Assembly (NCBI GenBank): GCA_013368375.1
Contig: JAACJP010000001.1
Coordinates: 2,684,574-2,748,573 of the forward strand
Direction of reading: 5' to 3'
Length of the DNA stretch: 64,000 nucleotides
From: Tricholomella constricta
Lineage: Eukaryota; Basidiomycota; Agaricomycetes; Agaricales; Lyophyllaceae
How positions within the stretch are numbered: the stretch's first letter is position 1; each line of letters starts with the position of its first letter. Below are positions 1 to 64,000 of the stretch, one piece after another. The position numbers and the translations under genes were made by a program. The notes beneath the pieces were generated by a model. It saw only the letters and a list, made by a program, of their open reading frames with translations. It made no database searches and was not told the origin of the DNA.

Positions 1-763
1 CGCCTGGAGGTCATGGGAAGCAACATGGAAGATCTCAACATTAAGGATGGGTCCTTGGAGAAAGTCCGGTGCGTCGTCCTGACTTTATCTCCCATTTCGG
101 ACAGGAAACAAGCGAACACATACATGTATAGAATAACAGCGCTGGAACAACTCCAAGAGCTTATATCCGCGCCTTCGGTTGGGATGCATGACGTTCCGAG
201 AGACAGCATCGGCGAGCACCTTGGGTTTGGAAGAGACGAGGAAGAGGGCAGGGACGAGTTGGATTTACAGCTAGCTCGTACGCACCATAGTCTGTTCCTC
301 CTCTCCAACATTATATGTAACCCTCACAACAGAACGTGCGCGATACGTATATGACCTCCAAGAGTCAGACTCCCCCTCCGAAACCTCCGACGACGACAAC
401 TCCTGGGACTCCGACGAGTCCCTATCCAGCCGGCGGTACGACACGCGTCGGTACCCTAAAACATCCCCATCACGAGGAGCGCGCATGAGTCTTCTGACGG
501 GGCAATACTTCGACGTGCCGAGCCATGAGCACGGGTACGGCCATTTCGAGCACGGGGCCGTGCCGGGGAAGACGGCGAAGCGGCGATTCTTCCAGAGCGC
601 GGCGCGGTGGGACGAGAACATCGAGAGTGTGATATTGGCGAAACATGTGGCGTCGCCGCAATTGCAGATACCGCTTGGGGAGTTGATGGAGCGGGGTGGG
701 ATCCTGGGAGAGGAGGAAGATGGAGCGGGGGAGGAGTGGGAGGACGTGCCGGTCGAGCCTTGA
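1..763 (+). CDS. Class I histone deacetylase paralogue, 3' end only (Hos2/Rpd3-like)
   Basis: The gene enters from the left edge, so the catalytic domain lies outside the window. Visible exons are about 1-68, 132 to about 270, and one from about 330 to the TGA at 761-763. The peptide carries the end-of-domain NNMEDLN-like motif (here SNMEDLN), the [12 protein letters not shown] block, an acidic Ser/Asp-rich tail, and the [12 protein letters not shown] and [14 protein letters not shown] blocks. Each block has a counterpart in the complete deacetylase at 55152-57489 with introns at the same places, so the two are paralogues. This copy lacks that gene's Met/His/Gln/Tyr-rich C-terminal repeats and ends in an acidic EEDGAGEEWEDVP tail. 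Expected role is nuclear lysine deacetylation in a co-repressor complex. Whether the full gene is intact cannot be told from here. Confidence 0.8.
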
Positions 764-1533
764 CATGTCTGTTTTGTTGTGACGGTGTATATTTATTGTT
801 TAATCGCAGAACTTTGTATCACGCTGTCGACGAGCGTGGCATCGCCGCGTCTTGTCGCGTCCGTCGGCAGTCCGAATGCCGCACGACAGCAAACTCACAG
901 TGACACGCACCGCTCGTCAAGCACATTCAAGGCCAGATCTCACTATAGTGTTTTGTAGGAATATAAAATAGCAGGTAGACATACGCGCTTGATTTGCATT
1001 CTTTAATGGAGCATCGTGGATAGTACTCGTTGAAATAGTATTGAGACCTGGAAGGTAGTATCCAGGTTCGTTTTCATTAAGAACTGCTGATCAGTAGAGT
1101 GCACAGAGTCCCGAGCTCACACCCAACAGGTCTACCGGAGTCGACATGATCGGTGGGATATCAATATATCAAGTCGCGGCCCCAGTACGGCAGGTCACCC
1201 AAAAACATCAAAAAGAGGCAACACGGATCCAGTGTAGAAAGTCGTATACCTCCATACCACGCTCAGATGGAGTGAGACCTGGGAAATGAGAATGCGAAAT
1301 GCGAATCACCTCACAACATGTGAACCGATGTCAGGACGAGCAGATGCAGTCTGTAGTGTCTAAAGCTTTACAAGAAACTTTGAACAGCATGGGGTATTCC
1401 TTCGGTGACGGTGCCGTATACGTAGTGAGTCAATAGGAAGGAGATTCTTAGTGGAACGTCACGAGAGTATCAAGGATCGGTGCGAAAGGCAAGAGAGCCG
1501 CAACTTTGGAGCAACTGATCAGATTACCAATAG
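764..1533. other. Intergenic, no gene recognised
   Basis: AT/GC-mixed sequence downstream of the deacetylase fragment. Only short overlapping open frames are present, with no recognisable motif, tRNA or repeat. It probably contains the 3' UTRs of the two convergent flanking genes. Confidence 0.4.
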
Positions 1534-2226
1534 TCACTGCAGTGGGAATGCACTGATGTCCATCTCCGTTGGCTCATCACAAGCTCCCGGCGTCTCGAAG
1601 AAAAACGATGTACGTGGCCCTGATCCAGCTTCGAGATCTTCCAGAACCGGACCGTTCGTGTCATGGGCCCATTTTCCCAGAATTACCTGACGCCAGCATG
1701 GCGCTTTGGGAGGTGGATCTTCTACCAGCGTCGACGAGCGGCTGAGAGAATCAGGGACCGACGAGTCTGCCTCGCCCTGGGCCGAGCCGTCGGATGATGA
1801 CGGCTTCGAGCTTCGACCACATCGTGTTGATAACCACTGTAGTAAGGAGCAGATGCAGAAGGAAGAGCGGCGCATGGGTGTAGAGGATGCGTTAGAGGCT
1901 GAGTTTAATGAAGGGCTTGGATGTTCTGGTACACGTTCTATAAATCCGTCAGCATCGGATATGTAGAAGGGCAGAGTGATAAACCTACCAGCTGCAACAC
2001 CCGAAGGTCCCAGACTGCGAGTCCCTTCCTCAGCAGATTGCGACACATGTACGTTGGGTCCAAGGAATTGTTCACCTCGACGAGCCCTCTCTTCTTGACT
2101 CGTCGTGACCAACGTGATTCTCAGTTTCATGAGCTCCGTGTTAAGGCGCGAGATCTTTGACCACCGTCGTCCCCAATAAAATAAATTAAGAAACTCCCTG
2201 GCCGTTGACTCGTGGTATGCCATCAC
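1534..2226 (-). pseudogene. 5'-truncated member of the TM/coiled-coil family paired with the kinase-like genes
   Basis: An open frame of about 230 codons with no N-terminal exon. It matches the later exons of the two complete-looking relatives at 37960-38935 and 41584-42878. Shared features are a Tyr/Trp-rich start, a helical stretch ending TTSQEERARR (compare TTSKEQRGRR and VSQEERERR), and the C-terminal motif SRSSTLVED. The relatives begin with a membrane-spanning exon plus a DELL...DGLLP block; neither is found upstream here, where a copia element is inserted at 2500. By analogy its original partner would be the kinase-like gene at 26713, now about 24 kb away beyond three transposons. It is either a fragment or a gene whose first exon I failed to recognise. 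Function unknown. Confidence 0.55.
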
Positions 2227-2499
2227 TGAATCGGGAAAGTTTCGGCAACGGGTTGCAAGGAGAATATCTGTGGCATAACTTGATATAAGTCCCTCAATTT
2301 ACCAAAACCTTTTACCACTTCTTGTAAGGTCTAGTATTCGATAATCAGGCAGGCCCGTTTTTTGCAATTGGAGGTAGTTTTGTCATAATCTTATACCAGG
2401 TGGACAACTGCTGCAATTATGAGGCATTGCATAACACGTTATAAATTTGGTATATTCATCCTTCATCTGCTCAACTGAAGGAACTATTTCCGTGCTTAC
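2227..2499. other. Intergenic stretch up to the copia insertion
   Basis: No coding or RNA feature seen. The final five bases (2495-2499, CTTAC) are the left copy of the target-site duplication of the copia element. Confidence 0.5.
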
Positions 2500-2642
2500 T
2501 GTTAGCTAGAGCGTAGAGTACGAAGCTCAGTGACGAGAATGTAGTGGTAAACAACTGATGTATTGCAGTGATGAGGACGCGACTACGTGTACGAATCACG
2601 TGCTATGGGCGTGACGGTGATGAATATATACGGAGTCCAACA
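2500..2642 (-). repeat. copia-A 3' LTR (143 bp)
   Basis: Identical to 7764-7906. In element orientation it starts TGTTGGACTCC and ends GCTAACA, with a TATATATTC box about 10 bases in. The short G-rich run at 2643-2650 (read on the minus strand) is a weak polypurine tract for plus-strand priming. Confidence 0.92.
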
Positions 2643-2682
2643 CACCCCCATCAGAACAGAACGTCCATAGGAAAGAGAATAA

Positions 2683-5600
2683 TCAAGGGGGGAGGAGACC
2701 CAAAGCCTTCCGATGTCTAAGAAAAAGTTCGGCAACAAGAGGTTTGGTCATAATGTCGGCGGTCATTTCTTGTGTGGAGATCCAGACAGTGGAAAAATCG
2801 CCGGTTCGGATATGTTCTCGGATGAAATGGTAGCGGATGTCGATGTGCTTCGAACGAGAGGTGGTAGCAGAGGAGGAAGCGATGCAGCCAGCGCCCTGAT
2901 TGTCGCAAAGGATGGGAAATGGTTTGGGAACAGGCAGGGACAGGAGGGAGAGGAATAAACGAAGCCAAAGAGCTTCCTTCATGGCATGCGATAGAGCGTA
3001 GTACTCGGATTCCGTCGACGATAAAGAAACCGTTCGTTGACCGACGGCCGACCAGGATACAAGCGCATTTACATAAAAGAAGCAGTAGCCTGATATGCTC
3101 TTCCTGTCCGATTCGTCAGAGGCCCAGTCCGCATCCGAGAAACCGCAACCATGATTGACGAAACCGCGAAGCCCATCAGAGGAAGACATCGGAGGTACAC
3201 CATAAACCAGGGAGAGGTCCATAGTTCCCTTCAAATACCGAAGAACACCCTTTGCCGCAAGCATATGGGCGCGCGAAGGATTACTGTTGTATTTGCCAAG
3301 GGCCATCGCAGCGTAAGCGATATCTGGGCGAGTACAGACAGCGAGATAAATGAGGGAGCCGACTAGACGTTGATAGGTGTTCTTGAGATCGTCATCAGAG
3401 ATGTCGGGGCAGGCGTTGGGTGGAGCGGGAGGAATGGAAGCCAATTTTGCGCGAAGGGGAGCCGATAGCGGGGAGCATTCATCCATCTTCCAAGTTTGGA
3501 GTAGATCGACAATATAAGATTTCTGGGATAAGCGCAGGGTACGAGAATCAAGGTCGCGAGTGATGCGGATTCCAAGGTAAAGTTCTGCGGTACCCATGTC
3601 GACGACTTCAAGGTGTTTGCAGATTTCTTTAATAAACCAGTGATAAAGCGGTAATGAGTTGGTCGCTACGAGACCATCGTCGACGTGAACGGGGACAACC
3701 AGGACCAAGTCCGAGCCATCCTCGGGCATAGGGATTTCGCTCGATGGGGGGGAAGACCAACGGCCGAAGAAGACACCGTGATCGACCTCGCAGCGTACGA
3801 GTCCAAGGGAAATAAGAATTCCCCAAAGAAGCATATAAAATTCGTAAGCAGATTGCCGTAGACCGTAGAGGGCGCGAAGAAGGCGGTACACGGAGGAACG
3901 ATGAGGGAGAGGATAACCAGGGATTTGCCTTGTAAAGATCAGGGTGCTGACGAGCGCGTGAAGGAAGGCGGTTTTGACGTCGAAACTCAAGAGATATAAG
4001 CCGTTGTGATTAGCGAAAGCAAGGACGATGCGAATGCTGGTGAGTTTAGCGACGGGAGCGTAGGTTTCGCCAAAGTCGTCAGGTCGTTGGCTAAAACCTT
4101 GTGCGCAGAGGCGAGCCTTTTCCTTTCCTTTAATAATGCTACCGTCAGGATTGCGCTTATAGGCATAAACCCAGACAAGGCCAATAGCATTTCGGCCCTT
4201 GGGTAGAGTCGTTTCCTCGAAGACGCCTTTCTCCATCAGACTATCGAGTTCACGGCGTTCGGCTGCCCGCCATATGTCGGCATCAGGACGACTATATGCT
4301 TCGCGTTGCGACTCGGGAGCTTTGTGAAGATTAAGATTTCGAGTAGAATAGAATTTAGAATCGTTGCCGACGGCGCCCATGCAGAAGTCGCGAAGAGCGT
4401 CGGACTCGAAGTCTGTGAGGGAAGAGTTGGAGTCAGGAGTGATGAAGTCCTCGGCAGAAGCGAAGGAGACAAAGTCCTGCAGGATGGGGGCAGTGAGATT
4501 GCCGAGTTCATGCGTAGAAGACGACGAAGAGGATGAGCGATTCTCGTGGGGTTTAATCGATTCGAGGTAAGCGGCCCCCTTCTCCGTGTGTTTGATGGAG
4601 CGTTTGGGGCGAGGGGACGGAAGGTACGAAGAGAGCGGAGGAGGTTCAGGAAAGGTCGAGCCCCGAACAGGAGCGAGATGTCCAGGAGTCGTCTCATTGA
4701 AAATGGCATCGCGAGTGAAATGGTAGCGACCGTTGAGGTCACGAACACGCCAGCCCTCTCGGCCCTCAGCATAGCCTACAAAAATCGCTTCGAAGCGGCG
4801 AGGACCACCTTTAGCGCGAAGTTCAGGGGGGATTGTAACGAAACATTGGCACCCCCATACGCGGAGATGAGAAAGGTCGGGTTTGGTCGCCTTAAACGCT
4901 TCGTATGGTGTCATATTCTTCGGAAGAGTCGAAGTGGGCGTGCGATTGAGAAGGTACTGATAAGTGAGGATGGCATCACCAAGGAAAGAGGGCGGAAGAC
5001 GAGCATCCGCAATCATGGCTTGTGCACCATCTTCGATGGTGCGGATGTATCGTTCGATCTTGCCATTTTGTTGATGTGCGTATTCCGCGGTAACTTGTTG
5101 AAGGATACCGCGAGACCGAAGGTGTGCAGCGAATTGTCCTTCAATAAATTCCTTAGCACCATCGCACCGAACGGCTCGAATGGGATTGCCCGACTGTAAC
5201 TCCCATGAAGCCTCCGCGGACTTGTAAATGAGGAATGCGTCGCTTTTGTGACCCATAAGATCGGTAAGTCCCCAGTTAGAACAATCGTCAAGCATACTGA
5301 AGAAATAGCGCTTCTTTTGAGGAGTGGCGACCGGGAAAGGACCACAAGTGTCGATGTGAACGAGTTCGCAGATGTTTTTAGCGCGATGTTTGTTATGCGT
5401 GTAAGGTCGTTGAGGGTATTTGCCGATCAGGCAGGGTATACAGTGGGTGTGTTCAAATTTTCCTTCCCATTTGACGCCGGTGGCATAGTCATGAAGGAGC
5501 ACCGCGCGCGTCGCATCGTGACCGAGGTGTCCAAGTCGACGATGCCAAAGTTCAGGCGTTTCACGTATACGTTCGAAGACTGGGGCAGCGAGAGGCGAAT

Positions 5601-7695
5601 CATTGGAAAGGAAGGGAGCAGTGGGCTGTGATGCAGGGACCGTGCCATCAGGGTAGACGAATTCACACCGTAGGAAAGAAAGTCGATGAAATACGTCCGC
5701 AAGGAAGGTAGAATGCGGAAAAACAGGGTGGTCCTTGGGGAATCGAATAAATGTATGCTTCCCAGGACGCCAATCGAATTCAATACGGTGGTCTGTCATT
5801 GAGCCAACGGAGAGGAGATTGATAGGGCACGACGGCGCATGCAAACAATCACGAAGTCGTAAAATAACGACATTCCCATCGGTACAGCAGATGCGAAGAC
5901 GAACTTCACCACGAGCAAGGGTGGTAAGCGAGCCACAATTGGCAGTCATGACTGGGGTGGCGGCGGCTGGATTATAAGTCCAGAAAACATCACGTTGATT
6001 GAAAATGTGTCCGCTACAACCAGAGTCAAGAAGGCAATTATATTGCTGCATATGCGTCAAGAACGCAATCGGACCGACGTCAACTTGAAGACCGCTGAGG
6101 GGTGTAGGCAAGTAAGCGTCAAAGAACATAGCATTGGTGGACGACGCTACAGATACGCCTGCGAATACAGAGGGAGGAGCGGTATCAAGTAAAGGAGGGT
6201 CCGGATCACATGCAGGGAAGGTATTGTATTCCTCTTCGACGTCGCCGGGCGTCTCGGGAGCCGGGTCCGGGCCATCAGCAAATAGGGCATGTGGAGTACG
6301 CGAGGGAGCACCCCCAGGAGCGGCAGGATGGGATCGCCAATTGGAGTTATTGACATTAGGCGGAGGGGCAGCGCGAGGACGCGGGGCAGGAGCCGGAACA
6401 GTCCCTTGAGCATTAGAGGTGGACGAAGGGGGGTTGGAAGGTGGGTTGGCAGGCGTGCGAGCGGGTACATTGGGTTGAATGCGGGGGCGAGGGTAGAGTC
6501 GCTGGTAATCGACCTCGACATCGAGTAAATCCGCGAAGACCGTCGTGTAGCTTGGCAAGGAAGGCACCGGGCCTCGGAGAAGTTTGCGATAGGCGCTAAG
6601 TTCGACGAGGTGGTGATTGGTGGGGGGGAAATGGTCAAGGAATGCAGAGAGACCATCGCGAAGCTCCCAAGGAAAACCAGCCGACTCGAGCTGATTGATT
6701 CCGTTGCGCCAGGCCGTGATGTAATCCAGGATGCGATGCGGACCGTATTGGAGATTACGAAGGCGAGTTTTAATGACTTGAGCGGATGTCCAGTCGCCAA
6801 TGCCATACAGACTGCGAAGAATAGCAAAGGTATCGCGAGCAGAGTAACGGTCGCCGAAAAGGTTACCATAACCGGGTAAGCTGCTCTGGATGGAGCCAGA
6901 AAGGCGAGAGAGGAGGATGTGCTTCGCCTGCCCATCCCGGTACCACCAAGTACGCCATGCGTTCAGTTCATCCCTCGTGGAAGTACGTGTGATGGTAGGT
7001 GGGTACGTCGGTATCATACCAGGGTCGAAAGGAGCGCTTGCCGCAGGGACATCGCAGATAAACTTCATCAGGTCCATTCCTTCCATCAGAAGTCGGACAG
7101 CTGTCGACCAGGGTCCCCAGTCATGCTTCCCAGTAAGTAAAGGAATGTGTACAGTATTCGGCATACGGTCATCAGAAGCGTGAGGAACGGAAGGGGAAGG
7201 GGAAGGGAAAGCGTTCATGGGAGAGTGACCAGGTGGAGCGGTGGCAGTAACAGGGGCAGGAGGTAAATAATAAAGTGGAGGAGGAACACCCCCAGGTTGA
7301 GGATGAGAAATGGGAGGCGGTGCAGAATAAAACTGAGGGGCAGGGTGGAATGTATGCGTATTATTGGGGGCAGGGTGGAATGTATGCGCGTTATTGTGGG
7401 ATATATGCGGTAAACTGGGTAAAGAAAAAGGGTTTGATGCAGAAGGATATACTAACGGCTGGTACGTGGATTGATTCGAAGCGAAATTGTGGGCGTAAGG
7501 ATTTGGAATCTGTGTATCGGTAATCTGGGAATGAGGGACAGACTGGGATTCTTCTGGAATCGGAATCGTGTGCTCCTGAGACGGATGCAGAGAGCCAAAA
7601 GATAGATGCGAGGCAGTTTGACGAAAGGACGGAGATTGACGAGATGGAACGCGAGGAAGGGCACGAATCTGATCATGAGGATTTTGGTCCGACAT
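2683..7695 (-). CDS. copia-A Gag-Pol polyprotein
   Basis: A single frame of about 1670 aa read from the ATG at 7695. The frame stays open upstream through the 5' LTR to 7863, so a longer N-terminus is possible. In order: Pro/Ser/His-rich leader; Gag-like region starting at HIPLLTGKHDWGPW; retropepsin with LLDSGCSGH; GAG-pre-integrase with H...H...C...C (LWHRRLGHLGHD, HCIPC); DDE integrase (HIDTCGPF, VRCDGAKEF, HQQNGKIERY); RVT_2 reverse transcriptase (ARLCAQGFSQ, LLSFDVKTAFLHA, VPVHVDDGL); RNase H (FSDADWASD, SSTESEYYAL, LCDNQGA, RSKHIDIRYHF). No CCHC zinc knuckle is visible in Gag. The RT active site reads HVDD where YVDD is usual. Domain order PR-IN-RT-RH defines Ty1/copia. Confidence 0.95.
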   Translation of the reverse strand: MSDQNPHDQIRALPRVPSRQSPSFRQTASHLSFGSLHPSQEHTIPIPEESQSVPHSQITDTQIPNPYAHNFASNQSTYQPLVYPSASNPFSLPSLPHISHNNAHTFHPAPNNTHTFHPAPQFYSAPPPISHPQPGGVPPPLYYLPPAPVTATAPPGHSPMNAFPSPSPSVPHASDDRMPNTVHIPLLTGKHDWGPWSTAVRLLMEGMDLMKFICDVPAASAPFDPGMIPTYPPTITRTSTRDELNAWRTWWYRDGQAKHILLSRLSGSIQSSLPGYGNLFGDRYSARDTFAILRSLYGIGDWTSAQVIKTRLRNLQYGPHRILDYITAWRNGINQLESAGFPWELRDGLSAFLDHFPPTNHHLVELSAYRKLLRGPVPSLPSYTTVFADLLDVEVDYQRLYPRPRIQPNVPARTPANPPSNPPSSTSNAQGTVPAPAPRPRAAPPPNVNNSNWRSHPAAPGGAPSRTPHALFADGPDPAPETPGDVEEEYNTFPACDPDPPLLDTAPPSVFAGVSVASSTNAMFFDAYLPTPLSGLQVDVGPIAFLTHMQQYNCLLDSGCSGHIFNQRDVFWTYNPAAATPVMTANCGSLTTLARGEVRLRICCTDGNVVILRLRDCLHAPSCPINLLSVGSMTDHRIEFDWRPGKHTFIRFPKDHPVFPHSTFLADVFHRLSFLRCEFVYPDGTVPASQPTAPFLSNDSPLAAPVFERIRETPELWHRRLGHLGHDATRAVLLHDYATGVKWEGKFEHTHCIPCLIGKYPQRPYTHNKHRAKNICELVHIDTCGPFPVATPQKKRYFFSMLDDCSNWGLTDLMGHKSDAFLIYKSAEASWELQSGNPIRAVRCDGAKEFIEGQFAAHLRSRGILQQVTAEYAHQQNGKIERYIRTIEDGAQAMIADARLPPSFLGDAILTYQYLLNRTPTSTLPKNMTPYEAFKATKPDLSHLRVWGCQCFVTIPPELRAKGGPRRFEAIFVGYAEGREGWRVRDLNGRYHFTRDAIFNETTPGHLAPVRGSTFPEPPPLSSYLPSPRPKRSIKHTEKGAAYLESIKPHENRSSSSSSSTHELGNLTAPILQDFVSFASAEDFITPDSNSSLTDFESDALRDFCMGAVGNDSKFYSTRNLNLHKAPESQREAYSRPDADIWRAAERRELDSLMEKGVFEETTLPKGRNAIGLVWVYAYKRNPDGSIIKGKEKARLCAQGFSQRPDDFGETYAPVAKLTSIRIVLAFANHNGLYLLSFDVKTAFLHALVSTLIFTRQIPGYPLPHRSSVYRLLRALYGLRQSAYEFYMLLWGILISLGLVRCEVDHGVFFGRWSSPPSSEIPMPEDGSDLVLVVPVHVDDGLVATNSLPLYHWFIKEICKHLEVVDMGTAELYLGIRITRDLDSRTLRLSQKSYIVDLLQTWKMDECSPLSAPLRAKLASIPPAPPNACPDISDDDLKNTYQRLVGSLIYLAVCTRPDIAYAAMALGKYNSNPSRAHMLAAKGVLRYLKGTMDLSLVYGVPPMSSSDGLRGFVNHGCGFSDADWASDESDRKSISGYCFFYVNALVSWSAVGQRTVSLSSTESEYYALSHAMKEALWLRLFLSLLSLPVPKPFPILCDNQGAGCIASSSATTSRSKHIDIRYHFIREHIRTGDFSTVWISTQEMTADIMTKPLVAELFLRHRKALGLLPP

Positions 7696-7751
7696 AGTAG
7701 AGGCGAGTTGCGGTTCCTTCAGTACTAGAAAGCGCAGATAAGAGTCAAGCG

Positions 7752-7763
7752 GGGCCCATAACC
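7752..7763 (-). other. copia-A primer-binding site (half initiator tRNA-Met type)
   Basis: Immediately downstream of the 5' LTR, in element orientation, the sequence is GGTTATGGGCCC. The same core lies at the same place in copia-B (31879). It matches the known primer site of Drosophila copia, which pairs with the anticodon arm of a cleaved initiator tRNA-Met. Confidence 0.75.
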
Positions 7764-7906
7764 TGTTAGCTAGAGCGTAGAGTACGAAGCTCAGTGACGA
7801 GAATGTAGTGGTAAACAACTGATGTATTGCAGTGATGAGGACGCGACTACGTGTACGAATCACGTGCTATGGGCGTGACGGTGATGAATATATACGGAGT
7901 CCAACA
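7764..7906 (-). repeat. copia-A 5' LTR (143 bp)
   Basis: Promoter LTR of the minus-strand element and identical to 2500-2642. It contains the TATATATTC box. The polyprotein frame is open across it from 7863. Confidence 0.92.
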
Positions 7907-8096
7907 CTTACTGCCTGAGCGAAATGTTTCATATCATCAACAAGCATTTCAATTCGGAAAGGAAATTATAACGACATATGAATCAGCTCAAGATCTGGCT
8001 GGATTGACCATTGCAAGCATGAAAGGATGATATTGACCACAAAATAAAACAATCTACGACAATGTGTCACGAAACAAAAGACTATTGAGTGGCCTG

Positions 8097-9589
8097 TCAA
8101 GCCTCGCGCTGGGCGCGTTGCTCACGGAGTTTGTTTAATGAAGCACGCGAACCTGCCATCGCTGCTGCGCGGACAGGGAATATTTGTCTGATGGTCATTG
8201 ATCAGATTGTGTGCACCGTGAGATAGTCGAACGACTTACTTGTTCCACCATTTGAAGAGGCTTTGGATGCGGTGCTCGGCCTGTGGTCCACTCGTATCCT
8301 CGAAAAAGTCAATAATAAAATTGTACATGAGCTCGTAGCTCAAGTTGTTAAAAGTCGACTTCCAATGGGGCGCATCCGTCAACGACACATAAGCAATAGA
8401 GCGTGGGGTGACCGCATTCAGGTTCAGCTTCTGAGCGACACTGTATTTGGTGGCCTTCGGCGAGGAGGTAGATCTGGATGGGGCAGTGTTCTCATCACTG
8501 TCGGCATCATCAATAACACGGTTCGCAGATGATGGCGACGTGAAGACAAGCGAGTATGCCTGATGTAGACCATCAGTGAATTATTGCATGAAAATGGAAT
8601 AAACATACTTTGACGAGCAGAGATCCGCGAAGAAATCCTTCCTCTACATTCAGAGCATCACCTTTGCCACCCTTGTAGAAGCAGCGGATGAAGTAACTGC
8701 TCGACATGTCAAACCCTTCCTCACCGGCACGAAGTTTGGCACGAATTCTGAAAATAGATAAATAAGAAAATGAATATTAAAACATCCTGTATACGCACTC
8801 AATATCGTCCCAGTCAAACTCAATAGGGCACAGGAGTCCACCAGTTGTGTCGTGTTGGAGGCCTCTATTGACACGGTCTTCGGGATTGAGAGGTGGTTTG
8901 GTGGATGGCCGCTTATTCAGCCAGTTTGCAAGCGCCTTCTTCATCGTGCTGATGTCGTCACTTCGTGCATCGTTGGCACCACGCGTAAGCTGTTATGGTG
9001 AGGTTAGACACGTAAAAGCTATATGAAAATGACGAGACATACCATTGTGAAGTACGAGGCTAGAGCAGCCCCATCAGTATTAAGCAAGTTCCTCTCGAAT
9101 GCCGGAATCATGAGGACCAGCTGTTTGTAAGCTTCGAAAATGCGGTCACGGCTGACATGTACCAATCAGTGATGATAAAGAATGTCTGACAAAAATAAAA
9201 TCATACTTGCGTTGTGAATCAGATGCAAGCTCGGTGGTGGCACCGGTGGACTCTTCACTATCGTCATCTTCCTCCTCAGCACGGCGGTCAGCTTCGTTTA
9301 CCAGGGAAGTTAAGTCCTGAAAAAGGCTGACAGCCCTGCGGATTCCACGTCCTAAGGTGACGGTGGACGTTCTTGTAGGAGTAGGGAATTGGTGAGAGAA
9401 TGATAGACAGTAATGTATGGTCACGTACAGCCGTTTGTTGGTTCCAAGAGAGACTGAGCCGTGCAGCTGAGCAATGGTGCGCTTGAGACGTAAAATTTCA
9501 GCTGCTTGATCTTCAACGGAAGTTGTTGCAGAGGTGAGAGGGAGGATAGAAGCATTGGACGGCGTGGTTGCGGTGTTAAAAGCAGACAT
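8097..9589 (-). CDS. DUF6698-like basidiomycete protein, divergent from the Plavaka transposase
   Basis: A spliced gene starting at MSAFNT (9589) and ending at the TGA at 8097-8099, with about five exons. The N-terminus has a short coiled coil (AAEILRLKRTIAQL), then an acidic stretch (RRAEEEDDDSEE). The core has the blocks GGLLCPIEFDWDD, SYFIRCFYKG, GFLRGSLLVKAYSLVFTSPS, VTPRSIAYVSLTDA and a closing FKWWNKQIFP. These match what I know of the DUF6698 family, common in Agaricomycetes and often near transposons. The last exon gives a basic tail ending RAQREA. Introns of about 50 bp have good GT/AG ends and the frame is unbroken. Function is unknown. Head-to-head placement with the transposase, 758 bp apart, suggests shared promoter space or carriage on the same element. 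The family name is from memory and not searched. Confidence 0.7.
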
Positions 9590-10347
9590 GGCAAAGAAAA
9601 TGTGTAAATTCACGATGCCACTCAACCAGAAACAATTGACCCACTATTTATATTGTTTTGTACCATGCAGAAATGTTGGAGCAGCAGACTTGATTTGAAA
9701 AAGTCAAAGTGGTACGACCTTGCGAGATGCGCGTGAGCTGAAATTGCCTTGAATATACCTGTGGGCCTGAAAAATTAGATGTATGTGTCTTAGGAGGTAC
9801 AAAAAATACTCTAACCATTCTGGTTAAAGCTAAAGTGGATGCCGGTCTTCGTATGGTGATATGCGCGACAATTTCCAACTAGCAAATGAGAGGCACATCA
9901 AGCTGAGATGAGCATGTATTTTTACGGCGGCAGCACTGGCCAGGCAAAACTGGATGCACCAGTCCGAAGGTACAAATGAGGTACAGAAGGCAGAGAAAGC
10001 GACTTGGTCCAAAAAGCAGGGTGGAAATGGTGGTCGAACAGGAGAGAGATTCTGGAGATGGGAATATTGCGTGTCGAAAATATTCAACTGTGTTTGTGCC
10101 TGCTTGACCGCCAAGTCAACTCTTGCAATTTCGACCAAGTCCACCATGCCCGACCACAGGAGTAGCTCCGTTCTAGGTGATGGCAATCTACGGTACAAGA
10201 CCAGGCCTCATAAAATAAAATGGTTTACCAACTGACCCAGTTTTACTGTGACACCGACCGTCTGGCTTTTTACCTGCATGCACAATGCACTTGCGTCACC
10301 TTACCCTGCTTATCGCTGCTCTGTCCTTGACTAGTCTCTATTCTGTC
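9590..10347. promoter_or_regulatory. Divergent intergenic region between the DUF6698-like and Plavaka genes
   Basis: 758 bp with no convincing gene. It separates two head-to-head genes and so should hold both promoters. An in-frame upstream ATG for the transposase lies at 10285. The start at 10348 is preferred because it directly precedes the zinc-finger-like N-terminus. Confidence 0.45.
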
Positions 10348-12079
10348 ATGAAGTTTCGATGCGAGGGAAATGTCTGTGAATTTCAAGCATCAACCATTGC
10401 TGGTCATACGAATCATCGAAAAACATGTCTTCCTTGGCGCATCTCGCAGGACCAGCAGAGCCTTCGCCGACGTGAGAGGGCAGCAGCTCAAAGCATGAAG
10501 AAAGCATCGAAAATGAAGAAAAAAAGACCAAAGGTGTGTTTCAAAATTTATACTGTTAATATCATCACTCAAGCGTTTCAGGGTGCACCGGATGAGTACA
10601 CTGCAGAGCCTGTCACCATGGGCGAGCCATCTATCGCATATCTGCGATCTCCGTCTCCTTTCTTACCTCCTCCAGCATCTCCATCACCACCACCTCCACC
10701 ACTACCTGCTTTGACCCAATCAGGACGCCCCCGACGAAACTACACCTTGCCCAAACGATTTCAAGATGTCCTTCCAGCCCTTCCTGACCCACCACCCAGC
10801 GATGAGCCTGATCCTCCAGAGCCATCCCTACCACGCGTTAGACTTATTGTCCGTGATCGTCTTCTTTCTGCCTTAAATATATTTGGCCTCTGGCGCGACT
10901 ATCCCCACCGCCCATCATTTGTCCCTGACAGCTCTGTTTCAGTGGCCGATCTTGCAAACAAAGGCCTCTCGTTTACAGATGCTCCTCAAGCGTCGCTTTT
11001 CAGTGTGTTTTCTCACAAACCCCCATGGCCTTTCCGTAACATGTCTATCTATCGCCTCATGACTTTCTTCAACTCTGGAAGCGTCACGAAGTCTGCAGAG
11101 GAAGCCAACCGCTTGGTTGAGGATGTATTGCTGGCTCCAGATTTCACCAATGAAGATCTTCGAGCTTTCAATGCTCATCGAGAGAATCAACGGCTTGACG
11201 ATGCCATCAGCGATCCCGAAAGCTCCCCCTTCCTTCGAGAATTCTCATCACATTCAATAAACATTGATGTTCCGTCAGGCAGGAAGGACGTTTCGCCTTC
11301 AAAATTTTTGGTCCCAGGCCTACTCTACCGGAAAATCACATCTGTCATCGAAGCGGCTTTTCGGGACCCTCTTGCCCACCACTACCATTTATCTCCTTTC
11401 AAGCTTTTTCACCGGTCGCCAGTCTCGGGCAAGGAGGAGCGCGTCATGGGAGAGGTATATACATCGGATGCCTTCATCGCCGAGCACGATCACGTCCAAC
11501 TACGATCTCCAGTATCTCCCAACGATCCGAATTGCAAACGAGAGAAAGTTATCGCGGCAATCATGTTTTCATCCGACGGCACTCACCTTACAAATTTTGG
11601 TATGGCGAAGGCGTGGCCAATCTATTTAATGCTCGGCAACCTTTCCAAGTACTTCCGTGGTCTACCAAACTCGGGAGCAATGCATCACCTAGCCTATATA
11701 CCTTCGGTAAGATGTTCCTCGTTACACATATGTTCTTTGTACTGATGTCTCGTCCATTAGTTGCCAGATTCTTTTCAAGACTTCGCGTCTACGGTCCATG
11801 AGAAATGGAGGACACAGAAGAAGAATATATTGACACACTGCAGGAGAGAGCTCATGCATGCCGTCTGGGACTTCCTTCTTGATGACGATTTTGTTCATGC
11901 CTACAAATATGGCATGGTAATTATGTGTCTCGACGGCATCGAGCGTCGAGTCTATCCGCGGCTATTTACATATTCAGCTGATTACCCCGAAAAGTAAGTC
12001 AAATATCCGGTGGACGTAGATTGCCTACTAACCTGTACATTCAGGGTGCTCTTAGCCACTATAAGAGACAAGGGCCTGT
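10348..12079 (+). pseudogene. Plavaka (KDZ-type) transposase, 5' part, split by the gypsy insertion
   Basis: Exons 10348-10533, 10582-11706, 11761-11993 and 12045 onward, joined by 48-54 bp introns with standard ends. The N-terminus carries a C2H2-like finger (CEGNVC...HTNHRKTC) and basic residues, then a Pro-rich stretch with the block SGRPRRNYTLPKRFQD. The catalytic-region block MFSSDGTHLTNFG, WPIYLMLGNLSKYFRG and HHLAYIPS follows, and LPDSFQDF after the next intron. These are the recurring blocks of Plavaka transposases. Exon 4 stops at the chromovirus LTR (12080), and the missing text resumes in frame at 22558. Apart from that insertion I see no stop or frameshift, so the transposase was probably functional until recently. 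Confidence 0.85.
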
Positions 12080-12425
12080 TGTTAGGACCTGTGTAGCACG
12101 CCGGTTACAGAGTTATTCTGGAACCACCGAAGCGGACAGGCCTGACGTCCGTCAAGGAAGACGGCCTACGAAGGAGTATTCGGAGGTCGTGAGCGTTGAC
12201 GGAGGTGTTCACCGGGGCTGATTCGAACGAACGAGCTCAAGTGATACGGGTGTGAAGCCAAATAGATTGAGAGAGAGAGAGAGAAACGAGAACGAGAATC
12301 GAGAACTAGTCTTAACAATAGGTAATATCGAGGTAAGGAGTCTGAAAAGAAGTGGTGCCATCATATATACGGTGGGCGTGCGTGGGAAAGCGTAAGTGAT
12401 TGCGAGTTTAGGGGCGGTCGTGACA
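12080..12425 (-). repeat. gypsy-1 3' LTR (346 bp)
   Basis: Almost identical to 22207-22552. It contains a (GA)n tract, a TATATA box and the TAATATCGAGGT segment on the plus strand. On the plus strand it also lies directly upstream of the opposite-strand gene, so it could influence that gene's expression. Confidence 0.92.
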
Positions 12426-12428
12426 TTA

Positions 12429-12438
12429 CCCCCTTCTC
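12429..12438 (-). other. gypsy-1 polypurine tract
   Basis: Read on the minus strand this is GAGAAGGGGG, three bases before the 3' LTR start. That is the expected position and composition of the plus-strand DNA primer. Confidence 0.75.
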
Positions 12439-12524
12439 AAGCGTCGAGCCACTGAGACGCAGAAAAAGAAATGTTCGAATACGGGGAGTGTGGCGGTTAT
12501 TCTCCTTTCTGGGTCGCGCGCGGT

Positions 12525-12541
12525 CACGTGAGGGGCACGTG
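12525..12541 (+). promoter_or_regulatory. Two CACGTG boxes upstream of the opposite-strand gene
   Basis: CACGTG occurs at 12525-12530 and 12536-12541, 11 bp apart (about one helical turn) and about 110 bp before the ATG at 12648. CACGTG is the palindromic E-box bound by bHLH factors such as Cbf1 or Pho4 in yeast. A promoter role here is inferred from position. Confidence 0.45.
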
Positions 12542-12647
12542 TCGGTCTCGGTTGTAGGTCCTTGTGGGTGTTTTTGAGGATCTCGGAGATCGAAAGAGAA
12601 AAAACTTAGGTTGTTTGTTCCTCCTCCATCTTCTCTTCGTCCTGCTC

Positions 12648-14628
12648 ATGTCGTCCTTCAATCTCGATATCGCGGCCCCCGCCTCCGTTGACCCTAGCAC
12701 GATTTTGCGCGATTCCGAGTTGGCGCAGCTGTCCGTCGAAGATCGGGCGCGTGTGGCGTTCCTTGGCGTACCCCGACCCGTTTCCCCGACATCCTCTCTT
12801 CCTGGGATCGTCACACTTGTCGATGGGAGTGTCGGGGCGGTCCCCGAATCTTCTCCCGCACCTCCCTCAATTCCCGATCATCGGCTGGTCATCCGTCTGC
12901 CGGTTCGATCTCGACAGATCCGGCGTCCTCGTTCCTCCACTCCAGAGGTTGAGTTCGAACCGGCCAGCGATCCTGTGTCACGTCCGGCGGCGACTTCGTT
13001 GTCCTGGGGGTCCCTTTTGACGGATGAGCTGTTGGCGGAGATCCTGCGTACCGCTGTGCGGGTTCCCCCTTCCTTGGCGTGGTGTGAGACGCATGCACCG
13101 GTAAGTGTTGCCCTTTTTCTGCGATCGATTGTTGATTCCATTTTGGGGTCTTCGTTAGTGTGATCGTTGTCGGGAGCGTCGGCTGTCCTGTCGATTTCAG
13201 GAGGTCCGTCTTCGCGGGACCCTGCCCTGTGTCGACTGCCGTGCGGCGCACTCCCTGTGTTCGCTTTCGTTGGAGCATGGCCTAGAAGTGGCCGCTAGGC
13301 AGTTGGGGATTCCCTTGGCGTGGTTGCGCTCTCGTGCGGAAGGCTTTGCTTTCTCTCGCACTGGCGTTGCGATGTCCTTTACCAGTATCCGTCGCGCCTT
13401 GCGTTTACCGCTCCCCCCTCCTCTTCCTGTTGTTTCCACATCCCCTGAAGGGTCCGGTGTTGTTCCTCCTCCTCGTGCTCCCCCGCCTCGCGCCTTTTTT
13501 CGCGGTACGCGAGGCCAGGGTCGAAAGTCTGTGCCTGTTGGCCGTAGGGGTGCGCGCTTGTCCGTTCAGGAGGTGCGCTCTTCGCCTATCCCTGGCCCTT
13601 CTCCCTCCTCCTCCCGCAATAGTTCGGTTTCGCTTGTCCCCGTTCGTCGTTCTGGGCCCATTGTGCGCACCGAGTCTCCGGATTCCCCCATCGCCGGCCC
13701 TTCGGAGCCTCTCTTTTTAAAAGGGTCATCCTCCTCAGGCTCTTCTTCACCGGTTTTGCCCTCTTCCCCCCCCGCCATGTTGATTTCGACCCCCCCTGCT
13801 GCTCCGGTTCCCTCCCCTCCCTCGTCTGAGGAGTACCTCCGTCTTCAACGTCTCTATGACCAGGAGGTCGCGCGCGCGCAGGCCCTCTCTGTTCAAGTCG
13901 AGCTTCTCCGGGTCGAGGGTCAACGTGCCAAGTCCCATCTTCGTGGCGTATTGGCCGACTTCACCGATGAACGTGAGCGTTTCCTTCATCTGCAGGCGCA
14001 GACTTCGGAGGTCGTAGACGTCGATCGTGACGCGGAGGTTGAGGATCTTCGGATGGAGGTGTCGGTTCTTCAGGATGAGGTTGCTGGTTTGCAGGGGCAC
14101 GTTGTCCACCTTCAGGAGGTTAGGGATCATTGGCGTGGTCACGCCTTGGACCTCCGTACTCGCGTTGACGGTGAGTTTCGATTCCCTTCATTTTCTCCTT
14201 CTTGTTTCTAAGACTTTTTCGTAGCCCTCGACCTTGCGCGTACCGCCTTCGCGTCCGATATGTATATCGCGGATGGTGCTTTGCGTCGCGCCCTCGTCGA
14301 GTTGGAGGCGTCGCCAGTCCGAAGTATCATCGATGGCGCCCACAAGATTCTTGAGCGGCACTCGCTCTTGGAGCTGTTCCGCCCCCCCGTCGATCCCGAG
14401 TCGCCGTTCCCCGCGTTCGAGCATTTCCTTGCTCTTCATCGCCCTTCTCTTACTCGCGAAGGTGCCTTGGCGGAGTTCGTATCTCAGTCTCAGTTGATCG
14501 CCGACGACGAGCAGGACATTGCGTCGATGCGTCCCCTGGAGATAGGGTTGGTTGGGGAGGTGGGGGGTGATCGTGAGGGCGGTTCTTCTTCCAGTGCGGG
14601 TCCCTCTAAGCGTCGTCGCATCGAGTAG
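12648..14628 (+). CDS. Opposite-strand accessory gene of gypsy-1: Zn2Cys6-like, coiled-coil, basic C-terminus
   Basis: Three exons, 12648-13100, 13159-14170 and 14225-14628, with introns of 58 bp (GTAAGT...TTAG) and 54 bp (GTGAGT...GTAG). They join into one frame of about 622 aa. Exon 2 opens with six cysteines spaced C-x2-C-x6-C-x12-C-x2-C-x6-C (residues about 152-185). This is the fungal Zn2Cys6 pattern with a longer middle loop, placed in Arg-rich sequence. A Ser/Pro-rich linker follows, then a heptad-rich coiled coil (from EEYLRLQRLYDQEV through EVEDLRMEVSVLQDEV) and a final SKRRRIE that looks like a nuclear signal. The gene lies between pol and the 3' LTR, tail-to-tail with pol (219 bp apart). 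It resembles a DNA-binding regulator. Its role in the element is unknown; a captured host gene is the main alternative. Confidence 0.75.
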
Positions 14629-14846
14629 TCGGTCCCTTCTGCAGCGTCTTGGCCTGCGTTTATTTTTTGCTGAATATTTACAGTCCGGAGTTCGTTCGTT
14701 TGTTTTTCTTTTTTTTTCTTGATATTTTTTCTTTGTGTGATATTGTTGCGCTGGTGGTTGAATACGTATAGTAGAGTTTAGTCTTGGGAAAATTTGCATA
14801 ATTTTCGTGATGTGTTGGTGTGCGTGAGTGTTCGTCGAGTGTCTTT

Positions 14847-17800
14847 TTAAATTGTGGGGTCCCGTGGTTTTCTTGGGAATAGTCGGTGGAATTTAAGGGC
14901 CATGTCCTTTGCTCCTTCTATATTTTCCGCTGGTTCCCAGGTATCGTCTTCGGGGCCGTACCCTTCCCATCGTACCAAGTAGAGGACGTGTTTCCCTCGT
15001 GTTCGGGAATCCAGGATCTGTCCCACTTCGTAGTGTTCTTCGCCCTCGACTTTGATCGTCTGCGGAGGTGGTTTTGATCGTCCGGGGAAATTCTCGTGCT
15101 CGTGCTTCTCGAGCAACTTGACGTGGAAGACATTGTGAATCCCTTTCAGTGTCGGAGGTAGTTCCAGTCGATACGCGTGGCTGGAGATCTTCTGCAGGAT
15201 TTTGAAGGGGCCCAGTCTCCGGTGGTCCAGCTTTTTGGAGGGGCGTTTCGTTTTGATGTTCCGGCAGTCGAGCCATACTTCCGTTCCTACGGCCCAGTCT
15301 GGTGTAGGGTCCCGTTTCTTATCTGCAAATCGTTTGTAAGCTTCATTTGCGATCTCTATTTCTTTGCGGAGGTAGTCCTGGAGGGTCCGGAGGTCTACGG
15401 CTACCTCCTGGGCTTCTTTCGCCGGTATATCTTTTATAGAGATTGTCAAGCGGGGGTGATAACCCTTGTTCGCAAAGAAAGGGGAAACTCCCGTGGTCGA
15501 ATGGGTCGTATTGTTATACGTGAATTCCGCCAGAGGGAGCTGTGTTCGCCAGTTGGTCTGGAGATAGTTCACGTACATCCGGAGGTATTGTTCCAGTGTC
15601 TGATTTACTCGTTCCGTCTGGCCGTCGGTCTCCGGGTGATACGCGGTCGAAAGGTTCGATTTGATGTCCAGGGCTTTACATAGCGAGCTCCAGAAACGGG
15701 AGACGAAGAGGGTGCCTCTGTCGGAGATGATGTCATCGGGCAGTCCGTGCTTGGAGAAGACATGTTCCAAGAATAGCTGAGCAAGTTCCTTTGCTGTGTC
15801 CGTTGTGTGACAGGGTATGAAGATGCCTTGCTTGGTGAGGCGGCATACTACGACCAGTATGGCGTCGTACCCATCCGATTCCGGTAATTCTACGATGTGG
15901 TCCATGGATATGGAGGCCCACGCCCTTCGCCCAATCTGGAGTGGTTTCAATAATCCGTATGGGCTATGGCGTGGGACCTTCGCTCTTTTACAGGTATGAC
16001 AGCTTCGGACGTATCGAGTGACCTCCTTCCGTAATCCGGGCCAGAAATAAGTCCTCATGATGAGTTGTGTGGTCTTTCTGATCCCTGGATGTCCGCGCAG
16101 TTTGTGATCGTGGTGTTGCTGTAGGATGTCGAGTCGTAATCTGGAATGGTCTGGTACATAGATTCTTCCGTCGCGAAGGAGTAGTTTGTGATCATCGGAT
16201 AGGGAGAATGCGGAGGTCTCTTCTCCGGGTTTGGGTGCATGCCTTTCGAAGAAATCGTCTCGGGGTGCGTTCCGGACATTGTTTAGTAGGAGCTCCTCGT
16301 TCAGTATTAGGGCCGCGTTCAATCGTTCGGGGGGTATGATGATGCGGTTGTTGAAGGAGTTGTGATCCTGCTCGAAACCCTTCTTTGGATACACGTCCGC
16401 TCTTCGCGTAAGGGCATCTGGCTTCGCTCCCAGTCTTCCGGGTCGATAGTTTATCTGGAAGTCGAAGTTCGCCAGGCATTCCGACCATCGTGCTTGTCTG
16501 CGACTGAGTTGTTTGGTCGTGGAGAAGTACTGTAGGTTGTTGTGGTCGGAGTACACTTGAATGCGGTGGGGAGATCCCTCTAGGTAGGCCCTCCATTGTT
16601 TAAACGCTTCCACGATTGCTAGGAGCTCCTTGTCATAGATGTCGTAGTTGAGCTCCGCGTCTATCATAGTTCTCGCGTAGAAGGCGACCGGACGTAAGTC
16701 TTGTGATGTCTCGTCAAATTGGGAGATGATCCCCGCTATGGCGAAGTCGGAGGCATCGCACTCTAGTATCACCGGTAGTTGAGGATCGAAGTGTCGTAGG
16801 ATGGGTGCGGAGGAGAATGCTTTCTTCAATAGCTCGAAGACTCCTTCGCATTCGGAATCCCATTTCCAGATTGTGTCCTTTTGCGTGAGTTTATTTAACC
16901 TCTTCGTTATGCCCGAGTAATTGTCGATAAACCGCCGATAGAAGTTTGCAAAGCCTAGGAAAGATTGGAGTTCCTTGACCTTCGTCGGTCTAGGCCACTT
17001 CCGGATCGCGTCGACTTTTCCTGGATCCATCTTTACTCCGCCGGGGGATACGATGACGCCTAGGTATTCGATCTCCGTAGTGTGAAACGTGCATTTCTCC
17101 GGTTTCGCATGAAGGTTGTGTTTCCGGAGCCTCTCGAGGACCTTCCGAACGTGTCCGTGATGTTCCTCTAAGGTCTCCGAGAAAACCAGAATGTCGTCGA
17201 GGTAGATCACTACGAACACGTCGTTCATGTCGTGGAAGATGTCGTTCATGAAGTGTTGGAATGTCGCGGGTGAGTTTGTCATGCCGAAAGGCATTACCAG
17301 GTATTCGAAAAGTCCATAACGAGTGCGGAAGGCTGTCTTCCATTCGTGTCCCGGAGCTATGCGGACGTTGTTGTAGCCCACTCGGAGGTCGATCTTCGAG
17401 TATACTTTCGCTTTTTGAAGTCGGTCTATGAGGTCTCCGATCAGAGGTAGAGGGTAACGGTTCTTCTTGGTGATCCGATTTAATCCTCTATAGTCCACGC
17501 ATAGCCGGAGTGATCCGTCCTTCTTCTTTGCAAACAGTACCGGAGCTCCCGCTGACGAACTCGAAGGTCGGATGAACCCTTTTCCGAGCATCTCGTCGAT
17601 GTAATCCTTCAATGCTTTCAACTCCAGTTCGGACATGTTGTATATCTTTCCGAAGGGAGGGGTAGTGTTTTCGTCGAGTTCCACTGTGTGATCGTAGGGT
17701 CGGTGTGGGGGGATGGTTTTCGCTTCGCCCGCTGAGAATACGTCTTCGAAGTCCCTGTACTCCGGAGGTACGACTTCCTCGAAGATTTCCCTTTCTGTCT

Positions 17801-19346
17801 TTGGTTGCTTGGGTTCATCGTCGGAGGTGTTATTGGCATGGAGGTGTTCTTCCTTTTCGGTGGGGGAGATGTGTAGTTGGAACGCTGTGGCTCCGTCCCT
17901 GATGAGGTTCGCGAATGGCGCCGCTCCGATCAGGCGGATGTTTTGTGTTTCGACATCCTCTTCTCCCTCTCCCGTTTCGTCTTCGGCCTCCGTTTCCGGG
18001 TTGGTTTCCTCTTCTTCCTGTGTTTCTGTCGTTGGGGACGTTGCGGATTTCCGTTTGGGGTGGGGTTTGAATTTGGACCTCGGAACGTTTGGAGGGAAGT
18101 AGTTCGGTGGGGGTGGTTTTCGGGTGCGTTTCCGTCCCGTTATCTCCTCTGGTGACTCGGTTGTCGGTGTTGGTACTTCCTCTTGGGGTTCGTTGGTGTT
18201 TGGGCGAGTGTCTTCCTCCTTCATGTTATCGCTGGAGGTGTCGTTCTGATCGTTGTCGTCGTCCAGGAGGTCCCTGAGGAGGGGTTGTTTTTCCGAAAGG
18301 GGGTTGGCTGGTTTCGGAGCTTCGACGTCTTCCTCCTCCTCAAGGGTCACGGTTCTCCATTGCGTCTTCTGGGAAAGCGATATCGCGGCTAGTCCTGCCC
18401 CTTGTTCCATGGTCATGGACATTTCCCGCCAGTCGATGTCCGGATTTGCTTCCCGTAACCAAGGTAATCCGAGCACTAGTGGCGTGGCCGGGTGTAACTG
18501 TGTTATGAGGAGGTCGACCTTATACTCTAGTCCGTTCTCAAGTTTGATTGTTTCGGGACTATGGTGTGAAATGGCTCCACCTCCGCTGGGGTTTCCGTCG
18601 AACAGTTGTAGGGTCATGGGGCTGGCGAGAGGTTCCGGTTTCGTACACGAGGATTGTGCTATGAAATTTCCCGCCGCTCCACTATCGATAAGTGCCCGTA
18701 GTCGCGTTGAGGATCCTTCTAACTGTACTTCGATCGTGAAGGAGCGAGCTGACCGCGAGGGTAAGCGTTGATCTCCTGTGCCTGTTGTCGTTGGGACGAC
18801 TTCCTTTTTCCTTCGGAGGTCCGGTAGTGATCCTTCAATTTTGCCGTTTGACCCCCTTCGTAGCGTGATGCAGAGGTCTTTCCAGTTTATTCGGGGGTTG
18901 ACCTCCTTCAACCATGATAGTCCCAACACTATCGCAGCTGTCTCGTGGAGTTTCGTAAGGAGGAACCTTATCCTCTGCGTGGTGCCGTCACTGAATTTGA
19001 CGTCGTTGGTGGTATAGTGTGTGATTTTGCCCGATGCGGAGAGTTCTCCATCAAATAGGCAAAGGTTTATTGGGGGTTTGAGCTCCTCAAGGTGGAGCCC
19101 GCGTGATGTCGCCATGTCGGAGTCCATGAAGTTGTCGGTAGCTCCGCTGTCGATAAGCGTATTTTCGGGTTTTTCTCCTCCTCCGTTTGGCGTGAGGTGT
19201 ATTAAGAATGCCAGGGACGAGTGGGAGGAGAGTGTTACAGTGCGGGTGTCCGTTGTCGATAGTGCCGTTGCGCGTAGTTTAGTGTCAAGGCCCGGTTTCA
19301 GCTCTTCGCGATTCAGAGCCCGGGTAAGTCCTGAATCGCCCCCGCG
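14847..19346 (-). CDS. gypsy-1 Pol (two retropepsins, RT, RNase H, integrase, chromodomain)
   Basis: Reached by -1 frameshift from gag. About 1500 codons follow the slip; the first in-frame ATG (19127) lies after the first protease motif and is unlikely to be the start. Order: retropepsin A (LIDSGATDNF, LGLSWLKEVNPRINW); retropepsin B (LIDSGAAGNF, LGLPWLREANPDIDW); acidic Glu-rich linker; RT (YSKIDLRVGY, VVIYLDDILVF); RNase H (LECDASDFA, YDKELLAI, VYSDHNNL); integrase with H...H...C...C (HKLRGHPG, CHTCKR) and D,D,E (MDHIVELP, IISDRGTLF, DGQTERVNQ); chromodomain with the aromatic positions kept (YEVGQILD, YLVRWEGY, DTWEP). All catalytic residues are present. Domain order and chromodomain place it in the Ty3 chromoviruses. 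The protease duplication is unusual. Confidence 0.95.
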   Translation of the reverse strand, partial: RGGDSGLTRALNREELKPGLDTKLRATALSTTDTRTVTLSSHSSLAFLIHLTPNGGGEKPENTLIDSGATDNFMDSDMATSRGLHLEELKPPINLCLFDGELSASGKITHYTTNDVKFSDGTTQRIRFLLTKLHETAAIVLGLSWLKEVNPRINWKDLCITLRRGSNGKIEGSLPDLRRKKEVVPTTTGTGDQRLPSRSARSFTIEVQLEGSSTRLRALIDSGAAGNFIAQSSCTKPEPLASPMTLQLFDGNPSGGGAISHHSPETIKLENGLEYKVDLLITQLHPATPLVLGLPWLREANPDIDWREMSMTMEQGAGLAAISLSQKTQWRTVTLEEEEDVEAPKPANPLSEKQPLLRDLLDDDNDQNDTSSDNMKEEDTRPNTNEPQEEVPTPTTESPEEITGRKRTRKPPPPNYFPPNVPRSKFKPHPKRKSATSPTTETQEEEETNPETEAEDETGEGEEDVETQNIRLIGAAPFANLIRDGATAFQLHISPTEKEEHLHANNTSDDEPKQPKTEREIFEEVVPPEYRDFEDVFSAGEAKTIPPHRPYDHTVELDENTTPPFGKIYNMSELELKALKDYIDEMLGKGFIRPSSSSAGAPVLFAKKKDGSLRLCVDYRGLNRITKKNRYPLPLIGDLIDRLQKAKVYSKIDLRVGYNNVRIAPGHEWKTAFRTRYGLFEYLVMPFGMTNSPATFQHFMNDIFHDMNDVFVVIYLDDILVFSETLEEHHGHVRKVLERLRKHNLHAKPEKCTFHTTEIEYLGVIVSPGGVKMDPGKVDAIRKWPRPTKVKELQSFLGFANFYRRFIDNYSGITKRLNKLTQKDTIWKWDSECEGVFELLKKAFSSAPILRHFDPQLPVILECDASDFAIAGIISQFDETSQDLRPVAFYARTMIDAELNYDIYDKELLAIVEAFKQWRAYLEGSPHRIQVYSDHNNLQYFSTTKQLSRRQARWSECLANFDFQINYRPGRLGAKPDALTRRADVYPKKGFEQDHNSFNNRIIIPPERLNAALILNEELLLNNVRNAPRDDFFERHAPKPGEETSAFSLSDDHKLLLRDGRIYVPDHSRLRLDILQQHHDHKLRGHPGIRKTTQLIMRTYFWPGLRKEVTRYVRSCHTCKRAKVPRHSPYGLLKPLQIGRRAWASISMDHIVELPESDGYDAILVVVCRLTKQGIFIPCHTTDTAKELAQLFLEHVFSKHGLPDDIISDRGTLFVSRFWSSLCKALDIKSNLSTAYHPETDGQTERVNQTLEQYLRMYVNYLQTNWRTQLPLAEFTYNNTTHSTTGVSPFFANKGYHPRLTISIKDIPAKEAQEVAVDLRTLQDYLRKEIEIANEAYKRFADKKRDPTPDWAVGTEVWLDCRNIKTKRPSKKLDHRRLGPFKILQKISSHAYRLELPPTLKGIHNVFHVKLLEKHEHENFPGRSKPPPQTIKVEGEEHYEVGQILDSRTRGKHVLYLVRWEGYGPEDDTWEPAENIEGAKDMALKFHRLFPRKPRDPTI

Positions 19347-19352
19347 TTTCCC
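19308..19352 (-). promoter_or_regulatory. gypsy-1 -1 frameshift signal
   Basis: On the minus strand the heptamer GGGAAAC lies at 19352-19346, phased G GGA AAC in the gag frame. After 6 nt comes a perfect 9 bp stem, GCGATTCAG (19339-19331) with CTGAATCGC (19316-19308), whose right arm contains the gag stop. Slipping by -1 enters the open pol frame. The same arrangement is present in gypsy-2. Confidence 0.85.
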
Positions 19353-22177
19353 TCTTCTGTCTTGTGATGGAATTCGAAGATGTCGTCGCCGATGAGGTAG
19401 GTGGCTCTGCCCATGGCGTTTGCTGTTGGGCAGTCGCGCATCCAGTGTTCCAGGTCACCGCATAGGATGCAGGCCTTGTCTCGAATTCGTTGTTGCTTTA
19501 CATCTTCATCGATCTTCACCCAGGGGCGCGTTGACTTCTTGAATCCGAAGTTGTTGGCTTGTAGTGCCTCTTCGTCATCCCATGCGATTTCTTGGTCTTG
19601 CGCCTTACCTTCCTTACCTGAGTCCGGGTCCTGATCATGACTTTCGGCGTTCAAGCGTGCGTTCTTGTTCCCCTGAGCCGTTTGCGGCGTCGTGCGGCTT
19701 GCGGGTCCGGCCGAAGGTCCCATCGGAGGTCGTGCGGAGGTGTTGGAGGTGTTCGCATTATTCGCCCAGAGGGGTTTGTAGGACTCTGGATTTTCTATGC
19801 GATGTTCCCAGTACCTCCGGTCGATTTGGGTGACCAGATCTCGGTAACCTTCGTAGGTTTCGGGGCTTGGTGCGATGGCCAGGACGTTAAGGATTCGTTG
19901 GGGGAGCGCTTTCCGGAGTGTGAACTGTAGTGCTACCCAGTTCCAGCCTGTTTCGTACGCTTCTTGTTCGAACTTGATGATGAATGCTGTGAACTTTTCC
20001 CATTCCTTCATTTTCAGTCGCGAAATGTTGTTCTCGGCTTCCACTCTCGAGTTCGGTATTCCGAAGCGTGATCCTAATTCGTGTACGAATCCTTCCCAAT
20101 TCGTGAACATTGGGTGTTGGGGGTTGTACGTGAGTTGCAGCCGAAAGTAGTCCATAGCTCCGTCCTTTAAGTAGGAGCTCGCGAATGACACCTTCAGGTG
20201 ATCCTGTTCGTAGGTGATCGCCTTGGCTTGAAACGTTACTAGGCATTCCGTGACGAAGGTTTTCCATCTCCTCGGTTCTTTTCCAGTGAAGGGGTCCGGT
20301 TTCCTGATGTCGATTTTCGATTCCAGGTTTAGGAGGTGTCGGTACTGTTCCGGGGTCAGGTTTTGGTTTGGGCCTAAGAGCTGTTGCGGTGGAGGTGGGG
20401 GTCGTTGAGGGTTTGCGAATTGGCCTCCTCCCGGATTTCCGGGTGGGCCTCCTCCTCCTCCTCCTCCGTGGCCTCCTCCTCCCGCTCCGGGACCTCCGGG
20501 GCCTCCCGGGCCTCCTGGTCCTTGTGGTGGTCCGTATCCTCCGTGACCTCCCCCTCCTCCAGGACCTCCTGTTCCTCCGGGGCCGTTTCCCCAATAACCT
20601 CCTCCTCCCCCTCCTGGTCCTCCGGGGCCGTTTCCCCATTGAGTTCCTCTCGGGGTAGGTGGTCCCGAAGATCCCGGAGGGGGTTGGGGCTGTGGAGGTG
20701 GTCCGTTGTACTGGGGGTTCGGTCGTCCGCCGGGTATGGGTGGGGCTGGTCCGGGGTTGTATCCAGTTCTGTATTGTTCGAACTGGGGGAATTGTTGTTG
20801 GGTCCCTTGCCTTCCGTCGAGGATGTTTACGTTTTGACCGGGGCCGGGGTCCGCTCCGATTCCACGTCGTTCTCTTGGGGAGATTGGGCGTGGGCCTTGT
20901 GGTGACCTCCTGTTCTGACTTGCCAGATGAGGTGGTGTTTGGCACCAGTCTTCTCGTGCCCTAGGGGGTGCTCCCTCTCTTCTTTCCGAGTTTTCTTCGC
21001 GTAGTTCGTAGCTGTGGGCGTACGACAGTGGCGTTGGGATTCCCCGTTCCGACGGAGGTAGGGGAATGTTCTCAGGTTCCCTCGGAGGTACTCCTTCTTG
21101 GTTTGCGAAGGTCCCCTGTGGGCCCTGAAAACCCGAATTTGGCCTGGAAAACGGTCCTTCGACAGGGGGGTTCTCTTCGGGGATTCTTTGTAAGTTGTGG
21201 GCTCCCCAGAACCCGAACGTCGGAGCTCTTCGAGCGTCTGCCCCTGGTGTGACGGTGGGTTCGAACCCTTCTTGGCTGGGGGGAGCGTTCCCTTGGTTCA
21301 TCCTCCTGAGTAGAGCCGAAGCTGTCTGCGTATTGACCGTGCTTGTCGCTCGTGGAGGTTCTTCGAATCTAGTTTCGATTCTGGAGGGAACGGGCTCCTG
21401 AATTGGCATGTGGAAGGAACGTCCCGCGCTTTGGGGGTCGGAGAATCTTCTTCCCTCGTTGGACGTCTGGATTTCTCCAGCCAGAGCGCGTAACCTTCTT
21501 TCGTTTCCCCCCATTTGTAGCAACACCGTCAGTTGTGGGGGTAATCGATGGGCTTCGTGCAGTTGCATGGTCGACAACACGAGGTTGGCCCATTGTTCCG
21601 GTGTTCGGGGTTGATGATCCATCCCCATGGTTTCGACTAGGAGCTCGTGCGCTTGTCGTGAAAACTCTTCTCGCGTCATGCGGAGTTCGTAGAGTATCCT
21701 TTCGTGGTCTGAACCGTGTAGAAAGGGGTTTTGTTGACGAGCGAACTGTCCCTGTCCCTCCTCTCGTGCCCTATCCCTCCTCTGGAACATCTCCGGGTGC
21801 CTCAACCTTTCGTAGTACGATCCGGGAGTCTGGTTACTTGAAAGCGGAGGTCCGGAGGTCGTTGCGGATGGTGGTAAGGGGGGATAGTTGGGGGTGGCGA
21901 GTTGGTAAGAGGGGTTGAATACGTTTGAGGGGGTTCGGGGTAGGGGTCGTCGTGGGTCCTGACTGACTGAGGAAAAATCCCCCTCATGTTGGCCAGGTTG
22001 GAAGATCTGGTGTTCCAACCTGGACCTGTTGGATCCGAAAGTCCCTTGCATCGGAGGTCCTGTTGAGGCAGGGGAGGTTTCGAAGGGTGGTGGTGAAGGT
22101 CTCCTTTGAGTGAAGGAGGGACCTTCGAAGTTTTGATAGCGGATGGTTGTGTTAGGCTCCACTATCGTCGAGGACAT
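19313..22177 (-). CDS. gypsy-1 Gag
   Basis: 954 aa from the ATG at 22177, only 30 bases inside the 5' LTR. The first 500 or so residues are Pro/Gln/Arg-rich and disordered in appearance. About 100 residues of Gly/Pro-rich repeats follow, then a Ty3-type capsid region (from DPFTGKEPRRWKTF through YRDLVTQIDRRYWEHR). A CCHC zinc knuckle, C-x2-C-x4-H-x4-C, starts at CILCGDLEHW. The frame ends just after the frameshift heptamer. Gag forms the particle and binds element RNA. It is large for a chromovirus because of the disordered N-terminal half. Confidence 0.93.
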   Translation of the reverse strand: MSSTIVEPNTTIRYQNFEGPSFTQRRPSPPPFETSPASTGPPMQGTFGSNRSRLEHQIFQPGQHEGDFSSVSQDPRRPLPRTPSNVFNPSYQLATPNYPPLPPSATTSGPPLSSNQTPGSYYERLRHPEMFQRRDRAREEGQGQFARQQNPFLHGSDHERILYELRMTREEFSRQAHELLVETMGMDHQPRTPEQWANLVLSTMQLHEAHRLPPQLTVLLQMGGNERRLRALAGEIQTSNEGRRFSDPQSAGRSFHMPIQEPVPSRIETRFEEPPRATSTVNTQTASALLRRMNQGNAPPSQEGFEPTVTPGADARRAPTFGFWGAHNLQRIPEENPPVEGPFSRPNSGFQGPQGTFANQEGVPPREPENIPLPPSERGIPTPLSYAHSYELREENSERREGAPPRAREDWCQTPPHLASQNRRSPQGPRPISPRERRGIGADPGPGQNVNILDGRQGTQQQFPQFEQYRTGYNPGPAPPIPGGRPNPQYNGPPPQPQPPPGSSGPPTPRGTQWGNGPGGPGGGGGGYWGNGPGGTGGPGGGGGHGGYGPPQGPGGPGGPGGPGAGGGGHGGGGGGGPPGNPGGGQFANPQRPPPPPQQLLGPNQNLTPEQYRHLLNLESKIDIRKPDPFTGKEPRRWKTFVTECLVTFQAKAITYEQDHLKVSFASSYLKDGAMDYFRLQLTYNPQHPMFTNWEGFVHELGSRFGIPNSRVEAENNISRLKMKEWEKFTAFIIKFEQEAYETGWNWVALQFTLRKALPQRILNVLAIAPSPETYEGYRDLVTQIDRRYWEHRIENPESYKPLWANNANTSNTSARPPMGPSAGPASRTTPQTAQGNKNARLNAESHDQDPDSGKEGKAQDQEIAWDDEEALQANNFGFKKSTRPWVKIDEDVKQQRIRDKACILCGDLEHWMRDCPTANAMGRATYLIGDDIFEFHHKTEEGNAGAIQDLPGL

Positions 22178-22194
22178 GTCCGGTGGGTGGGAGG

Positions 22195-22206
22195 ACCTCG
22201 ATATTA
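22195..22206 (-). other. gypsy-1 primer site with self-priming layout
   Basis: Directly after the 5' LTR the minus strand reads TAATATCGAGGT. The LTR contains its exact complement (22461-22450 on the minus strand, ACCTCGATATTA), about 30 nt downstream of a TATATA box (22491-22496). The 5' end of the transcript could therefore fold back and prime at this site, as in S. pombe Tf1. No tRNA 3'-end complement is evident. Confidence 0.7.
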
Positions 22207-22552
22207 TGTTAGGACCTGTGTAGCACGCCGGTTACAGAGTTATTCTGGAACCACCGAAGCGGACAGGCCTGACGTCCGTCAAGGAAGACGGCCTACGAAG
22301 GAGTATTCGGAGGTCGTGAGCGTTGACGGAGGTGTTCACCGGGGCTGATTCGAACGAACGAGCTCAAGTGATACGGGTGTGAAGCCAAATAGATTGAGAG
22401 AGAGAGAGAGAAACGAGAACGAGAATCGAGAACTAGTCTTAACAATAGGTAATATCGAGGTAAGGAGTCTGAAAAGAAGTGGTGCCGTCATATATACGGT
22501 GGGCGTGCGTGGGAAAGCGTAAGTGATTGCGAGTTTAGGGGCGGTCGTGACA
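22207..22552 (-). repeat. gypsy-1 5' LTR (346 bp)
   Basis: Promoter LTR with a TATATA box at 22491-22496 in minus orientation. Duplication CCTGT follows at 22553-22557. Confidence 0.92.
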
Positions 22553-22557
22553 CCTGT

Positions 22558-25105
22558 GTCCGTGTCCTCGGTGTTTGGTACCTAAATCCTTGTTGGACCG
22601 GCTTGGTCTTGCTCGCGACAGCAATGTTCGTTTGAAACTGCGGGAGTTCATAAAGGATAAGGTTGTGCTGGCACGCCATTTTATATATGAGCTCGGGCAC
22701 TCGATTACTGGCGTTCGAGTTGAGGAGCTCCTCAAGGAAACATCGGCCGTCCCCACAATTGTATGTATTTTTCTATTGCAGTCCAAAATTCTCATATCGA
22801 TGTCATATGACGCTTACAGAACGCATTTGCAAGCAAACTGAGCACTAATGAGGCGCCCTTCAATCCCTCCAAGATGCTTGTGGTAGACCTGCTTCATGAG
22901 TTCGAGCTTGGGGTTTGGAAGACCCTGTTCAAGCATCTCATACGCCTGCTTTATGCTGCATCACCGCAGGGAGACCTCGTTGCTGAGCTCGACTTTCGGT
23001 ATGTGCAACTATAAATTCTGTTCTTTTCTGACCCACAGAACTACAGATATCGTCAAACGCCAACGTTCGGGCATGACACCATTCGAAAATTCGCAACCAA
23101 TGCGTCCGAAATGAAGAAGCTTGCGGCGCGGGATTTCGAGGACTTACTTCAGGTGTGTGTTTCGTCGAGCGTTTCATTGTGTGATATCCTTACTACATGC
23201 ATCAACAGTGCTCGATTCCGGCGTTCGAGGATCTTTTACCTGAACCGCACAATAAGCGGCTCATGAAGCTTCTGTACCGGACAGCGGAATGGCATGCCCT
23301 CGCCAAAGCTCGAATGCATACAGACTCTACTGTTGAACTTCTCGAGGCCCTAACTACTGAATTCGGCCAACTCATCCGTCAATTTCGTGACTTAACGTGC
23401 TCTGCATACAACACCGTGGAGCTCCCAGGAGAAGCTGCTGCGCGCGTGCGCCGAACAAAGGTTTCCCAGGATGTGAACTCTGCCGCTGAAGCGACCGAGT
23501 CCCATAGTGGTGGTCCAAACACCGCTGCTGCCGCCGTTTCAACTGCAGAAGGACTTGTTGCAGCCACTGTACCCGCGATTCCTCCAGCTAGTTCTGCTAC
23601 TCTTGTGACTGCTGCTTCGGAACAATCGCACACGGCCACCGTCGGACAAGATCAGCGCAATTGGGCATCATCACGTCGTACAAAAAAACTCAATCTCCAT
23701 CTTTATAAACTTCACGCGTTGGGTGATTACGCCAATTCGATCCGCACTTTTGGAACAACGGATTCGTACTCCACACAGCTGGTCAGTGTTTGTCCTTTTG
23801 CGGGATCTCTCGAGCTAACGTAGCCACAGGGAGAACTTGCTCACCGTCTGATCAAGACACTCTATGCGCGGACCAACAAAAAGGATGCATTGAAACAAAT
23901 CGCGAAGCAAGTGAATCGACGTACAGTCCTTCGCAATGATTCTCCGACTGCAGGTGCTGTAGAATCCGAAGAACTCGCCAACGCACCCGTGAACGTTCAT
24001 CACATCATCTCGAATACCCGTCGAAGTCCCATCAACATATATGCCTTCGTCAACGAGCGGCTCGAAGGCCAACTTGATCCTGCAAAAAAGGTAAGCTTCA
24101 ATGTGTCCAGGTCTATTATCCTTGACCGAACAATGTGTCCTAGGGATTTATTCCCAAACTTCAAGATCACCTCCTGGGTCGCCTTCTCTCCCGAGAGTTT
24201 GATGGTGATTCTCACGAAGATTTTACTGACGAGGACCGTAACGATATCAGAATCAACGGGAACACGCTATACTCTGTTCACCTTCTCCGTGTCAACTATA
24301 CTACATACGACATTCGCCGCGCATCGGATACTATCAACCCTCGGACCCACAAGTTCGTAATGGTCCGTTCACCTGAAACTGGCCCAAACGCGCACCCGTT
24401 CTGGTATGCTCAGGTTATGGGCATCTTCCACACCGTTGTTCGTCACACAGGTCCACGTTCACGAACCCCCTACAAGGAACATCACATACAGTTTTTATGG
24501 GTACGCTGGCTCGGTGTTGAACCTGGACATCGATCTCAGCGTCGACATGCAAAGTTACCCAAGCTTGGCTTTGTGCCCCACACAGATCCCTACGCTTTCG
24601 GCTTCCTAGACCCTTCGTTCGTCATTCGCGGGTCCCATCTCATTCCTTCATTCGCATCTGGGACCAGTTCAGATCTTCTTCCGGCCCAGCATACCGTGGC
24701 ACGATTGTCAACCTCCATGGATGATTGGGTAAATTATTATGTTAATATGTGAGATAATCTTGTACTATCTACCTCCTCAATGAGCTAACATGGCACGGAA
24801 AAAGCTTCGTTGACAGGGATATGTTTTTTAGGTACCTCGGTGGCGGTATTGGCCATCTTCTGCCCCTGCAGGTCACTAGGGATCCCGATGATGAAGAACT
24901 GGCTCCCGACAATGATATGGACATCGACGATCCTTCGCCATCCACCGGCCTTGATGCCCATAGTGGAGACGAAGAGAGCGAGGACGATGGCGACGGCGAC
25001 GGCGACGGCGATGGCAATGGCGATGATGGCGGAGATGATGATGATGACGAAACGGACGACGACGACGACGAAGACAACGAAGATGTCGGTTACGGTGGGC
25101 TGTAG
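22558..25105 (+). pseudogene. Plavaka (KDZ-type) transposase, 3' part
   Basis: Continues exon 4 in the same frame after the chromovirus, beginning with a Cys-rich block (CPCPRC spans the junction with the target duplication). Further exons follow, broken by ~50 bp introns near 22760-22820, 23000-23040, 23152-23210, 23782-23828, 24092-24144 and 24730-24806. Blocks seen: LLHEFELGVWKTLFKH, YRQTPTFGHDTIRKFA, AARDFEDLLQ, LLYRTAEWHALAKARMHTD, LTTEFGQLIRQFRD, a Ser/Thr/Ala-rich linker, HPFWYAQVMGIFH and LWVRWLGVEPG. The C-terminus is a run of Asp/Gly/Glu (about 24976-25090) ending before the TAG at 25103. No stop or frameshift was found outside the insertion. I did not find terminal inverted repeats for the whole element. 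Confidence 0.82.
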
Positions 25106-26712
25106 CATTGTCCAGGTTATTCTTCTGCCGGGTTGACAGACTTCATGAGTCCAGTATTCACAACTTGGACTCTCAGAGCGGGACTGCTCCTCATGGATCT
25201 CACGTGGTCTGGCGGCAAACGGAAACCTGATATGACACAACGAAAAGTCAAGAGATACGGCTGAGGGGAATTGAAAAAGATTGTCAGAATTCCCACCAAT
25301 TTCACAATAAATACCTGTGACACGATTTCCCAAACAGATATTCTCGTGAATTGTGAGAAGCGAAGAATTCGCCGAAAATTCTCTCGCAAGATCTTGCATA
25401 TCTTCAGATATCTTCAATCGCAATTCAAATTCTTTCCCAGTTTAGTGGCCTTGTCGGTTGCCTCCTGCCATGGTGTTCATTGGAAAGGACGACGACCACA
25501 ACGGCGACCACGATGGGAACACTGACAGAAGCTAAGCTCGACAGCAACACTCTTTCATTTATTGTATGGTCCCACCTGTATTCAGCTGCAGCACTAACAC
25601 ACACACTATTAACTATTTCCAGTAATCCCAAGTGCTGCGTGCGATGGAGTGTCCTGCAAGGCTGCCGTGCACATGCCAGCAGTCTCGAACCATTTCTCAT
25701 AAGAAAGACAAAACAACTTATTATCATCAATGTGCAATGTCCGTTGTCACCTTCATCACAAGGATATATGCTGACCGCATGTACTTGTACAGGCCGGGCA
25801 GAAAGACTTCTGCGACGATGCCGATAACTTCACACGGTTTTCGGTAAGCCCACAAATGACTGAGCCAAATTTCTTCCTCGTTCATGATATCGCTCGGTGC
25901 CAGGATCAACAACAGGAATTCCTTTCGTTACCCCATGCCGTTACGCTCTCAAGGTCTGACGGCTGACGCGGAACATTATATCAGGTATTTTTCGGCTTTT
26001 TTCACTATTCGGGATTGACTATTTATTACCTTGTGCAGTTTTCAGGTGCTCTAATATATTCTGTAAGAACGGCGGTCCCAGAAGAGGGGAATGTAGACAG
26101 TGAGGCTTGGGTTTCTCTGCGGCGTCGACAGGATTGGCTGAACATCGAGGTCTTGAGGGTCATTGTTTTGTATCCATACGCATATATTTACCCAGTGACC
26201 GCCCTCTGAATGACAGGTGCTGAATCCTAAAAAAAATTGCCTGCGTGAGATTTAAAGGAAACTGGGAAGAAAACGTCGGTATATTGTGAAGCCAATTGAA
26301 GGGACATTGAGAGGATTTCCTGTAAATCCACGACATTATCTCCCAGTCACAATCCTTGTGATATTCATCGGAATTTGTTGGGTATTCTTTCCAATTTCCC
26401 ACAATTTACTGCTCGTAAATTTTTGGACTTTACGCTGTGTGATTATTCCCCTTACTTGAAATCTAATACCACCACGCAGCGACGTTATGAGCAAATTATC
26501 ATTCTATACCATTATCGTACAATATCCCAACCCCTTACAATCATTGAAAATAATGAAGAACGACGCACAACTCTTTATCGTCGCCACGTAAGCTGGCCAA
26601 ATAAGTGTAACTGGCACAACGTTTTATCCAAACTTTCCCGATTTACTGATGATGGCAACGGTGAGGCTGATTATTTCGTACTCTTCCTGGTTCTCTCAGA
26701 TGAGTCAAGGGA
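25106..26712. other. Intergenic, no gene supported
   Basis: Contains several short open frames in all phases with no recognisable domain. The best candidate, near 25500-25850, has possible splice sites but no motif I can name. Any right-hand terminus of the Plavaka element should lie here, but I could not define it. Confidence 0.4.
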
Positions 26713-28193
26713 ATGGCGTCCAAACCACTATCTGCTCCTTCCGGCAGCCCTGGATCTACACAGCCGGCCGGCTCGTCTTCATCGAACCGACCTGGTTCAC
26801 TGACAACTCACAACATGGCAGTACAACTCCGGAAGCTCTATCGTTATCAAACTGTCCTGTATAATCACGAGGAGGCTTGGAGGGACCGCTATTCGTTCTT
26901 GCTCTCGAAAGGGTATCGCCTTCGTCCTCGTTATGAGCCTGGCTGGAGTCCATCTTGGTTGAATATAGACATTGATCCCGCGTACTGCGACGATTCCATC
27001 GACACAGTTGTACGTTGACAGTACTGCGTTGGCTTTTCACCCAATCTTCTTTGCTAACATGATCCACAGCTACCTATGGTCTTGGACGCTAACAGAATCT
27101 CAGATAACATCACGGTGTGCATAAAACGAATCGACCCGAAGGAAATCACGGACGAGGTGAAAATAGCAACATTTTTATCTTCTATCCGGGACGCCAAAAA
27201 CCACTGTGTTCAAATTTCGGATGCGTTTCGAGACCCTGTCTTACCCAAAGTCGAATACATTGTCATGCCGTCTTTGCGGCCCTTTTACAACCCAGAATTT
27301 GGCGCAGTCGGTGAGGTCGTCGATTTCGTAACGCAGATGATCGAGGTACTCATAGTTTCCCTCCATCAATGGCATGCGCTAACGTTAAACAGGGTATGGA
27401 ATTCATGCATAAACATCTTGTCGCACACGGGTACGTACACTATCATTCTTCACCAAATATTCTCCTTTGAAATATTCGTGACCAGCGATTTGACCACTCA
27501 AAACATCATGATGGACGCCCGACCCATCCTTCCTTCCGGCTGGCACTTTGTAGCCCACCATTGTACACCAGATGGCGTCACAGAAATCTCCCCGCTGGCT
27601 CGTATAGACAGACCAGTTCGATACATCATCATCGATTTCGATTGTTCTGCGCGACTCTCTCCGGGCCAGCCTCATCTAATTAGGTTCTTTGGTGGTCGTG
27701 ACGGAGAACCTCCGGAATACAAGAGTCGGGACCCTTACGATCCTTTCAAGATCGATGTGTTCACATTAGGAAACGTATTCTACAAGGACTTCTACCAGGT
27801 AGGTTCGATTTCGATCTCTACTTTCACTCGCAAAGGAGAGGCACTTACCCGCGTATTTTCGAAATCCAGAAATACGAAGGGCTCGATTTTCTCGAAACCT
27901 TGATCGATTTTATGAAAACCCCCAACTTCCGTCAACGCCCTGACGCCGAGATGGCGATGGCGTATTGGCTGAACGTCAGGAAGCACATTGACGTTGGGAG
28001 GGCGCGCTGGCGTCTTCAACAGCGGAAAGAAACGATGGGAGAACGTATACTGTACGATACGGTTGCCTTTGCTCGAGAAGGCGTTCAGAGGATGAAGCGG
28101 ATGTTGACTGGTGAGGTACGTTACGAAGCCTTTTGCGAGTCAGCCCCACTACTGATCGTCGTGTAGAAGGACCATAGAGTCTACTGGTCATGA
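26713..28193 (+). CDS. Kinase-like protein, copy A of three
   Basis: Six exons: 26713-27009, 27070-27345, 27393-27430, 27486-27798, 27870-28115, 28167-28193, giving about 398 aa with no break. The body starts with RDRYSFLLSKGYRLRPRYEPGW. A lobe-like strand VCIKRID keeps a Lys. HKHLVAHG plus DLTTQNIMMD (across an intron) gives HGD in place of the kinase HRD, with the Asn of the loop kept. IIIDFDCS gives DFD in place of DFG, and YDPFKIDVFTLGNVF is like the kinase helix F Asp region. No glycine-rich loop is obvious. The C-terminal part has RQRPDAEMAMAYW and ends VYWS. Activity is uncertain (catalytic Asp positions exist but the motifs are altered). Copies B and C share every intron position. Confidence 0.8.
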
Positions 28194-30477
28194 GTCGCTC
28201 GTTACTCGTCCACTTTGACGGATATCGTGGACTGGCATCTAGACGACACTATTACCACAACGTTCTGAACTCGAAGCACGTCCATCCTTCAAAGTTAACA
28301 TACCCGAGCGAGTCCCTGCGATCAGCGAAAACTTTAAACGCTCCAATCAGGCTCATTCGTCGGCTGCACTATTCAGCAGTCTTTCCTTCACACACAGCAG
28401 CGTTAAATCTGACATGGGATCTGCGACGTTGCAGCGTGTTGAACCTGCATCAACTCGCCGTCGACGAGAATTCCGACCATCGCTTATAAGGTACCGTGAA
28501 GGCTGTGTGTTGTGTGTAGTCTCGTAGGTCCAAATATTAAATACTGCCTGCCATAGGCCCACCGTGCCCGTTCGTGGGTGACCCCGTGGAATACAGCACA
28601 TACGGAATGCTTTTTCTCCAGATCCGACATAAGTGACTTGCTCTATATATCACGGCCTTTTGTCTGAATCGAGCGAGCTTTGCAATCAGCACCCGTTGCG
28701 CGTTGTGTGGTCTCTAAAATTAAATACACGTGGCGGCCCTTAAGACTCGAACAGCCACAGATCAATTTAAATTCAATTGCTTCCGTTGCGGTTAAAGTTT
28801 AGACGCTATGTGAAATGCAAAGAGAAACTGGACGTTAATTACAGAGATAATGTCATGGGAGGGCAGCGAGAAAATGACCGGTGGCTTAGTGCCAAAGGGT
28901 CGCGGCGTGCACGTGAACATCAACGTAATGCCTCTTGTATATGTGGCGTCAGCACGCCTAGCAGAGGGATAGGAAAAACATGAGAAGAACTTGTTCATCA
29001 TGTTGCTGCCTACAAGAGGGTCATTCGAGATGTTATCACTTGAGGCGTACACAAGGGGTTGCTATGCAGAACGACAGACTGCATCATGACCAGACGTACG
29101 GGGGATAAGGGGATAAACACGATGGAAATACTTCACTCCATGTGCTTGAGCCATGAGAAGCGATATAAGTTCTGAGATCCGATAAGAAGCGCCTTTTTAG
29201 GAAAAATGATGAGAGAATGGAAGGCTGATTCAGATGAGCGCGTTCGCGTGCCCATTTCGAAGATGTACTCGAAGATCAGTGGTGAACGCGCCGCTTGACC
29301 TCTGCTGGAATGCGCGTCTCTCTCCCGTGCCTTTTCTCTGAAGAGTATTCCTATGGGTTTTCAACTGTACCGGGTTATCAACTATTTAAAGAGGCAATTT
29401 ATCTTGTCGGTTCATCTCGATTGGTTGGGGCGAAAAAGCGAATGGCAGCTGTTTCTGTTCTTGCCGGTGAGATATATTCCTGTCAACTCCCTCAGTAAGC
29501 CGTTTGATATATTACGGTGAATCTTCAGAGACGCCGCCAGCAAGCCAACCTGGTTCAATTGTTACATATAGTTTAGCTGTCAATTATGGAATTATATCGC
29601 CCACGGAATTGTCATGGAGGGCAGAGATTCGGATGTATTTCCAAATAATTTTCAAGGACCGTTATCTAGAGGGATGATTTACAATCACCACCGCAAGGCC
29701 ACCTAACGAGGGGTTACACGTTGCCAATGCATCGCTGATTGATGATGGCATAGTTGAATCGACTTCTCGAGGCATGTGCCGAAGTTGGTATTTAATCCTC
29801 AGCACCGTTTACGAGCCTTCTCCTGCCCTGCTGATCGATTCTCTATAGTTCACCTCGACGTCAATCGCTCCACTTGTCATTGATTAACCTCTTCTTTATA
29901 ATCGAGAACATGACAACCGCAAGTGAGTGACCTTGTTCTGGTCGGCGACTGCCCAAAGCAGCCCAGGGCGGTACCTTCCAAGGATCATCCATGTTCTCCA
30001 CCTGGTCTCCTCAGAGCCGTTCCGCTGATATCCGACCATGGCTATTATGGAGTATTTCACATCGGTCAAACGACGGAGAATACACGTCAAACCATGAGAA
30101 GCGGTGTTGATCCTCGAGCACCAGGCATGCCTCCATCGCTCAGCAGATCCAATCATCACCACAACACGAGTCTGCGGCCATAAAGTAGACGCTGGAGAAT
30201 ACGTGAAATAACATGCGGAGGACGCGTGTTGGAAGATAGGTCCCGAGCTCCGCAGATCATGATGTACGCCACACTAGCGCTCTTCGAAAAGAAATGTTCT
30301 CTACTGCAAAACCCTCTGCCCCGCAGTTCCCCGCAGTTCCCATTTGTACAGCCAACATGTTGTATCGATAACGTCCAGGTGGCTTGGAATATAGCGAAGA
30401 TGTCATGGATTTCGACAGGAATATCCATAAGGGGAGCTTGCCAAAAAGGAACAGTTTTCATGTGGCTATATACCTCA
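28194..30477. other. Intergenic, duplicated flank of kinase copy A
   Basis: 28470-28760 resembles the sequence after copies B (about 41040-41300) and C (about 44850-45120), for example CATCGCT.ATAAGGTACC and GCACATACGGAA. 29820-30180 resembles 45375-45690, including an ATGACAA...GTGAGTGACC start-like segment at 29909 and 45441 that could be a tiny spliced gene or only conserved flank. No further gene is supported. Confidence 0.5.
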
Positions 30478-31247
30478 CCTGTACGGCTTGAACCGCCAAG
30501 GCACGTTGAGTGCTTCTACTTTCGCCCTGTATTCGTCCCACCTCTTCTTCAACCTCATCAGATCTGTTGCAAACCATCAGCATTACACATAAGTCGATGA
30601 TCGAGAACAACATGCCGCTGGGTTGCCTTTCGCCTCCTGGAATGCATAGAAATCTTTCTTCTCCTTCGCCTCCTTCTTCGTATTCCTAATTCCGAATCCG
30701 TTTGGATGACTGCCCGCTTCTCTTGAACTGTTTGCTCGCCACCACCACCGAGCGTTTTCCCATAACCCCCGCGTGTAATCAAAGTGAACCCACCTTCATC
30801 AGCGATCGCCTCGCGTTTCCGGTACTTCGACTTCTGTTTCGTCTTCTTCTGCAGCTCGTGCTCGTACACCAGGAGGCATCAAGGAAAACAAGGTGCGCTG
30901 AGCGGCCTGTCGGTCATAGTGTTCGAAAACTGGTTCAAGGCAGGGAAATAAGATTAGGAGCTTCCGAGGTTGACCGTCGGCGCTAGAGTTCAGTAGTTAG
31001 ATCACGGGTATCTTCCATCTACTCATCGCTGTCACTGTCTTCATAACGGTATCCAGGCCAAAATATGACCCTCTCCACCGTCCCGTTTAAACAACTGCGA
31101 TGGCTCGCATCTGGGACCACGAAAAGCGTTCGGCCTTATGCATCTTTGACCGCCTTTTGGAGCCTGCATGCGCTCGAACGTATATACAATGTGGAGATGA
31201 TGATGGATAGGAGATCGGAACGACAGCGAATCCACTGAAGGAAGTTG
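30478..31247 (-). pseudogene. Decayed RRP7-like copy
   Basis: Minus-strand remnants match the intact gene at 46106-47102. They are an N-terminal block GFAVVPISYPSS...IYVRAHAGSK, then a frameshift, loss of most of the RRM and acidic middle, then HELQKKTKQKSKYRKREAIAD and GGFTLITRGG, and a last exon ending WRFKPY. The ATG position is mutated, the stop codon after FKPY is lost, and several frames are needed to read it. It sits downstream of kinase copy A as the intact gene sits downstream of copy C, so both came from one segmental duplication. Confidence 0.8.
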
Positions 31248-31617
31248 GAAGCGCGAAATTTCGCGTGTTGTTTGCAAAACGTGCTGTTACCAAACAACAC
31301 CCGATTTGGCGGGGCAGCTCGGACGGTCTATTGACATACTGCCAATACTCAAAGTTTCCGTTAATCGACTGGCGGAGACTTGACACTGAATTTACCGTAG
31401 AGATAAAACGACCCTCAGTGACAGATAATGGCGCGGGCACGGCCGCACTGAGAGGAAATCAATAACACTTATGGTCAGTAAAATCTTGAATCCTTACCCC
31501 AAAGCCTCGTCGGAATATGTCCATTCTTTGATACAGGAGCAGAATGTTCCCAGGAAACTTCCAAGAAGCCCGACGATCAAACAAGGCACTGGCAGGATGC
31601 TTAAAATCACAACACCT

Positions 31618-31878
31618 TGTTGAAACTTACCATATTCATGTGACCCATCACATGATAGATTCTTATCAATGGTCTGTGCACTACATCTTATCCCCTAACT
31701 CCGATGGTCTGTGCGCCATCCCAGTAGTATAAATAGCACACCAATATGTCGTATATCGGTGTGGAATTACATTCCTAGTACTTAGTATCACTCACAGCCT
31801 CAACCTTAGCTACAAGCTAAACACTCTAGGTAAGCTAATAGCCTTTCCGCTGTGCACAATGTGCTGGCCCTTTCAATA
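31618..31878 (+). repeat. copia-B 5' LTR (261 bp)
   Basis: Contains GTATAAATAG, a TATA box, at about 31728. Identical to the 3' copy as far as read. Confidence 0.92.
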
Positions 31879-31892
31879 GGTTATGGGCCCCG
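31879..31892 (+). other. copia-B primer-binding site
   Basis: GGTTATGGGCCCCG directly after the LTR. Same core as in copia-A and as the half initiator tRNA-Met site of Drosophila copia. Confidence 0.75.
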
Positions 31893-32116
31893 GTAGCCGT
31901 CGTCAGCGCCCTCTGTGGCTGCAGACTTGACAGGCTTGCCGGCTTACCACTAGAGCAAAATCTCTGAATGCTCTCGCCCTATGGCTGAGAAAATTCTTAG
32001 ATATTCTCTATGTTGTGTTGCTCGACGTGCATGAGCTATCTGCTCAACGTCTCACTTCTATTGGATGGACATGATGCTGATTGCGCTTCCTTGCAGCACT
32101 CCAAACCGCATCAAAC

Positions 32117-35100
32117 ATGTCTGCCAACTTCGCCACCCTCGTCCCCGTTTTCAACGGCACAAACTGGGCTGAATGGTCATCTGCCATGCAGGACTACCTT
32201 CGCTCCCAAGCCCTTTGGCAACTTGTCAAAGGTGGCAACCCACGTCCTGAAGTACAAGTAGGGTCTGACGGCGAAAGCCTCCTCCCCGAAACTAAGGAAC
32301 ATCGTGAATGGGACAACAGGGATGACCAGGCCCTTGGCATTATTCGCCTCAGGGTATCTCCAGAGATAAAGAACCAGATCAGTGGTAATTCCTCTGAGGA
32401 GTTCTGGCAAGCTCTTGAAAATGCGTATTCGAAGCCTGGTGCTTCGTTACTCTTTGGAGACTTCCAGAAGGCCATCTCGTTCAGACTCTCAGGGTCTTCC
32501 AACCCTGAACCGGAGATAGGCAAGCTCAACCTTTTATTGGAGCGCCTTAGGGCCAATGAGGTCGATCTCCCTGAGTTTGTGAAGGCAATGATCCTCATGT
32601 CCGCTATTCCCCAGAAATGGGACACCATTTCTGCCACTCTTCTCCAAACCACGGAGAAGGACAAACTCACGTTCAGCGCCGTAAAGGCTGCTATCATGAC
32701 GGAGTTTAACCGGCGCAACTCTGCCCCGGGTAATTCCCAGACGGCTAACAAAATGTCAGCTGTCAAACATAAAGGGAAGAACCCTGCCTGGAAAGGTCAA
32801 ACTTCTGGTGGTAACACCGAGAATAAAGACAAGAAGGGCAAACGAGGCAAGCGCAGTGGCAAATCGGTTAAAGAAAAGCAGGACAAACAGGATCTCTCCA
32901 GCCATGGCCACTCCCATGCCGCCTCCTCGATTGAAATCGATGGAGACACTCCAACCGTCGCTGCGCTCCTACAACGCCTGCACAACCCCCCTCCCTCTCC
33001 CTTTGCTGCCCAGCGCTTTACTGGCGCTAGCACCTCATCTTCAGGGGTCTATCAGACCTATGAGAAGGCACGCGCTCTAGCGGAACGTCTTGATATTCCG
33101 AGGACCGCCCGCAACCTCAAACCACTTGAGGAAATCTATGAAAGACGCGAGCCCACCCCTGAACGCGCCCCCAAGCGGCCGCGGATCGAGGAAGTAGAGG
33201 AGGAAGCTTTAGACTGGGGTTCTGACGATGGCATGGACATGGACCCTGTCACTGGACACCGCGAAGACAGGCAAGTACCTTCTTTGCTCCACATATCGCC
33301 GATTACTGATGCAAGTACACAGCGCGCTCTTCGAAATTTAGCGGCGGACTGTAAACTACGTACTTTAATATCTGCATCTGTATCACATGTATCTCTCGGC
33401 GTTATACGCCAAATTGACGAACATTATGCGAATTGTGCGAAATGCAAAGGAAAAGGGAAAGAAATAGAAGTAGACACTGCAAACTGGATCATGGATTCAG
33501 GCGCATCTCTTCACTGCACGAGCAGAATTGAAGACTTTGCTGATTACACACCTGCGAAGAATCCTATCGCGGTCAAAACAGCAAGTGCCGATGCTGCACC
33601 TATTATGGTAAAAGGCTCTGGCACAGTCTTCATAACACACAAAGTAGAGAACGAAGATGGTACGGCTCGAGATATTATATCTCGCCTACACCCCGTCTTC
33701 TACATCCCCGCGTTAGATACGCGTCTCCTTTCCATGGGAGAATTCCTGAACAATGGACTTTCCGTTACTGGAAAAGCCAATAAATTAACGTTCAAGAAAC
33801 ATGGAAAACCTGTCCTAACGTGTACACCACACTTGCCAGGGCAAAATCTCTATTGAGTAGATTCTCGCACAAAGCTTGCTGAGAATGGCAATTATGCCAA
33901 CGCTACTATCCACAATGTATCTTATGACACATGGCATAAACGCCTAGGACATCCGTCCAAAGACGTGATCCGAAATGCTCCGGACAATGTCACTGGAATA
34001 CCGCGGAATCTCCAGATTCCTGCGAAATCACCCACGTGTCCTGGATGTGCTCTTGGGAAGATGCCTTCAAAATCTTACCCACAATCCCAATCGCGTGCAT
34101 CGAAGCCGTTCGAATTAATCCATTCGGACTTAAAAAGCTTCCCTGTCACTTCGTACCACAAGTACAAGTACATCATGACATTCCTTGATGACTATAATTC
34201 TCATGCCTGGACAATGAGCCTACGCGCAAAGTCTGATGCTATCAAAGCATTGAGACAATTTGTTGCGATGGTGAAAAACCAGTATGGAGCCAATATCGAA
34301 CGATGGCGCTCCGATGCAGGGGGAGAATTCAAATCGGAAGAGTTCCTTGATGAATTGCGCAATTTGGGAATCAAAATTGAACAGAGCGCTCCTTACACAC
34401 CACAACAAAATGGGCGTGCTGAACGCCTAAATCGGACCTTGATGGACAAGGCACAGGCTATTCGCTTCACTGCCTGTCTACCCGATTCGTGGTGGGAATT
34501 TTGCGTTGAACACGCGGTTCACCTTTACAACCGTACTCCTATGCGACGGTTAGGGTGGAAAACTCCGGTTGAATCTCTGACAAAGAAGAAACCTTCTGTC
34601 GAGCATCTCCGAGTATTCGGATGTGGAGCTTATGTTTACCTCCCTGAGGAAAGACGTGCAAATAAACTTGCACCGAAATCTGAGCTAATGATTTACATTG
34701 GCATTCCTGACGGGATCAAGGGACATCGCTTTATGCGACTCCACAACAACACGGTCTTTGTTGCCACTACGGCAATCTTTGATGAGACAATGTTTCCAAA
34801 GTGTCCTGACACAAAACAAAAGGGATATACCCCTCTAGGACAAGATCCCGATGTGGATCAACCATCAAATAATGGAGATGAACACACTCCTTCGGAAGCA
34901 GATAACGATGATGATTACCCCATCAATCGACCTGACTCTCCTGAGACATCTGATGCGCATGACGATGCTGCAGAAGATGCTCCTCAAGCGCCTCCGGAAC
35001 ACAAAGGACCTGCACGCGAAGACTTTGAACCTCGCCGTGAGGACCAACGTGAATGGGCTGAACTACCCAGACGCCCAGTGCGCATGAGGAACCCTACCAA

Positions 35101-36949
35101 TCGTCCTGGAAATGTCTATGGTGACAAACCAGCACCGTCGGATATAATCCGACAACAAGCGAGTCAGCGGTATTGGAAACGACTAGTTGGTGAAAGGGAC
35201 AAAGTTCCTTACAAACGACCAGTTCGTGTGCAACTTCCGGTTCCCGGACCGAGTACAGCACCACCACCACCACCCAATACGTCGAGTGACGCGACTCCTA
35301 TGGAAGGCATAGACGATGTGGGCTATATAATAAAAATGGCCCGGGAAGGGGGAGTAGATTTCGTGAACTTCTTGCTTTCTCAAGCAGTTTCACCTCACGA
35401 TGAACTTCCAACAAACTTTCGAGATATTGCGCGAATGCCCGCTGCATTACAGAAGGAGTGGAAAGCCGCTTGCAAACAGGAACTTGAGGCCCTGAAAAAG
35501 CGCGGCGTGTTCGACCTTGTGGACTTACCACCTGGTCATAAAACCATTAAGAACCGATGGGTATTTGCGATCAAATCTGATGGTCGTAAAAAGGCTAGAC
35601 TTGTCGCCAAAGGGTTTACCCAAGTAGAAGGCATTGACTTCGATGAGATCTTCTCACCTGTTGTCCGATACGAAACTGTACGCCTTATGCTTGCATTAGC
35701 TTCTCTCGAGAACTGGTGCTGTTTAGCGCTTGACGTTGTTAGCGCTTTCCTATATGGCAAACTCCAAGTTGTCATATATATGGAACAACCCGAAGGCTTC
35801 AAAGTCAAAGGCCAAGAGCGCAAAGTGCTGCGCTTAAATCGAGCACTCTATGGATTAAAACAGGCAGCTCTTTCCTGGTGGAAGGAACTTGTTGCATCCA
35901 TGCTTGAATTGGGCTTTCACCGCACCCAGTCGGATGCTGGTATCTTTGTCTACAGACATCATGATGGCACACTTGTTATTGCTATCATCTATGTTGATGA
36001 CGGGATCTTCATGGGACCTAACAGGGCTCTCACAATGAAGAAGAAAGCTGAATTCATGCAGCGTTGGGAATGTCACGATCTTGGTGACGCAAAGGAATTC
36101 CTGGGAATGCGCATTAGACGCAATGGTCGCAAAATCATGCTTGACCAAATTCCCTACCTCAAAAGGGTAGTAGAGCGCTTTGGTATGACAAATGCTAGAG
36201 TCGCCACCACACCTTTGCCTGCAGGGTATATACCTGATGAGAACAGAACACCTGCAACTCCCACACTGCGATCTAAATTTCAGCAGGTCATAGGATCTCT
36301 GATGTATCTGATGATCGGGACTCGTCCTGACATCGCTTATGCAGTCATTAAACTGTCACAGTTTGCTGCAAACCCTTCACAAGAGCACCTTGACAAAGCG
36401 CTATATATCTGCCGCTATCTTGTTGGAACTCCCAATTACGCTCTCACTTATGATGGAGACAATGGAGAAGGACTCTTGGCATACACAGATTCCGATTGGG
36501 CTGCTGACCCTATCAAACGAAGATCCCAAACAGGGTTCTTCATGACATTAGCTGCTGGAACAGTTGCTTGGGTCTCACGACGCCAAAAAACTGTAGCGCT
36601 GTCATCCACTGAAGCCGAATATATGGCTATGTCCGACGCTAGTCGACAAATCATGTGGATTAAGAATGTGATGTTTGAACTTGGATATGACATTGGCGCA
36701 ATTCCTATATATGCCGACAATCAAGGATCGATCTTTATTGGATCAAACCCTGTCCAAGAACGACGCACAAAACACATTGATATTCGCTACCACTTTGTAC
36801 GCGAATGCATTGAAGATGGACATGTACAAGTCTACTTCATCGAAGGAAGCAAGAATCCTGCTGATATGTTCACAAAGAACTTAGCTAAGGAAAAATTCTT
36901 GACTTTCCGAGAACATCTCGGGCTTGAATTCTATTCGCCATCCGCCTAG
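32117..36949 (+). CDS. copia-B Gag-Pol polyprotein with one in-frame TGA
   Basis: Read from ATG 32117 (MSANFATL) to TAG 36947, interrupted only by TGA at 33854-33856; the frame is the same on both sides. Gag-like region (FNGTNWAEWSSAMQDYL), Lys-rich basic stretch without a CCHC knuckle, retropepsin (WIMDSGASLHC); then after the TGA a GAG-pre-integrase (WHKRLGHPS, CPGCALGK); DDE integrase (LIHSDLKSF, WRSDAGGEF, PQQNGRAERLN); RVT_2 reverse transcriptase (ARLVAKGFTQ, LALDVVSAFLYG, IIYVDDGIFMG); RNase H (YTDSDWAAD, SSTEAEYMAM, YADNQGS). The TGA falls just after the protease, before the integrase. Either it is a nonsense mutation (CGA to TGA would fit) or readthrough controls Pol output. Confidence 0.92.
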
Positions 36950-36983
36950 ATGCGCTATTAGAGCTGCACTAAGCGAGGGGGAG

Positions 36984-37244
36984 TGTTGAAACTTACCATA
37001 TTCATGTGACCCATCACATGATAGATTCTTATCAATGGTCTGTGCACTACATCTTATCCCCTAACTCCGATGGTCTGTGCGCCATCCCAGTAGTATAAAT
37101 AGCACACCAATATGTCGTATATCGGTGTGGAATTACATTCCTAGTACTTAGTATCACTCACAGCCTCAACCTTAGCTACAAGCTAAACACTCTAGGTAAG
37201 CTAATAGCCTTTCCGCTGTGCACAATGTGCTGGCCCTTTCAATA
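36984..37244 (+). repeat. copia-B 3' LTR (261 bp)
   Basis: Preceded by the purine run CGAGGGGGAG (36974-36983), the likely polypurine tract. Confidence 0.92.
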
Positions 37245-37249
37245 CACCT

Positions 37250-37959
37250 CAAAGCCTGAGGCTCTCGAACTAGAGATTCCGTTTTCCTGCCTTTATCTGC
37301 CGTGGATTGTCATCCATTCATAAGCATCGGTCTCATTACCTATCTACAATCGACCGTACAATTGCATCGCCCTCGATCATTACGGCTACCTCCCCCATGT
37401 CATCCTAGGAGCATTTCTCGTTGCCGCCGGCGAAACCTCGGATGATCGTTTTTCGAGTCGTTTGCAATCGCCACGAAAAAGGGCTACCGCCTGGTTTGCA
37501 CGATGAGCTTCGAGCAAGCACCCGAGATACCGTAAATAATGTAGCGCTGTAAAGGCCATGTTCTGTGAAACCGATATTACCTTTGCCGTTCGTGGCTGCG
37601 TGGCTTTGGCACATATGTTTTATGATTCGCGGCGGTTTCGGGAACATGCAAATGCCTTGTACACCGTCCATGTTTCAAAGACCACAATAACGACGCTCCC
37701 TCTGCATGTCCAATCATTTTTTCTTATTTAATATTCGCGGTTGACTGTGTGCTTGAAGCTATGCCACTGAGCGCGGGCTCGAACTACGCCACAGTACTTG
37801 ATGATAGAATTTCGCTTGCTTCAGAACTAGAAATACATTGTACAAGAAAGGAGTAGGTAAGTTAATGTGACATGAAAGATTCCACTACTTGACGGTAAGA
37901 GGAAACGACTAGCTAATTTTCGAGGAAGCAGAATTTTGGGTAGGTGATTGGCAATAGAA
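37250..37959. other. Intergenic, no gene recognised
   Basis: Only short frames in conflicting phases. Follows the right target duplication of copia-B and leads into the 3' end of the minus-strand gene. Confidence 0.4.
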
Positions 37960-38935
37960 TTATACCGGGACCGACGTGGAATCGACATGGATCTCCTGTG
38001 GCTCATCAAAAACCTTGCAACTGATCTTCCCGACAGAGTATTTGCTGACAGCTTCAGCGCTCCTCTTGGAACGCATCCATCGTGCGAATATTGATTTGCC
38101 TCGACGCAAGGAGTGTTTGGGAAGAGGATAATCAACCAACGTCGATGACCGGCTGCAGGCCTCAATGTCTGGAGGCAAACCTTGGCTGTCGTAGTTCCAA
38201 GGCCGAACGTACTCGGGTGATACCCTTTCCAGAGCAGATGCACTCGATACGAGGGAGCAGACGCAGTTGGCACAGTGGTCGGGAGGACTGTCCGTGGAGG
38301 AAGAAGATGTGCGACTTCTACGTCCTGGAAAGGTTGAGAGGCGGAATAAGAAGGAGCATTACGATCTTGTTTTCTAGGAAATCTGGACGTACCAGAATCA
38401 TTTTCGCTTTGGTCATGGCCCGCCACAGTGGGCAATATCGGATTCATGGCTGATCCGTTGACATCGCAAGGAGTACTTTCATCCCAGCGGCGACCGCGTT
38501 GTTCTTTACTGGTCGTGATCAACTCCTGCCGTAATTCCATGAGGGTGCCCGAAAGTTCGGCGATCCTCGCAGACTGGCCCCCAAAGAAGGATTGGAAGAA
38601 TTGGAGCGGGGTTGTGGGGTGATATCGAATACTTCGAAGATCATCCGCTTGGTGCTCGTACCTACATACCCTGGGATCAGCCATGTAGACAAATGCTTAA
38701 AATAATGCACACATTACCTTCGCAGTTGTGCTTTGGCATTCTTGAACACATCGGGTGGCAGCAATCCATCTACGCTTGCCCTCGAGTAGATATCCTTGGT
38801 CTCCATGAGCAGTTCGTCGAAGATCTTCATTCGAGGTACAGGCATGTATACATTGAAGCAGACGAGTATCGAGGCCAGAGTACTGAGGACGGACAGTGCC
38901 CCTACGAAATAGTTGAAGTTGCTCTCGGAACTCAT
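37960..38935 (-). CDS. Single-pass membrane coiled-coil protein, divergent partner of kinase copy B
   Basis: Exon 1 (38718-38935) starts MSSESN and holds one hydrophobic segment (FVGALSVLSTLASILVCF), then MPVPRMKIFDELLMETKD and DGLLPPDVFKNAKAQLRR. After an intron the protein continues with a helical region (ARIAELSGTLMELRQELITTSKEQ) and a polar Ser/Pro-rich part. A change of frame near 38180-38280, probably a small intron, leads to SRSSTLVDYPLPKH and the stop at 37960. The hydrophobic exon, the DELL...DGLLP block, the coiled coil and the SSTLV motif all recur in the gene at 41584-42878. Likely anchored by its N-terminus with a cytosolic or lumenal coiled coil. Function unknown. Downstream splice sites are approximate. 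Confidence 0.65.
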
Positions 38936-39211
38936 GGCAAAGGATGTTTGAGCAAGCAAGAATCAAGGAAGGGCATTATAAGTAAGGGCGACACGAGTTT
39001 TTAATGCCCTGGTAGGGGTTCCTTGCGCTAAATCCAGAATCCAGAAACATTGAGGGTGCATGTTGGTCCTTATTTTGTACGGAAGCAAACAGTATAAGCA
39101 TCATTAGGTCATCAACGTCGATCTCCGATCACCAACGACGAGCCGAGCCTCGTTGCATCCGTAAGGCCGATTGCCTTCACAGGGCTCTCGCTGACTAGAT
39201 GAGTCAAGAGC
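38936..39211. promoter_or_regulatory. Divergent promoter, pair B
   Basis: 276 bp between two ATGs facing away from each other. The matching gap in pair C is 223 bp, so the arrangement was duplicated as a unit. Confidence 0.55.
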
Positions 39212-40692
39212 ATGGCGTCCAAATCATCGCCTTTTCCTTCTCCTCCGAACCACATTGCATCTGGATCTCTGTCTGTCCCCCCTTCCCCTTCGAGCCGGCC
39301 TGGTTTGAGATCTCACAGCTTGGCACTTCATCTTCGGCAACTCTACCGATTTCAGACTGTCCTAACTGAGCACGAAGAGACCTGGAGAGACCGCTACTCT
39401 TTCCTGCTGTCGAAAGGATATCAACTACGCTCGCGATATGAACCTGACTGGAGCCCGTCATGGTTAACTATGGACATCGATCCCGCGTACTGCGACGATG
39501 CCAAAGAGACAGTTGTACGTCAATCCTGTTGACCTCATCGCTCCTTGTTTCTAAATAAATTTGTAGCTCCCCATGATACTTGATGCTAGACGGCGCACAG
39601 ATGGCGTCACTGTATGTATTAAACGAATCAGCCCAAATACCGTTACCAACGAGGTCAAAATTGCGAAGTATCTATCAACCGATAAGATGCTACGTGATCC
39701 AACAAACCATTGCGTCCCCATCTGGGATACCTTCAAAGATCCCATACTCCCCCAAGTTGAATATATTATTATGCCACCTTTGAGGCCGTACGCAAATCCT
39801 GAATTTGGCGTTGTCGGCGAAGTCGTAGATTTTGTAACACAGACAATTGAGGTCTGTATTCACAGTGGTATTCACAGTGGTATTCTGTAGATGTACTAAC
39901 TTGTGTATTAGGCTATGGGATTTATGCACAAGCATCTTATCGCTCATGGGTACATTTATTTTCCCACTCGTCTCTTTACTTCCTGTGCTGAATCATGGGC
40001 TTGCCCTCAGCGATTTAACCACACAAAACATCATGATGGACCCCCGACCCATTCTTCCTTCTGGATGGCACTTCGTAGCAAAGCACTGTACACCTGATGG
40101 TGTTACGCCGATCTCCCCACTTGCCCGAATCGATTATCCCGTTCGTTACCTCATCATCGACTTCGACTGCTCCGTTCGTCTCTCACCCGGCCAGCCTCAC
40201 CTCGTAAGGTACTTCGGTGGCCGGGACGACGATCCTCCAGAATACAAGAGCCGCGATCCTTATGACCCCTTCAAAATAGACGTTTTCACGCTTGGCAATG
40301 TATTTTTCAAGGATTTCTATCAGGTGAGGCGACTCAACCCCTCAGGGTCCGTTGACAACCTCTATTGTTGTAGAAATATGAAGGGCTGGATTTCCTCGCG
40401 AGCCTGATTGATTTCATGAAGACCTCCAATTTCCGCCAACGCCCAGATGCCGAGATGGCGATGAAGTATTGGCTGAACGTGAGGAAGCATATCGACGTCG
40501 GCAGGGCGCGTTGGCGGCTTCAAAAGCGAAAGGAGACCATGGGAGAGCGTGTTCTGTACGACACGGTCGCGTTTGCGAGGGAGGGTGTCCACCGGATGAA
40601 GCGTATGCTGACTGGGGAGGTGCGTAGTGTACTCTCACAATTCCATCCAACTAAACCTATCTTCACAGGAACAGAGGGTCTACTGGTCATAA
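39212..40692 (+). CDS. Kinase-like protein, copy B of three
   Basis: Exons 39212-39514, 39567-39851, 39912-39949, 40011-40323, 40374-40619, 40669-40692. The 38 nt, 313 nt and 246 nt exons have exactly the same lengths as in copies A and C. Key motifs are VCIKRIS, HLIAHG plus DLTTQNIMMD, LIIDFDCSVRL, YDPFKIDVFTLGNVFFKDF and RQRPDAEMAMKYW. HGD replaces HRD and DFD replaces DFG, as in the other copies. No stop or frameshift. The second intron holds a short tandem repeat (about 39859-39886). Divergent from a membrane coiled-coil gene; function unknown. Confidence 0.8.
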
Positions 40693-41583
40693 CACCAATG
40701 ATCACTGTATCGTCGCTTTCGCCTGGTTTTGATGCCAGTGCTCAGTGACGTTTTGGAGGCATCTCATAGAAACAGGTTTGGGCACTTTATGATCCGGATC
40801 CGGTGAACTTCTGGTCTCGTTCTATAGTGGACATGATAGGCTACGATAAATTCTGCGTCGGAATTCGCTTATCGTCATAATTAGCCAGATTCATCTATTA
40901 TTCTAAGTACGCTTAGGTACGCCGAGCCTGTAGGAAGTGCCATTGACGATATTCATGACACCTGTGGCATTAGGCAATTATCTAGTGCAAATTGATTACA
41001 GTCCAAGCTTGCAATTTTGAATATAGAGTAACCGCCGTCGATGAAATTCCGACCATCGCTAATAAGGTACCACGATCCACTGAAGCGATATGAGGAAGGC
41101 GACGGTTTTGTTGGTCCAAATATCAAGTTACTGCTGTGGCTGACCCGTGGTATTCGGCACATACGGAACGTTTTCTCCAAACTTAGTGACTTTAAGCGAA
41201 GAAAGCCATGCTAAGATTGTATACACTGCCTTTTGTCTAAATCCAGCGAGCTTGACAGTCTGTATCCGTTGCGTGTGGTAGGGGGCACCAAAAAAATTGC
41301 AATCAACATGTGGCCACGTCGTCGAACGACGCCCACGCCATGACGCCCACGCCATGACGTCCACAGATGGGCACAGCCCCAGAAGTTTCTGATCCCAAGT
41401 CGGTTCCGCTACAGATACAGTCGAAATGTACAAGATCAATAATTTAAATGCAATGCAAAGAGAAATATATGAATATGAATGAAGTAAACAAACTGATGGA
41501 TAGCGAGACTTTTGTTCAATTGTTTAGCGCGATCGCTAGGATGCTAATCGATGTGCTGTTCACCTATACCTCCCACGTTTTCA
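40693..41583. other. Intergenic, duplicated flank of kinase copy B
   Basis: 41040-41300 matches the flanks after copies A and C. No gene is supported. Confidence 0.5.
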
Positions 41584-42878
41584 TCAAAGAACCTCCGCTC
41601 TTTCACCCGGGGGTCTCGATGCTGGTCGCCCAGCTTCTAGATCTGCCATCGCCTTGCAGCTGCCGTCAGAACGGATCCACTTGAAGGTTCGCCACCAGGA
41701 GGGGGGCGTCGATGAGGTTTTAAGGAGGTTATCGCCCACAAGTGAAGAAGCGTCTTCAACCAGCGTCGACGAGCGGCTGGAGAAGTCGAGGTGTCGTATA
41801 AATGGTGGACTACGTTTGCCCTGAGGCTGGAGGGTGGGCGATGGTGACTGAGCTCGACTCTTTCGAGTAAGAGCTTCTAAAGACCATTGCACTAAAGCGC
41901 AAATGCAGAAGCTATAGTGGTGGGATGTTGCATGGCCGCCAACATTTGAGCATGGGGATGGCGAAGTGGATGGGTTTCCTGTGGTGCATGTTGAATGAGA
42001 GATTGATAGGGATACGAGCAACCCATCCACGGACAACATACCTGCATGTTCGTGTTGATGTACGCTCTGATCTGCGAAATGAGTCTCTGGGGGATTGATC
42101 ATCTGCTCAGTTCCACTTTGTGAAAGATATACTGGTCCCTTGGTTCGCCGTCCAAGATCCTGAGCTTCACATTCCCTTTCTTCCTGATTAGTGGGAATAA
42201 TTGATTCTAGTCCCGAATCGCTCGAAAGAGCTGCTGGACAGCTTAAGGGTTCTGACTTAGGACCATCTAAGGATAATTATTACATCAGTATAATTCCATC
42301 CGAGCACAATTGCACTTTGATACGTACTTGGAGGGTGTCGACTGTGATTTACCGGTACTATGTGATCGGTGTAATGTCGACTACAGGGCAATGTAGTTCC
42401 GTCTTGTTCGTCGCTTTGAATTTCGCGACGTTCCCTTTCCTCTTGGCTGACCGTCAGTATAACCGTCCTCAATTCGGTGATTTCCCGCGATAGATATCCG
42501 ATCTTTGTTGATTGTCCTCCGAAGTCGAAGTAAGAGAAGAGAAGCTCCCGAGGCGACCAGCAGCGGTACACCAAGGTTCGCATGTCATCGCCAAGTATTT
42601 CATAGCTTCAAATGTACAATATAAGAGAGGGAGTAGCGAAAGAGGTGATCACAATACTGTTGAAGTCGTGCCCGAGCACCCATGGCCATCTCAGTCGGCA
42701 GAAGGCCATCCCGAATCGCGTTTTCGCAAACTCGTTTGGTGTCGACAAGCAACTCGTCGTAGAACTTGATTCGAGGCATAGGCGAGTAAAATTTGACGTA
42801 GATGATGACGGGAGATGAAAACAAGGCTAGAAGGCTAATTCCTCCAGCGACATAACTGAAGATGGTTTCGGCAGCCAT
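41584..42878 (-). CDS. Single-pass membrane coiled-coil protein, divergent partner of kinase copy C
   Basis: Exon 1 starts MAAETIF at 42878 with the hydrophobic segment VAGGISLLALFSSPVIIYVKF, then SPMPRIKFYDELLVDTK and DGLLPTEMAMGARARLQ, closely matching 38718-38935. The next exon has a helical stretch (TKIGYLSREITELRTVILTVSQEERERRE). A C-terminal exon up to the stop at 41584 contains SRSSTLVED. A second QEERE-like stretch around 42170 suggests an internal exon duplication. The exons lie in different frames and several intron limits are uncertain. Function unknown. Confidence 0.6.
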
Positions 42879-43101
42879 TATTGCAGAATAGATGTCCAGG
42901 AGAATGATAGCTGCAGATGAAGTACATTATAAGCAAAAGCTTGCGACACGAGGTTCAATGCAACGTTTCTCAGGTCCTGTTGATCAATGTCAGGTTAAAG
43001 GATTCCAGAATATTATGTCATCCGCGATCTCCGGTGACATTGAAGTTGCCTCGTTGCACGCATGAGGCCGAAAACTCTCCCTGACTAGGTCAGTCAAGGG
43101 C
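42879..43101. promoter_or_regulatory. Divergent promoter, pair C
   Basis: 223 bp between head-to-head ATGs. The segment just before the kinase ATG (AGTCAAGGGCATGGCGTCC) is conserved before all three kinase copies. Confidence 0.55.
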
Positions 43102-44577
43102 ATGGCGTCCAAAGTACTGCCTCTGCCTGCTACGGATCACCCTGGATCTGCATCTCCAGCGCCTTCATCATCATTAAACCGAGCTGGTTTACGGCCTCAT
43201 CACTTAGCGGTTCAACTCCAGCATCTCTACCGATTTCAGATTGTTCTCAATGAACACGAGGTGCTTTGGCGAGACCGCTATTCATTCCTACTCTCGAGGG
43301 GGTATCAACTTCGCTCCAGATATGAGCCTAACTGGACCCCGTCGTGGCCTAATACTGACATCGATCCTGCGTTCTGTGATGATGCCATTAACACAATTGT
43401 GCGTTGGTCATATTTTTTCCTCCGTGATTTTCGCTAAGCTATTTTGAAGCTTCCCATGGTCCTTGACGCCAAAAGAATCCAAGACGGTGTCACCGTTTGC
43501 CTTAAACGCATCAATCCAAAGGTAGTCACCGACGAGGTCAAGATTGCAAAATATCTCTCATCCGCTGAGATGCTCCGTGACTCTAAGAATCACTGCGTTC
43601 ATATCTTGGATCATTTCCGGGATCCTATCCTGCCTAAGGTTGAATATATCGTCATGCCGCCATTGAGGCCTTATTCGGATCCAGAATTTGGCGCGGTCGG
43701 TGAGGTCGTTGACTTTGTTACGCAAATGATAGAGGTATGCATCGTCGATAGCGCTCTACAACTTGCACTCATTCGAAACAGGGTATGCAGTTCATGCATA
43801 AAGTGCTCGTGGCTCACGGGTATTCATAGTCTCCTCCTTGACCTGTCTTCAATCAATTTGAAACGTTCATCGACTAGTGATTTGACTACTCCGAACATAA
43901 TGATGGACGCCCAACCAATTCTTCCCTCTGGATGGCATTTTGTAGCCTACAACTGCGCTGTAGATGGTGTAACGCCGATCGCACCCCTTGCTCGAATCGA
44001 TTATCCTGTTCGCTACGTCATCATCGACTTTGACTGCTCCGTCTGGCTCTCCCCAAGTCAATCTCGCCTCATCAGGAAATTCGGTGGACGTGACGGGGAC
44101 CCTCCGGAGTATAAGAGCCGAGAGCCTTACGATCCATTTAAGATAGACGTCTTCACGTTGGGTAATGTATTTTACAAGGACTTCTACCAGGTAAGCTGAA
44201 TAATCGCGTCTTCTCATGGATTACGGATGTTCACGCTGTGTTGGCAGAAATATGAAGGGCTCGACTTTCTCGCAACCGTGATAGATTTTATGAAGACGCC
44301 TAACTTTCGCCAGCGCCCTGACGCCGAGATGGCAATGACGTATTGGCTGAACGTCAGAAAGCACATCGACGTTGGCAGGGCGCGCTGGCGACTTCAAAAA
44401 CGCAAAGAAACCATGGGAGAGCGTGTTCTTTATGACACAGTTGCGTTTGCGCGGGAGGGCGTCCATAGGATGAAGCGCATGTGGGCTGGCGAGGTACGCA
44501 GCGGCAGTTCTTGATGGATAAGTTAAACTAATCGGAGCTTTGTCGAGTAGCAGGACCGTCGAGTCTATTGGTCATGA
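43102..44577 (+). CDS. Kinase-like protein, copy C of three
   Basis: Exons 43102-43398, 43450-43734, 43782-43819, 43878-44190, 44248-44493, 44554-44577, all in frame. Motifs are VCLKRIN, KVLVAHG plus DLTTPNIMMD, VIIDFDCSVWL, YDPFKIDVFTLGNVFYKDF and RQRPDAEMAMTYW. It shows the same HGD and DFD replacements as copies A and B. Protein-level similarity is higher than intron similarity, as expected under purifying selection. Followed downstream by the intact RRP7-like gene. Confidence 0.8.
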
Positions 44578-46105
44578 TTTATCTGTCCTCTATGGACTTT
44601 TATGTTATGGACTGGCGTCTAAACGACACGTCCGTAACCCTCCCTCGAGTCGAAAGACCTCAACGTCGTTATAATCGAACGCACGGCATCAGATTTTCGA
44701 CCAGTGCAGATTTGAACGCTCCAATCAGTTTAGATTGTTGGGGTTTCGCAGCCTTTCCTTTACTCCGAGCTAGCTGTGTAAACCTGTTGTAAGATCTCGG
44801 TTCAATGTTACAGCGCTTCGGACCTAAGAGTAACCGCCGTTAATCAAGGTTACGGTCATCGCTAATAAGGTACCGCGATCCATTGAAGCGCTATGAAGAC
44901 TATGGTTCTGTAGGTCTAAATATTAAATCACGGCCGTGTCAGATCGTGGCTGACCCGTGGTGTTCGGCACATACGGAACGTTTTCTCCTAAATTAGTGAC
45001 TTTAAGCGAACGAAGCTATGTTGTGTTCACTCCATTTTATCTAAATGAGCGAGCTTGACAGTCTGCACCCGTTGCGCGTGGTAGGGCACCAAAATTAAAT
45101 CAATATGGGGCCGCGTCGAGCGACGCCACACCCACAGCATATGCACGGCCGCAGGGCGACCTGATGGTAAGAAAGAACAAATGTGCCTCCGAGTCGAAAA
45201 TATTTTCCTGGGTTTACAATCAAACCGCATTGTCGTTTACAGAAACAGACATTTGCCTAGATACATATTCAGAACGAATCACCTCAATCGCAAGTAGTCG
45301 TTCAATTTTTGGATTGATTGGCATAGTTTGTGGCCGCCCTCAAATTTCCCGATTCAAAGTCTGCCATACCGATCGATCTCCAATATTTCACCTCGATGTC
45401 AATTCCTCTTTTTACTGTAAGCTAATTTTTCGTTCTAGAACATGACAATCGCCAACAGTGAGTGACCTTGTTCTGGTCGGCAACTTCCCAAAGCAACTCA
45501 GACTCCCTAGATTATCTGTATATTTCCAACTGGCTTCTTCAGAGCTGCTCCGTTGATATCCGACCACAGATATCATGGTCATGTTAAATCCGACAATTGA
45601 CGGAGAATACACATCAAACTATGAAAAGCGGTGTCGATCCTCAAGCACTAGGTACGCCTGCATCGCTCAATGGAACCACAACACGAATCTGCACCCACAG
45701 ATTATTTGGAGAATACGCAAAATAACATGCGGACGACGCGTGTCTGAAGATAGGTCTAGTTCATGGTCACCACCCTAACGATAGATTCGGAGATAAATGT
45801 TCTAGCCTGCAAAACCTTCTGCCCTGTAGTCCCCGTTGCGCAGCTAACGCGTTGTGCCCACAACGTCTACATAGCTGGGCACATGGCAACGAGATCATGA
45901 ATCCTGCTCACGACAGTAAAACTAAGAATGAACGAAATTGGTACATTTGAAGAGCGTGCATCGGTCTGCATTGTAAAATGGAAATGGATGACTTACGGTG
46001 GGCGTCGGAAATTATGATTGGATACATTCCTTTCAGTGAATGGTTCTTTCTGACATCGGGACGCATTACAAAAATGGCACTGATCCCATGGGGCTATACA
46101 TCTCA
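44578..46105. other. Intergenic, duplicated flank of kinase copy C
   Basis: Holds the same flanking blocks as after copies A and B (44850-45120) and the 45375-45690 segment shared with 29820-30180. No gene is supported. Confidence 0.5.
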
Positions 46106-47102
46106 CTAGTACGGTTTGAACCGCCGAGACGCCTTGAGCGCTTCCACCTTCACCCTGTCTTCGTCCCATCTCTTTTTCAACTTCATCAGATCTGTTGCAA
46201 ACTATCAGCATCACACCCAGATCGATAACCGAGAACAACCTACCGCTGCGTTGTTTTTCGGCCTTTTGAAATGCATAGAAATCCTTTTTCTCCTTCGCCT
46301 CCTTCTTCGTGTTCCGAATCCGTTTTGATGTCTGCCCGCTCCTCTGGAACTGTTTGCTCGCCACGCCCACCCCACCACCGAGTGTTTTCCCATATGCCCC
46401 ACCTCGCGTAACCAGCGTGAACCCATCATCATCAACGATCGCCTCGCCTTTTCGGTACTTCGATTTCTGTTTCGTCTTCTGCAGCTCGTGCTCATATACC
46501 AGTATCGACGAGTCTGCATGCTCCCGGACCGCATCCAGGGGAGGCCGTAACGAGTCGTACAGCGAGATGTAATGTGCGAGACCTGACGGCTCTTCGGGTA
46601 TCGATGGCCATGGACGAGCTTTTGTCGCAGTAGAGAGTGCTCTTTGCAGAGAGGAGGAATCAAGAAAAACAAGATGCGCTGAGCGGCCTGTCGGTCGTAG
46701 CGTTCGCAAGCTGGTCGAAGGCAGGGAAATAAGCTTGGGAGCGTCGTCTTTAACGACTTTTCGACGTTTCCGAGGTTGATCGTCGGCGCTGGGTTCAGCA
46801 GTCAGATCCGGTGTATCCTCCATCTCCTCATCGCTGTCACTGTCTTCGTGATGAGGTTCCACTGTATCCAAGTCAAATATGACCCTCTCCACCGTCCCGC
46901 AGTGTTTGAATAGCTGCGATAGCTCTCGCTCTGTCGCATCTGGCGGAATATTGACCATGAAGAGTGTTCGGCCATCTGGTAATGCATTTTTGGCCGCCTT
47001 TTTGGAGCCTGTATGCGCTCGAACGTATATGTAGTGTGTATATGACGAAGAATAGGAGACTGGGACGACAGTGAATCCACCGAGAGACGTTGGAAGCGCC
47101 AT
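46106..47102 (-). CDS. rrp7: RRP7-like ribosome biogenesis protein (RRM plus RRP7 C-terminal domain)
   Basis: Two exons: 47102-46244, then after a 52 bp intron (46243-46192) 46191-46106, ending KASRRFKPY. From the N-terminus: MALPTSLGGFTVVPVSY and YIYVRAH; an RRM beginning RTLFMVNIPPDATERELSQLF; an acidic insert (EDSDSDEEMED) with a basic RKRRK; ARLVFLD-type RRM end (SAHLVFLDSSSLQRAL). The RRP7 C-terminal domain has GEAIVDDDGFTLVTRGG, FYAFQKAEKQR and the terminal RRFKPY. Rrp7 acts in small-subunit processome steps of 18S rRNA maturation in the nucleolus. The frame is intact, so this is the working copy; 30478-31247 is a decayed duplicate. The start at 47102 is the first ATG, as the frame upstream lacks one. 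Confidence 0.85.
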
Positions 47103-47439
47103 TGGCGATTGCAGGACGAGGATTTTCAAATTTCGGCGTGTTGTTTGCAGAACGCGTTGTTACCAAACAAGTCCGGATCCGTGCCACCGAACTGAATGCG
47201 CACTGCGTTCTGCCTCAATAATTGACATACTGGAAAAATTGGACGATCTACGTCAAAGGCTGCGTTAATGGACTCGCGGAGAACGACGAGAATCTTCAAC
47301 ACAATCGGAATGACGGTTGAACCCAACACCACTCGAGAACATTGTGCGGCATGGCTGCAAGCCGCCGTGCGCTAGGCCTAGGCGGAAAGTCGTCATACAT
47401 TCTCTTAGAATACTTATCCTACTCACCTTAAAGCTTTCA

Positions 47440-47609
47440 CACTGGTGGCAAAGCTTGATATTTTCAGTCAAAGAATCAACAAATAATGCAAAATATATTC
47501 CCCCAAGTCGAAATATTGAACGATTATTGAATTGTTATTGAATGGGAGAAACACTTTTAGCATTCTTTGTTGATCTTTTGCTTGAAAATATTGACCTTTG
47601 CCTCCAGTG
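47440..47609. mobile_element. CACTGG-ended foldback element 1 (MITE-like)
   Basis: 170 bp with terminal inverted repeats of about 55 bp (CACTGGTGGCAAAG... and ...CTTTGCCTCCAGTG), flanked on both sides by TCA (47437-47439 and 47610-47612). CACT ends and a 3 bp duplication fit CACTA-type non-autonomous elements. Confidence 0.7.
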
Positions 47610-47654
47610 TCAGGAAGCCCGACAGTCAAATAAGACAGGGGTAAAAAATTATCA

Positions 47655-47805
47655 CACTGGTGGCAAAGTTCAATATTTTCAGTCAAAGAATCAATAAAGA
47701 ATGCAAAACATGTCCCCCTGGGTCGAAATATTGAATGATTATTGAATGACTTTCAGCATTCTTTGTTGATCTTTTGATTGAAAATATTGACATTTTCCTC
47801 CAGTG
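47655..47805. mobile_element. CACTGG-ended foldback element 2 (MITE-like)
   Basis: 151 bp, the same inverted ends as element 1, also flanked by TCA (47652-47654 and 47806-47808). Internally it shares CAGTCAAAGAATCAA with element 1. Only 45 bp separate the two. Confidence 0.7.
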
Positions 47806-47808
47806 TCA

Positions 47809-48350
47809 AACTCCGTACCATCGTCTATAAAAAGGCGTGGGGCCTCCGGCTGGGATAAATCAAGAATGGCACATCTCGCATTGTCCCTTCCAAAGATATT
47901 GGTGCCATGAAGGCCCAGCTGATCAAGGAAGAGTTCCATTTCAGGTGTATTCCGGGTGTAGTCCTTGAGCTTTAACTAAAGCAGGACAAGATTCAATTAT
48001 CTAGGGCATAAGCTACGACACCATGTTAACAATGAGTGATTGTCGAAGCCTCAATTGCGATGCTTCGGGACTCTGATACTCCGGCGAGTGATTAGGTGGG
48101 TATGCTATCACGGCAATCGAATTCAATAGGTGGCTCACATTTCAATTTCAATCTGCCAATGAAGCAAACATGGGGTTAGTCGTTCTATGTGAACTATCTT
48201 ACATACTATAATCATCACCGGTGAAGGAGAGCTCCGAGAGTCACTGGCCTTCAAGGCAATCTTCTCAATCTGCTGCATAACTTGCCCTTTTCTCGCAGAG
48301 TTCATCCCACAACTCTGCTTAATAGCCTCCGTGCAAATGCTCTTGGTCAT
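47809..48350 (-). pseudogene. Small unknown gene or fragment next to the foldback elements
   Basis: A minus-strand reading starts MTKSICTEAIKQ at 48350 and appears to continue after small introns to LKDYTRNTPEMELFLDQLG and ARCAILDLSQPEAPRLFIDDG, where it meets the foldback element at 47805. The reading looks protein-like, but I recognise no family. The C-terminus seems to be replaced by the element's inverted repeat. Confidence 0.3.
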
Positions 48351-48464
48351 TCTAGGACAAACTCACCAGCTGTCCTGATATGAAGTGCGGCCTGGAATCC
48401 TCACAGGCCATGCGAGGTTAGCCAAGGTACTAAAAATTCGTGGCTTTACTTGACTTGACAGAAC

Positions 48465-48680
48465 TTGATTCTGATGGGACTCGCAAGGTGAGGCGACCGC
48501 CGACGCTACTCGTGGTGCTGAGCACTCGTTTACCTAACAATCGAGAAGCCATCCACACAACCTCGATGTGACAGTACTTAGTTCTCATGGAACTCGCAAG
48601 GTGAGGCGACCGCCGACGCTACTCGTGGTGCTGAGCACTCGTTTACCTAACAAATGAGAAGCCGTCCACACAACTTCGAT
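48465..48680. repeat. Two-unit direct tandem repeat, 113 bp period
   Basis: The block CTCGCAAGGTGAGGCGACC... recurs at 48480 and 48593. A ~60 bp core (through GAGCACTCGTTTACCTAACAA) is identical and the edges have diverged. No frame or RNA structure recognised. Confidence 0.75.
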
Positions 48681-49027
48681 ATTTTCCTGACGCATTCTGA
48701 TAGCCAGGCCAGCAGCACCGCGCTTTCCTCATCGGAGAGTTAGAAATATTCTTTGCTGACTCCAAGGCACATTCGCGCTTCAAAAGATCACTTTTCAACC
48801 CTTTCGACTCGCACGAACGATCAAAAACGACTTGCCATCTGTCATTCTACGCCTCCTGGTGGCAGGTGTCACGCCACTTTCTTCCATTGAATCTGCCTTG
48901 TTCTGAAATCCCCGCATTTCTCTCCCCTGCTCAGCGGAATATCTGCGTCCATACCAATATTCAAACAAACTGAGCGAGCGCATCTAACTCCCCAACCACA
49001 CTTACATTGCCTTTACTCAAACTCACA
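48681..49027. other. Intergenic, no gene recognised
   Basis: Upstream region of the lectin-like gene. Nothing beyond a pyrimidine-rich stretch before its ATG. Confidence 0.35.
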
Positions 49028-50592
49028 ATGGTCTTGCAACGCGAGTCTGTGAGCCTTCCTACTGACTCCCGCCAGCCGTCTGCTTGGTTGCTAGACAGTT
49101 TACTTATCTGTGTGCATACCAGATCGAATTTCCAACTCGGCGGTCCCCATTGTTCTTGATCTTAACGACGGTAGGTGTACCGTCAAGCGGATCTAACAAC
49201 ACATGGTGATAATTATCATGCTTGAAGTTTAGGTTCCGCCACCAACGGTGCGTTGCATTTCTCAAGAAGCGTATGAAATGTCAATTCACAGAATTCCGAT
49301 CTAAGGCACCGCGGTGACTGCATGGGCAGATAATGGCGGCCTGAACCAACTGTGGCTGGCTGAGGCAACCGGCGAGGCTGACACCTTCACGCTTCGCAAC
49401 CTTGCTGGTGGCACCTACCTGGATCTAGAGGAGAGTGAGCTATGAATTCGCGCCGTTCACCACTACTGTATTTAGCGCGCATGACGCGCGTCTTCTAGGT
49501 TCGGCAGCCGTGAAAACTAAGACTGAAGGATGATTAAGGACCGGAGACAATCAGAAGTGGACCATCAAGAAGGCTATCGACGGCACGAGCTGGAAGTAAG
49601 TATCTACTGCCTTTCACACTTTCTCGCCGTATTCATGACCATCGCTTTTTTTCTGGACACAGAATTACGCGTCAAAAAGTACGAGTCGAATGCTCCTCCG
49701 TGATACGGATATCTGACTGATGATTTTTTGACCAGCATTTGCTGACCTCTACAACGGGTAACCACTGTCATCGCATTGCCCACGTTCACTTTGTCTAAAT
49801 CCATTTCTAGCGGCAGCAGCAATGGCACTCCGATCTACGGGTGGACTGGCACCAGTGGGAAGATGACAACAGTCACCAGAAGTGGAGCTTCCAGCGCATG
49901 AGCGCTACAAGTGCCGAAGTACGTTTGGCTATCAGGAACAACCCTCATCTGGCACAAAACTATCGAGGTTACCTTTAGACGGAGAGTGAGTTTCTTTGAC
50001 TGGGAGAAGGAAAAACAGCAACAGACCTTTTTCGCGATAGATATCTTATTCTCAGCGCGGACGTCTGGCACCAAGTCTGGGCTACTACTGGCCTTGGCCA
50101 AGGGAACAAGGTGTGGCGACACGAAATTTTTGACTGTGACGACTTTGCCGTTAGTATGTGCACAGAATCTGACGGTAATGTTTAGAACTGACCTTCTATA
50201 TTTTAGCGATGAAATCTGGTCGCTTCGTGGGGTGCCGACAAAATTCGTGCCGATGTGAGTATCCCGTCCTGATTTATCCACCTTGACAATTTGCTAATGC
50301 AAATTCCAGAATTGTGCACTTCTGTGCGGTATCATGCTCGGCGTCAATCCGAACGATCCTGCAGATGCTCATGCCTACAACTTTAACCTGGCAAATGATC
50401 ACACTGGAATCGTATTCTATGAGTATGTTGCCCCATAATTTCATGTGGCAACTCCGATTTATCATTCATTGCCGCTGCAGACATCAGACCGACCAGTTCT
50501 TGGTGCATCATATCTACCCCTTTGTATCAATCTTGCTTACATAGTTTAAACAGAACGACATCGGCTACAATGCGTACCTCGCATTCTTCTGA
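49028..50592 (+). pseudogene. Ricin-B lectin plus papain-like protease gene (Marasmius oreades agglutinin type), apparently broken
   Basis: Exons starting at the ATG 49028 encode beta-trefoil pieces with QxW-type repeats (NQLW near 49340, NQKW near 49550, HQKW near 49875). The C-terminal part carries the protease signatures of the agglutinin family: Cys in DCDDF (codon 50135-50137), His in an AHAYNF block (codon 50370-50372) and Glu at the end of an FYE block (50421), then a last exon to the TGA at 50590. Breaks: an in-frame TGA at 49532-49534 within the lectin part; a frame change near 49840; and near 50190-50215 an exon readable only in a frame with a stop. I could not explain these with plausible introns. 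Such proteins bind galactosyl sugars and are implicated in defence against animals. This copy is probably non-functional, though mis-called introns are possible. Confidence 0.65.
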
Positions 50593-51811
50593 AGGAAGCC
50601 GACTGCGAAGCGAATAAATGTCAAACCTGGATTCGTTAGGGAGATACGACTTTGCGCCTGTGTATGTACTTGTAGCTTCTTGGACCGTTGTTCAATATCA
50701 TGTCCTGTGTGTGTTCCATTCATGGCAACAAGCTGAGTAAACAAACACTGTTTACTACCCATGCACGTCAGTCGACTACTGTGCCGGCGCGTATCTCGTC
50801 AGAAGGTATACACTGCACCACAGCATTCTTTGCTTGGCAAAGACCTCCGATTCGATAGGCCAAAACATGGCGTAAACTACGTGGCTTCTTCGCAGAAGGC
50901 ACGCGTCCCTGCTGTTAGAGGTTTCTCGCGATGTCGCGTTAAACAAAGGATAAGCAGAGGAATTTCTAGACCTGCTGACGCACGGAGGTATGGGTCAGAA
51001 GGGCGTCCGGTGATATGACCAAGCACCGAGCTTGGTGCTTGAACATAACACCGGACGACCTTCTGAAGAAATAAAGAGGAAGTCAATATTAGCCCAGTGG
51101 AGTGTTCTCCGACGCACATCGAAGCAGTTGGCAATTTTCAACGACGAAGTCTTCGTTTGGAGAACTTGTTGAATTCCTGTCTCGTATTTCATATTCTAGA
51201 TGGATATAGCACAAGTTAGAGACAGGAGTGGACTTGCAGGCCGGGTCTTGCACCAGAGGTCATCAACGTCATGTCGTCGACATTCAGCCATGCGTGGCTC
51301 GCCATATCGCGGACGGTACTTTGATATAAACGATAGCTTTTTCGCGAGCCATTTGTCCGTAGTTTTTGAAAAGTGAGCCTGAAAATTACGGGCATGTGCG
51401 CAGCTTAGAATCATTTTAACCCTGCCGTATCTCAAGCTCAGCAGTCCACAAAGCCGAAATCCATGAGACAGAAGATTGCAGAGCAGTCGATAAGATTCAT
51501 CAGTCGATGCAGAACGCAAGTACTGAACCTGAGTGTCAAGAAGCTGGGGAGCCCGACTGACTGCGAGAGCGCATCAGTGGCCAAAGTGAAGAGGAATGAG
51601 GTTTTCGAGCCTTGGTATCAAAGAGAGGTCGAATTCGGACGACAGATTCGGACGGGCTGGTGGTGGGAAAGCATTGCGGCAAATGCCGGTGGGTACTCGG
51701 CGCATTGGCATCCTTGGAATATGTACTACCTTGTGAACAACGCGCGTTCAATTTGACCACCAAAGTTGACGATTTCATTTCCCCCTTCTTATAGTTGAAT
51801 CATACTTTGAA
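50593..51811. other. Intergenic, no gene supported
   Basis: Short frames only, none with a motif. Lies between the lectin-like gene and the F-box gene. Confidence 0.4.
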
Positions 51812-53481
51812 ATGCATCATGCACTTGTGATTTCTGACATTCTAGACTCTATATTCAGATTTACCGACACGAGCACCAATGTTGCATGCGCGCGGGTCTG
51901 CAAGGCATGGCAGGAGAATGTGCTCGATATACTTTGGTATCGCATCGATCGCCTAGACCGCTTGTTCAGGCTGTTAGGACCTATGGGCGAGATAAACTCA
52001 CAGCTGGTGGTGAGTAATTTCAAGTTTCCTGCCAAATCACAAGACGCAGGCATTTACCTATGGGACAGACATTTGTCCAGTACCATATATCGAATGAACG
52101 CTGGGACAGATTCTCCTTTTATGCCAACCGAGCTCGGCATTTGGAGGTCACCGATCGCCTGCCGGAGATACATCACCAGTCCTTTTCAACTCTGTCCATT
52201 GCGCGCCCCGTTCTTCACCTTCTTCCGAACCTCACCCATCTTACATGGAAGAAGGATCCTGCCCGCCCTACGTCCTCACTTGTTCTCTGCCTCCTTTTTC
52301 TGACCCCAGGACTAAAGAGTCTTTCGGTAGAGACAGGCCACAGCTCGGAGCAGGGCGACCTGTTTGCCATCGATAACTTTTTCAAGGACGTTGTCCACCG
52401 CTGCCCACGGATCGAACGTCTTGAATTTCGCTCCGACATTCTATTTCACGACATCGGACCATCGCTCTCAAACTTTCTCACCGGGTTTCCCGGTCTCAAG
52501 GCCGTTCTGCTTTCCGATGCGCTGCTTACCTCGGATGTAATAACGGCACTTGCAAAGTGCCCGTTGCTAGAGTCTATCCGCATGACCGACCCGTCTGAAA
52601 CTACCGAGGTCGAAGAGGAGACGGATGACCTCCAAAATTACATGCCTGTGATCGAGGATGGAGCGTTTCCAAGCCTCCAAGAGATGGATATCAAGGCCCA
52701 TCTCTGGAATGTGACCTCTTTTTTGCAATCTGACATCCCAGCTGCGCGTCTCCGGCGACTCGTCGTCAGGACGTTGAGCCTGGAGGACAACGCCAACGTC
52801 GCGGCTTTTTTTGCACGCGTCGCAGAGGCATGTCCTGAACTCGAGGTTCTGGCGCTCTGGATCCAATACGGCGGTATCGAAGATAACTCTGAAAGCCTTC
52901 CCTTTGCATCCTTGGAGCCTCTCTTGCGCTGCACGTCTTTGACGGCATTCACCCTCAACATGCCCCTTCCACTTGATATCGACGATGCGGAAGGTACCCT
53001 CATCGCTTCGTCTTGGCCCCGGTTACGGGACCTGCACTTGAACCCGTTCCCTGCCGTGCAACGTCCTGCAGGGAAACATCTCACCTTTGCAGTCCTAGCG
53101 CGTTTTGCTCAACACTGCCCCCAGCTTCAAGCCTTGGGGCTATATATCCTGTCTTCCTCTATATCCCAATCAACAGGTCGCAAAGTCATCCCCAAGCTCA
53201 AAACTCTTGTGCTAGGTTTGATTGGCACGAGCTACATTGTCGAGGACCTCGCCCTTTTCTTGACAGACATCTCGCCAGCGAAATGCTCCATCACTGGCTC
53301 GCCATATATTTCCATTGGCCTCCAGGCCCACATACACGTCGCACAGGTGAAGTTAAACAAAGTTCTCACACTACTCCCGATGTTGCGGAGTATCCATGCA
53401 CAGTATCAGGAACGGCTAAGGGTCCTGGAGGCTGAGGTCCAGAGGCTCTCGCTATTTGCGGCTCCAGTTATACAACTATGA
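51812..53481 (+). CDS. F-box protein with leucine-rich-like C-terminal region
   Basis: Exon 1 51812-52009, intron 52010-52080 (GTGAGT...CCAG, the only nearby acceptor that keeps frame), exon 2 52081-53481; about 533 aa. The N-terminal 45 residues form an F-box (ISDILDSIFRFTD, VCKAWQENVLDILW), which in other fungi binds Skp1 in SCF ubiquitin ligases. The block ERWDRFSFYANRARHLEV follows, typical of mushroom F-box proteins, then degenerate Leu-rich repeats (LPNLTHLTWKKD, CPRIERLEFR, CPLLESIRM, CPELEVLALW, CPQLQALGLY) that would form the substrate face. It ends with a coiled coil (YQERLRVLEAEVQRLSLF). Mushrooms carry very large families of these, and the target is unknown. Confidence 0.85.
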
Positions 53482-54148
53482 CGGCCTGTCTATCGCCGAC
53501 ATGAAGGAAGCTGTTACCAGCAGTCCACTTGTTTTCGTAGTTCGTTCATCTGGTGTCGCTCTTATTTCCAATATCGCCTTCTCCGCATTACACTATGATT
53601 AAATCCATCCGGGGACAAGTATCTATGAGGACCCTTTCCTTGGACACGCAGAAAAATCAGATTGAGTTTCTGGTGGGCAAATCTACAGGTGTTTCCATAA
53701 ACGGACTATAATCGCACTTTACGACTCCCCGTCCGGCAAGCAAGCGCCAAAAAGCTGCAATCCAGGCCCCGCCAAGCGATAGGCGCGCAGATTTCACAAC
53801 CCCGTGTGGAGCGCGGTTGGTGAGATCTCAACCTGTTTCGGTGTCCATCTAGCCCCCCGCCCGTCTCCGTTTTTTTCTCTTTCCAATTACGGACCAAATG
53901 GAAGGTGTATGTATGTTCCAAGTACTAGTGCGGGATACTTCTGTCCGACGTGTCGGCGAAACCCTCCCGCCATACATAACTCAAGCCGGAATCTCATCTA
54001 AATCATCCATCCCCTTGTGTAGTAAATGCCCACTGCAGCAAGTATATCTTGACCAGCACCCCCTCCCTTCCAAGGAAAGAAGCCCGGGCCCTCGAACCAA
54101 CAACCCCCGACCCCTCTTCGCTGCAGTCCCGTGCAGTGCAGTGCAGTC
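53482..54148. other. Intergenic, no gene recognised
   Basis: Pyrimidine-rich sequence and a GTGCAGTGCAGTGCAGT run just before the ATG at 54149. No coding motif. Confidence 0.4.
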
Positions 54149-54495
54149 ATGTCGTCGCTAGCGGACTCGGACTCGAATGAAACAAAGACCTTGCGGTTGC
54201 GTCTGGTCGCGCTGCTCTCCCTCTACGACCTTCTCCCTCCATCATTCGACAAGACCGCGTCCGCGTTTCTCGATTTCAATGCTCCGCCCCCGCTCGACGC
54301 GACCACCGCGGATATGGACAGCGTGCTTCGCTCGCTCGTCGCTATTGCACATAGACTGCATGTTCCGGAAGCTGAGGCGTCAATAAGCAGGTTTCTATTC
54401 TGATTCTGATCCTTCGTTTTCTGTGATCGCCATTCTGAATCCCCGGATTTTTCTTTTGCAGAGACTGTGTGCAGTCAATAGTCAATAGTCAATGA
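54149..54495 (+). CDS. Small unknown protein, two exons
   Basis: Exon 1 54149-54390, intron 54391-54461 (GTTTCT...TTTTGCAG), exon 2 54462-54495, about 91 aa. The product starts MSSLADSDSNETK and is helical and Leu-rich (LRLRLVALLSLYDLLPP, DMDSVLRSLVAIAHRL). GC-rich third positions and a good intron argue that it is real. I recognise no family. Skipping the intron would end the protein three residues after the exon. Confidence 0.5.
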
Positions 54496-55151
54496 TCGAT
54501 GACTACGAGTGCCTTTTAGCAAACCTACCCTCCTCTCCTTGGAAAGTCAAGCGGCCTGATTGACATTGTTTATGATGTATGTATGCAAGTCTTTCTTTGG
54601 CCGTCGCATGACCCGGTTTTGATATCATTATTGGCTGACAAGCGTCGGTCGAATTAGCTCCGCACAGTGACTATCTATATACTACTATACCCATTTTCAC
54701 TCTCACCTTCCATTTCGTCTCGTTATTGCCGTATGTATGTACTTTTGTTATCCCCCGCACCAAAGCCACGACTTGCATGACGATGACGTTTCACGGACTC
54801 TGATTGGAGCGGACGATATATATACTACATATACTATACACGATGTACCACATATCATACAGCACGCCCGTCGCCCGCCGTATTATATTATCATCCAAGT
54901 CCCCGCGCTCGCTCCCTCCATTCATGAACCTGAACCTGAACCCGAACCTCGCACAGCCAGCAAACGATTCACCTCAACAAACATATCCTTCTAAATTTAA
55001 AAGTGAGCGGTGGTTCCAGATAATATAATGGACAAAAGTATACAAATGCTAAGCTGGTCATAAACGCGCTCGCGCTAACGCGGCAGGATATCAATAGAAA
55101 TACACTACCCGCCCCCTCCCACCCCTTCCCACCCCACTCCAACCCCCGGCC
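54496..55151. other. Intergenic, no gene recognised
   Basis: AT-rich with several TATATA stretches and a short CCTGAA/CCCGAA hexamer run near 54925-54950. Lies 3' of the minus-strand deacetylase. Confidence 0.4.
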
Positions 55152-57489
55152 TCAAGGATCGACAACCTCCGAGTCATCCCACTCATCCTCCTCCGTCACC
55201 ATCTCATCATCCACCACACACTGATACTGGTACTGGTACTGGTACTGATGCTGATGCGGATGCTGGTGCTGATACTGGTGCTGATACTGCCGGCCGCCCA
55301 TGCCTCCTGCCCCGCCCGATACCGACACCGACATGGGCATGGACATGGACATGGACATGGGTGACATCGGGGGCATGGGGTAGTACCGCTTCGCCACGAC
55401 ATCCTCCACAGTCTCGTCCCACCGCGCGCCGCTCTGGAAGAACCGCCTTTTCGCAGCACGCCGCGCGAGCCCGAGCCCGAGGTCGCCGTACCCCGCGGCT
55501 GCTGCTGCTGCTGCTGCTGTTGTGGTGAGCTCGTAGGGGGGAGGCACGTCGAAGTATTGTCCCGTGAGGATGCTCATGCGCTGCTGTTGCCGCCGGCGTG
55601 TGCGTGTACGGGATCTGGAGTTGTTGGCACCGTTACCGTCGTCCACGTCGTCGTTCTCGTCGTCGTCCTCGTCCGAGTTCGAGTTCGAGTCCCAGGACTT
55701 TTCGGAGGTGGTCGTGGAGGAGGAGGAGGTGGAGGAAGGCGTGTCGGACTCGGGTTGCAGGTCGTATACGTATCGCGCATGTTCTATCAAGGTTTCGAAT
55801 AAATAAGAATGGGAATTAGAGTGGGGGGGGGGACTTACGCGCGAGTCTCGAGTCCAGCGCATCCCTAGCCCGGACTTGATCGCTGCGGAGCCCGAGATGG
55901 TGCCCGATGCTTTCCCTAGGGACGTCATGCATACCGACCGAAGGCGCCGGGGCCAACTCCTGCAGCTGCTGCAATGCCGTTATTCTGTTCATAATAATAA
56001 TTTCATGATCATTTCCTCTAATGAGCAACCCCACATCTCCACACAAGACTTTACCCAAAAACAGACGGGATAACAGTAGCGTCACTAACCTTATCTTATC
56101 CAGCAGCCCATCCCTCACATTCAGGTCCTCCATGTTATTCTCCAAGACTTCCAAGCGGTATCGGGGGCCGAACCATTCGAAATACGAGTTCCAGGGCAGG
56201 TTGGGGTCGATGTCGGCCTCGATGCCTAGTGCACAGGCGGTCTCGTACGCCCAGACGCGCACGACGTTCTTGACGGTGTATCCGCCCCCGCCTAACAGTA
56301 TAAGGGGTATGTTGTATTTCCGCAAGAACTGCACGCAGTGTGCGTGCCCCTCCATCGTTATGTTGAAGCAGCCGAGCCGGTCGCCTGCCAAGGAGTCGGC
56401 ACCGCACTGCAGCACCACAGCGGACGGCCGGTATACCTCGAGGATCTTGGCTATAATCTGGGACACGGGTCCGTTTAGCAAATAATAGCGCTTCCTGAGA
56501 AATATGGAGTATGAGGTATGTATGACGTACCGGGTCGAATACGCTCTGGAACGCCTCGTCCGTGATGCCGTCCTTCAAGGGCACGTTGATGGAGTACCCT
56601 TTCCCCTTCCCTCTGCCCCTATCCTCCTGTGTCCCCGTGCCAGGGAAGTACTCACCGAATTTATGGAAACTGCACGTCATGACCCGGTCCGTCGTGTAAA
56701 ACGCCTCTTCGACGCCGTCGCCATGATGGCAGTCGATGTCGATGTACAGGACACGGGGGTACGTCCGGAGGAGCTCCAGGATCCCGAGGACGATGTCGTT
56801 GATGTAGCAAAAGCCGGATGCTTCTCGCTTCTTGGCGTGGTGCAGCCCCCCGGCCCAGTTTATAGCAATGTCAGCTGAGCCGTCCGCTATTCGCTCCGAG
56901 GCACCTGAGGATATATGTCATGTGAATGGTGGGAGAGAGATCAAAGTGGCTTGCTTGCTACACGCACATATCGAGCCGCCGGCAGATATGGAACAGAACT
57001 CGAAAACACCCTCGAATGCGGGATTATCGTCCCCGACCAAAACTAAACCAGTCCGAGTCGGGCGTTGTGAGAAGAAGGAGTCCGGGGGGGGGGGGGGCGA
57101 AATGATTGCGTACATCTGGATCCGTGACCTGTCATCTCTTCCACAGTCTCGGGCGTCACTCGATTGAGGAAATGGATGTATTCGTCGGTGTGGAACGCGG
57201 TCATGGACTCTGGCGTTGCTCTTCTGGGTTTCTGACGAGGTTGAGAACGAGTGGCACACGGTCATTGGGGTCTGACACACCAGGACGTGCATCTGCCCGA
57301 GCATGTCGTATGCGTTCACCAGCTCGTGGGTAACGCTTACTCGGTGGGGTTTCATGAGGTGGCCGAGGCCGTATGTGTATGCACCAGTGTCCGCTGAGTG
57401 GGTCCACGCGCGCGTCAACGGAAGCAAATCTAAGTTGAAAGGCGAGTATACTCACGATCATAGTAGTATGTGACCCTCCGCTTGGACAT
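55152..57489 (-). CDS. hos2: Class I histone deacetylase, Hos2-like
   Basis: Eight exons starting [11 protein letters not shown] at 57489: 57456-57489, ~57279-57393, 57114-57223, 56968-57042, 56531-56904, 56090-56457, 55839-55984, 55152-55783; about 617 aa. The catalytic core is complete: [20 protein letters not shown], the zinc-binding [43 protein letters not shown] with the second zinc Asp, and [14 protein letters not shown] with the catalytic Tyr. The end of the core has [10 protein letters not shown] and NNMEDLN. The PSVGMHDVP block and MSKRRV start are typical of the Hos2 branch (Set3-type complexes in yeast). The C-terminal 200 residues are low complexity: Ser/Asp acid tract, poly-Ala (55500-55530), Met/Ser and His/Gln/Tyr repeats (55210-55300). 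Predicted to deacetylate histone tails in the nucleus. Paralogue at 1-763. Confidence 0.92.
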
Positions 57490-58228
57490 AGTTATTAGGA
57501 TATATTATGAAGGAAGTGGGCTTCAAGAAGAATAATGCATGAACAGAGGGAGAAAGGAAGTTGGCGCTCAGGCCCGTGCGTGCGTTGCTGTCCATCGTGT
57601 GGGAATCCGTTGAATGATTAGGCTCAGGAACAAATTTCTCGATAAGTCTGCATACTATACACCTCTGAACCGTAAATTCATGGGCTCTACATCTTCCATG
57701 ACATTCACGATTGTGATACAAACACATACTCCGTTTGTCCTTTGCTTCCGTTACTGGACTTTCCTTCAACAAACTCGATGTAGGAAATGTCAGACAAGGA
57801 TCTGTCACGATCCAACTTCTATTTCGAGTCAGAATTTGAGCATCATTACATGGTTGAATGGTATTGCAGCCCCGAAGAGGAGCAGAGCAGAGCAGGCCAA
57901 ATTGAGATCGAGGATTCATCATTCGAGGCGAAACGCGTCGCGTCTCGATGGGCGTGACCGATCGATACTGTGCCTTAATAGGTAACGAGTCACACAAGAC
58001 CATTTTTGTTGTCGCATGCCCAAAAACAGAGAATCTCCTCAAGTGATGATATGTATAGATGGAATAGCATATGGAGTGATGTTTTATATAGTCATTATAT
58101 TTTTACGAGGCCAACAAGAGGGACAGTGAATATTCTCCGAAGATGGGACAAAAAATGATCAAACCAGGGAAACGGGTCAGGCACAGCTTCGCCGCCGGTT
58201 TTCGGAAGCGAGATGGAGTAAACAACCA
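57490..58228. other. Intergenic, no gene recognised
   Basis: Upstream region of the deacetylase and 3' side of the transposase fragment. Frames present show no domain. Confidence 0.4.
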
Positions 58229-58983
58229 TCATGCCTTTGCTCGTCGTTGACTGCGTCGAACTCCAACTCCCACGCCAATTGGTTCCTCTTGACTGTGTTC
58301 TGCACTTGTCTTCTCTTCATATCCAGCCTCAGGACGACATTTAGGGCGCGGTCGAGGCCGGGGTCGGCTGTGGGACGGGAGGGTGCTTGTGCTTGGGGAG
58401 AGTGGTATCGGGTGAGCTGTTTGTGTCTCCACTGCCGCTCGTGCTGACCTCAACTTTGCTTTCCCTGCTTTCTTTGCCTCTGCATCAGCTCTTTTCGCAG
58501 CCAGTGCAGCCTTCTTGGCATCAGCTGCTGCTTTTTTTACTGCTGCTGCCTCGGCCTTCTGGTGATTCCCCCACGCGCGCTTCGCCTCCTGTTGGGCTTG
58601 CGCGATTCGTTTGAGTGCGAACTCGAAGGCCGTCTTCAAGGCTTTTTGGGCTTCTTTTTGGGCTGCCAGCGCTGCTTTCTTCCTGCGCTCACGATCCGCC
58701 TTCTCGGCTGCTTCGCCTGCTTTGAGGTCACGGCGAATCTGCTTGAATCGTTCGGCCACCTCCTGGTGCACATCACCAATCCGGTCCTCCCAATCTGCCT
58801 TGGCCAGCGCATCTATCATCTCTTTGCTTGTCATATGGCGAGCACCAGAGCCTCCTTCCCTCGGTTTTGGCTGTTTCTTTGTTTTTCCGAAAAGCTGTGT
58901 GCGTAGCCTCTCATTTTCCTTGTCCATCAGCTTCCTCATTGCATAGTCAGCTTCCATCTGGGCTTGGGCCTTCTTCGTGTACT
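58229..58983 (-). pseudogene. C-terminal remnant of a DDE (pogo-like) transposase
   Basis: The reading enters from the gypsy-2 LTR at 58983 and runs about 250 codons to the stop at 58229. It starts with a helical ENERLRTQLFGKTKKQ segment and ARHMTSKEMIDALAKADWE, followed by a long Lys/Ala-rich coiled coil (EAEKADRERRKKAALAAQKEAQKAL) and a Pro/Arg-rich tail ending RRSQRRAKA. This resembles the C-terminal tails of basidiomycete pogo-type DDE_1 transposases. The catalytic part would lie on the far side of gypsy-2, outside the window. Family assignment is from memory of the tail only. Confidence 0.5.
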
Positions 58984-59341
58984 TGTCACGACCGTCCCTA
59001 ATCGACCACCCCTAAACTCCCACCTTCTACGCTTTCCCACGCACGTCCGCGGTACATATATGACACCACTTTCTTCTTTGACACCTTACCTCGATATTGC
59101 TTATTGTTACGACTAGTCTCTGTTCTCGGTTTCTTTTCCACTCTCAATCTATTCTGTTTCTTTCACTCGTATCTCTTGAGCTTCACACGTTCTCGTAAAC
59201 GCTCTCGTGAACGCCTTCGTCGACGCTCACGACCTCCGGATATCCTATTCGAAGGCCGTCTTCCTCAACGAACGTCAGGCCTGTCCGCTTCGGTGGTTCC
59301 AGAACACTTCTGTAACCGGCGTGCTACACAGAGTCCTAACA
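58984..59341 (+). repeat. gypsy-2 5' LTR (358 bp)
   Basis: Starts TGTCACGACC and ends TCCTAACA. TATA-like ACATATATG at about 59054-59062; likely transcript start region ACCTCGATATT at 59088-59098. It has diverged from the gypsy-1 LTR by several substitutions and small indels. Confidence 0.9.
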
Positions 59342-59353
59342 TAATATCGAGGT
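59342..59353 (+). other. gypsy-2 primer site with self-priming layout
   Basis: TAATATCGAGGT next to the LTR. 11 nt (59343-59353) are exactly complementary to 59088-59098 in the LTR. Confidence 0.7.
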
Positions 59354-59370
59354 CCTCCCACCCACCGGAC

Positions 59371-62280
59371 ATGTCCTCGACGATAGTGGAGCCCAACACA
59401 ACCATCCGCTATCAAAACTTCGAAGGTCCTTCCTTCACTCAAAGGAGACCTTCACCACCACCTTTCGAAACTTCCCCTGCCTCAACAGGACCTCCGATGC
59501 AAGGGACTTTCGGACCCAACAGATACAGGCTGGAACAACAGATCTTCCAACCCGGTCAACATGAGGGGGACTTTTCCTCTGTCAGTCAAGACCCTCGACG
59601 ACCCCTACCCCGAACCCCCTCAAACGTTTTCAACCCGTCCTATCAAATCGCTACCCCCAACTATCCCCCCTTACCACCATCAGCAACGACCTCCGGACCT
59701 CCGCCATCGAGTAACCAGACTCTCGGGTCGTACTACGACAGACTGAGGAACCCGGAGATGTTCCAAAGGAGGGATAGGGCGCGGGAGGAGGCACAGGGAC
59801 AATTCGCTCGACAACAAAACCCCTTCCTGCACGGCTCAGACCACGAGCGGATACTATACGAGCTCCGCATGTCGCGAGAGGAGTTTTCACGCCAAGCGCA
59901 CGAGCTCCTGGTCGAAACCATGGGGATGGACCACCAACCCAGGACACCAGAACAATGGGCCAATCTCGTGTTGTCGACCGTACAACTGCACGAAGCCCAT
60001 CGACTGCCCCCACAACTGACGGTGTTGCTACAAATGGGGGGAAACGAACGAAGGTTGCGCGCTCTGGCTGGGGAAATCCAGACATCCAACGACGAAAGAA
60101 GATTCTCCGACCCCCAAAGCGCGGGACGTTCTTTCCACATGCCAATTCAGGAACCAATTCCCTCCAGAATCGAAATGAGATTCGAGGAACCTCCACGAGC
60201 GACGAGCACCGTCAATACGCAGTCGGCCTCTGCTCTACTTCGGAGGATGAACCAAGGAAACGCAACTCCTAGTCAAGAAAGGTTCGAACCCACCATCACG
60301 CTGGGGGCGGACACTCGAAGAGCTCCGACGTTCGGGTTCTGGGGAGCCCACAATTTGCAAAGGATCCCCGAAGAGAATCCCTCTTTCGAAGGACCGTTTT
60401 CCAGGCCAAACTCGGGTTTTCAAGGCCTACAAAAGACCTCCGCAAGACAAGAAGGAGCTCCTCAGAGGGAACCCGAGAATGTTCCCCTACCTCCGTCGGA
60501 ACAAGGAGTCCCAACGCCGTTATCGTACACTCATAGCTACGAATTACGCGAAGAAAACCGGGAAGAAGGAGGAGCACCCCCAAGGACACGAGAAGACTGG
60601 CGCCAAACACCACCTCACCTGGCGACTCAGAACAGGAGGTCACCGCAAGGCCCACGCCCCATCTCCCCAAGAGAACGACGGGGACTCGGAGCGGACCCCA
60701 GCCCCGGTCAAAATGTGAACATCCTCGAAGGAAGGCAAGGGACCCAACAACAGTTCCCCCAGTTCGAACAATACAGAACTGACTACAACCGCGGACCAGC
60801 CCCACCAATACCCGGCGGACGACCAATCCCTCAGTACAACGGACCACCTCCACAGCCCCAACCACCTCCGGGATCTTCGGGACCACCTACCCCGAGAGGA
60901 TCTCAATGGGGAAACGGTCCCGGAGGACCAGGAGGGGGAGGAGGAGGTTACGGAGGAGGAGGGGGAAGCCCCGGTGGAGGCGGGGGAGGTCCCGGGGGAA
61001 CAGGAGGTCCCGGAGGAGGAGGAGGTCACGGAGGATACGGACCACCACAAGGACCAGGAGGCCCTGGAGGCCCCGGAGGTCCGGGATGGGGAGGAGGAGG
61101 CCCAGGATGGGGAGGGGGAGGTCACGGAGGAGGAGGAGGAGGAGGCCCGCCCGGAAACCAAGGGGGAGGCCACTTCGCAAACCCCCAACGACCCCCACCT
61201 CCACCGCAACAATTCTTAGGCCCAAACCAAAACTTGACCCCGGAACAGTATCGGCACCTCCTAAACCTGGAATCGAAGATCGACATCAGGAAACCGGACC
61301 CCTTCACGGGAAAAGAACCGAGGAGATGGAAGACCTTCGTCACGGAATGCCTAGTAACGTTTCAAGCCAAGGCGATCACCTACGAACAGGACCACCTGAA
61401 GGTGTCATTCGCGAGCTCCTACTTAAAGGACGGAGCTATGGACTACTTTCGACTGCAACTCACGTACAACCCCCAACACCCAATGTTCACGAATTGGGAA
61501 GGATTCGTACACGAACTAGGATCACGCTTCGGAATACCGAACTCGAGAGTGGAAGCCGAGAACAACATTTCGCGACTGAAAATGAAGGACTGGGAAAAGT
61601 TCACAGCATTCATCGTCAAGTTCGAACAAGAAGCGTACGAAACAGGTTGGAACTGGGTAGCGCTGCAGTTCACACTCCGGAAAGCGCTCCCCCCGCGAAT
61701 CCTCAACGTCCTGGCCATCGCACCAAGCCCCGAAACCTACGAAGGTTACCGAGATCTGGTCACTCAAATCGATCGGAGGTACTGGGAACATCGCATAGAA
61801 AATCCAGAGTCCTACAAACCCCTCTGGGCGAATAACGCGAACGCCCCCAACACCTCCGCACGACCTCCGATGGGACCTTCGGCCGGACCCGCAAGCCGCA
61901 CGACGCCGCAAACGGCTCAAGGGAACAGGAACGCACACTTGAACGCCGAAAGTCATGATCAGGACCCGGACTCAGGTAGGGAAGGTAAGGCGCAAGACCA
62001 GGAAATCGCATGGGACGACGAGGAGGCCCTACAAGCCAACAACTTCGGGTTCAAGAAGTCAACACGCCCCTGGGTGAAGATCGACGAAGACGTAAAGCAA
62101 CAACGAATTCGAGACAAGGCCTGCATCCTGTGCGGTGACCTGGAACACTGGATGCGCGACTGCCCAACAGCAAACGCCATGGGCAGAGCCACCTACCTCA
62201 TCGGCGACGACATCTTCGAATTCCATCACAAGACAGAAGAGGGAAACGCGGGGGCGATTCAGGACTTGCCCGGGCTCTGA
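59371..62280 (+). CDS. gypsy-2 Gag
   Basis: 969 aa from the ATG at 59371, using the same start as gypsy-1; the frame is also open upstream into the LTR. Same architecture as gypsy-1: disordered Pro/Gln/Arg-rich N-terminus, Gly-rich tract (about 60915-61160, longer than in gypsy-1), capsid-type region, CCHC knuckle at CILCGDLEHW (62122 region). It ends TGA 62278. The length difference between copies lies in the Gly-rich tract, as expected from repeat slippage. Confidence 0.93.
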   Translation: MSSTIVEPNTTIRYQNFEGPSFTQRRPSPPPFETSPASTGPPMQGTFGPNRYRLEQQIFQPGQHEGDFSSVSQDPRRPLPRTPSNVFNPSYQIATPNYPPLPPSATTSGPPPSSNQTLGSYYDRLRNPEMFQRRDRAREEAQGQFARQQNPFLHGSDHERILYELRMSREEFSRQAHELLVETMGMDHQPRTPEQWANLVLSTVQLHEAHRLPPQLTVLLQMGGNERRLRALAGEIQTSNDERRFSDPQSAGRSFHMPIQEPIPSRIEMRFEEPPRATSTVNTQSASALLRRMNQGNATPSQERFEPTITLGADTRRAPTFGFWGAHNLQRIPEENPSFEGPFSRPNSGFQGLQKTSARQEGAPQREPENVPLPPSEQGVPTPLSYTHSYELREENREEGGAPPRTREDWRQTPPHLATQNRRSPQGPRPISPRERRGLGADPSPGQNVNILEGRQGTQQQFPQFEQYRTDYNRGPAPPIPGGRPIPQYNGPPPQPQPPPGSSGPPTPRGSQWGNGPGGPGGGGGGYGGGGGSPGGGGGGPGGTGGPGGGGGHGGYGPPQGPGGPGGPGGPGWGGGGPGWGGGGHGGGGGGGPPGNQGGGHFANPQRPPPPPQQFLGPNQNLTPEQYRHLLNLESKIDIRKPDPFTGKEPRRWKTFVTECLVTFQAKAITYEQDHLKVSFASSYLKDGAMDYFRLQLTYNPQHPMFTNWEGFVHELGSRFGIPNSRVEAENNISRLKMKDWEKFTAFIVKFEQEAYETGWNWVALQFTLRKALPPRILNVLAIAPSPETYEGYRDLVTQIDRRYWEHRIENPESYKPLWANNANAPNTSARPPMGPSAGPASRTTPQTAQGNRNAHLNAESHDQDPDSGREGKAQDQEIAWDDEEALQANNFGFKKSTRPWVKIDEDVKQQRIRDKACILCGDLEHWMRDCPTANAMGRATYLIGDDIFEFHHKTEEGNAGAIQDLPGL

Positions 62281-62285
62281 ATCGC
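62241..62285 (+). promoter_or_regulatory. gypsy-2 -1 frameshift signal
   Basis: GGGAAAC at 62241-62247, phased G GGA AAC in gag; spacer 62248-62253; stem GCGATTCAG (62254-62262) with CTGAATCGC (62277-62285). The 14 nt loop contains the palindrome GCCCGGGC. The gag TGA (62278-62280) lies in the 3' arm. Confidence 0.85.
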
Positions 62286-64000
62286 GAAGACCTAAAACCG
62301 GACCTTAACACTAAACTACGCGCAACGGCATTATCGACAACGGACACCCGCACAGTAACCCTCTCCTCCCATTCGTCACTGGCATTCCTAATACACCTCA
62401 CGCCAAACGGAGGAGGAGAAGATCCCGAAAACACGCTCATCGACAGCGGAGCTACCGACAACTTCATGGACTCCGTCATGGCGACATCACGTGGGCTCCA
62501 CCTTGAGGAGCTCAACCCCCCAATAAACCTCTGCCTATTCGATGGAGAACTCTCCGCATCAGGCAAAATCACACACTATACCACAAACGACGTCGAATTC
62601 AGCGACGGCACCACTCAGAGGATAAGATTCCTCATAACGAAACTCCACGAGACAGCGACGATAGTACTGGGACTATCATGGCTGAAGGAGGTCAACCCCC
62701 GCATAAATTGGAAAGACCTCTGCATCACGCTACGACGGGGGTCAAACGGCAAAATCGAAGGATCACTACCGGACCTCCGAAGAAAAAAGGAAGTCGCTCC
62801 AACAACAACAGGTACAGGAGCTCAACGCTTACCCTCGCGGTCGGCTCGCTCCTTCACGATCGAAGTACAGTTGGAGGGATCTGCAACGCGTCTACGGGCA
62901 CTTATTGATAGTGGGGCGGCGGGCAACTTCATAACAAAATCCTCGTGTACGAAGCCGGAACCTCTCGCCAACCCCATGACCCTACAACTGTTCGACGGAA
63001 ACCCCAGCGGAGGCGGAGCCATTTCACACCATAGTCCCGAAACGATCAAACTCGAGAACGGACTAGAGTATAAGGTCGACCTCCTCATAACACAGTTACA
63101 TCCAGCCACACCAGTAGTGCTTGGATTACCTTGGTTACGGGAAGCAAATCCGGACATCGACTGGCGGGAAATGTCCATGACCATGGAACAAGGGGCAGGA
63201 CTAGCCGCGATATTGCTTTCCCAGAAGACGCAATGGGGAACCGTGACCCTTGAGGAGGAGGAAGACGTCGAAGCTCCGAAACCAGCCAACCCCCTTTCGG
63301 AAAAACAACCCCTCCTCAGGGACATCCTGGACAACGATAACGACCAGAACGACACCTCCAACGACATCAAGAAGGAGGAAGACACCCGCCCAAACACCAA
63401 CGAACCCCAAGAGGAAGTACCAACACCGACAACCGAGTCGCCAGAGGAGGTAACGGGACGGAAACGCACCCAAAAACCACCCCCACCGAACTACTTCCCT
63501 CCAAACGTTCCGAGGTCCAAATTCAAACCTCACCCCAAACGGAAATCCGCAACGTCCCCAACGACAGAAACACAGGAAGAAGAGGAAACCAACCCGGAAA
63601 CGGAGGTCGAAGATGAAACCGGAGAGGGAGAAGAGGATGTCGAAACACAAAACATCCGCCTGATCGGAGCGGCGCCATTCGCGAACCTCATCAGGGACGG
63701 AGCCACAGCGTTCCAACTACACATCTCCCCCACCGAAAAGGAAGAACACCTCCATGCCAATAACACCTCCGACGACGAACCCAAACAACCAAAGACAGAA
63801 AAGGAAATCTTTGAGGAAGTCGTACCTCCGGAGTACAGGGACTTCGAAGACGTATTCTCAGCGGGCGAAGCGAAAACCATCCCCCCACACCGACCTTACG
63901 ATCACACAGTGGAACTCGACGAAAACACTACCCCTCCCTTCGGAAAGATATACAACATGTCCGAACTGGAGTTGAAAGCATTGAAGGATTACATCCGACG
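62247..64000 (+). CDS. gypsy-2 Pol, 5' part (tandem retropepsins, linker, start of RT)
   Basis: The -1 frame relative to gag is open from before 62247 to the window end. Retropepsin A has LIDSGATDNF (62436) and LGLSWLKEVNP. Retropepsin B has LIDSGAAGNF (about 62904) and LGLPWLREANPDIDW. A Glu/Thr-rich acidic linker leads to the start of RT (VVPPEYRDFEDVFS, NMSELELKALKDYI). In the last six bases the sequence reads ATCCGACG where gypsy-1 has ATCGACG: one extra C near 63995 that would shift the frame. At the very edge this could be a real mutation or a sequence artefact. Confidence 0.88.

Follow-up and report, generated by a model that had tools for sequence, protein, structure and literature searches.

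Antisense additional genes are known from LTR retrotransposons, mostly from plant elements, and their function is described as not known in the accessible text of one article (PMC7264820) and as unclear, for antisense ORFs, in that of another (PMC8220671). The plant ORFs are conserved, and a nuclear or DNA-binding role has been suggested for them, as far as the available portions of two papers go (PMC7264820; PMC11963269). In Retand, antisense ORFs with a TRP28 domain are present in 97% of clusters and are predicted to bind DNA (PMC11963269, accessible part), and splicing is not mentioned for these ORFs in the accessible portions of either paper (PMC7264820; PMC11963269). In the retroviruses HTLV-1 and HTLV-2, HBZ and APH-2 are expressed as spliced antisense mRNA from the 3′ LTR and yield a nuclear protein that lowers sense transcription from the LTR; HBZ has a zipper (PMC3185765, as far as accessible). 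In PMC2864245, a figure legend mentions an additional ORF in some surveyed element, its function being unknown and its orientation not given, and the word "antisense" is absent from the accessible part of PMC3248453.

The gene described here is carried by a chromovirus of the mushroom Tricholomella constricta (Agaricales, Lyophyllaceae), within a stretch of 64,000 nucleotides of one contig (the window). It belongs to the same class, aORF-3R, as the antisense ORFs of plant Ty3/gypsy elements, i.e., gene23 of Grande and those of RIRE2 and Retand (TRP28), but differs from them in its location in a fungal chromovirus, its two coding introns, and its zinc-cluster-like and coiled-coil product; a scan of five members, with E values of up to 1 allowed, gave no match to TRP28 (PF04195). 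From Botrytis cinerea, Boty-like elements with an antisense gene, brtn, were reportedly described by Zhao et al. in 2011 in Virology. The presence of brtn in Boty, cited in the accessible parts of two papers (PMC7264820; PMC8365987), overturns the statement in the original prediction that no fungal case of this type had been described. Boty, which is likened to the present element only by its description in those parts, is likewise a fungal gypsy-type LTR element with an extra antisense gene; its host, however, is an ascomycete and T. constricta a mushroom.

Our literature search, in which subscription papers were scarcely covered and others were accessible in part, found neither a description of this gene nor one of a fungal retrotransposon with an intron-bearing antisense gene of the zinc-cluster kind. 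Antisense genes of LTR elements are already known, and as far as the literature searched goes, the novelty lies in the introns, the zinc-cluster-like protein, and the fixation of the gene through a mushroom chromovirus family.

The host element and its antisense gene

The element extends from 12080 to 22552 on the minus strand and has identical LTRs of 346 bp (3′ LTR, 12080–12425; 5′ LTR, 22207–22552), with the target-site duplication CCTGT on the left (12075–12079) and right (22553–22557). The pol open frame (14847–19454, minus strand) comprises protease, RT, RNase H, integrase and chromodomain, with Pfam matches to RVT_1 (643–802), RNase H (865–997), integrase H2C2 (1104–1160), rve (1183–1274; 27.9 bits, under the cut-off of 32.6), SH3 (1392–1451) and Chromo (1475–1522). 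RT, RNase H and integrase follow one another in this order and a chromodomain closes the C-terminus, which makes the element a chromovirus of the Ty3/gypsy group. The gag open frame (19313–22231 from stop to stop, minus strand) is in another frame than pol and overlaps it, and its matches are Ty3_capsid-like and zinc-knuckle-like, both below the cut-off. A polypurine tract read from the sequence (12426–12437, minus strand) adjoins the 3′ LTR and lies within conserved blocks.

The first 12 nt past the 5′ LTR (22195–22206, minus strand) form a putative primer-binding site of the self-priming type, being exactly complementary to an LTR stretch at 12323–12334 (22450–22461 in the other LTR; minus strand). 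None of 2000 shuffles gave a complement as long, and 11 of the 12 LTR bases (12324–12334) are invariant among five representatives of the family. This arrangement may represent self-priming of the Tf1 type, in which the RNA start pairs with the site beside the 5′ LTR. A TATA-like box (12361–12370, minus strand) is found just upstream of the complementary LTR stretch.

The antisense gene is located on the plus strand between the minus-strand chromodomain pol and the 3′ LTR. Exon 1 (12648–13100) encodes residues 1–151 and includes Cys146; exon 2 (13159–14170) encodes the cysteine cluster Cys152–Cys185 (13159–13260), a Ser/Pro linker and a coiled-coil-like region (about 13822–14170); and exon 3 (14225–14628) encodes a conserved C-terminal part with the basic end SAGPSKRRRIE, followed by the stop codon TAG. 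The two plus-strand introns have GT/AG borders and lengths of 58 bp (13101–13158; 58–73 bp among the copies examined) and 54 bp (14171–14224; 52–60 bp). The unspliced frame of exon 1 closes at 13163, just beyond the acceptor, and the three exons joined in frame give a predicted spliced product of 622 residues. The exon and intron borders and the in-frame joining put forward in the original prediction proved exact.

Three other features of the window may be recorded here. A second copy of the same chromovirus (62139–63995, plus strand) is 95% identical to pol 1–619, and since it is cut by the contig end at 64000, the antisense gene cannot be read there. The element adjoins, or sits inside, a Plavaka-type DNA transposase gene at 10252–12079 (PF18759, E 1.3e-14; frame 10252–11745). 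A Ty1/copia-type element at 2499–7907 has a single open frame of 1727 residues (RVT_2) and identical 145-nt direct repeats at its ends.

A standing part of the chromovirus family

The window is C1:2684574–2748573 of the T. constricta genome (44 Mb in 118 contigs). This genome was searched with the last 217 residues of pol, and the best 150 of 663 candidates were scored. These comprise 107 places of the family (identity at least 68%), 39 copies of a distant chromovirus (40–43%), and four second fragments of copies already listed, which were left out. Exon 3 as query yielded 128 candidates, all of them scored, which came to 107 distinct places once fragments had been joined. Exon 3 is found antisense within 2 kb downstream of the pol C-terminus at 104 of the 107 listed family places, and at none of the 107 does it lie on the pol strand within 3 kb. 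Two of the other three listed places, L049 and L050, have kept the 5′ part of the gene, a deletion having taken its 3′ part together with the end of pol, and the last (C1:115192) is a decayed remnant where 3.2 kb of sequence revealed no gene. The gene, or part of it, is thus at the same place in 106 of the 107 listed members, which supports the original prediction of a gene borne by the element. An initial count of 71 of 107 reflected the limits of its search: six of the 36 initial misses were inspected and all six proved to have the gene, whole or in part (L045 the 3′ part only), and searching with exon 3 alone settled all but three places. LTR and pol are at the expected places in all ten representatives and, among 30 further loci, pol is so in 30 and the LTR in 29.

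Lack of the gene in related elements, named beforehand as evidence against the prediction, does not apply within the family; in the distant chromovirus (about 42% identity), exon 3 lies within 4 kb of none of the 39 copies listed, and tblastn found no antisense gene at two of these copies, L047 and L048. No copy of the gene turned up in the host genome away from the element; of the three exon 3 places without pol, two reach contig ends (C25 and C110) and one is a fragment (C5).

The gene has the position of an aORF-3R, i.e., between pol and the 3′ LTR on the opposite strand, occurs in most of the family copies listed, and is conserved at the protein level. A chromovirus family of this genome therefore carries a two-intron antisense protein gene as a standing part, under purifying selection, and elements of this kind thus seem able to keep an additional gene as their own.

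Cargo specific to one copy had also been considered as an account of the gene and was rejected on the count of exon 3 beside pol C-terminal places given above. At the junction in L049 and L050, the antisense gene, interrupted at or inside its coiled-coil part, runs straight into a pol frame that breaks off within the chromodomain.

The introns were examined in 42 copies, i.e., 28 of the window subfamily, ten further representatives and four more. All 42 have both introns with GT/AG borders, and no intronless copy was seen among them, as expected if the gene never moves via its own mRNA. The genomic RNA runs the opposite way and holds the gene as a reverse complement without splice signals, so that the introns persist; the expectation that an intron-bearing antisense gene carried by the element would endure through retrotransposition is thus borne out, and coding introns can last a long time in a retroelement whose gene is oriented opposite to the genomic RNA. 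Among subfamilies the intron lengths shift by numbers that are not multiples of three, and the spliced frame is open in 29 of the 42 copies, the other 13 being broken. Among five representatives, intron 1 is rather conserved (36 of 56 gap-free columns invariant) and intron 2 is not (15 of 49).

A public T. constricta protein model, P0002, aligns without gaps with the spliced prediction for L031 along all 623 residues, 617 of them identical, so that a publicly deposited gene model agrees with both predicted junctions. The model is labeled "hypothetical" at its NCBI source, and its UniRef name cites a Zn(2)-C6 fungal-type domain. Three protein searches, two of them limited to the 7999 candidates with the most shared words so that distant relatives may escape, returned two T. 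constricta proteins only, and a scan of viral contigs found no relative. The public model P0001, on C36, fuses a copia reverse transcriptase fragment (PF07727) to the antisense gene and is probably an annotation chimera.

The encoded protein and its constraint

The window copy has the cluster Cys152-x2-Cys-x6-Cys-x12-Cys-x2-Cys-x6-Cys185, as originally read from the sequence. This six-cysteine signature, which we take to be the PROSITE pattern of zinc clusters, is kept in all 29 intact copies, and shuffling the window protein 100,000 times never produced it. All seven cysteines of the window copy lie within residues 146–185, and the seven, including Cys146 just ahead of the cluster, are invariant in nine of nine intact representatives, each with 7 to 10 cysteines overall. 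The window copy scores 11.1 bits against PF00172 (Zn_clus), below the cut-off of 21; three of five members match this profile at E up to 1 (best 0.019), and a genome scan with it gave 22 places, the antisense gene not among them. The earlier assignment to Zn2Cys6 thus holds with respect to the spacing signature but not to the Pfam cut-off, and since the signature is satisfied and the profile is not, we call the protein zinc-cluster-like rather than a member. In common with Gal4-type Zn2Cys6 factors it has the signature C-x2-C-x6-C-x12-C-x2-C-x6-C, basic residues and a later coiled-coil-like part; it differs from them in staying below the PF00172 cut-off, in the position of its cluster at residue 152, and in that the fungal transcription-factor middle domain is not among its Pfam matches.

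The long coiled coil of the original prediction is backed by weak Pfam matches to coiled-coil families, together with a reading of the sequence, and a PDB sequence search returned one chance-level coiled-coil match (E 5.1). The basic end was likewise recognized correctly: 27 of the 29 intact copies have the basic end SKRRRI, the exceptions being L023 and L041, and this end looks like a nuclear localization signal. No bZIP family is found among the Pfam matches at E up to 1 for the window copy and five members.

Nine intact representatives from five subfamilies give 29 between-subfamily pairs, and dN/dS is 0.20–0.32 at dS 0.42–0.85 in all 29; together with the invariant cysteines, ratios below one are what the original prediction had called for. 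Pooled over ten pairs of five representatives, dN/dS is lowest, at 0.15 each, in the cysteine domain (105–235) and the C-terminal part (490–622), and rises to 0.24 in the coiled coil, 0.32 in the N-terminal region and 0.50 in the Ser/Pro linker. The coding lengths of intact subfamilies differ by multiples of three. Pairs within subfamilies (n = 7) have dN/dS of 0.47–0.74 on 6 to 59 changes, mostly few, and sixteen young copies compared with the window copy give 0 to 0.74; such mixed ratios are expected of a blend of active and dead copies.

Candidate control sequences and possible roles

A leader of 222 bp separates the edge of the 3′ LTR from the ATG. In the alignment of five representatives, 73 of 100 gap-free columns at 12516–12620 (plus strand) are invariant, as against 58 of 208 four-fold sites; the limits of this block were set after the alignment was seen, and over the full leader 130 of 210 columns are invariant. 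For comparison, 17 of 45 columns are invariant at 12471–12515, 99 of 185 in the stretch that follows the gene, and 196 of 334 within the LTR. The block contains two CACGTG boxes, present in 12 of 13 aligned copies, and a GATCTCGGAGATC palindrome, present in 10 of 13 and incomplete in L035, L036 and L044. It fits a dedicated antisense promoter or a 5′ leader, and is taken as a candidate for the former; however, intron 1, the stretch after the gene and the LTR also exceed the four-fold sites, so that conservation of the leader need not mean a promoter.

The CGG-bearing word TCGGAGRTCG, picked post hoc, is shared by LTR and leader in 10 of 13 aligned copies; the pair is incomplete in the same three that lack the full palindrome (the leader copy is missing in L035, and both in L036 and L044). 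In the window it occurs eight times versus 0.48 expected, the word having been chosen after it was seen; inside the element but outside LTRs and leader it occurs three times versus 0.32 expected, a number reached in 6 of 1000 simulations. The one of these three in exon 2 straddles a position at which most relatives carry three extra codons. As a candidate binding site, the word is a lead only.

In the reading that we favor, and to which we give an even chance, the gene encodes a nuclear regulator of the element's own LTR, working like HBZ of HTLV-1 without being classed with it. Host polymerase II would transcribe the gene from a promoter in the 222-bp leader or the adjoining 3′ LTR, and the host spliceosome would remove both introns. 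The product would enter the nucleus through its basic end and pair via its coiled coil, its cysteine cluster would bind element DNA in the LTR or leader, and the bound protein would set the level of gag-pol transcription, probably also its own. The likeness to HBZ is drawn from description, and the T. constricta protein has no bZIP match in Pfam; in addition, translation of the main HBZ form starts at an ATG inside the 3′ LTR, as far as the accessible source goes, and the ATG of the present gene is 222 bp inside the element. More tentatively, and with the balance tilting against it, the gene may form an independently arisen HBZ-like circuit in which a zinc-cluster factor, made from a spliced antisense mRNA with a dedicated promoter, tunes the element by binding its LTR and leader. 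If true, such a circuit has been maintained in a mushroom while synonymous sites diverged by as much as about 0.85. The compact, constrained cysteine domain and the short conserved region upstream offer one protein and one DNA region to test, and about a hundred copies from at least five subfamilies in one 44-Mb genome provide natural variants.

The main rivals of such a regulator are a role in import or targeting and a role against silencing. The conserved basic C-terminus and coiled coil would also suit a nuclear accessory of the pre-integration complex which, with integrase and chromodomain, aids DNA import or target choice without control of transcription. The gene is a feature of this chromodomain family and was not found in any of the 39 listed copies of the distant chromovirus, and similar roles are discussed for plant antisense ORFs in the accessible text of PMC7264820; the conserved leader at the start of the gene and the zinc-cluster-like signature, however, suit a regulator better, and we regard the accessory role as rather unlikely.

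The rate at which the gene evolves bears on the second rival. Compared with the window copy, the pol C-terminus has dN of 0.006–0.030 and the antisense gene 0.14–0.21 in eight copies, i.e., about 6 to 23 times as much, as might be seen in a partner of a host conflict whose product counters silencing by RNAi, chromatin or methylation and keeps copies of the element expressed. A dN/dS of 0.20–0.32 and a slow cysteine domain, however, indicate mainly constraint, which leaves an anti-silencing role with a small share of our expectation.

A role of the antisense RNA itself, through double-stranded RNA or copy control and with the open frame incidental, would agree with the statement in the accessible part of PMC7264820 that antisense transcripts may regulate other elements. 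It is opposed by the codon pattern, since low dN/dS holds in all 29 between-subfamily pairs and the frame is kept across introns of varying length, with coding lengths that differ by multiples of three; we consider it very improbable. That the gene is a passenger, i.e., a host gene captured once or one into which the element jumped, is scarcely credible even with introns typical of host genes, because it holds one position in nearly all listed copies and at least five subfamilies, is under selection, and has no host copy that we found away from the element.

Parts of the element differ in their divergence. Between the window copy and L031, dS is 0.53 in the antisense gene and 0.20 in the pol end, and L041 has nearly the gene of L035 (94–99% by exon) with an LTR far closer to that of the window copy (92% versus 78%). 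The mismatch in L031 and the mosaic L041 together indicate that LTR, gene and pol have been exchanged among elements to some extent. L035 and L041–L043 are mosaics that share nearly one antisense gene and have clearly different LTRs, which points to recombination between elements.
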